Assembly (NCBI GenBank): GCA_021018995.1
Contig: CM037588.1
Location: 146,277,725-146,341,724, forward strand
Direction of reading: 5' to 3'
Origin: Chloranthus sessilifolius
Lineage: Eukaryota; Streptophyta; Magnoliopsida; Chloranthales; Chloranthaceae
DNA length: 64,000 nucleotides
Shown here: in pieces, positions 1-64,000 of the stretch
How the letters are laid out: every line of letters begins with the position of its first letter
Numbering within the stretch: position 1 is the stretch's first letter
Program-made: the position numbers and the translations under genes
Notes under the pieces: model-generated
What the model saw: the letters and a program-made list of their open reading frames with translations, nothing else
Databases searched by the model: none
Told to the model about the DNA's origin: nothing

Positions 1-638
1 GCTAAATCTTTTTGACGATGGGGTTCTAATGAACCCCATTCAAGGTATTCATTTATAATAATATAGATATATGATTGTGATATTGTTTTATCAATGAATG
101 CTTTAATAATTAATGCTATATTGCTCTTACAGATCTTGTGAATTCCGATTGTTATCTAAGGTATGGGTGCTAATCATGCATCCCCATAGTCTTAGATCTA
201 TAGTGTGGAATTTATACCAAGATTTTTATTGCCTACATTTGAGGCCTTAATTTATCGCCATTAGAGATCCTTTTTACGGTAATTGTTTGGCTCCATCTGT
301 TTTGCGGTTGTCGGAAGAGCATACACTTAGAAGTAGTTTTATGGATTGATTGTTTTAATTCTTCCATAAATATTTGATTGAGTTCAGTATTTATGTGTTG
401 TACATCTTGTCATAATATTATATCTTGACCAATAGATTTGTATTCCGTAAATGATAAACCAACGATGGAAGGATTTAGTATCATAATCCTCACTTTTTAA
501 TATCTGTTTAATTCCTTTTCTTGCCTAGTTGTAAATCTTATCACTCTCGCAAAAATAGTAAGCTAGTTAAATATTGCTTCCAATCTGTGATTATTCTTCT
601 GATTAATTGTTATTTTCTCCACATAATTTTCTAACAAA
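1..638. other. AT-rich sequence, no gene recognised
   Basis: No reading frame of convincing length or similarity is visible on either strand. The right-hand part leads directly into an Athila-like LTR tail, so some of this stretch may be the upstream part of the same degraded LTR. I could not find a start boundary or a target-site duplication for it. Confidence 0.4.
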
Positions 639-720
639 TCCTCGTGGGAACGATCTCGTACTTCATTGATCTATTACTAAAATCGATTCGTGCGCTTGCG
701 AGTACAATTTTATTTTCACA
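639..720 (+). repeat. Athila-like LTR 3' tail fragment
   Basis: The stretch reads CTCGTGGGAACGATCTCGTA, then a short AT-rich spacer, then CGATTCGTGCGCTTGCGAGT. The same two blocks occur in reverse complement at the ends of both element A LTRs (near 21055-21120 and 31540-31610). A looser version ends each element F LTR (near 7920, 10040 and 17465). It is therefore the terminal part of an Athila-type LTR in plus orientation. No tRNA-Asp primer site follows it, so it is a solo or truncated LTR. The short minus-strand reading frame across it is not a gene. Confidence 0.6.
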
Positions 721-1183
721 ACAACTGCGCTTCCCAAGGAAAAGATTCTGTAGTAACTTGAATGTACTTCGTGTGGCAGTCCATACTACATAGAGGTGCT
801 GCATTCGTATGTGGACACCTACATTCCGAGTTTCAAGTGACCGTAAAAGAAACCTCACTATAATCAAGGTCTAAGGGTCGAATCTCATATCTTAACTCTT
901 ATCTTATCCTATCATATTAAAACGTGGAGATGATAGGATTACTGAATATGCCACCTTATATGAGGCTGCATTGAATTCGCACTCACCATATTCGTCATGA
1001 TGTCCTATACCACCATAAGTTGTGAGGCATTTGAATACGATATATTATTCGTTTCGATACCATTTCAACGAATCATCACGTCTAAGCGTAAGCATGATCT
1101 CAAACTCGTGTACATATGACCTAGCATATCCATAACTCGTACAACATAAATAAGATAGAAGCATAAGACTATATTACTTACAG
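721..1183. other. Degraded sequence, possibly left part of an old Tekay-like LTR
   Basis: No gene is seen. The segment directly abuts the solo LTR at 1184. By position it may continue into the LTR remnant that resumes at 4874. This is an inference from the insertion geometry, not from a confirmed boundary. Confidence 0.3.
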
Positions 1184-2159
1184 TGTGAAACAACCCATAT
1201 TTTCCCTACACAGATTTTTGGGATGATTTTTTTGTTTAGCTAACAAGGAAAACTCAGACCGCTAGATCGTAGATCACAATCTAAAAATAAAATACTTGGT
1301 ACGTCCACATATAAGCGCAGAAAACAAGGTAGATATACATATAGTAGAATTAAAATCAAATCTCCATTTCTACATAGAGAACACATAATTCAAGAGAAAC
1401 AACAAAACCATTGGTGATTGCCGACCATCACTTCAATAGTGGCGTACAAATGTACGTACAAAAATTGATTCTGTAGTTATATAACCCACCTAGATGCACC
1501 AAGTCAGAAATCTACAACCCCCAAAATCTTACCAATGTTCACAAGCCCCAATCTATGGGTGAAATCCTCAGACGGAAGATCTCCTTCTTCCGCTACGCAA
1601 AATTAGACTTTCCTCAAGTCTGGTGTCCTGAGCAAGTGTTATACCTATGATGTATAGTCGGGGTGATATAACAGTCTAAGCTTAGTAAGGAAAAAATTAA
1701 TACCAAGTACATCTTATCAGATCAATGCATAGATTCAATGACCATAAATCAGAAAACATTTTCAGGTCAAAACAGAAGCCGACTTTCAAAACATTTTTCA
1801 TATCAAACCAAAAGCTAACTTTCAAAAGCATTTTTCATATCAAAATCGAAGCTGACTTTCGTATTGAAAACAAAAAATTGATTTCAGAATCATTTCATGT
1901 CGAAAACAGAGCCGAATTTCAAGTCCAGATTCGAAGCTCAATTATTGGATTCAAAGTCGATTATTAGAGTTCAAAATCAAGGTTCACTATTAGAGTTCTA
2001 ATTATTAAATTCGGATTCAAAATTTCAGATTTAGAGTTCTTATTCCACTTCGTATTCAATTTCACAACCTTCCGGATTCAGTTATTCCCTTTCCAATTAC
2101 TTGCTACTTATCAAGTAATGCATGGCTTAAATTGATTTACGGAGTTCGGTTCACTTATA

Positions 2160-2580
2160 TGACTTACGCATTTGATTCACGGATATCCAGCTGTACCGGT
2201 TTGATTCACGGATTACCCATCGTGCCAGTTTTATTCACTTACATATAATCCGCCCTAGCGGTCCATAATTATATGAGTAATCCACCCTAGCGGTCCACAG
2301 ATATACATATAATATGCCCTAGCGGTCCACAGATATACATATAATCCACCCTAGTGGTCCATAGTGTGTACATATAATCCGCCATAGTAGTCCACTTCAA
2401 TTTACCTGACTTATTATTCAATTCATGGATATGTTGTTGTGCCAGTTCGATTCACGGATTAACTGTTGTACCAATTCGATTCACAGATATGCCACCGTGC
2501 CGGTTCAATTCAATGATTAACTGTCGTACTGATTCAATTCACGGATATACCGTAGTGCCGATTCGATTCACGTACTCATT
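2160..2580. repeat. Tandem module based on CACGGATAT / CCGTGCCGGT, plus CCTAGCGGTCC repeats
   Basis: Units such as GATTCACGGATATGCCACCG recur with varied spacing from 2175 to 2570. In the middle (about 2240-2395) lies a second series of CCCTAGCGGTCC units spaced roughly 35-50 bp apart and separated by ACATATAAT. The CACGGATAT...CCGTG module also occurs in the LTRs of elements B, C and D, which ties this LTR to the same broad family. Confidence 0.65.
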
Positions 2581-2619
2581 TATATCAAATCAGATTTTAT
2601 ATTCATTTTCATATTCAAG

Positions 2620-3060
2620 GTCCATAGGATTCTAATTCAAGGTTCATGTTCAATGTTCAACGGATTCCATTTCAAAGTTCGTGTTCAAGTTTCAAACTGG
2701 CGTTCAGAGTTCAAAAGTCAAGTTCGGATTCAAGGTTTCAGAGTTCAAAGTTCATGTTCAAAGCTCATGTTCGAAGTTCATATAAAAAATGTATATTCAA
2801 AGTCTTAAAGGCTTCAAATTCAGGTTCAATGTTCATATTTACATTTACATTTACATTCTAAGTTCAAAGTTCATGTTTGTACTTATATTCAGAGTTCATA
2901 TCAGATTCAAAGTTCATGTTCATAATCGATTCCAGGGTTCGTATTCAGAAAGCAAAGTTCTAAGTTCACATTCAAAGATTCGAATTTAAATTCAATTACT
3001 CAAGTTCAAAGCTTTCAATATTTTCAAAGGTTTCGTTTCTTTTCAAAGGATTGAAATACA
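2620..3060. repeat. Degenerate repeat of TTCAAAGTTCATG-type units
   Basis: About 440 bp built from short variants of TTCAAAGTTC and TTCATGTTCAA, repeated every 10-25 bp. Short frames across it are low-complexity artefacts. No function is apparent. Confidence 0.7.
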
Positions 3061-4873
3061 AGTTGATTTTTCACAATTTTCGAACATTCAAAAACAGTTA
3101 CAAACCATTCAAATACATCATACAAATTTATGAATCGAAATCTAATGTAATTGAGCATCAAATTTTCCCCTACCTCGGTTTGATGTCTTGCGAAAGCAAA
3201 ATATGAAAATCCTCACAAGCGGCCTCCAAGCGGACTTCAACTTTCAATCTACATCATAACACATTTATATGCTACATGTTAATGACTAAAAGACCAAACA
3301 TGTAGAAGTTCCTAAGTCTTTTCTCAAAACTAAGGCGGAAATGGCAAGTTCGTGCTAACTTAGAACATGACCTAACTTCCCGATCAATTTTGTACCTCAA
3401 AATATTTGATTCATGAGTTATTTAATTTCATACAAGTTATAGATCTTGTTGTCCTCTTTCCAACGCCACAAGAATCGTGTCAATCCGAGTTCGGAGCAAA
3501 AAGTTACGATCAAAATACCGAGATAGTGTCAGTCCTTCGATCACTATCGCGCGAGCGACTTTCCAAATTCACGCAAGCGACTATTTTCAGCACTTTTTTG
3601 CTTGCTTTCTGATGGCATTTTGCCCATGCAAGTTTCCAACTCGTGTGCATGACTATGAATGATTTTTGCGTGTTTTCCCGTTTAAAAACCCATTTTTCTC
3701 CCACAAATTCCATAAAAATCTCCAAAAATCATTAACGCACATTCCAAATCATCCACAACTCAAACTAAACTTAATCTATACCATTTAAACTTGAATCAAA
3801 TACTCATTTACCTCCTTAGATCATGTGAGAAATCAGCTCTCTTTGCTTTTTATTCACCCGATTGTTTGGAAACCCTTGATTCCTTCGATCGTAGTGGTGG
3901 AGATCGAACCTCCTCAACCTTCACGAGGTATCTAACTACCCCACGGCTCTCTCTCTCTCTCGACCGATCTAGAGCAAGATCTAAATAGTTTGGGTTTCAA
4001 ATGGAAGGAACCCTCTCGCTCTTCACGGATCGCAACCATGTGTAAGATCGATGCTCTCTTGCATCAATGATCAAAGAAAATGGGGGATTTGAGCTGAAGA
4101 TCAATAACGAAATCAGGGTCTCTGTGTGCAAGGAGGCTCACGTGATGAGCAAAGCCCTCCCTCTCTTCTTTCTCCCAATTTTTTTTTTCTTTTCTTTCTC
4201 TTGCCAATGAAATGGCTCACGTGAGAAGCCTTGTATCTAACTAAGGGCTTGCTTCAATGTGAAGCAAGCACACCAAATGTATGTGTTAGTTCTCATCCAA
4301 AGAGGGTTTGGGTTTGTTGTGAAGCTAAACCACCCAAAGTAGGTATTAGCTCCTTATCCAAAGGAAGGCTTGGTTCGGTGTTAAGCGCGCATACTAAATA
4401 TGTGTATAAGCTTTTATTCAATGGTTCTAAACGAGATCTGATCCACTTAACTTTTGGGACCTACTTAGGTGCTAAGCCGGTATACCGTGGTTTGGTACAC
4501 GGGCCTCTTGTCAAGGGTCAAAAACACAAGGTCCAGCCTCAATACTCACACGAACTTTCATTCTTATTAATTATTTATCCTAAAAATTCAAAGTGGCATC
4601 GTGCGACCTGCCGAACACATATACTTGGTTGGGTGCCACGTGATAAGTTCTTATTAGGCTCGGGTTCGTGTACAACATGCACAAACATGCCTACACTTAC
4701 ATAGGGTACGAGTTGACATTTAATGTTCTTGGTGCGTTCCCCTAATTATAACAAGTGGGGTTTGAGGCCACGTTACCTAGGTCAAATGTTTGACTCAGGT
4801 CAAATCAATCAAAAGGTGGCATTCTCGTCAAAGGTCAACGATTCAATATTTATGAAAATTTTGGGTTGTTACA

Positions 4874-6424
4874 TACAAAATAGATTTACATTCAGATTTT
4901 GTTATATTTATGCGTATATATATTTATATATCATATTAATATAAATATAGAATATGATAGTTATTACTATATATTCGAAAACGTGGAGGTCAGAGTTCAA
5001 TTTTTACGAGAGCATCGAATTTCTAACTCTTCATATTATCGAAGAGGTCGCGTTGAAGGAAAAAAATTGATATATATATATATTACTATGATTGAATGCT
5101 TAAATTGAAAGGTATTGCAATTTATAATTAGGTAAATCACGACCATCGATCAAAACCTACTTGTTATTAATTTGCATTAAAGTTTTGGTCATGATAAAGT
5201 GAAATTATAAGGTAAAATTTGATGTATGCTCAGACAAGAATTGATCAATCGGATTTGAAATTTGATCGATCTAAATTATAAATTAATATCAATTAGGGTC
5301 AGAATCGATCAATCGATTTTATAAATTGATCGATTGAAATTAGATCAAGCAATTCACTTAGTTTTGTTCAGGATCGATCGATCGGAAATTATAATCGATC
5401 AAATTTAAAGTAAATAGATAAATCAATTCTATTCAAAATCGATCGATCGGACATAAGAAATAGATCGATCGAAAATATAATGCAAAGAAGGCATTTGGTT
5501 CGATTCATAATCGATCAATCGGTCTAAAAATCGATCAATCAAAAAAAAAAAGTACATATATATAAATATGTATATATATATATAATGGCCTCAGTGCAGA
5601 ATCGATCATAACAACTTGGAATTGATCGATCGGCTATAGAATGAAAATATGCATAGTCATTCGGTCCAGAATCGATCGATCAAATAATAGAATCGATCGG
5701 CTATTAATAGTAAATATGTAAATTTGGTTTGGTTCGAAATCGATCGATCAAAAATACAAATCGATCGATCAGTCATAAGATTTATGAAACTGTTAGGGTT
5801 CCGAAAAATAAGATCCAAAAAGAAGAGACGTAATTAACATAAATAAAATAAACAAAATTTATAACTAAGGTTAGTCATTTCATTATTTTTATGTCAATAT
5901 TTATAACAAAAATAGGCAGGTTTATTTTTATTTAGCTCGTCGATACGCAATCGAACGTACCCTATACGACGTGAATTGAGAAGAACAAAATGGATTGATG
6001 GGAACTCACCTGTTGAAGCATAAATGGTAGATCTACGACGATTAGAGTTGAATAGATCGACGTCCAACTCGATAACTCGTCCAAGGTTTCTTCTATTCCT
6101 TCCTCTTCAATCTTGATGGTGGAAATAGATCGCGGTGATTCTCGTAAAAGAACACACGAAAGTTTTGAGGGAAGCTATTAGAGAGTTAGGAAGGGTGAGT
6201 TGAGAAGGAGTTGGGACGGCTAGGGTTTCTTAAGAGAAGAAGAGAATAAGAGACGTTTAAGGTTTCTTAAGAGAAGAAGAATAAGAAAAGAAGAAAAGGG
6301 TTAGGTACTTAAATAGAGTTTTCTAAAATAGGATAGGTTCCGGCGTAGAGCGCTAATAATGTGCATAGTGCAAAACACATCTAACACCATTAAAATATAA
6401 TTAAGAAAATCTGGGTCACTATAG
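4874..6424 (-). repeat. Old Tekay-like LTR remnant interrupted by the solo LTR
   Basis: The right end reads TCTGGGTCACTATAG, which on the minus strand is CTATAGTGACCCAGA and resembles a mutated TGTAGTGACCC LTR start. The interior carries an array of TCGATCGATCG palindromes like that in element B. The leader-like part (about 5990-6320) is rich in GAAGAAG. The assignment rests on these shared features. The left boundary is not resolved and no duplication was found. Confidence 0.4.
5225..5785. repeat. Array of TCGAT-CG-ATCGA palindromes
   Basis: At least fifteen full or one-mismatch copies of ATCGATCGATCGG or ATCGATCAATCGG lie in about 560 bp, separated by AT-rich spacers of 10-60 bp. The form matches the CG-centred palindromes of element B rather than the TA-centred ones of C and D. 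No reading frame uses them. Confidence 0.7.
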
Positions 6425-6627
6425 CTAAGCACAAATTGAACAAGAACCATTTTTCCTTCTTTGGAGATCATTTTGCTTTTCCACGCACTAAGTCTATTCC
6501 TAACCTTAGAAATGACAGGATCTTAATTGGATGCTTTTAATTTTCTAACCCTGATGGGAATGCCGAGATATTTAAAGGGAAAATGGGTCGCAACAAATTT
6601 GGATCCAATAGCCCATCTATTTAAGGC

Positions 6628-8010
6628 GGATCAGTCACATAATTTACCATTTTATCACTCTTAACTTAGCTATGCTAGACCTTAGTTTGGTACTAATGAT
6701 ATATTGATGTGCAGATATTTAGATTAGATAGCAGAAAAGAGCCAAAGTGTTAATCTTTGTCAAAATGAACTCAAAAAGCAGCAAGAATGAAGATTGCTCG
6801 TAAATATGACCTAATCGTGTTTAAGGACCATTCTAAAAGCCAATTCATAAAAAATATGATTGGACGAAGTATAAAGAAGAAGAGAAATCGTAATCTCAGA
6901 AGAAGACGCTTGAGACTGGAGAAATCGTATTGAGATACGATCGATCAAAAGTGCTAGGAATCGTACTTAATAAAGAAGAAGAAATCGTATTTTATAATTT
7001 TGCAAAAGCTCACATGATGTTGTTGAACATTTGTGAGATACACCGCCATGGAAAAAATTAGAAGTTCACCTGAATTAGAAGTTCTATAATCCACGGATCT
7101 GAGAAGATTGACAAAAGAAGTCTAGAAGATCTTTGCTGTTGAAAATAAGGAGAAGAATCCCGCGGGCATCTACTATCTAAAACAAGGAAGATTAAGATTA
7201 TAAGTTTTATTATTTTAGAAATCTTTTGTTTTTAGTAGTTTACTTTATTTAGAATTCGAATAATGTAACCAACCCCTTATGATCTATAAATAAGAGGGCT
7301 CGACATAGAGAAAAACTTATCAACAGAATTCTCAGCATCAATTGACGAATGAGGTTGGGAATCCTGATGATTACTTAGTTTAGGTATCCAAGGTTTCTCG
7401 AGAGCAATTGCCGACTGTGATCGGAGACTGGAAGATTAGAGTAGAGTATCTGTAGTTACTCATAAGCAATTGATGACTACAATTGGGAGATGAAAGATCT
7501 TTTTATTTGCTTTCTAGTTTAGACTTGCTTTCATGCAATTTATTGCTTTGTAAACATCTAATAGTTCTTGATTTTAATTGACGCCTAAGATTAAGAATTT
7601 ACAGATTAGTGCAATGGTATTTTCTTTTCCATATTCAATTTTTTCAGTGTTTGATTGACGCCGAAACTCTGGAGAGTTGTAGATTAGTATAAAACTATAT
7701 TAAAGAATTCTAGTTTCTGATTGACGACCAAAATCTGGAAGGTTGAGATATAGTGTAACGGTATTTTAATTTTCATAGATATTTGAGAACCAAAGGAGAC
7801 TGATTGACGACTAGGACCCAAAAGTTTGAAGATTTAAATTTATTTTCTTGCACTTAGTTTAATTAAAAATCCATTCTTTATTCTTTAAAGGCAAATAAAA
7901 GTATTGAAATTTTTTACCTTCCTCGTAGGAATTATCCTATCGCTAGTACTATGATTTTCATTGTGCGCTTTCAATAGGTTAAGACGATCGCTTCTTTATC
8001 TTTTATAGGT
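6628..8010 (+). repeat. Element F 5' LTR
   Basis: Aligned by eye with 8726-10127 and 16196-17565. The expected TG start is mutated to GG (GGATCAGTCAC). The end was set by aligning the 27 nt that follow GGTTAAG in all three copies. A degenerate candidate primer site (TTGGAGTGGCTGATTGAAGG) starts a few bases later and only loosely resembles the tRNA-Asp site of element A. The LTR contains repeated TTGACGACT / ATTGACGCC stretches, each followed by a segment near AGATTAG. Confidence 0.7.
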
Positions 8011-8339
8011 TTATTTGGAGTGGCTGATTGAAGGTTTCAACACTTCTTCTGACTATAGAAGCTAGAGACTCAGATTTTTTTTCTCTCACTACTTTCTAAA
8101 TAAAAATCAGATAAAATTAAAAGGACAAAAATACATATCTCTGGTGTATGCATCACACTCGATCTTGAAATTTAAAACTTTATGTGTGTGATCCAAAAAT
8201 CAAAAGGGCTCCCTTGCGTAACTAAGCATCTAGCCAATTTTTCGAAAGAGAATCCTGAACAATGTTTGATGATCACCCTATTCAGACACATTTTAGCCCA
8301 GTTACTTTGACCGCTCCCTCTTGTATAGTCATACCGGAG

Positions 8340-8725
8340 GTAGTGTTTGGTCAAACCTATGAGATCAAGCTTTACCTACTTTTCATAGGCTTGATCGAGA
8401 GGATCCCTATCAACACCTAAGGAATTGTATAGAACTTTGGACCATGTTATAATTGTCAGCAACTAATGATAAGGTCGTTAAATTACGGTTGTTACCCTTC
8501 TCTCTCAAGGATAGAGTGAAAGCGTGGCTAATCTCGTTGCCCGTTAGAAGTATGACAACTTGGGAAGGACTTCAATCTAAGTTTTTGGATGAGTACTTTC
8601 CGATTGGTAAAACCAATCAAATTCGCCAAGTAATTCAAGACTTCAAGCAATTGCCTGGAGAACTATTTCATGAGAGTTGAGAATGCATTAAGGATTTATT
8701 GAGAAAATGTCCCCATCATGACGTG
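8340..8725 (+). pseudogene. gag: Element F gag, first part (capsid region)
   Basis: The frame at 8453-8680 contains the motifs FSLKDRVKAWLISLP and TTWEGLQSKFLDEYFP. These match the capsid part of element A gag (FSIKDKAKAWLNSLP, TTWDQMVKKFLSKFFP). A stop follows at 8678, after which the frame continues as a leucine-rich segment ending RKCPHH, where the solo LTR interrupts it. Gag forms the particle in which the RNA is copied. This copy is broken by a stop and by an insertion and cannot make a full protein. The upstream start is not clear. Confidence 0.75.
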
Positions 8726-10127
8726 TGATCAGTCACAGAATATACCATCTTATCACCCTTAACTTAGTAATGCTAGACCCCAGTTTGCTACTAATGTAAT
8801 ACTGATGTACAGATATTAAGAATAAATAGTAAAAGAAAACCAAAGTATTAAATCTTCGTCAAAATGAACTCATAAAGCAGTAAGAAAGTTGATTAAACGT
8901 AAAAGACGATTCAACGCATGATTAAAGCCAGAAATCATACTTTGCGATTGAACGAAAGAGAAACAAGAAATTTTAATTTACGATTCTTCAAATGATATTT
9001 CAGGCGGATTGCGATACAAAAGAGAAATGCGATCGTTCATACTAGAAAATAGTACCGAGAATTATGAGCTGAAAAGAGAAAATCGTGATTTATGATTTTA
9101 CAGATTAAAGACTCTTGTTGTTGTTGATCACATGAGAGCTACATCGTCATGCACGAAATTAGAAGATTATTCAAATTAGAAGATTGAGAAGAAAGACTCC
9201 TAAAGATCTCTACTGCTACTAAAAGAAGGAACAATCAAGAACGTATCAACTATTCAAAGCAGGGAAGAACTAGAATTAGAAGTAGAGTTATATTAGGAAA
9301 CTTTTGTTCTTAATAGTTTCTTTTATTAGGATTAGATTAAAGTAAACTGAATCCTTATGATCTATAAATAAGAGAGCTCGGCATAGGAGAAGAGTTATCG
9401 AATGAACTCTCAACATCAATTGACGACTGAGGTTGGGTTTTCTTCCGATAAATTTTAGTTTAGTTTAGATATCCAAAGTTTCTCGAGAGCAATTGACGAC
9501 TATAATTAGGAGTTGGAAGATTAGAGTAGAGTATCTGTAGTTTCTCAGGAGCTATTGACGTCTGTGACTGAGAGATAAAAGATATTTTTATTGCTTTTTA
9601 GTTTAGATTTATTTTTTGCACTTTTACTGCTTTGTAAACATCTAAAAGTTTTTTATTTGAATTGATAACTCAGATTGAGAATTTGGAGATTAGTGTAACG
9701 GTTTTTACTTTTCCATTTTCAATTTTCTTAAGTTTGATTGACGTCCAAATTTTAGGAAGATTGTTGATTAGATTAAATCTATGTTAAGGAAATTTAGTAT
9801 TTGATTGACGCCCAAATTCTAGAAAACTGCAATACGGTGTAACGATACTTTAATTTTATAAATATCCGAGCACTGAAGGATTGTGATTGACGACCATAAT
9901 CTGGAAGGAGGATTTAGATTTATTTTCTATAATTAGTTTAAATAAACCATTCTTTTATTCATATTTCTCCCATAATTTAGAATCTTACAAGACAAATATA
10001 AGTTTTTAGAAGAAATAGAGTTTATGAGATAATCACTTCCTCATGGGAACGATCCTATACTATTACTGCAATTTTCGTTGTACGCTTGCAACAGGTTAAG
10101 ACTTTAGTATGAATTTAGAGCACATCA
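8726..10127 (+). mobile_element. Solo LTR of the element F family inserted in gag
   Basis: It begins TGATCAGTCAC and ends GCACATCA, and is flanked by a perfect duplication ACGTG (8721-8725 and 10128-10132). It is collinear with both LTRs of element F. No internal sequence is present, so it is a solo LTR. Its clean ends give the best family boundary and were used to fix the ends of the other two copies. A copy of the same family thus inserted into F after F was in place, then recombined to a solo LTR. Confidence 0.85.
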
Positions 10128-11040
10128 ACGTGCCAAACTGGTCTATTGCGCAGAGTTTCTATCAAGGGTACCGAAACCAACCAGTCTACGATTGATGTCG
10201 TAAATTGAGGAGCCTTCATGGCTCAGAATGGTCAGCAGTCTTGGAATTTGTTTGAGAAACTAGCTGATAATTCAAAGCAGAAATAAGCCCTGCTTAGGTC
10301 TAGCCCGGATGTAATTTGCCACATCCCTCTCACTAGGGGTGGTATTTACGATGTCAGTAAGGACAAAGTAAAGAGGGAGGATGATATTGATGCTAAAGTT
10401 GCAATTCTGGATTGGAGAATAGCAACTTTAATGACTGCTAAACCTAGCACCCCGGAAAGACCAACGACAGTATGTTCAATTTGCCATAGCCTAACACATG
10501 CTATAGTCGATTGCCCAGCTATGCCATTATACCCAAATGCAGTGGAAAAAGAACAAGCAATGACATTCCAAAGGGAGGATTACGAGAATTCACACAACCC
10601 GTCATGAAGGAACCATCGTGGATTTAATTATGATTCTACAAGTGGGGCACAACTAGCACCACTTGTTGTGCAACCACGATACCCCCCTGCACAAAATTTC
10701 CACCAAAGACCACAAGTGCGTACTATGCAGCCACATATTGGACCATAGAGCAATGTACCTGATGCCACGGTTATCCAGATCCTTCGGGACCTACAAAGGC
10801 AGTCACATCAGCACTTTAGAGACTTATCTCAGCTTGCTCGGTTTTCTCAAGTACTGTACTCACATACCCAATCCATCATGAAGTTGGAGGGTCAGATTGA
10901 TCAATTAGCTTCATAGATGGCAAAAAGAGAAAGTGGCCAATTACTAGAACTACCAGTAAGCAATCAAAGAGGACAATCTTTCCTGGGGGAGACATCTCCA
11001 CTAATCAAAATTGAAATCCACAAGGACCTGTCAAGCTACT
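10128..11040 (+). pseudogene. gag: Element F gag, second part with CCHC zinc knuckle
   Basis: Gag resumes after the solo LTR with NWSIAQSFYQGLPKPT, matching the LVQCFYNGLSQPN region of element A gag. Near 10470-10520 the translation VCSICHSLTHAIVDCPAM gives a CX2CX4HX4C zinc knuckle, the nucleocapsid RNA-binding motif. Near 10880-10970 the segment EGQIDQLAS...MAKRESGQL matches the gag C-terminal region of element A (IGQLATFLCEREKGS). Several stops and frame changes make it a pseudogene. Nothing like protease follows it. Confidence 0.7.
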
Positions 11041-11692
11041 GACTCACCTATAGCACCCCCTGTAAATTATGTAAACTATTTTTCTTCTTGTTTTGAAAAT
11101 TTTATAAGGAACTATTGTACGATTCAACTTGTTGATAAACATGATCAATCGTAAAGTATGTCCCACTATATACTATTATATTATAAACGAACGTATGGAT
11201 TTATGAGCGCACGTAGTCCCTCCTGATATAAAGTCTGAAAGCCAAGTCTTAGTGATTACGATTTGACTTGTACGAGAGTTTGAACCTACGAGAGCTAAAA
11301 AGCTAGAGTTGAACAGACGACTCTAGGTTACATGTACGAGTGATGACCAATTCAGCATGTCACCATTGAAATAGGGCCTACATATTCGCGAGAGGAGATG
11401 TTGGCCCCATTTTCGAATTCCCCAATATCCACCCCTTTCCCTTCTCCCTCCAGTATTTCAAAGCTTCTTGTGCCAACCATAACCTTTTTTTTTTATACCC
11501 ACCTTGGGTTTGCCTTTTCCATCCCGAAACGCTACCGACTATCTTTTTAGAATAGGGTTTGAACATCAATAAGCAAGGAGGGTAATGATTCTCATTCTTA
11601 ATCGGTTGGATCCTTCAGAAACCCTTTTGATTCGGCAAGTATTATGATTTATTAATTGATTTTATGTGACACTGCAGAAGAGAAACGGTATC
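11041..11692 (+). other. Element F spacer between gag and aORF
   Basis: About 650 bp without a recognised coding region. It holds a TATA-like stretch (CTATATACTATTATATTATA, near 11166). Just before the putative aORF start it has a candidate 3' splice site (ATTTTATGTGACACTGCAG, ending near 11677). These could belong to a separate aORF promoter and leader, but no upstream splice partner was fixed. Confidence 0.35.
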
Positions 11693-14331
11693 ATGTCGAG
11701 ATCCAAAACTGCAAGGTAGAGGGAAGAGGAGGACCACAAAGAAGGTAACATTTCCAACCATCGCCCACTCCACGGACATAATACTCAGGCTGTTGCAGTA
11801 GCCCCACCCAACAAAAAAATCTAAGTCCTCTGGAGTAGTTATTGGAAAACTACCAGAAGGAGGGATGGAGATTGACAGAGAGGCCATATCTGCTAGCAGA
11901 CAAAGGCAAAAGGCCGACATCCTCCAATACATTGCTAGATCAGCCCCCTTCCACAATGAAACATCATATTGTGGGGGTTGAAGTTGCAGTGGACGTCGCC
12001 TTTTGGGAGGAGTTGGATATCAGCAAGGCCACTATCCAATATTACAAGGATGTAGGGCTTAATTATTTTCTTGAGCCTGGAACCACCCCAGCCTATCCTA
12101 GACTGGTGAAATTATTCTACAAAAAAGATGCCTAACAGCAACAGCAAGGGTCAAACCCCAATGCTCTCCACAATCGTAGATGGCTTGACTATTCAGTTGA
12201 CAAGAAACATGATCGCTAGTGTTCTACATGCACCACTAGAGAGGCCCGAGATGCCTCCTGACAATACGAAAGCCATAATGTTAAGATACCCACCTCCTAT
12301 CCTTCCGGATTTTGTCAAAATGGCAATAGAACAATTAGGAAAACCCTCAAAGGACAAGTCATATTTTATGCGAAAAGATCTAGAAGCCAGAAGCTTACCC
12401 CTCCATTTCTTGGATGTGTTGATCTATAAGACCATCCACCCTACTTGTCATGGAACTGAGAGAGGGTACCTTTTTTGTCAAAGCACTTTATATGATGGCT
12501 AACCGAGTTTGGTTTGATGTACCCTCGTACCTTTTGGAGGTAACGGATGTGGTATGAGCAAAATTGAAGAAATAAAAAAATGAGAAGTACAAGCTGAACC
12601 TCCCATTCGGTGGTTTGATTACTAACATTCTAATGAATTTCGAGTACCAACTAGAATCCAATGAAAAAACCCTTAAAACAAGAGGTGAACACCTAACTAT
12701 TATGGTCTATAAAAGGAATTTGAATCTTGAAATAGGAAGAAGATACCGAATTCAACAGATAGTATGTCTTCTATCCCTGGTCGGACACAATCCATTCAAC
12801 TCCCTGAAATTGCTACTGATGACCAGCACCCGCCTGGTGAAGAAAATGTTGATTGTGTCAGAGCTTCCCCTGAACCAATGATATATGAAGGAGTGAGTAC
12901 TTCTACTCACCCACAGGAAGAACAGAGGCCTAGTTCCCCAACTAGCCCCTCACCTCTTGAGCCAAAGATGACGATTGTGTCAAAGCCCACACAAGAGCAC
13001 ATCAATCTCTATGACACAACCTTGGACTCACCCACAGAGCCTGCCATGCCTTCTTTACCTGTGGCAGACACACTGCCAATTATATTTGAAGCAGATCCTG
13101 TGAGCCCAATTGTCTTTGAAGCAGCGGAAATTCTCCCTCCACCTATTGCACCACATATCCCTGAGGTGACTACTTCTAGCCTTTTTCCTATACTTGCCGA
13201 GTCTACTCCTCCACCCATGCTTACATCAATTACAAAGCAGCCTCCTAGTGTTCCTACTGTAGAAGCAGGACCTAGTTTTGAAATTCCAGGAAGAGGTTTT
13301 ACATTACTGCTAAATGAAGAAACATCTCCTCACATTACCACCACATCAGTCTCCACATCCTCAAGAATACAGACTGAATGGGAAAGGAGATTGCTAGAAG
13401 TGGAAAAATGGCAACTGACACATGCTCCACAGTTAATGCCCACGTCCGAGCTGGTAAAAGGAATGATCGAAGAAATTAATAGAGTGAAGAACAAAGTCTT
13501 CAATGTCCTCCTTACAGTCAGGGAAATGGTAGACATAGCATACAACCTTAGGCAAAGGGTCGTAAGGGACCACTGAGCACAGTCGAGAGCTGAAACAACA
13601 GGTGAAGTATAAAAAGCAGTTGTTCCCCTTCATAATCAGATTTCACAACTACAAGAACAGAATAAATCGGAGGAAGGAAAGCAACTTTAGGAGAAAGATA
13701 GAAAGAGTCAAGAGGAAATGATAGCGAAATTGAGGGGAAAGTTAACCTCCTTATTTGCAAACTCGGATGCTAAGGAGCGCGCCGATCATGAAGTCCAGTG
13801 CTCGCGCACAACCCAGCTAGATGAGCAAAAGCATCAACTTACAGTAGCAGAAGGGAAGTTATTGAAGCTCCAAGAAGACAAGAACTCCCTAATTCAGATT
13901 TGTGAAGGTCAAAAGAAACAGATACAATCCATCACTTAGAATAGCGTTGTAACAATGGTAAAGTTGCAGGAAAGATCAGACAAGCTAAGGTTGAAGCTAA
14001 AGAAAAGTATGCGGTGATTTGCAAATTAAAAGACGACTTGAAAGGAAAAGAAAAAATTGAAGACGAGCTGAGGGCTCTGACTGAAAAATATCAGGCAATG
14101 ATAGAAGAGAGAGAGTATTGATGCTCTCTACAAGGAAATTGGACCTGAGCTATATGAGGACCTTGTTCCAAAAGAAGAAATTGATATAGCCTCTACAGCT
14201 GTGATGTCCAACTCAGAGGTTGAATTTTCTAGTAGCCCCACCTCACTTCTCCCCTTACCAATCCCAGAAAAAGCTCCATTATCAGCGATTGAAACATATC
14301 CCTCATCACTAAGTGAATATGATCCACCATA
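11693..14331 (+). pseudogene. Element F aORF: plant transposon-associated protein with coiled coil, broken
   Basis: The N-terminal segment (11842-12135) contains AFWEELDISKATIQYYKDVG and AYPRLVKLFYKK. It continues in another frame (12128-12502). This arrangement resembles the domain usually labelled putative plant transposon protein in Athila-type elements. PRLVKLFY is shared with PRLVRLFY in the aORFs of B, C and D. A Pro/Ser/Thr-rich middle (12764-13300) follows, then a helical region rich in E, K, Q and L (13380-14110) consistent with a coiled coil, and a short acidic tail to 14331. The likely start at 11693 gives a basic N-terminus. Frameshifts and several stops (some fitting CAG to TAG) disable it. 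The function of this family is unknown. Confidence 0.6.
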
Positions 14332-14407
14332 ATATTTTAAATCACAGGTATGACAAATATTTTTGGTATCTCTTGTTTTTGAGAATAATGAGAACATTGT
14401 CCTATTT

Positions 14408-14420
14408 AAGTTTGGGGGTA
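14408..14420 (+). other. Internal polypurine-like tract of element F
   Basis: AAGTTTGGGGGTA, identical to the tract next to the 3' LTR but about 1.8 kb upstream of it, just after the accessory ORF. It is preceded by ACATTGTCCTATTT, matching ACATTGTCATCTTT before the equivalent tract in element A. It could act as a second plus-strand primer site. That role is inferred. Confidence 0.65.
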
Positions 14421-16182
14421 CACACGCTATGTGTATATATATTATTTAAAAAAAAGTACTATTTCTATTTGCACTTTCTATGTAGATTTAGATTTGTTTT
14501 ATCTATTTTTAGTCTATTTTAAAATTTTTAGGTTAGTTTTATTTTTAAACTCTTAGTTAATCATTAATGTGAACTACGATTGATAAAAATACGATTCCAG
14601 ATGCTTAACCATCATCCTAGTAAAAGTTCAAACATCAAATAATAGAGACAATTAATATTTATATTTAGATTCATTTGTACATTGTACCAGAATTGAATGC
14701 TTGAAACTATACTTTGCTTCAAACTGCAATATTTAGACTATAATTTCAAAATCATATAACCAGTGAGCTTTTGAGATGTATTTCCTTTCTTTGAGGGAGA
14801 GACTGTCATTCTATTTGAATTCAAATTTTCTTGAACTTCTTGACTATGCTGAAATGAAAATCTCATTGTTGTTAGTTTGAATCAATTATTCTATGATCAT
14901 GTTGAATATTTTTCTAGAACTATTTGGTATATGCATCAAAACAATATGATATTCTTGCTAGTGAATTGTAGAAATGATTAAAGGCCATCTTTTTTAAAGG
15001 CCAAAAAGTCAAAAATCCCAAAATAAATTCTCTTGAACCCATATTAGACCTTAAATCGATTTTTCTTTATATCAAAATTTTATAAACTCTTAACCATATG
15101 TACTATCCAAAGCTTTCATCTTTCTACCCTTGTAATTCTGAGAATTTAGAATAGAGAGAGAAATAAGGGAGTGAAAGGAGTATGCGAAAATAGAAAAAGG
15201 GATATGCTAAAAAGGGTACAGCCAAGAAGAAATGAGAAATATTTTCCAGAAAATATGGGAGAAAAAGAAGAATGAAAAAGAGAAGCAAAGAAGCTTCTAA
15301 GCTGAATAAAATTTCAAGAGATATGCTGAAAGAGATTCAATAGAAAAATGAATTTACTATAAAAAAATGTATTGTACTTAGGAAGAAGTTATCCAACTTT
15401 TGGATGCTTACTGAAGTAGAGAAAGAAAGAAGAAGAAGACTAGGTGAAAGCTGAATTGAATCCTCTGAACTTTTGAATCCTTTTTACCTTTCTTTGGAAC
15501 TTTTTACCCATAGCCCCATTACAAGCCAAATAAAACCCTTTCTGATTCACGATTTATAAAAGCATGAGCGTAATAGAGATGTGTATGACAAATACTATGG
15601 AGAATCAAGAAAATTTTGAAATAAAATTGATTATCTGTTCCATGAGATTTATTTTTTTGTCAATATCCTTAAAATTATTCCTTATAAATATCATATTGAG
15701 AGAACCCAATAATTTCGATAATGTTTTTAAGAGTATGCCGATAGTGAAAATTTGAATGAAAACGTTTTCTAAATTCGCAATTTAGAAAAATTTATAATGA
15801 ATAGATTCTTTCATTGGTATGCACACACTCCACATTTTATAGGAATTGAAATTGTTGAGTATCTGATCAAGGATAACTGTCAAGATGGGAAGTCAAGGCT
15901 GACAGAATCATATTTTTGAAAATCTAAGCAAGCATGTGATGATTAGTTGTAATTAGTATATTTGTTTAAAATTTTCTTTTGAAAAATTCAAAAATATTTT
16001 AAAGTTTGTAGGTAACTTCACTGAAAATCTTCAAGAGACAATACTCCTCCACTAGGGATCACCTAGGGGTTTAAAGGCTTGTTGCATATGTTAAATGCAA
16101 TCGTGCTCCCTACGAAAGTGACATTTAAATTTGTAGTTAAAATAGTTTATCTTTCCTTGTTTGCTAGGGACTAGCAAAACTT
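14421..16182 (+). other. Element F 3' spacer
   Basis: About 1.76 kb without a gene. It includes a purine-rich stretch (about 15140-15450, many GAAGAA and GGGAG runs). Just upstream of the LTR a block (about 16010-16130) is shared with element A: CTCCACTAGGGATCACCTAG and ACGAAAGTGACATTTA. Conservation between two differently decayed elements suggests a functional 3' region, perhaps for RNA export, packaging or strand transfer. Confidence 0.6.
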
Positions 16183-16195
16183 AAGTTTGGGGGTA
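16183..16195 (+). other. Element F polypurine tract
   Basis: AAGTTTGGGGGTA lies immediately before the TGATCAGTCA start of the 3' LTR, the normal position of the plus-strand primer tract. Confidence 0.85.
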
Positions 16196-17565
16196 TGATC
16201 AGTCATATAATTTATAATTTTATCACCCTTAACTTAGTGATGCTAGACCTTAGTTTGCTACTAATGATATACTAATGTGCAGATATTTAGATTAGACAAC
16301 AGAAAAGAGTCAAAGTGTTAATCTTTGCCAAAGTAAACTAAAAAAGTAATAAGAATGAAGATCGCTCGTAAATACGACCCAATCGTGTTTAATGACTAGT
16401 CTAAAAGCCAAATCGTAAACAATACGATTGAACGAAGTATAAAGAAGAAGAGAAATCATAATCTCACTAGAAGACGCTTGAGATTGGAGAAATCGTATTG
16501 AGTCGATAGAAAGAGCTAGGAATCATATTGAATAAAAAAGAAAAAATTGTGTTTTACGATTTTGCAAAAGCTCACATGTTGTTGCTGATCACGTGAGAGA
16601 TACACGGTCATGCACAGAATTAGAAGTTTTATAATCTACGGATTTGAGAAGATTGGCGAAAGAAATTCAGAAGATCTTTGCTGCTGAAAATAAGGAGAAA
16701 AATCCTGCAAACATCTACTATCTAAAGCAAGGAAGATTAAGATTAGAATTTTTATTATTTTAGGAATCTTTTGTTTTTAGTATATTACTTTATTTAGAAC
16801 TTGAATAATATAACTGGCCCCTTATGATCTATATATAAGAGGGCTCGGCATAGAGAAAAACTTATCGACAGAATTCTCAACATCAATTGATGACTGAGGT
16901 TGGGAATCCTGAAGATCACTTTAGTTTAGTTTAGTTTAGATATCCAAGGTTTTTCAAAAGCAATTGACGACTGTGATCGAAGACTGGAAGATTAAAATAG
17001 AGTATTTATAGTTTCTCATAAGCAATTGACGACTACAACTGGGAGATGAAAGATTTTTTTTTTGCTTTCTAGTTTGGATTTCCTTTCATGCAATTTACTG
17101 CTTTGTAAACATCTAATAGTTCTTATGTTTAATTGACACCTAAGATCAAGAATTCGCAGATTAGTGTAATGGTATTTTTTTTTCCATCTTCAATTTTCTC
17201 AATGCTTGATTGACGCCCGAACTCTGGAGAGTTGTAGATTAGTATAAATCTATATTAAAGAATTCTAGTTTTTTATTAACGACTAATCCCTGGAAGACTG
17301 AGATATAATATAACGGTATTCTAATTTTCATAGATATCTGAGAACCAAAGAAAACTGATTGACGACCAAGATCCAGAAGTTTGAAGATTTAGATTTATTT
17401 TCTTCCACTTAGTTTAATTAAAAACCTATTCTTTATTCTTTAAAGACAAATAAAAGTATTCAATTTTTTTACCTTTGTCGTGGAATTGATCCTATCACTA
17501 GTGATATGATTTCTATTGTGCGCTTTCAATAGGTTAAGACAAAATCTAGTTTATAAAGCTGTCAA
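16196..17565 (+). repeat. Element F 3' LTR
   Basis: Starts TGATCAGTCATA directly after the polypurine tract. It ends at 17565 next to the duplication AAGGC. It is collinear with 6628-8010 and with the solo LTR at 8726-10127. The last bases are TCAA rather than TCA, a small change from the solo copy. Confidence 0.8.
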
Positions 17566-17570
17566 AAGGC

Positions 17571-18409
17571 TTTTTCTCATAAAACGTTGGAAACACGTTT
17601 AAAGCACACCTTTTTAAAAAATACTCGTATTTTTGAAAAAATATGATTTTAATGTTTTAAATGCGTTTTCTACTATTTTTCCCGAAATTTTCCTTATTTG
17701 TCAAAAAAAAAAGTTGCTTTTAATATTTTAAAATATTTCCATTACTTTTTCCCACATGCTTCCCGATATTTTCATGAATTTTACCCATTTTTTTCATTCT
17801 TTTGTTTTGCCATTTTTTCCTGAATTCTTACGTTTAACTGTGCTTAAAACTAGGCCCAGCTACCCAAACCATTCCATTCTAGCAGCAGGTGACTTGGTTC
17901 TCGGGTCAGTTTTTAGGGATGCATAACACGTGGATTCATTTTATGTGCACTATAATTTGAAGATTATGATCATATCCAAGAGTTTATTGTAGTGAAGATT
18001 GAGACGCGGCTCTGCTAGGCGCCATGTGGAACCTAACCCGAAGATCGAGTGCTACAATTTAGAAAAGATCGATCAAGTCCCACCCAAATATATTTGGGCA
18101 GGATCTGATTCTTATCCACCATTACCCTATGTGTGGCATTTGACGTGGCATGTGAGCTAGCCCATGCGGGTAGTGCTTGGGGGCTGCCCTCGTGGGTATC
18201 AACCCCTTTCCCTTAATACTTTAAAAATAATAAGATGGGTGATTGAAAATACTGTAACACTTTGCTATTGTGTTCGAAATTTGACCTCTTTAAATAAGTT
18301 TGTATTAGGTACTTTACCCGAGCGTTAAGTTACTTGATTCACAAATTAATCACTTTCTAGAACTCGCAATCACATTCTTTTATTATGTGTATTGAGTGAT
18401 TGAAGATCG
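17571..18409. other. AT-rich intergenic DNA, no gene seen
   Basis: No coding region or repeat family is recognised. The sequence has poly-A and poly-T runs and a less AT-rich portion near 17850-18210. It is part of the older DNA into which elements F and B inserted. Confidence 0.4.
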
Positions 18410-18695
18410 CATCACATTCTTTTATCATGCGGACAGTATCATTTGAAGATCATGATCTAAATCTCTATAATACTGTAAATATTGGGGAAAAAAAAACATC
18501 TCTATTACTTTTTTCAACACCCTTTAATTAAAATCAATGCCTACCACATAAATCACTGACACTAGATCTATAAAAGGCATTGAGTGTTTTGAGTAACATG
18601 ATGAAAATGTTTTTTCAATCGCAATCTTCATTTCATAATTCTTTAGATCATGGTCTTCAAATGATACTACACAAATGATGAAATCACAAAAATTC
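18410..18695. mobile_element. Inverted-repeat element, MITE-like
   Basis: GTATCATTTGAAGATCATGA at 18436 is repeated in inverted form up to 18667 (arms 18436-18461 and 18642-18667, 25 of 26 positions matching). Similarity of the arms continues more weakly outward, and the inner part is AT-rich. A short non-coding element with long terminal inverted repeats fits a MITE. Its exact ends and target duplication were not determined. Confidence 0.5.
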
Positions 18696-18956
18696 AGTCA
18701 AGCCATGTAACTGATCCATGCAACTTTTTTTTTTTAACGAATCACAACATTCATTAAAAAGAGGGAAAGAAAGGGTCATGAGCAAGGTGCTCACACAACC
18801 CTACACCCTAAAAGAATATACACAGGGACTTAGCCGATGTCCAGGGGCAGGGGAAGAATTTTGTTCATGGAGCAAGTGATGGTTGACAAATGTTGTTAAT
18901 GATAATTTTACACACTATTGTGCAAAAAATTGGGACAAAAAATATCTCTATATTAA

Positions 18957-19045
18957 TTCAAAGCAATCAAATGTCATCTAAAATTGATGATTTCCATTTA
19001 AATTTTACATACCGTTAAATTTAGATGGCCTTTCAGCACTTTGAA
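18957..19045. mobile_element. Short imperfect palindrome, MITE-like
   Basis: The left arm TTCAAAGCAATCAAATGTCA and the inverse of the right arm, TTCAAAGTGCTGAAAGGCCA, pair over about 27 nt with a few mismatches around an AT-rich centre. A sequence of similar composition (ATTCAAAAGCATCAAATGCC) lies near 55960, suggesting a dispersed small family. Confidence 0.4.
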
Positions 19046-19734
19046 TCAGACAATAGAGGTAGTCTTGTTGGAAACATTAAGAGCGAAAATATGACAATAA
19101 GACGAAAGATTGCACCAATACTGTAATATCCTGAAAACTCGAACCCAAAAGAGACCAATTTCGGTAAGTGTGCCTGACACGGAAAGCGATAACCATTTAA
19201 AAATTATGGTACTATACAAGTGTTAGATGTGTTAAGAGTAATTAGACAAACACCCAATTTAAGTATATGTGAGTTAGAAGTGAACTAAAGTTAACTAATA
19301 CTTTAGTTGCATATGCATGCTTAATAAAAAGCATAACCTTGGTTAAAAAGGGGTTTAAAACCCCACGATCATAACTCAGGAGCATTTACTCTTGCATTTA
19401 TGTCTTTGGAGGTTTTAAGGAGAGGAAGAAGAAGAAGAATTCTATTACAACTGTCCAAGTTAATGCGTAAGGAATCGTGTGTACGTAAGAACAGAGAGTG
19501 ATCGCAAGCTTCGATCAGATTTCAACCTAGTTTCCGAAGGATCGACGAATTCATTTGAAACCCTCTTCGACAAAGTACCTCAAGCGTTGTGATCAATCAA
19601 GATAAGGTAAGCTATGAAAATTGTGTTAATCTTGTGGGATTATGTTTAGATTTAGGAAGCCAAGATGAGATTTGAGAGAAATTTGAGTTTGGAGTGATAA
19701 AACCCAAGTGACCGATGAAATCTGTTGATTTCGA

Positions 19735-20045
19735 TCGATTGAATTTGGATTCGATCGATCGAAATGGATTTAGAAAGGTGAAATACGATTTCTGGAGAGA
19801 TTCATTTGATCGAATGAAATATTTTTCGATCGAACGAATTGGACACTCGATCAAGCGAAAGGTATAGAATAGGGGAATCCTAAAATAATCTAACAAAATT
19901 CGACCGACCAAATTAGAAATCGATCGATCGAAGTTGTGGTGCCAGAGGTTTAGTTTCTGAGGGATTCAACCAATCGAAATAGTTTTGATCGATCGAATTA
20001 GGGAATCGATCGATAGAATTGGGGAATCGATCGATCAAATTTTCC
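19735..20045. repeat. TCGAT-CG-ATCGA palindrome array in element B left LTR
   Basis: About eleven copies or near copies of TCGATCGATCGAA in 310 bp, spaced 15-40 bp apart. The equivalent array in the right LTR lies at about 52455-52770. A third array of the same CG-centred type precedes the aORF of B (38860-39180). Confidence 0.7.
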
Positions 20046-20519
20046 AGATTCAGGTTTTTGTTGTGTTTTGTTTGCAAGATTTTGGAAAGATCTTATATCT
20101 TTCCGTTTGGCATTGTTTCTGAAGTAAGATATGTATTGTCTTAGGTATGAATCCATGAAGGTGTGAGATAAACTAACGGATTAAGGACTTCGCGCATAGC
20201 ATCGTGTCAAGGTAGGGAAAACTCTATATCATATGCATTTGAGACTACTAGCATATGAATTATGATTTGATGTGTTTGTTTTAATCATGTTGAGTTTTAT
20301 GAGCGTGTAAGCATGTGCGTGTATATGTGTTCGAAAATCAGAGTGTTAAGAGTTATTTCAATAATGTGATAAGCATGTGACATCTTTTAAAAATTCAAAC
20401 TGTGTAAGATGGATGGGTGAATCTATGTGTGTTAAGCTTTGAAAATTTAATTATAATTAGCACACCACATGGTGATAAACTATAAGTTATGCACTATGAT
20501 TTAAGGTTTCGTGTGAACT

Positions 20520-20600
20520 AATACCCGGCCGACGCGACGGTATGTCCGTGACCGACGCGGCGGAATATCCGTGACCGATACGGCGGGATATCTGTACAAC
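20520..20600. repeat. Tandem GTGACCGACGCGGCGGAATATCC-type module
   Basis: Three units of about 25 bp, each a variant of GTGACCGACGCGG followed by CGG and ATATC. The right LTR has the counterpart at about 53245-53320. The inverted equivalent occurs in the LTRs of C and D and in the solo LTR at 1184-4873. GC content is clearly higher than in the surroundings. Confidence 0.65.
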
Positions 20601-21456
20601 CCTTGTGAATTTGTGGATCCTACTGACAAATGGTAAATTATGTTTGGCACAAGCGTCCATCTTTGTTGGGACCTTGCGCACCTTGTATAAATGGTTCATA
20701 TAAACGACGATGGTGGGTATTCCATCGGGGGCTCCATGCTATATTTGCTCGAGGGATAATTTAAGTGAATCACTTTAAGTTTCTTTTTCTGGGTATAAAA
20801 TTCAGTAGAAGAATATGTGTTAAGCTTTCCAAATTCAGTAAATGCTTCATTTATTTCCGTCATCTTAGAAATTGTGCATTTATATGAGAAGAATCATGTT
20901 TAGCTCATGTCATAAGATATATGTGAGACGTAAGAATATGTATGCTATTTGTTTTTCCCAACTGAGCTTAGATGAAGCTCATCCCTCGACTATATGTCAC
21001 GGGTGCAAGTGAGGATTTTAGCACGGAGGACCATGATGTGAATTTTAATTGTGATATTTTACTCGCAAGTGCACGAATCGGATTGTATATAGTGGGTGCG
21101 GAGTACGAGATCGTTCCGACGATGACTAATTTTGAAAGATCTAAAAAGACAAGCAATTCCATAAATCTACTAAGATCTAACAGTATTCTACCAGTCTTAT
21201 GATTTAGGTGATTTGATGAGATGATAATTACTGACTACAAACTAAAACTTAACTGATAATTCAAAAATAAAGATAAAGATGAAGATACTAAATCCTCCAA
21301 TCTTCGGTCCGTTCTTCCCATAATACAAATCTACGGATTAAACTATGAGATATACCATTGAGAACAAATATCTTTTATGGAAGATAAATGGTCAAAAACC
21401 CCGATAAGTTCCACGTTGCATCCCTGCAATCAGGACTTAGATGATTTTCATATATA

Positions 21457-21789
21457 GATCTGAGATCAAGGGCATGGCTCGGCACACTTGATCTCAGGTT
21501 CAAATAAAAATCATCCCCAAAGTGGGTAAAAATTTCAACAATAATACCACCATAGATCTGAAATCAAGGGCATGGCTCGGCACACTCGATTTCAGATTAG
21601 GGAGTAATTAAGATAAAATTACCATTACAGATTCAAGATCCAGGGCATCGCTCGGCACACTCGATCTCGGATTATAATCGTAATTAGATCCACACGATGA
21701 AAGCAAAAGGACCATATAACAATGATTGGATAAAATTACCGTCACAGATCTGAGATCCCGGGCATGGCTCGGCACACGCAATCCCGATT
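21457..21789 (-). repeat. Four hairpin repeats with a constant loop in element A LTR
   Basis: Four units at about 21457-21498, 21555-21597, 21628-21673 and 21746-21789 each contain GGCATGGCTCGGCACAC (one has ATCG for ATGG). Each is flanked by arms that can pair. The arms differ between units: CTGAGATCAAG with CTTGATCTCAG, CTGAAATCAAG with CTCGATTTCAG, and GAGATCCCG with a CAATCCCG arm that is CGATCCCGG in the 5' LTR. The other LTR has the same four at 31941-32272. Constant loops on changing stems point to RNA structure. Confidence 0.75.
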
Positions 21790-22303
21790 AGTGGCGGGGA
21801 TTTCATCCATTCTTGATAGCACAACAACCATAAAATAAGATCTCATATTTTAATTCTAAATTTATATTATTAAAAGTACATCCCTCGGATGGGAATCATT
21901 AGATCCCCATCCTTATGAATTTAGCCACACATATTGCAATTAAATGACATAAATAAATAAGGAAGAGAAAATAATATTAATTTAATGAATTAAAAATACC
22001 TCAACTTCAAAAGAAATTATTTTGATCTAAAAGTACAATGGTCTTCAGAAACGAGAATAATGCAGGAATAAACTTGAACAAAAATATAATAAACTGGAGG
22101 AATGAGTACTGAAAATTAAAGGAACAAAGCTCTCAAAAATGAATAAATAAAAACTCCCTATTTCTATATCTAACTATGAAAAAGAAAAGCAAAAAAACTA
22201 AAACTCTAATCTCCTATCTCCCTAATTTCTCATTCCCCCTCGAAGTGTTTGAGTCGCTTTAAATAGATTCCCAGTCGCAGAAGTCTCCCCAGCCACCAAT
22301 TTA

Positions 22304-22391
22304 GGGTCGATTAATCGACCCAATAGGGTCAAAATCAGCTTTAAAGTAGTCAATTCCGTGTCAGACTCTCCTTCTCCTCGATTAATCGACC
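22304..22391. repeat. Two TA-centred palindromes in element A LTR
   Basis: GGGTCGATTAATCGACCC (22304-22321) is a perfect 18-bp palindrome. A second site, CTCGATTAATCGACCC, lies about 70 bp away. Both are kept in the other LTR (near 32786 and 32858). The 12-bp core is the one repeated in the arrays of elements C and D. Confidence 0.7.
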
Positions 22392-22776
22392 CCCAGAAAT
22401 CCGTGAATTTTAGCACACTTTTTGTATCAGACACTACTTTGGTATTTCAGCCATATCTTTCTATCCCGAACTCGGATTGAGGTGATTCGTATGCCGTTGG
22501 AAAGATGACGAAAAGATCTACAACTTTTGTGTTTTGACAATTTCATAATTCGGCCGTCGTGAAGGTCTAAATATAGCCGCAAGTTGTACCAAGTTCTCGA
22601 TGACCCAAAGTTACAGTGTTTTGACATTATTTTCAGAATTTTTGGGCTGTTTTCCACACTTGGCTTGTATTTACCTGAAACACTTTAAATCTAATAATTC
22701 TCATCAGATAGCCTTCATCGGACAGCTAAATATAGGTATTTAGGAGTAAAATATCATCATATTTTAGTACTCATCA

Positions 22777-22790
22777 TACCCCCAAACCTA
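22777..22790 (-). other. Element A polypurine tract
   Basis: On the minus strand this reads TAGGTTTGGGGGTA directly before the LTR start TGATGAG, the expected plus-strand primer position. Confidence 0.9.
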
Positions 22791-24881
22791 CACTTTGCTA
22801 GTCCTCGAGCAAAGCAAACTAAAGAAAATAAATGTCACTTTCGTAGGGAACACGATTGCACTTAGCATGTGCAACAAGCCTTTAAACCCCTAGGTGATCC
22901 CTAGTGGAGGAGTTGTGTCTCCTGAGGGTTTACAGTGAAGTTACCCACAAACTTCAATACATTTTTGAAATCATCGATAAAATTGAGTTTTCAAAATATG
23001 ATTTTGATAACATATATACCATTCAAAACTCAAAATCATTAATCAATTCAACATGCGAATTCCCAATTTTAAATAACAATGTTATACTAATCATACTAGC
23101 ATCCATTCAAATTAGTCTAATGCTTAAATCGTTAGATAACTCATCCATTCATGCTTAAACGTGAAGTGTGTGCATACCCAAACCAAAATTCATCCATCTC
23201 AGAACTAGTTCAAACGAGAAATCGTCGGACTTGTTGTTTAGACTCAATCCTCACTTTAGATATACTCTTAAAATAAAATCACTCCGATGATGGGTAAGTT
23301 TTCGTCCACATGTGAGAGATCAATACAAAGCAAATAAAAAGTTCTTACATGATAAATGAAACACAATGCAATCAATGAACAAAAATAAATCTCATAAGAA
23401 GATACTTGTATATCCTAAGCATGTCATATCAAGTGCCATAAGCATCACATATTTACTCTCCACAAGGCAGTTACCAATGCAAGATCAGATCATGAAGCTC
23501 TTTTTGTAGGGTTGTAATGGGGCTCAGGAAAGGGTAAGAAAGAATTGGAAGTTGGGATTCAAAATTTCTGAGAAATTGGAAAGGAAACTAACTTTTGATC
23601 TTTCTATTTCTCTTCTTTTTCTTTTCTCATCTCTCACTATTTTTCTCAATAAATTTTCTCCTTTTCTTGAAGCACCTCATATTTTTCATTATTTTTCACA
23701 ATTTTCTTTTTCTTTTTCTCCCCCTTTTTTCTTTTATATTTTTTCCATACACTCTCAGTAAACACCACAACTCAGTAACTCTCCACTTACTCTCTTTTCG
23801 TTCACTCTCATCCCTCGTTCCTAATTTCTCATAAATAAGAAGGGTAAAGCTTGAATTTTCAGAAATGGTGAAGGGTTAAAGGTTAACGTGGCTTATCAAA
23901 AAATGTATAAAGGTAAATTTTTCAATAGGCTCAAAGGGGTACTAGAAGGATAAATTTATATAAGGTGAGATATTTTAAGCACAAATGAGCCAAAGATGGC
24001 CTTCAATCATATCCTTAAAAGATGGTAACCTTGCTTATTTATCTTGAGTAGATATACAGTGCATTCTAACATAATGATATGAATTTGATTTCATGTAAAG
24101 TCACAAGCCAAAATAAAATGTATGAGATTATACAAAGTAATTCGTATTCAAAGAAAACTCCGAGTTTATATATTCACTCATCAATGACGAGAAATTAGCT
24201 CTAAAGCTCACTGGGTTTAGTCTCCACTAAGAACCTAAGATTCAACATTCAAAACAGTTCATCGATTTCTAAGTCTTAGCTTGGTATAAGTGTAAAAATT
24301 CTAAGCATGAATTTCAAAATTATCCACAAAATATCACATTAAGCTTCATCATCTTAGATACAAGTAATCAGAATATGACATCAGTATTCTCAAAATTAAA
24401 TTCACATGCATCATCAACTAACGTTTGAAAACAATCATAAAATAATGTGCATGATGACTTCAAAGATAAAAAATTTCTTATCTTTTTTTTTTTCAAAATT
24501 TTTTTTTTTTTAATAGAAAAATAAGTGACGCAAAATAGATAATCATACCCCCAAACCTAAAGATGACAATGTCTGCATTGACTGAAAGAAGTAGCGCACC
24601 CCCAAACCTATTTGAAAAAGTACCTCAACACAAAGATCAGGTGCAGAGAATATGTGCATCAAATTGGAACATGACCAAAAATTTATTGAAGGGAATATGG
24701 TTACACTATTTTAGGGAATTAAAAAAAAAATAACCTAAACTAAAAAAATAAAATGCTAGAAATAAACATGAGAAAAAAAAATAAAACCTAAATCCTAAAC
24801 GAAACCAAACGGAAACTACACAATTGGGTTGCCTCCCAATGAGCGCTAGTTTAAAGTCGATAGCTCGACCTTGTGAATTGC
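22791..24881 (-). other. Element A 3' spacer with two further polypurine-like tracts
   Basis: No env-like ORF is found. Tracts reading TAGGTTTGGGGG on the minus strand lie at about 24545-24557 and 24599-24610, near the end of pol and about 1.8 kb before the true tract. The spacer includes a purine-rich minus-strand region (about 23590-23835) and blocks shared with the spacer of element F (22855-22940). Hydrophobic plus-strand frames at 23552-23834 are the complement of the purine-rich block and are not genes. Confidence 0.65.
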
Positions 24882-27800
24882 TCAATCAGGGTGAGCAATT
24901 CGATCACTCAAAGGAAGAGTGTCAGAGAATGCAATTGCATTCTCAAGGAACGGTTTCAATCGTTGACCGTTAACTCGAAAAACATTCTCGTGTTTCGGGT
25001 TGATAATATCAACTGCCCCATTGGGGAGTATGCGAGAGATTTTAAAAGGGCCACTCCAACGGGTTTTTAATTTCCCTAGAAATAGATGAAGTCGGGAATT
25101 GTAAAGTAGAACCTGTTGACCAACAACAAAAGATTTTCGTAGAATAGAGTGATCATGAACTCGTTTCATACGGTCCTTATACGATTTAGCACAGTCATAG
25201 GCATCAGCACGGATTTCTTCTAATTCATTTATTTGGAAACCCCTTTGGGCACCAGATTACAAGTGATCAAAATTTAATGACTTAATGGCCCAAAATGCTC
25301 GATGTTCCAGCTCAACCGGGAGGTGACATCCTTTACCAAAGACCAACCGATACGGCGACATGCCAATCGGAGTTTTAAACGCCATTCGATACGCCCATAG
25401 AGCGTCATTCAACTTTAGCGACCAGTCTTTATGATTCGGATGGATTGTCTTTTCTAAAATCCGCTTAAGTTCCCAATTAGAGACTTCAACTTGGCCACTT
25501 GTCTGAGGATGGTATGGCGTAGCGACTTTGTGCGTGACACCATATTTCTTCATTAATTGGGTGAACACTTTATTACAAAAGTGCTTTCCACCATCGCTGA
25601 TTATCGCCTTTGGAATGCCAAAACGAGAAAACACTTGATCCTTGAGAAATTTGATCACTACTCTGTGATCATTCGATTTACATGCCACAACCTCTACCCA
25701 TTTCGAGACATAATCAACACCAACAAGAATGAACGTATTTCCAAACGAATTCGGGAAAGGACCCATAAAATCGATCCCCCAAACATCAAATAATTCAACT
25801 TCTAAAATTGGATTGAGCGGCATCATGTTGCGCTTTGAGATTCGGCCCAGTATTTGACAGCTGTGACAAGATTTGCAATGCTGATGACAATCCTTAAAGA
25901 TCGTCGGCCAGTAAAAACCACTTTGGAAGATCTTTGCGGCAGTCTTTTTGGAACTAAAGTGACCTCCACAAGGCAACTCATGACAGAACGAGATGATTCG
26001 TGGTTGCTCAGATTCAGGAATACATCTTCGTATGATTTGATCAGGACAGTATTTGAATAAGTACGGATCTTCGAAAAAATAGTGTTTCACCCGAGCTAAG
26101 AAAATGGATTTCTCATTCTTCGACCAATGGTGAGGTAATTTCTCGGTGACTAGATAATTGACAAGATCCGCATACCAAGGTGGACAATCAATCCTGAACA
26201 ACTGTTCATCCGGGAAGTGCTCCAAGATCGGAACAGGCTCGTCAGATCTCTCAATAATTATTCGTGACAAGTGATCTGCCACCACATTTTCTGAGCCTTT
26301 CTTGTCCTTGATCTCCAAATCGAACTCTTGCAACAACAAGATCCATCTAATTAAACGTGCCTTAGCGTCCTTCTTAGCGAACAGATAACGCAGAGCAGCG
26401 TAGTCTATGAATACCACGACTTTAGATCCTAATAAATAGGATCGAAATTTATCCAACGCGAAAACTACTGCCAAAAGTTCCTTTTCAGTGGTCAAGTAGT
26501 TCAACTGGGCATCGTTGAGAGTACAACTCATATAGTAGATTACATGCGGTAATTTTTCTATTCGTTGCCCCAGAACAGCTCCAATTGCAAAATCAGAGGC
26601 GTCGTACATTATTTCGAACGGGAAGTCCCAGTCTAGAGATTGAATTATTGGAGCTTTTATCAATTCGGCCTTAATGGTTTCAAAGGCTCGCAAACATTCA
26701 TCATCAAAAACGAAAGGGGCATCCTTGAAAAGTAAACTGCATAGCGGTCACGCTATCTTGCTGAAATCTTTAATAAAACGCCGATAAAAACCGGCGTGTC
26801 CGAGAAAAGATCTGATTTCTTTCACTGTCCTAGGTGGTGGTAGATTGGCAATTAAATCAACTTTGGCCTTGTCGACCTCGATACCCTGGGACGATATGAT
26901 ATGTCCCAAAATAATGCCATCTTTAACCATGAAGTGACATTTTTCCCAGTTAAGAACAAGGTTCTTCTCTTGGCATCTTTCAAGCACTAGTGACAAATGA
27001 TTCAAACAGTCAGCAAAACTGTTTCCATGGATCGAGAAGTCGTCCATGAAGACCTCGAGGAATCGTTCAACCATATCCGAAAAAATACTCAGCATACATC
27101 TTTGGAATGTAGCTGGTGCATTACAAAGCCCAAACGGCATTCGTTGGTAGGAGAAAGTACCAAAAGGACATGTAAAAGTGGTCTTCTCTTGATCCTCAGG
27201 TGCAATGACTATTTGGTTATACCCGGAATAGCCATCAAGGAAGCAATAGTACTCATGCCCGGCCAATCTTTCCAACATCTGATCGATAAACGGAAGAGGA
27301 AAGTGATCTTTCCTCATCATCAAATTTAACTTTCGATAATCAATGCACACTCTCCACCCTGTTTGAATTTTTGTAGGGACTAGTATCTTTTCCTCATTCT
27401 TCACCACTGTGACTCCCGATTTCTTAGGGACCACTTGTGTGGGGCTGACCCATTTACTGTCAGAGATGGGGTATATAATTCCAGCATCTAAAAGTTTGAT
27501 TACCTCATTTCGGACCACGTCTTGCATTATAGGGTTTAGTCTCCTCTGTGGTTCCCTAGAAGGCTTAGCATTGTCTTCCAAATAAATTCGATGCATACAA
27601 ACTGTGGGGCTAATGCCTTTGATATCTTTTATCGACCAATCGATGGCACTTTTGTGCTCTTTGAGTACATTCATGAGTTGGCCTTCTTGATACGCATCCA
27701 ATGTTGATGATATTATAACGGGTTGAGTTTCATTCTCCCCCAGGTAGACATACTTGATATTTTCCGGAAGAGGTTTAAGTTCTAAGGACACTTTCTCCTC

Positions 27801-28859
27801 CTCTTTCGGCTTTTCCTTGATTAATTCAATTTGAGTTCCACGCTCTATTTCCTTTTCTTCTCCCAGACGTGGTGTGGAGTCCAACATGTGATTCACTTCT
27901 TGGATCAGTTGATCCACATCAAAATTCTCTCCGAAATGTGCAAGAAAAGCTGCTAAAGGATCTTCAGCTTCGGATGCACGAAATATGTCTTCAACGATTT
28001 CATCGAGTATGCATGCTTGTGCATGTTCATCATCCTCCATGGGCTGCTTGGAAATATTAAAAATATTGAGTTCCACTGTCATATTCCCAAATGACAGATT
28101 CATGATCCCATTTCGACAATTAATCAGCGCATTAGAGGTTGCTAGAAAAGGTCTTCCTAGAATCACTGGAATGTTATTCTTCAAATTTGATGCCGGTTCA
28201 ATGTCCAAAACAACAAAATCCATAGGAAAGTAGAAAGAATCCACCTTGATGAGGACATCTTCCACAATTCCACGAGGAATCTTTACGGACCGATCAGCTA
28301 ACTGAAGGGTCATCGCAGTGGCCTTAAGTTCTCCCAACTCGAGCTCCTTGTACACAGAATAAGGCAACAAGTTGACACTTGCTCCTAAATCTAAAAGGGC
28401 CTGATCAATACGGTTATCGCCGATGATGATCGAGATTGTAGGACAACCTGGGTCCTTGTATTTGATCGGGAGCTTTGCTTGTAACACTGAACTAACTTGC
28501 TCGGCTAAGAAAGCCTTTTTCGGAATATTTGTCTTTCTTTTAATTGTGACCAATTCCTTCAAAAATTTAGCATAAGCCGGCACTTGGCGGATGGCATCTA
28601 GGAAAGGAATATTAATTTTTAATTGCTTGAAAATCTCATTTATTCCTTCCTCATCGCGATTTTTCAGTGGTGCCATCAATCTTTGCGGGTACGGTGCTTT
28701 AGGAACAAAACTTCTCTTCTGTTCACTCTTTTCTTCTGATGTTTCTTTTGCTTGTACTTTATCATCAATTTCTTCTTTCTCCTCAGATTTCTTCTCTCCA
28801 TCAGACTTTTCCTCCTCTGGCAACACTACTTTGTTATCGACCTGCTTTCCAGATCTCAA
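24882..28859 (-). pseudogene. pol: Element A pol: protease, reverse transcriptase, RNase H, integrase
   Basis: Reading from 28859 downward: an acidic lysine/glutamate-rich start, then the protease motif LLDLGASVNLLP (near 28400). The reverse transcriptase follows, with CIDYRKLN and the catalytic FMDDFSIHG (near 27050). RNase H has the [12 protein letters not shown] region (near 26600) and ADHLSRI. The integrase has an HHCC zinc region (GGHFSSKK to CKSCHSC), then [17 protein letters not shown] and the glutamate in GQVEVSNWE, giving the DD-35-E triad. The tail ends at 24882. Two stops interrupt it, near 26748 (between reverse transcriptase and RNase H) and near 25257 (after the integrase core). 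Both fit C-to-T changes. The protein copies the RNA and inserts the DNA; this copy is nearly intact. Confidence 0.9.
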
Positions 28860-28861
28860 TA

Positions 28862-30538
28862 TTGTGATCGCCCGAATTTGTTGTTGATCATCCTCTTGTG
28901 TTGAAGTTGATATTTATTCAACAACCATTTGGCCCCTTGGGTTAGGAACTGGTTGGCTCGGAAACGATCCTTTTTCTCTTTCACAGAGAAAAGTGGCCAA
29001 TTGCCCAATTTGGGTCTCTTTTTTAGAGATTGAGGATGTGTGAGAATGAATGAGTTTCATCAGGTCCTCAGTAGAAGGAGTTTGTGTATGAGGACGTTGG
29101 GCAGTATTTCCCTGTGGAATGTTAAATCCAGGTGGTGGAAATATTGGCACAAAATTTTGCTGTGATTGTTTTGATAACCTCCCATTGGTTGTGCAAACTG
29201 AAAATTCTGGTTTATTTGCCTTGGCTACCCAACCTGATTCTGATTGTATTGAAATTGATTCGGGTTATTGAACCCTTGCTGCTGAAATTTCCCTTGACCG
29301 TAGTTCTGCTGCGGTCCTTGGTTGAAATTTTGTTGGGGATAAAAGTTCGTCCCACAACTTCGGCATATTCTTTGATTCTCTTGTTTCCATGAGAAATTTG
29401 GGTGGTTTCTCCAGCCATTTGGGTTATTCTCATTGAAAACGTTTCCTTGATTCCGCCCATAATTATTCACAACATTTAGCTGTTCAGATGTGTCTTCATG
29501 ATAGTTCTACATTGAAGGACAATCATCTGCCATATGCATTGGACTTGCACAAATTGAACATGGCTCAGGTTGTGTATTTACCATATGCACATTCTTCTTT
29601 AATTTCAATTCCTCCACTTGTTAAGTGAGGAAATCAATTTTAGCCATCAAATCCAGGGAATCCTTTACTACGTATAGTCCTCCTTTCTTGGTTGAACTCC
29701 TGGCTTGATCACGAGCTTTGACTGGTTGTTCCCGAGTCTTTGTGAAATCCCAGTGCTGAAAATCTTCAGCGAGCTTTTCTAGGAAAGCATAAGATTCAGT
29801 TTCCTTAAGACTCAGGAATCCTCCGCCATTCATTGACTCCACCAGATGTCTATTTGGTTGACTCAGTCCATTGTAGAAACACTGAACCAGTCTCCACTTT
29901 GAGTATCCATGGTGTGGACATTTGAGTAAGAGATCCATGAATCTATCCCTAGCTTCATATAATCTCTCATCTTCCTCTTGCGTGAACTCCGTGATTTCAC
30001 GTCTAATGACATTAGTCCTCGCAATAGGGAAGAACTTTGACAGAAACTTTTTGACCATCTGATCCCAGGTGGTTATGGATCCCGATGGTAGAGAGTTTAA
30101 CCAGGCTTTTGCTTTATCCTTTATAGAGAAAGAAAACAAGCGTAGCCTAACAGATTCTTCGCTGAAGTTTTGGTAAACAGATGAGCAGACTTCGACAAAG
30201 TCTTTGACGTGCTGGTATGGATCTTCTCTCTCCATGCCATGAAAGATTGGAAGGATTTGAATGACATTTGTACGAATTTCAAACCGGCCACCAGGTGTGG
30301 CGGGGTATACAATGCATGATAGGGTATTTGTAGTGATCGGAGAGAACAGTTCTCTCAATGTTGGTTCTTCCTCTTGTTCAAGTTGTCCATTCATGTTGTC
30401 AGTCATACTGACTTCAGCGGATGATTCCCTTAAAAATTTCTGCCTTGATCTAGCGTCCTTACGATTTGACCGACAAGCACGTTCGATCTCCGAATTTAAA
30501 GGCTCTAAAGTTCTTTCTTTAGAAGACCTAGTGTGCAT
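28862..30538 (-). pseudogene. gag: Element A gag
   Basis: The open frame 30538-29621 (305 codons) has the capsid motifs TTWDQMVKKFLSKFFP and LVQCFYNGLSQPN. After a stop near 29621 the same gene continues through a CX2CX4HX4C zinc knuckle (CSICASPMHMADDC, near 29545), a glutamine/asparagine-rich part (29225-29470) and IGQLATFLCEREKGS (28914-29150), with frame changes. Gag builds the particle and binds the RNA. The start at 30538 (MHTRSSKERT) is the first ATG in frame after the AT-rich leader. The stop at 29621 fits CAA to TAA. The gag-pol junction near 28860 is not exactly placed. Confidence 0.85.
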
Positions 30539-30584
30539 GCAAATGACGCACAGAGCGGAGGTTTCGGACAGGAAAACCTCAAGA

Positions 30585-31492
30585 AAATTTAAAAAAAAAA
30601 AAAAAAAAATTATTTATTTATTTATTTTTTCAAATTCCTATCTCTAATTTTATTTTATTTTTAATTAAAATTAAAATTCGAATTTAAATTAAATTTTAAA
30701 TTTTTTTTTATTTTTTATTAAATCCGAATTTTAAAAATTAAAATTAAAAATTCAAATTTTAAACCTAATGACAATCCTACAAAATCTTATCTAAAAGAAA
30801 AAAATAAGGGAAAGAATAAAAGATTCCTAAATTTTCTAAGGAAGGTATCCTAAAAATCTATACTTCCTAAAAAGACTCCTACAAAATCTAAAATAAGAAG
30901 CCTAAAAATTTTAACTTCCTAAAAGACTCTTAAAAAATCTAAAATGAAAAGCCTAAAAATCTCAACTTCCCAAAAGACTCCTAAAAAAAAAATACTTACC
31001 TAAGAGAGAAAAATAAGAGAAAGAAGATTTTGCAAAGCAAAAATCCAAAAATTAAATTTTTTTTTTTTTTTATAATTAAAATTAAAAATCAAATTTAAAA
31101 TAATTTTTTTTTAATTAAAATTAAAATTCGAATTTAAAATAAAGAATTTTTTTTTTTTTTTAATTCAAATTTTAAAAATTAAAATTAAATTCAAAAATTA
31201 AAATATAAAATTTAAATTTCAAAACCTAAAGACAATCCTATAAAATCCTATAAAATCTTATCTAAAAGAGAAAAAGAAGGAAGAGAATAGAAAGATTCCT
31301 ACAAAGCCTAAAGCAAGTAGTCCCACAAAAATTAATAACTAGATTTTAGAAAATCCTATAAAATATCTAAAAGAGGAAAATAAGGAAAATAAACTCCAAA
31401 ATTTTTTTTTTTTTAAAGCAGAAATACTATTTTAATCTCCAAAAATTCCTAAAATTTACTATCTACCAAAAATTCAGATTTTCTTTATTTAA
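30585..31492 (-). repeat. Element A AT-rich leader with internal repeats
   Basis: About 900 bp between the primer site and gag are over 80% AT by eye. There are two copies of an AATTAAAATTCGAATTTAAA-like block (about 30650-30770 and 31060-31230). About three units of CCTAAAAATCTCAACTTCC...AAAGACTCCTA lie at 30845-30995. The homopolymer runs make this region prone to length variation and assembly error. No ORF is present. Confidence 0.7.
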
Positions 31493-31510
31493 TCCCCGGC
31501 AACGGCGCCA
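31493..31510 (-). other. Element A primer binding site, tRNA-Asp
   Basis: On the minus strand this is TGGCGCCGTTGCCGGGGA, the perfect 18-nt complement of the 3' end of plant tRNA-Asp(GUC) including CCA. It lies 6 nt inside the 5' LTR. Athila elements are known to use tRNA-Asp. Confidence 0.93.
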
Positions 31511-31516
31511 AAAACT

Positions 31517-33256
31517 TGATATGAATTTTAATTGTGATATTTTACTCGCAAGTGCACGAATCGGATTGTATATAGTGGGTGTGGAGTACGAGATCGTTCC
31601 CACGAGGACTAATTTTGAAAGATCTAAAAAGACAAGCAATTCCATAAATCTACTAAGATCTAACAGTATTCTACCAGTCTTATGATTTAGGTGGTTTGAT
31701 GAGATGATAATTACTGACTACAATCTAAAACTTAACTGATAATTCAAAAATAAAGATAAAGATGAAGATACTAAATCCTCCCATCTTTGGTCCGTTCTTC
31801 CCATAATACAAATCTACGGATTAAACTATGAGATATACCATTGAGAACAAATATCTTTTATGAAAGATAAATGGTCAAAAACCCCGATAGGTTCCACATT
31901 GCATCCCTGTAATCAGGACTTAGATGATTTTCATATATAGATATGAAATCAAGGGCATGGCTCGGCACACTTGATCTCAGGTTCAAATAAAAATCATCCC
32001 CAAAGTGGGTAAAAATTTCAATAATAATACCACCATAGATCTTAAATCAAGGGCATGGCTCGGCACACTCGATTTCAGATTAGGGAGTAATTAAGATAAA
32101 ATTACCATTACAGATCCAAGATCCAGGGCATCGCTCGGCACACTCGATCCCGGATCATAATCGTAATTAGATCCACACGATGAAAGCAAAAAGACCATAT
32201 AACAATGATTGGGTAAAATTACCGTCACAGATCTGAGATCCCGGGCATGGCTCGGCACACGCGATCCCGGTTAGTGGCGGGGATTTCATCCGTTCTTGAT
32301 AGCACAACCATAAAATAAGATCTCATATTTTAATCCTAAATTTATATTATTAAAAGTATATCCCTCGGATGGGAATCATTAGATCCTCATCCTTATAAAT
32401 TTAGCCACACATATTGCAATTAAATGACATAAATAAATAAGGAAGAGAAAATAACATTAATTTAATTAATTAAAAATACCTCAACTTCAAAAGAAATTAT
32501 TTTGATCTAAAAGTACGATGGTCTTCAGAAACGAGAATAATGCAGGAATAAACTTGAGTAAAAATATAATAAACTGGAGGAATGAGTACTGGAAATTAAA
32601 GGAACAAAGCTCTCAAAAATGAATAAATAAAAACTCCCTATTTCTATGTCTAACTATGAAAAAGAAAAGCAAAAAAACTAAAACTCTAATCTCCTATCTC
32701 CCTAATTTCTCATTCTCCCTCGAAGTGTTTGAGTCGCTTTAAATAGATTCCCAGTCGCAGAAGTCTCCCCAGCCGCCAATTTAGGGTCGATTAATCGACC
32801 CAATAGGGTCAAAATCAGCTTTAAAGTAGTCAATTCCGTGTCAGACTCTCCTTCTCCTCGATTAATCGACCCCCAGAAATCCGTGAATTTCAGCACACTT
32901 TTTGTATCAGATACTGCTTCAGTATTTCAGCCATAACTTTCTGTTCCGAACTCGGATTGAGGTGATTCTTATTCCGTTAGAACGATGACGAAAAGATCTA
33001 CAACGTTTGTGTTTTGAAAATTTCATAATTCGGCCATCTTGAAGGTCCAAATTTAGCCGCAAGTCGCACCAAGTTCTCGATGACCCAAAGTTACAGTGTT
33101 TTGACATTATTTTCAGAATTCTTGGGCTGTTTTCCACACTTGGCTTGTATTTACCTGAAACACTTTAAATCTAATAATTCTCATCAGATAGCCTTCATCG
33201 GACAGTTAAATATAGGTATTTAGGGGTGAAATATCATCATATTTCAGTACTCATCA
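31517..33256 (-). repeat. Element A 5' LTR
   Basis: Nearly identical to 21034-22776 along its whole length, with scattered substitutions and small indels. It is bounded by the primer site on one side and the duplication GACCA (33257-33261) on the other. It holds the same four hairpin repeats (31941-32272) and two TA-centred palindromes. Confidence 0.92.
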
Positions 33257-33708
33257 GACCACTTTAACGAAGACTCCGAATACACACCTGCGAAGGAGGA
33301 GATAGAACCTCATCCTGAAAATTATTTTCTGTGTGCAAAGAGCGGGTAGGTCCGACTTTGGACATATGGCTTCCTTTATGGGTTTGTAATGTGAATAACA
33401 TAATTTTTTTTGGATAATGATTGTATTAATTTTTGGTGAACCATGTTTCGGTGATGGTCGGCCATCATCGGTGATTCTTCTCGATTCTTCTGCCCATGAG
33501 TTTGACATGAGATTAAAACCATTATTTTAAGCTTTTGATATATAGAATTGGAGATTTCATTTCAGCTTATGATGTTTATCTCTGCTTAGCTATGGTTTCC
33601 TCTTTATTTCTGCTTTGTGTGTGGATGTGCCAAGTGTTCAGTTCGGGGATCAGCCTTAGCGTCGATGCGACGGTCCGGGTTCACGGTTAGGAAATTCAGG
33701 CTGTCACA
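33257..33708 (+). repeat. Element B left LTR, second part
   Basis: Resumes the LTR after element A, starting with the second GACCA copy, and matches 53749-54192 of the right LTR. It ends TGTCACA, directly before the primer site. Confidence 0.85.
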
Positions 33709-33723
33709 GTTGATATCAAAGCG
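33709..33723 (+). other. Element B primer binding site, tRNA-iMet-like
   Basis: GTTGATATCAAAGCG follows the LTR end. It differs from the usual TGGTATCAGAGC complement of initiator tRNA-Met by two G-to-A changes, consistent with age. Chromoviruses commonly use this primer. Confidence 0.75.
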
Positions 33724-33819
33724 ATGGCTTTAGAAGTTCTAAATTTATCTTAGGCATGTGTTATGTGTTTGAGATATCGTCAAAATGTAGGGACCTTCTG
33801 CTAATGAAACTTTAAATTC

Positions 33820-35139
33820 ATGTCTACAGAAATTATGTCTAGCAGAAGTAGAGGACAACTGAGAAGCGGTCGGAATAGGAATCTGAGGAGTGGGGATGAA
33901 ATCCCTCCAAATTCTAGTAGAGATCGAAGAAACCCTTCAAAGGAGGGAGATCAGAGAGAGGAAGTAATTAATAGGATGACTCAAGCCATAGAGGCAGTGG
34001 CCGCTGCCATAGCCCAACAGACTCAGCAGACTACACCGTAGGCTGAGCAGACGTCACTATTGGTTGCCAATAACATGAACCATCAGCAACCACCACCTCT
34101 TCCAGCGCTACTACCCTCATCATTTGTGGACTGTAGGATATTAAGGCCTCCTAGTTTCTACGGGCAGACTGATCCGCTTAAAGCGGAGTAGTAGTTAAAT
34201 CAAATGGAGAAGCTCCTACAAAGATTGCAGAGTACTAAAAATGAGAAGGTTGGTTGGGCTTCCTTCCAACTTGAGGGTGATGCCGATCCATGGTGAAAAT
34301 AGGTATTGAGAAAGAAAGAGACTGAAAATCCTCACAGCCTATGGACTTGGGAGGAGTTTGTTTAGATGTTTAACCAAGAATATTTCCCCAAGCATGTGAG
34401 GAATCAGCTGAAGAAAGATTTTTCAAATTTGAAGCAAGGAAGCATGACCGTACGAGAGTATGATAATGACTTTACAAGGTTATTGAGGTTTGCACCGAAT
34501 TAATGGCCAAGAAAGAGATGAAGGCCAGTAAGTTTGAAGAGGGCCTAAGGCCGAATGTACGAGATAGGATTTCAATGTTGGAACTCGAGACCTATGCTGA
34601 AGTGATAGGCAAGGTAATTGTCGCAAAGAGGGATATAAACAATATGTACAAGAGGCGGGATCAATAAAACAAGAACAAGACTGGTCAAGGGAGAGCAAGT
34701 GACTACGACTCGGGGAATAAAAATTCGAGGTTGACACCACCAGCTCTAGTTTCAAGACAACCTGCCTATCCAAGTTATCCCAGGCCCACAGTATCTACTC
34801 CTGTCATGCCTTTCTGTATTGAGGGCCCTACTCAAACTCAGACATTGGGAGTATCAGCTACTCAAGGGTTCTCGAGAGCAGCATCCTCAACACCCCAGGT
34901 TACATGTGTCCGTTGTGGTAAATCACATAAGACTTTGGATTGCAAACGGGGCACCGGGGGGTGTTTTAAATGCGGAAAAATGGGCCATATGATCCGGGAT
35001 TGCCCAGAACTGAGGAAAGAGGGTACTATTTCAACCGCAACCACACAAAGGCCTACGCTATCCACAAGGCCTACCATACCTAGTCGTGCATTTGCAATAA
35101 CCGTCGAGGATGCCCGGGCAAGTAATGGTGTGATCTAAG
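33820..35139 (+). pseudogene. gag: Element B gag
   Basis: It opens at 33820, or more likely at the second ATG, 33835 (MSSRSRGQLRSG), which matches the gag start of element C. The frame is broken by several stops (34040, about 34190 and 34300-34660). Recognisable parts are the capsid segment TWEEFV...FNQEYFP and QGSMTVREYDNDFTRLLRFA (34340-34500). Two nucleocapsid knuckles follow, CVRCGKSHKTLDC (CX2CX3HX4C) and CFKCGKMGHMIRDC (CX2CX4HX4C), near 34908-35005. The C-terminus lies directly before a candidate intron. Many stops are TAG where CAG or TGG is expected. Confidence 0.85.
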
Positions 35140-35301
35140 GTATGAGTGTTTAGATATGTTTTATTTAGTTTGATGGGTTTTTTTTTTTTTTAATTTATAA
35201 TGAAGGTGCATAGATAAGCTTGACCTATTAGGGTTGTATTGTATGAATGTTTAATATTGCCAAGCATGCTTAATTATCTAGCATGGGTATTATTATTATA
35301 G
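35140..35301 (+). other. Candidate intron between gag and pol of element B
   Basis: The 162 nt start GTATGAG after AAG and end TATTATTATTATAG before GTACC. They contain a T-run and CTTAAT/CTAGC branch-point-like motifs. Gag coding continues to the last base before the GT. Skipping the segment rejoins the gag frame to the protease frame (GTLQLYQ, then VLIDPGSTHSF); one stop (TAA for a likely CAA) lies just before the junction. Unspliced, the frame ends within a few codons after the junction. Ogre elements are known to separate parts of their polyprotein with such an intron. Here it is a prediction from sequence only. Confidence 0.55.
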
Positions 35302-38300
35302 GTACCTTACAATTATATCAAGAAAACGACGGCGATCGTTGTAATGCATGAGTTCTGATAGACCCAGGGTCTACTCACTCGTTTGTGACTCCAGAATTTG
35401 TGGGAAGATTGAAGGTCGTTCTCGAAGCATTGGAGTTTATTTTCAATGTGTCAGTTCCTACGGGAAGCTCAGTGACCACTGACACATTTTGCTGATCTAT
35501 TATTGTGCGAGTTGAGGATCGCAAGATGATGACGAATCTCATTTTGTTGAATATGCAAGGATTTAATGTACTCCTTGACATGAATTGGCTATCCGCTTAT
35601 CATGCGAGCGTTGATTGCCTATAAAAAGTTATCACTTTTCGTCCACCGAAGCAGAAATTATTCCGATTTATCGACGACAAGGGTAAGATTATACCGATCA
35701 TCTCCGTGGTACGAGCTGAACAGATGATGAAGAATGGGTGCAGTGGATACCTAGCATTTTTTAAAGAGAAACAGGAAGTAAAGAACGTCATCAATGATAT
35801 CTCGATTACGTGTGAGTTTTCGGACATATTTCAAGATGAATTGTCGAGATTGCCACCTGATCGCGAAGTGGAGTTCTCGATGGACTTAGCACCAGGCACT
35901 GAGCCAGTATCTAAAGCGCCTTACCGAATGACTCCTGTTGAGTTGAAAGAACAGTTACAAGAGTTATTGGATAAGGGCTTTATAAGACCTAGTGTGTCTC
36001 CGTGGGGAGCACCGGTCTTGTTTATCAAGAAGAAGGATGGGTTGATGAGAGTATGCATCAACTATCGTCAATTGAACAAGCTGACGATAAAGAACAAATA
36101 TCCCTTACCCAGGATTATTAATCTATTTAATTAGTTGCAAGGGGAGAGGTTCTTTACAAAGATTGACTTGAGATCGGGTTATCATTAGCTGAGAGTAAAA
36201 GCCGAAGATGTTCAGAAGACTGCGTTCAGAACCAGATACGGGCATTATGAGTTTCTGGTGATGCCTTTCGGCTTGACTAATGCACCAGCTTCATTTATGA
36301 ATCTTATGAACAGGGTGTTTAAACCACATCTTGATATATGCATGATTGTATTCATGGACGATATCCTTATTTACTCAAAGTCCAGAGAAGAACACAACCA
36401 ACACTTATGCATTGCACTACAGACGCTACGTGAGCATCAGTTATACGCCAAACTCAGTAAGTGCGAGTTCTAGTTAGAGCAGGTGAGTTTCCTAGGCCAC
36501 GTCGTCTCAGAAGCGGGTGTAACAGTTGATCCAGTAAAGATTGAGGCAGTAGTGGATTGGGAGCAACCAAAGACTGTGACCGAGATTCACTGTTTCCTCG
36601 GTCTGGCTAGGTATTACCGACGATATATAGAGGGATTCTCAAAGTTTTCAGGACCACTCACGCGACTTACAAGGTAAGATGTTAAATTTGAGTGGACCAG
36701 TGTATGTGAAGAGAGCTTCTAAGAACTTAAGAAACGACTTACCTCTGTGCCAGTGTTAGCTATTCCATGGGGCAGTGGGGGATTCGTTGTTTATAGTGAT
36801 GCTTCATACAGTGGTTTGGGTTGTGTCTAAATCAAAATAAGAAGATCATCACTTACGGATCGAGATAGTTAAAAGAGCATGAGAAGAACTATCCAACACA
36901 CGATCTCGAGTTAGCCGCAGTGATCTTTGCATTAAAGATATGGAAACATTATTTGTACAATAAAACCTTCGAGATCTTCATAGACCACAAGAGCCTCAAG
37001 TACTTGTTTATATAGAAAGCGTTGAATATGAGGCAACAGAGATGGATTGAACTCCTCAAGGACTATGACTGCTCAATTTAGTACCATGTAGGTAAAACAA
37101 ATGTCGTGGCAGATACTTTGAGTCTAAAGAATACAGCTCAGTTAGCTAGTCTTATTACGGGACTTCGTCAATGGAAATTGTTGGAAGACCGTTCCTTGTA
37201 TGATAAGAATATTGAGGTCAAGGTTTCAGGTGCATTGTTGGCTAACATTACAATCAGACCAACAATCTTTGACCGCATCTATGAGCTTCAGATGAAAGAT
37301 GTTGAGCACTTAAAAATAAGACAAGGTGTGACAGACGGTATCAGAGGAGACTTTTCAATTAAAAAAGATAGATCGTTACTATTCAGAAGATGTCTATGCA
37401 TACCGATTGACGCCGACATACAACAAACTATATTAGATGAAGCTCATAAGTCTAAATATACTATTCATCCTGGTGGTACCGAGATGTACTAGGATTTGAG
37501 GAAGAACTATTGGTGGAGAGGATTGAAAAAAGATATCGTCGAGTATGTTTCTAAATGCTTGGTGTGTTAGCAAGTAAAAGTAGATCATAGACACTTAGCA
37601 GGTCTATTACAACCTCTACCAATACTTGAATGGAAATGGGAGTCAATCTCCATAGATTTCATTATAGGATTGCTAAGGACGGTGAAGCGCCACATGCTAT
37701 ATGGTAGTTGTTGACCGACTAACAAAGTCAACACACTTCCTACCCTACAACACAACATATACGACAAGCAAACTGGCAGATTTGTATATGAGAGAGATCG
37801 TCCGATTGCACTGTATTCTGACGAGTATTGTTTCGGATTGTGACCCATTATATACCTCAATATTTTGGCAAAAATTTCAAGACAGCATGGGCACGAGATT
37901 AGATTTTAGTTCGGCATTCCATCCGCAAACCGACGGTCAGACTGAGAGAGTCAATCAAATCATTGAAGATATGCTTAAAGCTTGTATGATCGACTTTCAA
38001 GGATCATGGGATCAGCATTTTCCTTTGATTGAATTTGCATACAATAACAGTTTCCGACAAAGCATTGGAATGGCTCCGTATGAAGCGCTTTACGGACGGA
38101 GATGTAGATCTCTGATCAATTGGAAAGAATCAGGTGAAAATTTTATATTGGGCCCATAAGTGATAAAGAGAAATGTGGAAGTTGTTCATATTATTCGAGA
38201 AAGAATTAAGGCTGCTCAGAGTCCGCAGAAGAGTTATGTCGATATCAAGAAAACCAACGTGAATTTTCAAGTCGGAGATCACGTGTTTGTGTAGATTTCA

Positions 38301-38680
38301 CCGATGAAGGGTGGGAAGCGTGGGAAGCTAAGTCCCCTCTATATTGGACCGTTCGAAGTGTTGAGGAGAGTGTGGACGAAGTTGCATATAGGGTCACTTT
38401 ACTCCTGCAACTTGATAAAGTGAACGATGTATTTCACGTCTCCATGCTACGAAAGTATGTGAGGGATCCGACTCATACACTCGATGCACCACCGATTGAA
38501 GTTTACAAGGATTTGACCGTGGTGGAGGAACCAATGCAAATTTTAGACCGAACGAAATAGGTGTTGCATACAAAACGAATTCTCTTAGTGTTAGTCAAAT
38601 GGAAAAATCATTCTAAAGAGAAAGCTACGTGGGAGCGCGAAGCCGATATTCGCGACCAATATCCTTTGTTGTTTCAATGA
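35302..38680 (+). pseudogene. pol: Element B pol: protease, RT, RNase H, integrase, chromodomain
   Basis: Protease has VLIDPGSTHSFVTPEF (35350-35400). Reverse transcriptase has [23 protein letters not shown] and the catalytic FMDDILIYS (36353). RNase H has VVYSDASYSGLG (36790) and HYLYN. The integrase has an HHCC region (EAHKSKY to CLVCQQ-like, 37440-37570), a core running from the ISIDF region through SDCDPLYTSIFWQKF to HPQTDGQTERVNQ (37930), and PYEALYGRRC. The C-terminus, from EEPMQILDRTK through VKWKNHSKEKATWEREA, is a chromodomain of the kind that guides insertion to chromatin. At least ten stops are present, mostly TAG at expected CAG or TGG codons, plus a frame change near 38370. Confidence 0.88.
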
Positions 38681-39183
38681 ATGAGGAGATAAGTGAATTG
38701 TAAAAAGTCCTTATGCAACTCTTATTTCATGTATGATAACGCTATGATTTAGTGAAAATAAAACCGATGGAAAGTTTAAGCCTTACAATCAAAGAGGAAA
38801 TCGAATAATACAAGTTTTAAGTTTTTCTGTCAATTTCGACTGATCAAAATTAAACTCGATCGAATTATAAATTCGATCGATCGAAACCACCAAACAGGGA
38901 CTATTTTTACACTAAAATAGAAAATACACAATTCGACCGATCGAAAAAGAATTTCGTTCGATCGAATTTGAAATTCGACCGATCGAAATAGAAATCGTTC
39001 AATCAAGAATATTAAGTACTAGTGTGAATCTGAGAAATTCGACCGATTGAAAATTAATTCGTTCGATTGAATTTGATATTTCGATCGATCGAAATAAAAT
39101 TCGATAGATCAAAATCGTGAACCAGATCAGTTTAAGTCAATTTCGATCGATCGAAATTGAATTCGATCGATCGAATTGCGCAG
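38681..39183. repeat. CG-centred palindrome array upstream of element B aORF
   Basis: From about 38860 to 39180 there are about a dozen sites such as TTCGATCGATCGAAA and TTCGACCGATCGAAA, spaced 15-35 bp apart. They match the CG-centred arrays in both LTRs of B. The array begins after the pol stop and ends just before a TATA box, so it occupies the position of an upstream promoter region for the accessory ORF. Confidence 0.75.
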
Positions 39184-39362
39184 TATATAAGTGATTCGAC
39201 CATTTTAAAAATCAAAAAGAAGAAAATTTTTGGGGCTTTTCTTGGGATTTCTTTTGTGTTTGTTCTTGGAGATCAGAGGACCGATCTTTCAAGCATGGAT
39301 TCTTCCCGAGATTGAATCTAAACCTCGTCAACAAGGTAAAACCCTAAAATCTCAAGAACTTT
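39184..39362 (+). promoter_or_regulatory. Predicted TATA box and leader of element B aORF
   Basis: TATATAA (39184-39190) directly follows the palindrome array. The leader contains AAACCCTAAAATC (near 39340) and continues beyond element C with AAACCCTAG (near 50110). Those are telobox-like motifs often found in plant 5' leaders. After removing element C, the TATA box lies about 235 bp from the ATG at 50133. Elements C and D have the same order and similar spacing. Confidence 0.6.
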
Positions 39363-40131
39363 TGTGACAACCCGGATTTCGGCACCCTGAAACCCGTGCC
39401 ATCAGCACGATCATCTTGACCGTGCCCCTTAGCTAAGCACGGAACACTGGTATATCAAGCATTGCAATAAAATAATAAACGAAATTGCGAAATTTGAATC
39501 TATATTAATTAACTCTCCAAAAGACAGTTCTACCCTCATGCCTCTACATGAATGGAGAACCGATCCGAACCATCGATGATAGCAATCATCACGGATGGTT
39601 CGCCCCAAAAGAATAATCCCATCTATATATATATACATGGTTTAAACAGAATCAAGGCTTGACATACCAAGCCGTACAAAAACTCTCTCTAAAATCCCTC
39701 AAAGTGGCACAACGGAGTCCTCTAGAAGAAGTCCTCTGGAGGTGGCTCCAACTCTTCACCGGCCGCAAGGTCCGACTCACGGGATCGGCCTCCCTGAAAC
39801 CTCTCGGCTGCTAGTAGTGGACCTGCGACGTATAGTCTATAGGGTGAGCTACATCCTAGCTCAATAGGGAACAAACACGGTTGAACATATAAATTATAAC
39901 TCACATGTATTCTATGATATGCCATACATGATGTATCTATGCAGTTGTTAATGAAACAGAATAGAAGCATTTCATTTTACTGTTGATTACTTACATTTTC
40001 ATTTACTCATGAATGATGCTGAGAAGGCCTAAAGCAAAACTTAAACTTTCAACTTAAGTAATCCCCGAGCAATATAGCATCGAGCCCCGATGAGATACCC
40101 ATCATCGTCATCTATATAGACAGTTTTAACC

Positions 40132-41244
40132 GTATTCCCTGGGAATACAAATAGTACCCAAGCCCCTTTCCCCTGGGGATTGGTGGCGGGGTTTTACTTG
40201 TCTCAATCAACACCCCTGGGGTGTGCTTACCATGTACGGATAAGCCTCCGCACTGGCCTACGGTTTCGCCGCCGTATCGGTCACGGATATCCTGCCGTGT
40301 CAGTCGTGGATATCCCGCCACGTCGGTGGGGTACCCTATCAAACCTCAAATAACAAAAATATCGGTGCCTTACATATAGTTATTCATCGTATAAATGTGC
40401 TATCTTATATCAGTTAGGCCCTATCAAACATGATTCAATCCTTGGATACATCCCTGGGATGTATCCATTTACTTGCATCACACCTGATGCCCTTATCTCT
40501 TTACTTCTTCATCCCCTGGGGATGGCTCATTATGATTACTCTTATGAATGTCACACACACACACTTTTCACAATTTCTTAAGAAATAAACATTTGAATTT
40601 AATTCTATATCACTACATACATGCTCTTGTAAAATAAGGTACATGTTCAAGGTGTTCCCTACCTCAAGTCTTCATTTGTTCAATGCATCAAGGTCCCCCG
40701 TGGCTCCTTGTGCACTAGTCCACACGTACCACCTATGGTACCACATATCAGGTGAAACACATCACAAAGGATGCAATAAAGAAGGTATAAGATCCTCCAA
40801 GAATCTTAAAGTCAAACCCAAAAGTCAACATAATCTATCTCAGTCGATTAATCGATTTCCAAAATCGATTAATCGAAGGTCAATATCGATTAATCGAAGC
40901 AATTTCGATTAATCGAAATTCTCCTTTTCGCAAAGTCGATTCTCAGTTCGAACAGTCGAGCTTTCATTCGATTAATCGAATCCAATTTCGATTAATCGAA
41001 ATTCTTCTTTTCGCAAAGTAAATTCACTGTTCGAACAGTCGAGTTTTCATTCGATTAATCGAATCCAATTTCGATTAATTGAAATCCTTCTTTTCGCAAA
41101 GTCGACACCCAGTTCGAACAGTCGAGTTTTCATTAGTTGATTAATCGATTCCAAATCGATTAATCGAAAACTAAAATCGATTAATCGAAATCCCATTTCG
41201 ATTAGTCGATTTTTCCTCAAGTCATTTCCTCCAACCCCTGGGGT
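40132..41244. repeat. Six odd palindromes with core CCC-T-GGG
   Basis: Each has the centre CCC-T-GGG but different, still complementary, outer bases: GTATTCCC/GGGAATAC (40132-40148), TCCCC/GGGGA (40169-40179), ACACCCC/GGGGTGT (40210-40224), GGATACATCCC/GGGATGTATCC (40444-40466), CATCCCC/GGGGATG (40510-40524) and ACCCC/GGGGT (41234-41244). The other LTR of C and the LTR of D repeat most of them. In D the first has lost the CTG centre (now ACA) but kept both arms. Confidence 0.7.
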
Positions 41245-41410
41245 CCACTGGAGGTTCTCAGTCGATTAATCGATCCCCAAATCGATCAATCGAAATCCAA
41301 AGTCGATTAATCGAAATTAAATTCGATTAATCGAAATCGTGGTCCTCTGACCTTTCAACTTCCTGGCCAATTTCGATTAATCGAAACCCAATTTCGATTA
41401 ATCAAAATTG
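40847..41410. repeat. TA-centred palindrome array in element C 3' LTR
   Basis: About twenty copies of TCGATTAATCGA or one-mismatch forms in 560 bp, often in pairs around AAATCC or TTCCAA. They alternate with TTCGAACAGTCGAG and CTTTTCGCAAAGT units. The other LTR has the same array at about 48880-49490, with one extra pair of sites near its left end. Confidence 0.8.
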
Positions 41411-41995
41411 TCAGATTCAGCCCCCCTTCAAGTTGTTCTTCCCAATCTTCTTCCATACTTTTTCCTCTATTTTTCTAAGCCATTATCCTATGATTTAACC
41501 CAATTTAACCACAACTTAACCCCTATAATCTATGTATCTTATTTACAAAAATTTTACCTTGAATAGATCTCAAGTTGATTTCAAATCAATGGTTGGAAGG
41601 CTAGGGTTTCCAGCTTTGGTTCTAACGGATCCCTTGCGTCGAATCCGGCGTTTATTGCTTGAATCTCTCTTCCTCAACTAGCATTCACTCCTTGCATTAA
41701 TCACTCTCTTCACTCTCTCTCTCTTCTTTACTCTACTTCAACAACCCAAAATACACATGTAGGGTTATTAAACCCTTTTATCCTCTTTTCTCACTTGTGT
41801 GTTGAGCACATATACCGCGGTAGGTATATACGACTTCACATTTACAGCACACACCACATAATCACTCAAACTATCACATCTCATCCGTTCATCACATTCT
41901 ATGCTAACTCTTGATCTTCTGATTGGTCAAACTTGTGACCAATCGGGCACGGATCCCGAGCTCATAGTTTTTGCGTGATTTTTCGGGTTATTACA

Positions 41996-42040
41996 TCCTC
42001 CCCACCTTGGGAATTTTCGTCCTCGAAAATAACCCAAGGC
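41996..42040 (-). other. Element C polypurine tract and preceding conserved block
   Basis: On the minus strand the sequence is ATTTTCGAGGACGAAAATTC, then CCAAGGTGGGGAGGA, then the LTR start TGTAATAACCC. The same block precedes the right LTR of B and the LTR of D. It is typical of Tekay/Del-like elements. Confidence 0.85.
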
Positions 42041-42321
42041 ATGGCTGTCTGGGTTTCTTTCTCTATTTCCCCCCCCCCTTCTCACACTCCAGGTGAGGTG
42101 GTCGAGTAGACCCAGAGGCATTCAAGTATTCACACATTCACACAGACAAGTATGGAAGTAAAATTTAACGAAAATGCTTAATGTCACAAAAATTGGATTT
42201 GTATTAAAGATTGGAAAACTTTACAATGCCAACAAGTGGCGTACAACAAAATACATAGGTATACAGTCAAAATGCAAAATACATATAAACTCAAACAGTC
42301 CCCTCGCCAAGCTGAGATGTG

Positions 42322-43824
42322 CTACGGTGGTGGTGGAGTCTGCTGAGCTGCTCTGCTGCGGTGGTGGCGATGGTCTGCTGCGTCTCGATCGTGAGCAGAC
42401 ATGGATGTAGAAGGAGCCGCGTCTGTGGTGGGATGGAAGACGGGTCCTCTATGGAAGGCGGTGCGTCCAGCCGTCCACTCCTCCTCCTGGGCGAGGTAGC
42501 GGCGGTAGTCGGTCGGGTAGATGTGGCGGAGGGTGTGGAACATCAAAAAGTCCATCCGTCGGTTCATCCGGTCGTTGTTGGCTTCCATGCGAGCCAACAC
42601 GTCCTCGATGGTAGGACCGGATGGGGCGGCGCGCCGGCGGTAGGATGAGGTGGGTGTCGCGGGCGCGGAGTGGGTAGGTGGTGTCGGTGAGGCTGCTGTG
42701 TGAGAGGTGGCCCTCTCCACGGATGGCTCTGCTGCGGCAGGGTGTGCCCCACCCACGGGTGGGTCCTGCTGAGGTGGTGGGGGTGGTGGCGGTGCTACTG
42801 CTGCTGCTGGGGCGGGAGCGGGACCCGGAGCCGGTAGGGTCCGCTTCAGTAGGTTATAGCTACGGGCCCATGAAGACCTAGAGAATGTCTTCACGCAGTC
42901 CGTAGCTCTCACCTCGTAAGGAGAGACGGTGTAGGACGGATCGTTGGAGTAGCACTCCAACATGCTCGATACTAGGCGAGCGTAGGGCATCTTCTCCTTG
43001 GGCCTTAGGTTGCCCTTCATCAGTTTGCCCTTTATGTATCTCATCCCCTCAAGGATGAGCATGGTGGCATCAAACCACCGGCCACAGAAGGCCGAGTAAA
43101 GTGTCTGCTGCACTTTCTCCACGCGCTCGGTGTCGTGGCGCATAGGGTACAAATTGCACTTGACTACCGAGTCAAGCATCCACATATACGGTGGAAGGTC
43201 AACCCTCTTGATGGAGGAGCCCGACCCCTTCTTGCCGTTGGTCATGCGGGTCATGACCTCCTCAAAACGGGGTTCCTCCTCAAAAGGTGGAAACAGGGTA
43301 GTCTCGGGGGTGAACTCGAGGTAGCACTCGAGCACCTCATGTATGTGACGCCGAGTGATTGTGTACAGACGACCCTCGATCGTGGTCAAAATGCAGTCAT
43401 CGGTAGGGCCATCGGTTAGCCCTTGGTAAAAGAGTCTAACCAATCGAGGGTAGTAAGAACCCCGGATTGGTTTTAGAAGGTTGCCGAGGCCGGCATTGTT
43501 TAGGTAGTTTCGAGCCCATTGGGTCTCGCCCGGCACATCGGGATCGGTAAAAAGGGTAGGGTCGATGATATATTCGACCTCAAAGGTCTTGGCTGCCCAC
43601 CATTCATTTGGTTGCACCATATTGGTGGGTGGTGGTGGTATGGGCGTGGATTCGCGGGAAGACTCGCGCATGGATGCGCTCGTCGAACCGGAGGTGGTCT
43701 CCGATTCCGACGGTGAAGGAGTCCTCACCGGCGATGGGGTAGGTGGTGGTGGTGCGGCGTTCTTACGCCTAACCGGTAGCTTGGAGGTTGCCTTCTTTGA
43801 AGACAATCGGGTTTTAGGCGGCAT
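42322..43824 (-). CDS. Element C aORF: accessory protein, 500 aa, open
   Basis: A complete ATG-to-stop frame on the element's sense strand between pol and the 3' LTR. Residues 1-22 are basic (RLSSKKATSKLPVRRK) and could be a nuclear localisation signal. Residues 23-70 are Pro/Ser-rich. Residues 73-330 form the conserved core with EWWAAKTFEVEYIIDP, NLLKPIRGSYYPRLVRLFYQ (115-134), TITRRHIHEVLECY, YMWMLDSVVKCNLYPMRHD and RWFDATMLILEGM. Residues 331-402 are a Pro/Ala linker. Residues 403-450 are a second conserved helical block ending YPTDYRRYLAQEEEW. The core is shared with the aORFs of B and D, and the PRLV.LFY motif with F. I recognise no enzyme motif. It resembles sequences labelled putative plant transposon protein. 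A DNA-binding role is only inferred from the arrays beside it. Confidence 0.75.
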   Translation of the reverse strand: MPPKTRLSSKKATSKLPVRRKNAAPPPPTPSPVRTPSPSESETTSGSTSASMRESSRESTPIPPPPTNMVQPNEWWAAKTFEVEYIIDPTLFTDPDVPGETQWARNYLNNAGLGNLLKPIRGSYYPRLVRLFYQGLTDGPTDDCILTTIEGRLYTITRRHIHEVLECYLEFTPETTLFPPFEEEPRFEEVMTRMTNGKKGSGSSIKRVDLPPYMWMLDSVVKCNLYPMRHDTERVEKVQQTLYSAFCGRWFDATMLILEGMRYIKGKLMKGNLRPKEKMPYARLVSSMLECYSNDPSYTVSPYEVRATDCVKTFSRSSWARSYNLLKRTLPAPGPAPAPAAAVAPPPPPPPQQDPPVGGAHPAAAEPSVERATSHTAASPTPPTHSAPATPTSSYRRRAAPSGPTIEDVLARMEANNDRMNRRMDFLMFHTLRHIYPTDYRRYLAQEEEWTAGRTAFHRGPVFHPTTDAAPSTSMSAHDRDAADHRHHRSRAAQQTPPPP

Positions 43825-44044
43825 ATTGGGGAAACTAGGGTTTATCTATTTCAAACGACAAAGGAAAGTATAAATCTAGGGTTTACCGTGGTTTTGGATG
43901 TGATTGCGGAAGAGAATCGACGGCAAATCCCAACCCTAGGGCGTCGGATGGTCAGAGAAAAGGAAGAAGATCAAACGCTCAAAAAAACCTCAAAGTGAAA
44001 TGATTTCGAATGCCAAAGAAAATCCCCAATTTTCAATATATAGG
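43825..44044 (-). promoter_or_regulatory. Predicted promoter and leader of element C aORF
   Basis: On the minus strand a TATA box (CCTATATATTG, 44044-44034) lies just after the palindrome array. The roughly 200-nt leader holds two AAACCCTAG telobox-like motifs (near 43880 and 43840) before the ATG at 43824. Element D has the same layout with TATATAAATA and two AAACCCTAG motifs, and B has it with TATATAA. Conservation of the order in three copies supports a real promoter. Confidence 0.6.
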
Positions 44045-44049
44045 CCCCG

Positions 44050-44620
44050 GCTCGATTAATCGAAATCCAGAATCGATTAATCGAGATTTCAAACTAAGTT
44101 AAGCCGCGTAAAATCAATTAATCGATTTCCCAAATCGATTAATCGAAAGTCAAATTTGATTAGTCGAAACCATTTCGATTAATCGAAATCGTGTCTGTTT
44201 AAAATTTTAAAATTTTGAGCTCACTGGCGCGAGCCAGTCGATTAATCGAAATCCATTTCGATTAATCGAAATTCCAAAATCGATTAATCGAATTTAGTTT
44301 CGACTAATCGAAATCGGGCTATAACTTCTAATTTTTCCAGAATTCCTTAAATTATTCGATTAATCGAAATCCATTTCGATTAATCGAAATTCCAATTTCT
44401 TCTAAGTCCCTAAAGTAAATCGATTAATCGAATTATTATTCGATTAATCGAATTTTCAAAATCGATTAGTCGAGATTCCAATTCGATCAATCGAAATGTG
44501 TCTTCATGTATATTCTAACTCCCCTTTCAACTTCTAGTCACTGGCACATGCCAGTCGACTAATCGAATAAAATCGATTAATCGAAATTCCAAATCGATTA
44601 ATCGATTTGAAATTCGATTA
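44050..44620. repeat. TA-centred palindrome array upstream of element C aORF
   Basis: About twenty TCGATTAATCGA sites or near matches in 570 bp, many as TTCGATTAATCGAAA. They lie between the end of the chromodomain frame (44768) and the TATA box (44034). Motif type and density match the array in C's own LTRs. Confidence 0.8.
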
Positions 44621-44767
44621 ATCGGTTTTGCCCAACTTCTACAGAATTTTAATCTCTTTATTTCTTTGACTATTTTTGACAATTTATGACAGATTGGATC
44701 AAGATTTCTATTGAATTACGAGCATAGTGGAGATTTCACAAACATGTTTGTGGTTTACATTGAATTA

Positions 44768-46130
44768 TCACGTCGTTGGAAACAAGGCTGGATATTGTTC
44801 TCTCACATCGGCCTCTCGTTCCCAAGTAGCCTCTTCTTTTGGATGATTGTTCCACCGAACAAGCACTAAGGGAATCACTTTAGTGCGCAGTACTTGTTCT
44901 TTTCGATCCAAGATCTCCACTGGTTCCTCTATCATGCTCATGTCCTCACACATCTCTATAGGTTGCTTTCCTAACACATGAGACGGATCATTCACGTACT
45001 TCCTGAGCATCGATATATGGAAAACATTATGTACTCGATCAAATAGCGGTGGTAAACCAATGCGATATGAAACTTCACCTACGCGTCCCAAAATTTTGAA
45101 TGGTCCAACATAACGTGGACTTAACTTCCCTCTCTTGCCAAATCTCATTACACCTTTCATAGGTGACACCTTCACAAACACGTGCTCACCCACTTTATAG
45201 TCGACACTAGTCCGTTTCATGTCGGCGTAACTTTTCTGTCTACTCTGTGCTGTCTTCAACCTTTCTCTGATAATTCGAACGACGGTAGCGTTATCTTCAA
45301 GTAGTTTCGGTCCTAATACAAATTTCTCACCTGTTTCCTCCCAATTTAGAGGTGACTTGCATCGTCGTCCATACAGAGCTTCATACGGTGCCATGCCAAT
45401 GCTTGTTTGAAAATTGTTGTTATATGCGAACTCGAGCATCGGTAGATACTCATCCCAGTATCCTTGCATATCAAGCATGCACGCCCTGAGCATGTCTTCT
45501 ATTACTTGATTTACTCGCTCTGTCTGCCCATCAGTTTGAGGATGGAAAGCTGAACTAAAGTCTAGCCGTGTTCCCATTCCTTCTTGAAATTTCTTCCAAA
45601 ATTTGGACGTATATAGTGGATCACGATCTGAAACTATGCTGCTTGGAATACCATGTAATCTTACAATCTCCTTCATGTATAAATCGCGCCTTCCGTCAGA
45701 TATGTAGTATTGTACGGCAAAAAGTGCGCTGATTTGGTCAATCGGTCTACGACGACCCAAATGGCATTGTGTATCTTGGCAGTACGGGGTAATCCAACAA
45801 TGAAATCCATTGAGATCGATTCCCACTTCCATTCTGGTATTGGTAAAGGTTGCAATAGTCCAGCAGGATGTCTATGATCAACCTTCACTTGCTGACAAGT
45901 CAAACATCGTGATACATACTAGGCGACGTCCTGTTTCAGTCCTCTCCACCAGTAGTTCTTTTTCAAATCTTGGTACATTTTGGTGCTACCAGGGTGGATA
46001 GCATAATTTGACTTATGAGCTTCATCAAGAATCGTTCGTCTTAAATCGACATTGTCCGGAATGCATAGACGGCCTTTAAACAACAAAGAACCATCTTCTT
46101 TTTCTGAGAAGTCTGACCTAATGCCTTCAC
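44768..46130 (-). pseudogene. Element C integrase with chromodomain
   Basis: The sequence starts within the region before the integrase (GIRSDFSEKEDGSLLF), then the HHCC zinc region (EAHKSNYAIHPG to [10 protein letters not shown]). A single stop there sits where D has glutamate, i.e. GAG to TAG. The core has [20 protein letters not shown] and HPQTDGQTERVNQ, giving the DD-E catalytic residues. A small deletion near 45700 shifts the frame; from 45832 to 44768 it is open. The C-terminus has GPFKILGRVGEVSYRI and the chromodomain EEPVEILDRKE...VLVRWNNHPKEEATWERE, ending FPTT. Integrase joins element DNA to the host, and the chromodomain binds histone tails. Confidence 0.88.
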
Positions 46131-47338
46131 TCCCGTCTTGCCACATCGGAAACAACCCCTCGTTCCCGATCTACAGTCCAGCGTCCTATGAGGCTTGCCA
46201 CACTTTGCGCAAGTCTCCCGAGGTGCGGAAGAAACAGTACGAGAACCCTGTGTAACAGTGGTGCCAGTAGACATGGCAGGACTCTCATAGCGAATAGGTC
46301 TCCCCGACGCAAGCAATGGAAACCTCTGTTGGTGTTGTTGTTGTTGCACCGGTCTTCCGAAACCCCCTTGGAATTGTGGTCTCTGATTCTGGGCCATGAA
46401 CCTCGGATTTTTGTTCACCGGTTCGTAGTGCCCCGTTCTTCCTTGTTCATTTCCTCCTCTCTGCTGCTCTCTCTGTCTATATCTATTATTGTTCTCCTCC
46501 TCTACAACCAACGCTTTGCTCATGACCTCTTCATAGGTCCTCAGTTGAAATGGAGCTACGCCTCCCCTAACCTCAGGCTTCAAACCTTGCTGAAACCTCT
46601 TGGACTTCATCACTTCAGTAGCGACGTAATCCGGAGCGAAACGGGCAAGTCGTAGAAACTCTACCCCGTATTCTCTCACTGTCATCCTCCCTTGTACTAA
46701 CTGTAAAAATTGTATCTCAAGCTGGTTCCTCACCACTTCGAAAATATTGTTTGTTGAACTCCTCAACAAACTCCTCCCAAGTCCAAGGAAACTCGGTCTC
46801 CACGAGCCCGAGTCCAGTATCACGGACTTCCACCAAGGCCCCCCCATCCAACATGTAAGTCGCCCATCTCACACTCTCATCTTCCGTGCATGTCGCGACG
46901 CTAAAGACTTTTTCCATCTCCATAAGCCAGTTCTCGGCCTCAGCCATTGTGTCTCAAAATGAAGGAGGTCTCATCCTCCTAAACTCAGAAAGATGAGGGC
47001 ACAGCAACGCAGTCCCTGAGTGTGGTGTAGGTGGTCATTGCTGTTCCTTGATGCATGAGCTGTAAAGGGTGCGGCTTGCTGTGCCATGGCAGCTGCCAGA
47101 GTCTCCATAGTGTGCATCATCCTTTGTCGCTCCTCTCTATCTTCTTGTCTTTCTCTCTGTCTTTCTTGCTCTCTTAGATCTTGATCCCGATGATCTCGAT
47201 CCTCTTCATTATGTCGCTTACTACTCGGCCTCGATTACCTCCTAAAGGCACTCTATTGGTAGGAGAGAGGTAATCATCCCCACTACGTAGACTCCACTGC
47301 TGGCCTCACGTAGGGCGGCCTCTCCCTCTAGCTGACAT
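46131..47338 (-). pseudogene. gag: Element C gag, truncated at the zinc knuckle
   Basis: The likely start at 47338 (MSARGRGRP) matches element B gag. A stop follows after ten codons, and further stops lie to 46950. The capsid part is readable at 46947-46717 (NWLMEMEKVF, FPWTWEEFVEEFNKQYF) and, after a frameshift near 46740, at 46740-46131 (QGRMTVREYGVEFLRLARFA). The two nucleocapsid knuckles begin CAKCGKPHRTLDC and CFRCGKTG. The second stops after the lysine-threonine-glycine, where the sequence jumps to the integrase region. The deletion junction is near 46129-46136. Confidence 0.85.
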
Positions 47339-47438
47339 TTGCGGCAGCATTTGAAACTAAAGTTTCGTTAGCGAAGCCTATGTTCTCGACAAAGAACCCT
47401 TGTCGAATTTCTAAAAGAAAATTGCTCGACATTACCAG
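47339..47438 (-). other. Element C leader with decayed primer site
   Basis: On the minus strand the LTR end is followed by CTGGTAATGTCGAGC, which resembles the tRNA-iMet complement TGGTATCAGAGC with an insertion. The next bases (TTTTAGAAATTC) match the leader of element B (TTTAGAAGTTC). Confidence 0.5.
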
Positions 47439-50069
47439 TGTCCGGATTTCGCACTCAAACCCGTGCCATCGACGATCATCTTGACCGTGCCCCTTAGCTA
47501 AGCACGGAACACCGTATATCAAGCATTGCAATAAAATAATAAACGAAATTATGAATTTGAATCTATATTAATTAACTCTCCAAAAGACAGTTCTACCTCA
47601 TGCCTCTACATGAATGGAGAACCGATCCAACTATCGATGATAGCAATCATCACGGATGATTCGCCTAAAAGAATAATCCCATCTATATATATATACATGG
47701 TTTAAAAGAATCAAGGCTTGACATACCAAGCATACTCTCTAAAATCCCTCAAAGTGGCACAGTCCTCTAGAAGAAGTCCTCCGAGGTGGCTCCAACTCTT
47801 CACCGCCGCAAGGTCCGACTACGATCGATCGCCTCCTCAAACCTCTGCTAGTAGTGGACCCGTGACGATAGTCTATAGGTGAGCTACATCCTAGCTCAAT
47901 AGGGAACAAACACGGTTGAACATATAAATTATAACTCACATGTATTCCATGATATGCCATGCATGATGTATCTATGCGCTTGTTAATGAAAATGTAATAG
48001 AAGCATTTCATTTTACTGTTGATTACTTACATTTTCATTTACTCATGAATGATGCTGAGAAGGCCTAAAGCAAAACTTAAACTTTCAACTTAAGTAATCC
48101 CCGAGCAATATAGCATCGAGCCCCGATGAGATACCCATCATCGTCATCTAAATAGACAGTTTTAACCGTATCCCCTGGGAATACAAATAGTACCCAAGCC
48201 CCTTTCCCCTGGGGATTGGTGGCGGGGTTTCACTTGTCTCAATCAACACCCCTGGGGTGTGCTTACTATGTACGGATAAGCCTCCGCACTGGCCTACGGT
48301 TTCGCCGTATAGTCGGTCACGGATATCCTGCCGTGTCAGTCGTGGATATCCCGCCACGTCGGTGGGGTACCCTATCAAACCTCAAATAACAAAAATATCG
48401 GTGCCTTACATATAGTTATTCACCGTGTAAATGTGCTATCTTATATTAGTTAGGCCCTATCAAACATGATTCAATCCTTGGATACATCCCTGGGATGTAT
48501 CCATTTACTTGCATCACACCTGATGCCCTTATCTCTTTACTTCTTCATCCCCTGGGGATGGCTCATTATGATTACTCTTATGAATGTCACACACACACAC
48601 TTTTCACAATTTCTTAAGAAATAAACATTTGAATTTAATTCTATATCACTACATACATGCTCTTGTAAAATAAGGTACATGTTCAAGGTGTTCCCTACCT
48701 CAAGTCTTCATTTGTTCAATGCATCAAGGTCCCCCGTGGCTCCTTGTGCACTAGTCCACACGTACCACCTATGATACCACATATTAGGTGAAACACATCA
48801 CAAAGGATGCAATAAAGAAGGTATAAGATCCTCCAAGAATCTTAAAGTCAAACCCAAAAGTCAACATAATCTATCTCAGTCGATTAATCGAATTCCAAAA
48901 TCGATTAATCGAATCTGATTCGATTAATCGATTTCCAAAATCGATTAATCGAAGGTCAATATCGATTAATCGAAGCAATTTCGATTAATCGAAATTCTCC
49001 TTTTCGCAAAGTCGATTCTCAGTTCGAACAGTCGAGCTTTCATTCGATTAATCGAATCCAATTTCGATTAATCGAAATTCTTCTTTTCGCAAAGTAAATT
49101 CACTGTTCGAACAGTCGAGTTTTCATTCGATTAATCGAATCCAATTTCGATTAATCGAAATCCTTCTTTTCGCAAAGTCGACACCCAGTTCGAACAGTCG
49201 AGTTTTCATTAGTTGATTAATCGATTCCAAATCGATTAATCGAAAACTAAAATCGATTAATCGAAATCCCATTTCGATTAGTCGATTTTTCCTCAAGTCA
49301 TTTCCTCCAACCCCTGGGGTCCACTGGAGGTTCTCAGTCGATTAATCGATCCCCAAATCGATCAATCGAAATCCAAAGTCGATTAATCGAAATCAAATTC
49401 GATTAATCGAAATCGGGGTCCTCTGACCTTTCAACTTCCTGGCCAATTTCGATTAATCGAAACCCAATTTCGATTAATCGAAATTGTCAGATTCAGCCCC
49501 TTTCGAGCTGTTCTTCCCAATCTTCTTCCATACTTTTTCCTCTATTTTTCTAAGCCATTATCCTATGATTTAACCCACATTTAACCACAACTTAACCCCT
49601 ATAATCTATGTATCTTATTTACAAAAATTTTACCTTGAATAGATCTCAAGTTGATTTCAAATCAATGGTTGGAAGGCTAGGGTTTCCAGCTTTGGTTCTA
49701 ACGGATCCTCATGTTAATCCGGCGTTTATTGCTTGAATCTCTCTTCCTCAACTAGCATTCACTCCTTGCATTAATCACTCTCTTCACTCTCTCTCTCTTC
49801 TTTACTCTACTTCAACAACCCAAAATACACATGTAGGGTTATTAAACCCTTTTATCCTCTTTTCTCACTTGTGTGTTGAGCACATATACCGCGGTAGGTA
49901 TATACGACTTCACATTTACAACACACACCACATAATCACTTAAACTATCACATCTCATCCGTTCATCACATTCTATGCTAACTCTTGATCTTCTGATTGG
50001 TCAAACTTGTGACCAATCGGGCACGGATCCCGAGGTCATAGTTTTTGCATGATTTTTCGGGTTATTACA
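47439..50069 (-). repeat. Element C 5' LTR
   Basis: Collinear with 39363-41995 but with many small deletions of 1-12 nt in its first 450 bp (47439-47890), for example GTGCCATCGACG for GTGCCATCAGCACG. The remainder is very similar. It contains the same palindrome array (48880-49490), CACGGATATCC module (about 48300-48365) and CCC-T-GGG palindromes. It ends next to ACTTT at 50070. Confidence 0.9.
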
Positions 50070-50132
50070 ACTTTGCAGTTACTTCAACCATTTTGTTTAG
50101 ATTATAGAAACCCTAGATTGTGTTAGAGACCT

Positions 50133-51583
50133 ATGGCTCCTAAAACGAGGCAAGCGTCTAAGGTTCCTATATCAAAGAAACCTAAATCTCAAGCGGGTTC
50201 TTCGCAACCACCAAGTTCTTTGCAACAACCTCCACAACAATCCACACCAACACCACCACCACCTACTTCACAGCCACCACCATTAGAGCAGCCAAAGGAA
50301 TGGTGGGCGGAAAAGGAGTTTGCATATGAATATACGATCGATCCGGTCCTTTTTGAAATGCCCAACGTGCCGGGTATAGACGGCTAGTCACTTTTTACTT
50401 AGGGAAGGCCGGATTGGATAATCTTTTAAAACCCCTTCATCAATACTATTACCCTCGCCTTGTGCGATTGTTTTGCCAAAATATGTACGGCGGTAAGAAC
50501 CATAATACCGTTTGTACAAAAATCGATGAACGAGACTATGTTTTCACCCATAGTATGACATGTAAATATCTAGAGTGCTACTACAATTATGACCCCAGTA
50601 TTGACTTGTTACCCCCAAACCCCCAACCAATACCTCGTCTAGTAATAGCTGAGCAAATGACTCGCGGTCGTCTTGGATCGGGTCGAGCAATCAACCAAGC
50701 CGATTTTCCTATCTATATGTGGATGCTGGACACAATCTTCAAATGCAACTTGTACTCCTTACGCCATAAAATTGAGAGACTAGAGGTAATAATGCAGGCA
50801 TTGTTCTCAACATTTAAAGGGCAATGGTTCAACGCTGCTGAAGTAGTTTTTGAGGGCATGAAAAATGTTAGGAGAAAAATGTTGGAGGGGGCTGACAAGC
50901 TGGAAGAGTGCATACCCAATGCAGGCCTCATCTCTAGCTTGCTTGAGGAGTATCCAGGAAGCACTGCATACAAGGTTTCTCCCCGTGAACCCAAATCATC
51001 TGATGATGTGGAATTATACACTTTCAAGTATTGGAAGAAGACATATAAATGCTTGAAGCCACATCTACAATCGGGTGAACAAGAACCTCCTACTCCTATT
51101 ACTCCCTAAGCCTAAGAACAGCCTACCCAGGACGCCCCAAAACAAGAACAACCAGCCCACGATGAACCTTTCGAAGAACAGCCTAAATTCATACCTCCCG
51201 CTCCGCAGTATGCTCACATTCCCATGCCTCCACCACATCAACAAGTTGCCGGCATGACCAATGAGGAACTAGCAGCCCTCATTACAGAGAGCAACCTCCA
51301 GCTGAATCGTTTCCTCGACTACCACGAGTTGATCTTGGAGGACACTATGCATTACATGTATCCAATAGACTACCTCCAATGGATGATGGTGATGCGGGTT
51401 TGTGTGTTCGATGCTTCTACGTTGGGAGTTGATGCCGAGGACCTCCAAACTGATAGGGCGGACGAGGCGGATGGAGCCGATGGAGAGGATGACGCTGATG
51501 GAGCTGAGGGAGCGGCAGATGATTCAAGCATTTGCTTCAAGGAAATTTTGAAATTTTGTGTTTTGATGAGTTTTGATGGATAA
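50133..51583 (+). pseudogene. Element B aORF, broken copy
   Basis: The ATG at 50133 opens a basic N-terminus (MAPKTRQASKVPISKKPK) and a Pro-rich stretch, then EWWAEKEFAYEYTIDP. A frameshift near 50385-50410 is followed by DNLLKPLHQYYYPRLVRLF, TCKYLECYYNYDP and YMWMLDTIFKCNLYSLRHK (50414-51109). Two TAA stops near 51107-51115 both fit CAA to TAA. The same frame then continues through the conserved C-terminal block (NRFLDYHELILEDTMHYMYP) to an acidic Asp/Ala/Gly tail ending at 51583. The order of parts equals that of the intact copy in C, and identity is moderate by eye. Function unknown. Confidence 0.7.
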
Positions 51584-51830
51584 TTGTATAAGTCCTTATA
51601 ACTATTGTGACATGGTTGCCACATTCACTTATGTTATGTGTTGGGTTGTATATTTGACTGATGATTTCGCGATAGTAAATGATTTTATACTGACATTTTC
51701 TAGTTGTAGATCGTAGGTGTGGAAATTTAATAAACTAACTTGTTTGTTTAGCCATGTGTGGTACCATGCGGGGTAGCCAATTATGTCTCAAGCTCCGTTG
51801 GTTAGACCATTTTCGAGGACGAAAATTTCT
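51584..51830 (+). other. Element B 3' untranslated region
   Basis: No ORF. It ends with CATTTTCGAGGACGAAAATT, the conserved block that precedes the polypurine tract in Tekay-like elements. Confidence 0.6.
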
Positions 51831-51843
51831 AAGGAGGGGAGAA
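51831..51843 (+). other. Element B polypurine tract
   Basis: AAGGAGGGGAGAA directly before the right LTR start TGTAATATC. Confidence 0.88.
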
Positions 51844-54192
51844 TGTAATATCTCAAAAACTCAAATCCAAAAGAGACCAATTTCGGTAAGCGTGCCTGAC
51901 ACGAAAATCGATAACTATTTGAAAATTATGCTACTATACGAGTGTGAGATGTGTTAAGAGTGATTAGACAAACAACCAATTTAAGTGTATGTGAGATAGA
52001 AGTGAACTGAAGTGAACTAAAGTTAACTAATACTTTGGTTGCGTATGCGTGCTTAATAAGAAGCATAACCTTGGTTAAAAAGGGGTTTAAAACCCACTAT
52101 CATAACTCAAGAGCATTTACTCTTGCATGTATGTCTTTGGAGGTTTTAAGGAGAGGAAGAAGAAGAAGAATTCTATTATAACTGCCCAAGTTAATGCGTA
52201 AGGAATCGTGTGTACGTAAGAACGGAGAGTGATCGCAGGCTTTGATCCGATTTCGACCTAGTCGTCAGAGGATCGACGAATTCATTTGAAACCCTCTTCG
52301 ACAAAGTACCTCAAGCGTTGTGATCAATCAAGATAACGTAAGCTATGAAAAATTATATTAATCTTGTGGGATTATGTTTAGATTTAGGAAGCCAAGATGA
52401 GATATGAGAGAAATTTGGGCTTGAAGTGCTAAAATCCAAGTGACAGATGAAATATGTCAATTTCGATCGATCGAAATGGGCTTAGAAAGGTGAAATACGA
52501 TTTTTGGAGAGATTCATTCGATCAAAATATAATTCGATCAAACGAAATGTGTTTCAATCGAACGAAATGAACACTCGATCGATCGAAAGGTATTGAATAG
52601 GGGAATCCTAAAATGATTTAACAAAATTTGACTGATCGAAATATATTACGATCGATCGAATTTGAAATTTTGATTGACCGAATTAGAAATCGATCAATCA
52701 AAGTTGTGGTTCCAGAGGTTTGGTTTCTGAAGGATTCGACCGATCGAAATAGTTTCGATCGATTGAAGTTGTCAGATTCAGGTTTTGTTGTATCTTGTTT
52801 GCGGGATTTTGGAGATAACTTATATCTTTTCGTTTAGCGTCGTTTCTGACATAAGATATGTATTGTCTTAGGTATGAATCCGTGAAGGTGTGAGATAAAC
52901 TTAACGAATTAAGGACTTCGTGCATAACATTGTGTCGAGATAGGAAAACTTCATATCATATGCATTTGAGACTACTAGCATATGAATTATGATCTGATGT
53001 GTTTGTTTTAATCACGTTGAGTTTTATGAACGTGTAAGCATGCGTGTGTGTATGTGTTAGAAAACCAGAGTGTTACGACTTATTTCAATAATGTGATAAG
53101 CATGTGGAATCTTTCGAGAATTCAAACTGTGTAAGATGGATGGGTAAATCCATGTGTGTTAAGTTTTGAAAACCTAATTATAATTAGCACACCACACGTT
53201 GATAAACTATAAGTTATGCATTATGATTTAAGGTTTCACGTGAATACCCGACCGACGCGGTGGTATATCCGTGACCGATGTGGAGGGATATCTGTGACCG
53301 GTACGGTGAGATATCCATATAACCCTTGTGAATTTGTGAATCCTACCTGCCAACGATAAATTGTGTTCGGTACAAGCGTCCATCTTTGTTGGGACCTTAC
53401 GCACCTTATGTAAATGGTTCATATGAACGACGATGGTAGATATTCCATCGGGGGCTCGATATTATATTTGCTCAAGGGATAATTTAAGTGAATCACTTTA
53501 AGTTTCCTTTTCTGGGTATGAAATTCAATAGAAGAATATGTGTTAAGCTTTCCGAATTCAGTAAATTCTTCATTTATTTTCGTCATCTTAGAAATTATGC
53601 ATTTGTATGAGAAGAATCATATTGAGCTCATGTCATAAGATATATGTGAGACATAAGAATATGCATGCAATTTGTTTTTCCCTACTGAGCTTAGATGAAG
53701 CTCATCCCTGACTATACGTCATGGGTGCAAGTGAGGATCTTAGCACGAAGGACCACTTTAAGGAAAACTTCGAATACACACCTGCGGAGGAGGAGACAAA
53801 AACTCATCGTGAAAATTGTTTTTTGTATGCAAAGCACGGGTAGGTCCGGCTTTGGACATATGGTTTCATTTATGGGTTTGTAATGTGAATAACATATTTC
53901 TTTTGGATAATAAGTATATTAATTTTTGGTGAACCATATTTCGGTGATGGTCGGCCATCACCGGTGGTTCTTCTCCTCATGAGTTTGACATTAGATTAGA
54001 ACCGTTATTTTGAGATTTTGAGATATAGAATTAGAGATTTCATTTCAGCTTATGATGTTTATCTCTGCTTAGCTATGGTTTCTGCTTTGTTTCCGCTTTG
54101 CGTGTGGATGTGCCAAGTGTTTAGTTCAGGGATCGGCCTTAGCGTCGATCCGACGGTCTGGGTTTCGCGATTAGGAAATTCGGGTTGTCACA
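51844..54192 (+). repeat. Element B right LTR
   Basis: 2,349 bp, TGTAATATC to TGTCACA, followed by the duplication AATAC (54193-54197). It is an uninterrupted counterpart of the left LTR and shows the empty target of element A near 53745. It carries the CG-centred palindromes (about 52455-52770) and the GTGACCGATG...ATATC module (about 53245-53320). Confidence 0.9.
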
Positions 54193-54249
54193 AATACAGG
54201 GAGTTGACTCGAGGCACGAGAAATATCATTTTCTTTAAACTAATATTGC

Positions 54250-55190
54250 CCCTACCACTTTGTAAAGTGATCACGAATAGGTTCTTGACAAACTGATTCC
54301 AAAATACAACGAACCGACCGTATAAAATTGCAAATAAGCTTTAAGTAAATACAAATAATAGCACAATCCTTATTAAGAACTTTGTGATAGCCACATTTAT
54401 TTGATTCATTTAGTTTGAAACCAAACTTAATGATCATGTCATCCAATTTTTCATGCCACTGTTTAGGGTTTGGTTCAAACTGTATAGTGACCTAATGAGT
54501 GTACATCCTTTCTTCTCATGACCTGGTAAAATAAATCCTTCTGACTGTTTCATGTAAACTTCCTTATTCAAGTCGCCATTTACAAAACCAGTTTTAAGAT
54601 TCATTTGACAAATATCTAAATTATAAATAAAAGATAAAGCAATCAAAATCCTAATAGTAGTTACCCTTCTAACCGAAGCATAGGTATCAAAATAATCAAT
54701 AATTTTCTTTTATTTGTGACTTAGAGTGCTATGGGTGTCCACCCATCATGTGCATAAAAGTAGTCCACACGTTTGTATGACTGTACGACATGCACGAACT
54801 TCCATGCATTGAAAGTCCACACAAGTCATGCAATCACACAAACGTGTGGACTGTCGTGTCCACCCATGATTGGTGGACACTCATTATAGACTAACTCTTT
54901 ATTTATATCCTTTAACCACTAACGAAGCTTTAAACTTTTTTATAAAACCATATGCGCTAAATTTCTTCTTGAAATTCATCCACAACCTATAGCTTTTGAT
55001 TCGTTGACTTTGAATTTTTAGATTTCATTTTTGCATTGATAATCTTTTTTAAAAAAAACTCTTGGTCTCATGTTATCTTCATAAGGAACGGGATCATCTT
55101 CCATATTTAAACATATGGAATATTGTTTTGCCTTTTTCTTTCCATTTCCTTTTACTAAATAAATATAACAGTCTTTTGGAAGATTAATTT
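54250..55190 (-). pseudogene. Ty1/copia reverse transcriptase relic
   Basis: On the minus strand, from about 55100 downward: EDDPVPYEDNMRPRV, a decayed KAIGC..I segment and FIKKFKASLVVKGYK, interrupted by a MITE-like insert. Then IIDYFDTYASVRRVTTIRIL, DICQMNLKTGFVNGDLNKEV (54600-54550) and YMKQSEGFILPGHEKKGCTL. After a frameshift comes DDMIIKFGFKLNESNKCGYH. These match the order of conserved copia reverse-transcriptase motifs. The YVDD catalytic segment is not found. It is an old fragment without LTRs, lying outside element B. Confidence 0.8.
54726..54887. mobile_element. MITE-like inverted repeat inside the copia relic
   Basis: The outer arms GTGTCCACCCATCATG and CATGATTGGTGGACAC and the inner arms TAGTCCACACGTTTGTATGA and CACAAACGTGTGGACTG pair across about 160 bp. 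It splits the copia frame between VKGYK and IIDYFDTY. Flanks GACTTA and GACTAA suggest a short target duplication. Confidence 0.65.
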
Positions 55191-55494
55191 TTGTCCTTTA
55201 ATGCTTACTTCTTCTAAGTTTTATAATGATTTTCTCTTCATTACTAGATGATTCAATTTTGACTAAAATTTAAAAAAATTTCCAACTTTTGTAACATCAT
55301 TATTAGTGTCAACATCACTCTTAAGATATTTTAGTAAGGTATAGAATGAATCTTCAAAAATTATTATATCTCTAGATTCAATTATATTATATCTATCTAC
55401 ATAATAATTATGCTCCAAAACAGAAATGATGAGTTTTATTGTTTTGAATATATCCTACATATGCACACTCAAGTGCCTTAGTTCCTACCGATAA
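55191..55494 (-). other. Degraded sequence, perhaps more of the copia relic
   Basis: AT-rich, with many stops in all frames. A few charged segments on the minus strand could be the region before the reverse transcriptase, but I cannot support a motif. Confidence 0.3.
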
Positions 55495-55496
55495 TG

Positions 55497-55800
55497 TAGT
55501 GTTAGCTCATCTGGTATCATCTTCCCTTGTGAAAGCAACAGGTCGTGGGTTCTAAATCTCACACCTACTCCCGCCCTTTGTGCATGTCTACTTTCAGTAT
55601 GTTGTGCCAAAAATGGATCCTCTCCCCGTGCAATTTGCACATGCACTACATCTGAGTTGTCTATTCACTGAATCACATACACGTACATATGCTCATGTCA
55701 TATCTGTCCCGTCCTACCTCAGATCGGCATATGCTCATATGTCAAAGGACATGGGATGGAACACAGAAAATTGGACTTAGTATTAAGTATACGTTAGTAT
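55497..55800 (+). mobile_element. tRNA-headed SINE-like element
   Basis: TTAGCTCATCTGGTATCA (from 55502) resembles an RNA polymerase III A box. GGGTTCTAAATCTC (near 55548) resembles a B box, at tRNA-like spacing of about 45 bp. The arms do not fold into a full tRNA and the sequence runs on into an unrelated body, which is the structure of a plant SINE. The 3' end and target duplication were not found. Confidence 0.55.
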
Positions 55801-56215
55801 TAGGTGACACCATGGCTATGTGACTTCATACTTTAGGTCACTTTTGGGATCTGTGCTATGTGAAATTAACATGTGTACGGACTGATACGTGCATGATGAT
55901 CTAAAATTTTGGTGTAAAAGATCCGAATGAAAAATGGTCTCCATCGTCTAATTCAAAAGCATCAAATGCCACATCAAATTAATGGCTACCATATAAATCC
56001 AACGCACCATTAACTTTTAATGGTGTTTGACCATATTGAATCATACAATGAAGATATATGTTTTAATCTTTTACAAAATAAATCTTGAGATCATGGAGCG
56101 GCAAATAACATGATCATATGATAGTTGTATATGATAAACATCCTAAAAGGTGACCCGAGTGCCAAGAGGGTTGGTGCTTGAGTTAGATACATAATACTAA
56201 CTCAAAATTAGAAGA
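55801..56215. other. AT-rich DNA with MITE-like sequence
   Basis: No gene. Around 55955-56045 the sequence ATTCAAAAGCATCAAATGCC and following resembles the short palindrome at 18957-19045, so it may be a relative of that family. Confidence 0.35.
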
Positions 56216-56420
56216 ACCACGCGCAAACCCCCTTAAAATAGTTGAAAAGTGGTCAACTTACTTCAACTAGGTACTATTGGTATATAACCTTGTATATTTC
56301 CAAAGGTTTAGGGGGCTACTGCACCACGCGCAAACCCCCTTACGGTAGCTTAAAAGTGGCAACTAACTTAAACTAAGTACTCGTACTATATAACCTAAGT
56401 ATATGTTTCCAAATCCACCT
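56216..56420. repeat. Tandem duplication of a roughly 107-bp unit with TATA-like core
   Basis: Both units begin ACCACGCGCAAACCCCCTTA (56216 and 56323) and share AAAGTGG, CAACT, ACTATA.AACCT and TTTCCAAA. They have diverged by scattered changes. Each has a TATATAACCT element, so it could be a duplicated promoter region, but no credible gene follows. Confidence 0.6.
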
Positions 56421-56535
56421 TCTCCATATCCACCATCTCCACCCTTCCTCCTCCTCCTCCTCCTCCTCCACTACCACACCACCACCACATTCACCACACA
56501 TCCACCACCCCTTCTTCACCACTACGACACCATCA
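56421..56535. repeat. CTC/CCA triplet-rich low-complexity tract
   Basis: A CTCCTC run of eight or more triplets is followed by CCACCA and CACCAT-type triplets. It behaves as a microsatellite. A short Pro/Leu/Thr-rich frame can be read across it, but it has no independent support. Confidence 0.7.
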
Positions 56536-57116
56536 CCATCATCAAACAATAGACAGACTAGTCATTGGAAATTTTCAAATATATCTAAATACAAACATAA
56601 ATAGTCCACAAACAAAATACTCTACAAACAAAATTATCTTTGAATTAAACATATTCAATTTAAAAATCACAGGATCTAAATGGGCACTTATATCTTGAAA
56701 ACCAAAACATGCCTAAAGCCCTCAAAACAACTTTGAAATACACGTATGATGTCATAGAAAGACTAACAAATGACAACACAAAATATGGTACGATTTGATT
56801 TTTCACGTATCCCAAAAGCAACATCATCAAAGCCTTATCCCATATATTATATATGGATGCCACAACCGTCCTTTTTTCATCCGAGGTTGAGATTGGCAAC
56901 AACATAACACAAATTAAAAGCTTTTCTTAAGGAAACAAGGGACGCTCAAATTAAAAGATATATTTTAAAGGAAAATTTACCTTATCGATCCTGTCACGTA
57001 CACCTTTTCCGTCAAAGACTATATTTTCACCATTACCCAAACTGACCAGCTCTAAGCCCAGCCGTGGCCCACCTTTACGAAATGTCGAAATTATCTCCAA
57101 TGTAATAAACAGTCAT
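56536..57116. other. Unassigned DNA
   Basis: A short minus-strand frame (56905-56660, 81 codons, hydrophobic) lies here, but I recognise nothing in it and it has no supporting context. The rest is AT-rich, with no repeat seen. Confidence 0.35.
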
Positions 57117-57470
57117 TGTGACAGCTCGAATTTCGGTATCCCGAAACTCGTGCCATCAGCACGACTTTCAAGGCCGTGTCCTGTGATTTCGTATGGAGCA
57201 TTGGTATATACAAGCTAAAGACTATAAGTAAGGCACAAGCATCTACTTTAAACAAATTCTCATGCATTTAAAATAAAAAAAATTCTAAAGACAATTCTTA
57301 TCCCATGCCAATTCATGAGCATAAGAACTGACCCGAACCATCGGTGATAACTATTCACCCTAGACGGTGTGTCAAAAGAATCAAGGTATTTAATTACATT
57401 CAAAATAAAGAGGCTTGACATACCAAGCCGTACCTAACACTCTCAACTCACTCTCAAAGTACGCAATGGG
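57117..57470 (-). repeat. Element E: LTR fragment related to C and D, cut by element D
   Basis: It begins TGTGACAGCTCGAATTTCGG and follows the left end of the C and D LTRs (AGGCTTGACATACCAAGCCGTAC) with clear divergence, then stops at the start of element D. The rest of this LTR would lie beyond the window, after D. Confidence 0.75.
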
Positions 57471-60138
57471 TGTGACAGCCCGGATTTCGGCACCCCGAAA
57501 CCCGTGCCATCAGCACGATCATCTTGACCGTGCCCCTTAATTATGCACGGGACACTGGTATATCAAGCATAAAAAGAAGTAAGAACAACTTGCGGAATTT
57601 AAATCTAATTAGAAATACTTTTCAAAAGACAGTTCTACCCTCATGCCCCTACATGAAGGGAGAACCGATCCGAACCATCGATGATATAAATCATCACAGA
57701 TGGTTCGCCCCAAAGGAATAATCCAAACTCTATACATATACATGTTTTCACAAAATAAAGGCTTGACATACCAAGCCGTACAATCTCTACTCAAAACTCC
57801 TCAAAGTAGCTGTGAGTCCTCTAGAAGAAGTCCTCTGGAGGTGGCTCCAACTCCTCGCCGGCAGCAAAGTCCGACTCGCCGGGATCAGCGTCCCCTGAAA
57901 CCTCGGCAGCTGCTACTAATGGACCTGCGACGTATAGTCTATAGGGTGAGCTACATCCTAGCCCAATAGGGAACAAACACTGCTGAACATATAAGTTATA
58001 ACTCACATATATTCTATGACATACCATGCATGATGTAACTATGCAGTTGTTGATAAAACAGTTAAAAGCATTCGTTTACTGTTGATTTCTTATGTTTTCA
58101 TTTACTCATGAAACATCTTTGAAAAGGCCTAAAGCAAAACTTAAACTTTCAACTTAAGTTTTCCCCGAGCAATATAGCATCGAGCCCCGTTGAGCTACCC
58201 TCCATCGTCATCTATATAGGCAGTTTAATGTATTCCACAGGAATACCATATAGTACCCAAGCCCCTTTCCCCTGGGGATTGGTGGCGGGGTTTCACTTAT
58301 CTCAATCAACACCCCTGGGGTGTGCTTACTATGTACGGATAAGCCTCCGCACTGGCCTACGGTTTCGCCGCCGTATCGGTCACGGATATCCTGCCGTGTC
58401 AGTCGTGGATATCCCGCCACGTCGGTGGGGTAACCTAAGGAACCTCAAATAACAAAAATATCGGTGCCTTACATATAGTTATTCACCGTGTAAGTGTGCT
58501 ATCTTATATCAGTTAGGCCCTATCAAACATGATTCAATCTGTGGATACATCCCTGGGATGTATCCATTAACTTGCATCACACCTGATGCTCTTATCTCTT
58601 TACTTCTTCATCCCCTGGATGGCTCATTCGTTACTCTTATTATGAATGTCACACACACACACTTTTCACAATTCTTTGAGCAGTAAAAATAATTGAATTG
58701 AAATTTATATCACTACATACATGCTCTTGTAAAATAAAGTACATGTTCAGGGTGTTCCCTACCTCAAGTCTTTACTTGTTCAATGCATCAAGGTCCCACG
58801 TGGCTCCTTGTGCACTAGCTTACACGTACCACCTATGAAACACATCACAAAGGATGTAATAAAGAAGGTATAAGACCCTCCAAGAATCTTGAAGTCAAAC
58901 TTAAAAGTCAACAAAATTCATCCCACGATTAATCGAATCCCAAATCGATTAATCGAACTCGTTCGATTAATCGATTTCCAAAATCGATTAATCAAGGTCA
59001 ATATCGATTAATCAAGTAATTTCGATTAATCGAATTCTAAAGTAAACTCACCGCTCAATAAGAAGTTTCCGCTCGATTAATCGAATCCAGTTTCGATTAA
59101 TCAAAATCTTCTTTTCGCAAAGAACACCTACTATTCAGCTTGAGTTTCCATTCGATTAATCGAATTTCGCTTCATTAATCAATTCTTCGTCGCAAAGTTC
59201 TCTTACAAAACAGCTTGAGTTTCTATTCGATTAATCAATTGAATTAATCGAATCTCCTTTTCGCAAAGTACACTTATCGTCAACAGCTTGATTTTCACAA
59301 GTCGATTAATCGATCCCAATTGATTAATCGAAAATTAAATCGATTAATCGAAATCCCATTTCGATTAGTCGATTTTTCCTTAAATCATTTCCTCCAACCC
59401 TTGGGGTCCACTGGAGGTTCCCAGTCGATTAATCGATTTTCAAATCGATTAATCGAAATCCAAATTCGATTAATCGAAATCCAACTCGATTAATCGAAAT
59501 CGTGTCTTCTGACCTTTCAACTTCCTGGCCAATTTCGATTAATCGAAACCCAATTTCGATTAATCGAAATTGTCAGGTTCAGCCCCTTTTCGAGCTGTTC
59601 TTCCCAATCTTTTCCCATACTTTTTCCTCTATTTTTCTAAACCATTATCCTATGATTTAACCCACATTTAACCACAACTTAACCCCTATGATCTATGCAT
59701 CTTATTTACAAGAATTTACCTTGGATAGATCTCAAGTTGATTTCTATCGATAGTTGGAAGGCTAGGGTTTCTAGCTTTGGCTCTAACGGATCCCTTGCGT
59801 CGAATCCGCCTCCTTAATGCTTGACTCCTTCTTCCAAACAGCTTGCAATAACTCTTCTCTCACTCCTCTCTCTCTCTCTCTTCTTTACTTCAACCACAAA
59901 ACATGAAAGTTAGGGTTTTCACCCTTTTATCTTATTTCTTTTCTCTGTGGAACACATACACACCCCCTGTGTATGTTACTCTACACACTCCTCTATCTCT
60001 CCATTCTTCTACACGGTTCACACATCACATCCGCCATCTCACTTTAAGTTCATCTTTGAACTATCTTATGGTCAAACCTAAGACCAATCGGGCACGGATC
60101 CCGAGGTCATAGTTTAACGTGATTTTAGGGCTATTACA
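57471..60138 (-). repeat. Element D 3' LTR
   Basis: Plus-strand TGTGACAGCCCGG to GGGCTATTACA, collinear with the LTRs of C. It keeps the CACGGATATCC module (about 58375-58435) and most CCC-T-GGG palindromes (58308-58323, 58550-58570). The TA-centred array lies at about 58920-59580, where several palindromes have lost 1-4 bases. Confidence 0.88.
58920..59580. repeat. TA-centred palindrome array in element D LTR
   Basis: About twenty sites of TCGATTAATCGA type, many eroded by 1-4-nt deletions compared with the equivalent arrays in C, for example GATTAATCAAGG where C has GATTAATCGAAGG. Confidence 0.7.
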
Positions 60139-60182
60139 TCCTCCCCACCTTGGGAATTTTCGCCCCTCGAAAATAACCCAAG
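60139..60182 (-). other. Element D polypurine tract and preceding block
   Basis: On the minus strand a TTTTCGAGG...CGAAAATTCCC block is followed by AAGGTGGGGAGGA, directly before the LTR start TGTAATAGCCC, as in C. Confidence 0.85.
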
Positions 60183-60433
60183 GTTTATCTCGCCTAGGTC
60201 TCTCTCTCCCCACACGCTGGCGTGAGGTAGTCCAATTTAGTCAGACGCACTCAAGTAGTCACACATTCACACTTATAAACATGGAAGTAAAGTTGTAACA
60301 ACATAAAGAGAAACAATTACACAAAAAGTTGAATTTCTATTAATATAGTAAAATTTTACAAGGCGCCATATGAGTTGGCGTACAAGATATACGTCTATAC
60401 AAAACATGACTGATACAAAAATACAAATAAAAC

Positions 60434-61913
60434 TCATGCAGGCCCCTCGCTAGGCTGGTCCGGTGCAGGAGCTGGCTCTGGCTGCGGTGGAAGGGTCTCT
60501 GTCGGCGGAGTAGATGTGGATGTGGAGGGAACCGCGTCCGTGGTGGGATGGAAGATCGGTCCTCTATGGAAGGCGTCCGGCCGTCCACTCTTCTTCGCGG
60601 GCCAACATATCCATGTAGGTGTGGGGGTAGATGAACTGGAGGGTGTGAAACATGAGGAAATCAATCCTCCTGTTCATCCTCTCATTATTTGCGTCCATTC
60701 TGGCCAGCACGTCCTCTATGGTAGGACCGGATGGAGCGGCGCGCCGGCGGTAGGATGAGGTGGGAGTCATGCGAGGTGCAGTGGTGTCGGCGTGGGTGGT
60801 GTGGAGGGAACCTCTCCATGGATGGCTCGGCTGCGGCAGGGTGTGCCCCACCCAGAAGTGGGTCCTGCTGAGGTGGTGGGCGTGGTGGCGGTGCTACTGC
60901 CGCTGGCCGGCCGGGCTGGGCGGGAGCGGGACCCGAGCGGTAGGGTCCGCTTCAGTTGTAAGCACGGGGTCCATGAAGACTTTGTGAATGTCTTCACGCG
61001 ATCCGTAGCCCTCACCTCGTGAGGTGAGATAGTGTAGGAGGGATCGTTGGAGTAGCACTCCAACATGCTTGAGATGAGCCGAGCATACGGCATCTTCTCC
61101 TTGGGCCGCATGTTGCCCTTCATCAGTTTAGTCTTGATGTACCGCATCCCCTCAAGGATGACCTTGGTAGCATCAAACCATCGGCCACAGAAGGCCGCGT
61201 AAAGTGCATGTTGCACTTTGTCGACACGCTCAGTGTCGTGGCGCATCGGGTAAAGGTTGCATTTGATTATGGAGTCGAGCATCCACATGTAGGGTGGAAG
61301 ATCAACCCTCTTGATGGAAATGCCCGACCCCTTCTTGCCATTTGTCATGAGGGTCATGACTTCCTCAAACCGGGGGTCTTCCACAAAGGGTGGAAATAGG
61401 GTAGTCTCGGGGGTGAACTCGAGGTAGCACTCGAGCACCTCGTGAATGTGACGCCGAGTGATCGTGTAGAGACGACCCTCGATCTTGGTGATGATGCACT
61501 CGTCGGTAGGGCCAGTACTCAGCCCTTGGTAGAATAATCTCACCAATCTAGGGTAGTAGGAACCCCGGATTGGTTTGAGAAGATTGCCGAGACCGGCATT
61601 GTTTATGTAGTTTTGAGCCCATTGGGTCTCGCCCCGTCCATCGGGATCGGTGAACAGGGTAGGGTCGATGGTATATTCGACCTCAAAGGTCTTGGCTGCC
61701 CACCACTGCTTGGTTGCTCCACGTTGGTGGGTGGTGGTGGCATGGGGTGGATTGGAAGACTCACAGAGATGCGCCGTCGAACCGGAGGTGGTCTCCGATT
61801 CGACGGTGTCGGAGTCCTCACCGGCGATGGAGTAGGTGGTGGTGGTGCGGCGTTTACGCCTAACCGCAACTTGAGGTTGCCTTCTTCAAGATAAACGGGT
61901 TTTGGGGCGGTAT
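60434..61913 (-). pseudogene. Element D aORF, broken copy
   Basis: Closely similar to the intact aORF of C. The start position reads ATA instead of ATG (61913-61911). The Pro-rich N-terminus is shifted between frames (61869-61603). The conserved core is open from 61546 to about 60960 (ITRRHIHEVLECYLEF, YMWMLDSIIKCNLYPMRHD, RWFDATKVILEGM). The linker and C-terminal block (60851-60564, TIEDVLARMDANNERMNRR) are in another frame, and the end is near 60434. At least three frame changes are needed, mostly where D lacks a few bases present in C. Confidence 0.75.
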
Positions 61914-62130
61914 GTTCACTAAACTAGGGTTTATCTAGCTTGAATTGAAGAAAACGGAAATCTAGGGTTTACCTTAGGTTTCGGAGGCAATGCGGCGATT
62001 TGGACGCGAATCGGAAAACCCAAACCTAGAGCACTCGGTTGGTTGGAGAAGAAGGAGAAGATGAAACGCCCAAAAATCCCAAGCCAAATGATTTGAATGG
62101 GAAATGAAGTCCCAAATTTATTTATATAAC
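61914..62130 (-). promoter_or_regulatory. Predicted promoter and leader of element D aORF
   Basis: On the minus strand TATATAAATA (62128-62119) is followed by a leader with AAACCCTAG twice (near 61970 and 61930) before the lost start codon at 61913. Distances match those of element C. Confidence 0.55.
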
Positions 62131-62139
62131 ATGCTCGAC

Positions 62140-62620
62140 ATCGAAATTCCATTTCATTAATCGAAATTCAAAACTAGGTTAAGTTACAGTAAAATCGATT
62201 AATCGATTTCTCAAATCGATTAATCGAAAACAAAATTCGATTAATCAAAATATTTCGATTAATCAAAATATTTCGATTAATCAAATCGTGTTTGTTTAAA
62301 ATTTAAAATTTTGAGCTCACTGGCGCGTGCCAGTCGATTAATCGAAATTCATTTCGATTAATCGTAATCTCAAAATCGATTAATCGAACTTAGTTTCGAT
62401 TAATCAAAATCGTGCAAAAGCTTCAAAAATTTTCCAAATTTTCTTAAGTATACGATTAATCGAAATCCCATTTCGATTAATGGAAACTTCTTTCTGTGCA
62501 TTTTCTAAGTCAACTTTTCATTTCCACTCACTGGCCCATGCTAGTCGACTAATCGAACAAGATGGATTAATCGATATTCCAAATCGATTAATCGATTTGA
62601 AATTAGATTAATCCATCTTG
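62140..62620. repeat. TA-centred palindrome array upstream of element D aORF
   Basis: Around fifteen TCGATTAATCGA sites or decayed forms (several TCGATTAATCAAA) lie between the chromodomain end and the TATA box. Same type as the array in D's LTR. Confidence 0.7.
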
Positions 62621-62759
62621 CCCAATTCTGCAAATTTCAATCTCTTGTTTCTTTTTACTATTTTTGACAATTCATGACAGATTGGATCAAAATTTCCATT
62701 GAAATACAAGTATAGTGGAGATTTCACAACACGTTTGTGGTTTACTTTGCATTCTCACG

Positions 62760-64000
62760 TCGTTGGAAACGAGGCTGGGTATTGTTCTTTCATATCGGCC
62801 TCTGCCCCAAGTAGCCTCTTCTTTAGGATGATTGTTCCATCGAACAAGCACTAAGGGAATTACTTTAGTGCGCAGATTTGTTCTTTCCGATCCAAGATCT
62901 CCTTGGTTCCTCTATCATGCTCATGTCCTCACACATCTCTATAGGTTGCTTCCCTAACACATGAGACGGATCATTCACGCATTTCTCGAGCATCGATATG
63001 TGGAAGACATTATGTACTCGATCGAATAGCGGTGGTAAACTAATGCGATATGCAACTTCACCTATTCGTCCCAAAATTTCAAATGGTCCAACATAACGTG
63101 GACTTAACTTCCTCTTGCCAAATCGCATTACACCTTTCAAAGGTGACACCTTCACAAACACATGCTCGCCACTTTGTAGTCAACACTAGTCCGCTTCACA
63201 TCGGCGTAACTTTTCTGTCTACTCTGTGCTGTCTTCAACCTTTCTCTGATAATTCGGACGACGGTAGCATTATCTTCAAGTAGCTTTGGTCCTAATACAA
63301 ATTTCTCACCTGTTTCTTCCCAATTGAGGGGTGACTTGCATCGTCGTCCATATAGAGCTTCATATGGTGCCATGCCAATGCTCGTTTGAAAACTGTTATT
63401 ATACGCGAACTCGAGCATCGGTAGATACTCATCCCAGTATCCTTGCATATCAAGCATGCACGCTCTGAGCATGTCTTCTATCACTTGGTTCACTCGCTCG
63501 TCATCCATCAGTTTGAGGATGGAAAGCTGAACTAAAGTCTAGTCGCGTTCCCATTCCTTCTTGAAATTTCTTCCAAAACTTGGACGTATACAGTGGATCA
63601 CGATCTGAAACTATGCTGCTTGGAATACCATGTAATCTTACAATCTCTTTCATATATAGGTCTGCCAATCTTCCTGCCGTATACGTAGTATTGTATGGCA
63701 AAAAGTGCGCTGATTTGGTCAATCGGTCTACGACGACCCAAATAGCATTATGTCTCTTGGCAGTACGAGGTAATCCAACAATGAAATCCATTGAGATCGA
63801 TTCCCACTTCCATTCTGGTATTGGTAAAGGTTGCAATAGTCCCGCAGGATGTCTATGATCAACCTTCACTTGTTGACAAGTCAAACATCGTGACACATAC
63901 TCGGCCACGTCTTGTTTCAGTCCTCTCCACCAATAATTCCTTTCAAATCTTGGTACATTTTGGTGCTACCGTGGTGGATAGCATAATTTGACTTATGAGC
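62760..64000 (-). pseudogene. Element D integrase with chromodomain, partial
   Basis: The sequence enters from the window edge in the zinc region ([10 protein letters not shown], 63900). The core has [20 protein letters not shown] and HPQTDG, then a short deletion that shifts the frame near 63500, and ERVNQVIEDMLRAC. A second deletion near 63160 precedes FVKVSPLKGVMRFGKRKLSP and GPFEILGRIGEVAYRI. The chromodomain is frame-shifted after MSMIEEP. It is closely similar to element C but lacks C's stop in the zinc region. Confidence 0.85.

Follow-up and report, generated by a model that had tools for sequence, protein, structure and literature searches.

Phased palindrome arrays shared between the LTR and the extra-ORF promoter look like operators in plant chromodomain-type retrotransposons

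Three related retrotransposons in the 64-kb stretch of DNA analysed here (the window) carry dense arrays of a short palindrome both in the LTR and in front of an extra ORF (aORF), and the central dinucleotide of the palindrome is shared between these two places within a family and differs between families. Both in the LTR and at the promoter of the aORF the arrays look like selected operators that are read in trans by one dimeric factor, because the sites are regularly spaced, are placed next to a TATA-like box and have half-sites that are conserved far above the spacers between them. We put the probability of the whole explanation, phased operator arrays and one trans-acting factor that is most likely the aORF product, at roughly 0.45; the identity of the reader is its least certain part, with the aORF product and a host factor as close rivals.

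What the extra ORFs of plant LTR retrotransposons do is called unknown or unclear in the published accounts consulted. A conserved palindrome in both the aORF promoter and the LTR is a concrete candidate binding target, and its two centres, CG and TA, supply an internal control for specificity, so that the role of the aORF becomes testable. If self-recognition is true then sequence-specific anti-silencing or autoregulation would extend beyond DNA transposons, and should the reader be a host factor the arrays would be an unusually clear case of a host enhancer site that has been multiplied by a retrotransposon.

The elements and their extra ORFs

Judged by their sequence B, C and D are Ty3/gypsy elements of the chromodomain type that are related to one another, each with a sense aORF after the integrase. 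Element C (39363..50069, minus strand) is inserted between the internal array of B and the B aORF and is flanked on both sides by a 5 bp target duplication, ACTTT. The C-terminal part of its integrase (44768..45871, minus strand) matches SH3_Tf2-1 over the cut-off in a Pfam scan (E=5e-24), with Chromo at the expected place after it (E=6e-5, 23.3 bits, below the curated cut-off of 25.1), and the integrase C-termini of B and D are homologous to that of C by tblastn. The reverse transcriptase is fragmented in B and was not found in element C, whilst D is truncated by the end of the window. The sequence after the LTR in B, TTGATATCAAAGC, is near TGGTATCAGAGC, which we take to be a tRNA-Met-type primer binding site, and the version in C is altered. 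C and D are sister families, with an LTR identity of about 81-85%, so that their TA centre counts as one event and not two. The window holds only about two independent centre states.

The aORF of B (50133..51583, plus strand) is separated from its own promoter by the insertion of C and has a frame change and stops, that of C lies at 42322..43824 on the minus strand, which is also the gag and integrase strand, with an ATG at 43824, and that of D lies at 60767..61885 (minus strand) with ATA where C has ATG. Those of C and D are Transposase_32-like (PF20167; 32.6 bits, E=9e-8 and 39.6 bits, E=6.5e-10 respectively), a piece of the B aORF at 50357-51109 is weakly so (14.7 bits, E=0.03), and all three scores are under the curated cut-off of 45 bits. 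When core pieces were compared at E up to 10 all three matched Transposase_32, the best at E=2.6e-10. By these profile matches the aORF product is related to Transposase_32, short of formal membership. Purifying selection acts on the aORF, which is coding (dN/dS 0.17); its dN is about three times that of the integrase in both the B-C and the C-D comparison. As the ratio of aORF to integrase dN is no higher for B-C (3.2, with saturated synonymous sites) than for C-D (about 3.4), there was no burst of aORF change with the switch of centre, which counts against the aORF product as the reader.

Palindrome arrays and their centres

There are 77 exact copies of the palindrome, TCGATNNATCGA, in the window. 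Across 200 dinucleotide-shuffled versions of the entire window the mean count was 0.125 and no version had more than 2; in the real sequence the next most frequent palindromes of the same 5+NN+5 form occur six times each. The coding spans that were checked, 15,226 bp in all, are free of exact copies. An earlier note on this DNA listed eight arrays, and all of them were recovered, at coordinates that differ from the listed ones by a few tens of bases at most. Element B has CG-centred arrays on the plus strand in its 5'LTR (19730..20039) and 3'LTR (52462..52767), each with 11 near-sites of which two are exact, and an internal array before the aORF (38835..39175; 11 near-sites, nine CG-centred, and four exact sites). 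The arrays of C, all on the minus strand, are TA-centred in the 3'LTR (40843..41406; 21 near-sites, 14 exact) and the 5'LTR (48879..49482; 23 near-sites, 18 exact), as are 19 of the 20 near-sites before the aORF (44051..44626). On the same strand D has a TA-centred array in its 3'LTR (58945..59567; 13 exact sites) and another before its aORF (62152..62616; 16 near-sites, all TA, five exact).

The earlier note had also proposed that each family has matching centres in its LTR and internal arrays, and counts by element and compartment bear this out. The exact sites in B, which are few (n=8), are all CG-centred, four out of four both in the LTRs and internally, whereas 61/64 in C and D are TA-centred and the other three CA: 30/32 in the C LTRs (two CA), 13/14 in the C internal array (one CA), and 13/13 and 5/5 in the LTR and internal array of D. 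Near-sites, tallied with up to two mismatches in the 14-mer TTCGATNNATCGAA, agree with this. The 5'LTR of B has seven CG, two CA and one TG (n=10), its 3'LTR six CG, two CA and two TG (n=10) and its internal array nine CG, one TG and one AG (n=11); TA was found in 16/17, 18/19 and 17/18 near-sites of the C 3'LTR, 5'LTR and internal array, and in 19/19 and 14/14 of the D LTR and internal array. The further suggestion that only the centre differs between elements needs some qualification, as the left halves TTCGAC and TTCGTT also occur in B.

The arrays in the LTR and those before the aORF have separate histories. The spacers of C and D are 78% identical between their internal arrays and 82% between their LTR arrays, whereas the internal and LTR arrays of the same element have spacers that are only 55% (C) or 52% (B) identical, and more distant comparisons give 42-52%. 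Recent copying from LTR to internal array is therefore disfavoured as the source of the concordance. Simple deamination is likewise disfavoured as the origin of the TA centre, as those centres within the arrays of the old element B that have departed from CG are TG or CA (one AG) and never TA. The outer CpGs of the C and D sites have also mostly been retained, as had been noticed before, with 24/26 kept between the C 3'LTR and D and 17/19 internally.

Spacing, TATA placement and conservation

Neighbouring sites are mostly 20-21 bp apart. In a test that used a single LTR copy of B and of C, to avoid double counting, and that omitted the array at 5240-5752, 52 of 83 gaps measured 18-23 bp, against a null mean of 16.2 and maximum of 27. 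Eight bp past the last internal site lies a candidate TATA box of the aORF in both B (TATATAA, 39184..39190, plus strand) and C (TATATAT, 44036..44042, minus strand); in D a TATATAA (62122..62128, minus strand) follows at 23 bp from the last site that could be recognised, and the gap contains a remnant that resembles a site. From the TATA-like box to the aORF start position is 218 bp in C (to the ATG), 237 bp in B and 215 bp in D.

Between C and D the sites have changed far less than their surroundings, as measured on two-element alignments, in which the aligner can force repeats into register: half-sites of the C 3'LTR and the D LTR have 136 positions the same and two different (98.6%) against 283 and 69 in the spacers (80.4%, p=7e-9), and in the internal arrays the values are 96.1% and 78.4% (p=8e-6). 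Centres are retained at 27/28 sites in the LTR and 19/20 internally. Counting against the operator reading, only nine of the 14 exact sites of the C 3'LTR and four of the 14 of the C internal array are intact in D. Sequence logos were not taken as proof of conservation because the site finder behind them presupposes the motif.

An array with such a period could also be a diverged 20-21 bp tandem repeat, spread by replication slippage in the manner of a satellite, in which the palindrome has no protein reader. Tandem Repeats Finder does report periods of 18-21 bp and a higher unit of 83 bp, and one survey of Retand elements describes tandem arrays in the region from pol to the 3'LTR in about half of them (PMC11963269). 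This reading is already disfavoured and we regard it as very improbable, given that the half-sites of C and D stayed 96-99% identical even though they bear CpGs while the spacers fell to 78-80%, that the same site is found at two positions with unrelated spacers, and that the distance to the TATA-like box is fixed in B and C. Scarcely better placed, and in our view improbable, is a reading in which the arrays are bound by a repressor or chromatin factor of the host, or work through CpG methylation, and are kept for silencing or insulation and not for activation. Each site has two CpGs with a TA centre or three with a CG centre, and tandem repeats can be targets of RdDM (PMC10398659), but purifying selection for a pure silencer would be hard to explain in an element, and CpG decay in B is alike inside the array (12/24 kept) and outside it (30/74 kept, p=0.48), so that CpG retention leaves no footprint of hypomethylation there. 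The corresponding comparison in C gives p=0.004 for CpGs kept and lost inside against outside the array, which is not evidence for hypomethylation because divergence is lower at every position in the array region.

A proposed operator and its reader

In the operator reading each array would be a multimerised operator, whose palindromes would be occupied by a dimeric sequence-specific DNA-binding protein, with the sites on one face of the DNA because each lies roughly two turns of the helix from the next. The aORF would have one copy of the operator as the upstream section of its own TATA promoter, and the LTR would have the second, so that one trans-acting factor could set the level of both the aORF mRNA and the genomic RNA. 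We propose that each family has one shared centre because one protein reads all its sites, and that the centre differs between families because the specificity of that protein changed.

The reader would most likely be the aORF product, a self-encoded activator or anti-silencer such as VANC is for VANDAL and TnpA for Spm. The 72 N-terminal residues of the aORF are basic (11 K/R against 4 D/E), although its core is almost charge-neutral (34 K/R, 32 D/E), which counts against a DNA-binding product. Pfam scans recognised no DNA-binding domain in the aORFs and, besides Transposase_32, returned only two weak unrelated DUFs (E 0.1-0.2), none of them VANC-associated. An AlphaFold model was uninformative (mean pLDDT 44), a profile search of solved structures gave one match that was disregarded (E=0.2), and homologues were absent at E<=0.001 and at E<=1 from a large protein collection that probably holds few plant proteins.

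It is quite possible, if somewhat doubtful, that a host transcription factor reads the arrays instead, the elements having multiplied its sites in the LTR and the aORF promoter and so borrowed a host expression programme, with CG and TA corresponding to two related host factors. LTRs usually carry few host factor sites, and the 11-23 near-sites in each array are above that; the centre would also change more easily throughout both compartments if the reader evolved alongside the element. Furthermore, we can name no known plant factor for the palindrome, and an open-literature text search with the TA 12-mer returned a bacterial context only. On the other side, any activator would suit the observed spacing and TATA placement, and host factors can drive LTR promoters, as is described for HSFA2 on ONSEN and WRKY on EVADE (PMC12786077). 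Element E, an Athila-type element of another lineage that sits inside the 5'LTR of B, also favours a host factor. In one of its LTRs two exact TA-centred sites (22306..22390, minus strand) precede a TATA-like TATTTAAA at 22265, the lower of them by 40 bp, its other LTR has an identical pair at 32786 and 32857, and no aORF was detected in it. The earlier note had held that arrays occurring equally in elements that lack an aORF would speak against a link between the two; E does so in part, having the TA palindromes, although as two sites per LTR and not as an array.

Relation to known systems

Most like the self-encoded reader proposed here are two systems of DNA transposons. TnpA of Spm/En acts through repeated short sites, as the candidate activator would here, its sites being, to our knowledge, different from this palindrome. 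TnpA is element-encoded and activates its own element, with demethylation (PMC10398659). The tandem motifs bound by VANC proteins lie in non-coding DNA and are specific to the family (PMC5735166), and the VANDAL elements of Arabidopsis, which are Mu-like, share with B, C and D dense short tandem motifs in non-coding element DNA, a motif that varies among related families (here in only two states, CG in B and TA in C and D), an element-encoded extra protein and the presence of the motif in an unrelated element, AT9TSD1 there and E here (PMC5735166, PMC10398659). The present case differs in that the elements are LTR retrotransposons, with palindromic sites of 12-14 bp that have a variable centre, the arrays are divided between LTR and aORF promoter, and the aORF is Transposase_32-like with no VANC-associated domain at the level of Pfam. 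More tentatively, the Transposase_32-like aORF may be the lineage's own regulator with its operator in the LTR and before its gene, the protein and the centre having co-diverged from CG to TA and thereby isolated the families, and unrelated elements such as E borrowing the operator. If so, a retrotransposon would have a self-recognition loop of the VANC type.

Extra ORFs between pol and the 3'LTR, with a suggested regulatory role, are described for Retand and Grande (PMC11963269, PMC7264820). Those of Retand are antisense TRP28 aORFs with Transposase_28, with a tandem array nearby in about half of cases (PMC11963269), and gene23 of Grande is antisense with its own promoter (PMC7264820), unlike the aORF here, which is in sense on the gag and integrase strand, Transposase_32-like and in a chromodomain-type element; the passages on these ORFs report no motif shared with the LTR. 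In sunflower an Athila aORF(+) with Transposase_32 is described alongside a 5' aORF without known domain in Tekay (PMC11728184). The Athila ORF resembles ours as a sense Transposase_32 3'aORF and is predicted to be nuclear, but in sunflower it is Athila that carries Transposase_32, with the Tekay aORF on the 5' side, whereas here the Transposase_32-like aORF is 3' in a chromodomain-type element, and no such arrays are described in the account of these sunflower aORFs (PMC11728184). A text search of the open literature with the CG 12-mer and 'retrotransposon' pointed to pepper tandem repeats only, in the text that was matched, and a scan of viral contigs found none with two TA sites separated by 5-12 bp.

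Like the site pairs in the LTRs of E, a further CG-type array at 5240..5752 (minus strand) was absent from the earlier note. It holds 11 near-sites, seven CG and four TG on the minus strand, with gaps that are less regular (20-22, 50, 64-69 and 91 bp), and the stretch in which it lies has short blocks in common with the LTR of B.

Element layout and coding content

Self-BLAST revealed that the window contains nested plant-type LTR retrotransposons, three of which (B, C and D) are related chromodomain-type Ty3/gypsy elements, C and D belonging to sister families, with a fourth (E) being of the Athila type. B is on the plus strand with LTRs at 19122-21033, continued at 33257-33708, and at 51844-54192 (~85% identity), its 5'LTR being split by the insertion of E (21034-33256); C is on the minus strand at 39363-50069 (LTR identity ~95%, target duplication ACTTT), and D, also on the minus strand, has a 3'LTR from 57471 and continues past the window end. 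The gene order in C is gag, the C-terminal part of integrase (SH3_Tf2-1 and chromodomain match) and then an additional sense ORF (aORF), with homologous counterparts of these coding parts in B and D; a match to a chromodomain, together with a target duplication of 5 bp, is as in a chromovirus. No RT was found in C, where the gag and integrase pieces lie near each other, and C (41996-47441) appears to be non-autonomous despite an open aORF and dense arrays. Between its gag and integrase C-terminal part neither protease, RT nor RNase H was found.

The aORFs of B, C and D resemble Pfam Transposase_32, with scores below its cut-off. The aORF N-terminus is basic and the core near-neutral; structure prediction was of low confidence. 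Between C and D the aORF core has a dN/dS of 0.17 and a dN of 0.080; two pieces of integrase gave dN/dS of 0.03 and 0.18, with dN of 0.011 and 0.039 respectively. Between B and C, where synonymous sites are saturated, dN is 0.56 for the aORF and 0.17 for integrase. The aORF is a real protein that evolves faster than integrase. The GC content of the aORF is 59% in C (42322-43824), 57% in D (60767-61885) and 46% in B, with adjoining 1-kb steps at 35-38%.

Palindrome arrays

The palindrome TCGATNNATCGA occurs 77 times in the window (65 with TA at its centre, 8 CG and 4 CA) against a mean of 0.125 and a maximum of 2 in 200 shuffles, and the arrays described in the earlier note are confirmed; the runner-up among palindromes of the same form has 6 copies. 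Replacing the 2-nt gap between half-sites by 0, 1, 3, 4 or 8 nt gave no copies in the window, and gaps of 5, 6 and 7 gave 4, 3 and 6 respectively. There are no exact sites in the coding spans examined. The proposal that the centre is element-specific also stands, as exact sites are CG in 8/8 cases in B and TA in 61/64 in C and D (the other three being CA). In E they are TA in 4/4; a further CA site is at 5305. Near-sites, with up to two mismatches to a 14-mer version, agree with this pattern by element, and departed centres in the B arrays are TG or CA, with one AG, and never TA.

The distance between neighbouring near-sites is mostly ~20 or 21 bp: with duplicated LTRs counted once, 52 of 83 gaps fall in the 18-23 bp range, whereas 2000 random placements constrained to a minimum separation averaged 16.2 such gaps and never exceeded 27. 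In the internal arrays, upstream of the aORF, TATATAA (B) or TATATAT (C) begins 8 bp past the end of the last site, and in D the TATA is 23 bp away with a degraded site-like stretch in the gap. The TATA precedes the start codon by 218 bp in C and by 237 bp in B (excluding the C insertion), and in D it precedes the ATA at the equivalent position by 215 bp; the post-TATA sequence is alike in all three by eye. This geometry is most simply read as the internal array being the upstream part of a separate, putative aORF promoter. In the LTRs the array is flanked by a splice-donor-like word on one side and by a conserved CTTATA block on the other, in an order of landmarks identical in B, C and D. It may be either upstream of a transcription start or within an intron of the leader.

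Conservation and history of the arrays

When exact sites of C were aligned to D, half-site columns of the C 3'LTR and D LTR were 136 same and 2 different and centres 27 and 1, against 283 and 69 for spacers and 1752 and 274 outside the array, and the internal arrays gave 99 same, 4 different and 37 gapped (half-sites), 19, 1 and 8 (centres) and 247 same and 68 different (spacers), with Fisher p of 7e-9 for LTR and 8e-6 for internal arrays, although repeat alignment may favour a motif-on-motif register. Half-site conservation exceeds the survival of whole sites, 9/14 exact C 3'LTR sites and 4/14 internal ones being wholly intact in D. CpG retention is higher in half-sites than elsewhere, not significantly, in the C 3'LTR against the D LTR (24/26 vs 54/71, p=0.09) and in the internal arrays (17/19 vs 12/20, p=0.06). 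As a post-insertion control the two LTRs of C show no contrast (half-sites 158 same and 2 different, spacers 368 and 2), and the difference therefore most likely predates insertion, dating from the life of the families. The array regions of these LTRs (40843-41406 and 48879-49482) differ in 4/562 columns, and the LTRs outside them in 63/2024 (p=8e-4); conversion between LTRs is possible.

Using spacers alone, C and D match at 78% between their internal arrays and 82% between their LTR arrays, compared with 55% for the C internal array against either C LTR array, 49% for D internal against LTR and 52% for B; one gap order is common to the C and D internal arrays and another to their LTR arrays. 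These matches and gap patterns indicate that LTR and internal arrays were already separate before the C-D split. TA is kept in both compartments of C and D and CG in both of B, in agreement with the matched centres described earlier. Given that C and D are sisters and that B is more distantly related, the pattern amounts to one switch, seen in two compartments, rather than independent events. The ratio of aORF to integrase dN is about equal in the B-C and C-D comparisons, and so gives no sign of a burst of aORF change at the switch.

Possible readers of the palindromes

The palindromes are conserved and regularly spaced, and they occupy two non-coding locations, with a centre that depends on the family. 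A dimeric protein would read them, acting on both LTR and aORF promoter; the candidates for this reader are the protein encoded by the aORF and a factor of the host. Arguments for self-recognition are the site density, the position of an array at the promoter of the aORF itself, a centre specific to each family, and VANC and TnpA as precedents, both being DNA-transposon proteins acting on their own repeated motifs. The VANC layout is like that of the arrays and aORF in B, C and D; binding here and membership of that system are putative, and Pfam scans of the aORFs showed no VANC-associated domain.

The suggested tie between arrays and aORF fits B, C and D and is loosened by E. Each of its LTRs has a pair of exact TA palindromes at a distance of 71 bp from one another (22306-22390 and 32786-32870), the nearer being 40 bp before a TATTTAAA box in the one LTR measured. 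E carries a primer-site motif which we take to be of the Athila type. Downstream of its integrase there is no ORF of more than 86 codons, the one frame read has 45 stops in 701 codons, and the B, C and D aORFs have no match. Palindromes without a detectable aORF would suit a host factor, as would the fact that other LTRs draw on host factors (PMC12786077), but on another reading E is a borrower, in the way that AT9TSD1 is with respect to VANC6 (PMC5735166). According to PMC11728184 a Transposase_32 aORF is on record for Athila, and a Tekay aORF is located on the 5' side. The portions of the literature examined contain no report of the palindrome, nor of matched LTR and aORF-promoter arrays.

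Further arrays and repeats

A second CG-type array besides those of B is found at 5240-5752 on the minus strand, with 11 near-sites (7 CG, 4 TG) in a stretch with short blocks common to the B LTR, and is probably from the LTR of another, older family. The LTRs of B, C and D also have a second array, of 23-bp repeats of the type CCGACACGGCGGGATATCCGTGA (20529-20592, 40269-40319, 53250-53316 and 58368-58418). By eye, CACGGAT repeats at 2171-2572 look akin to these.
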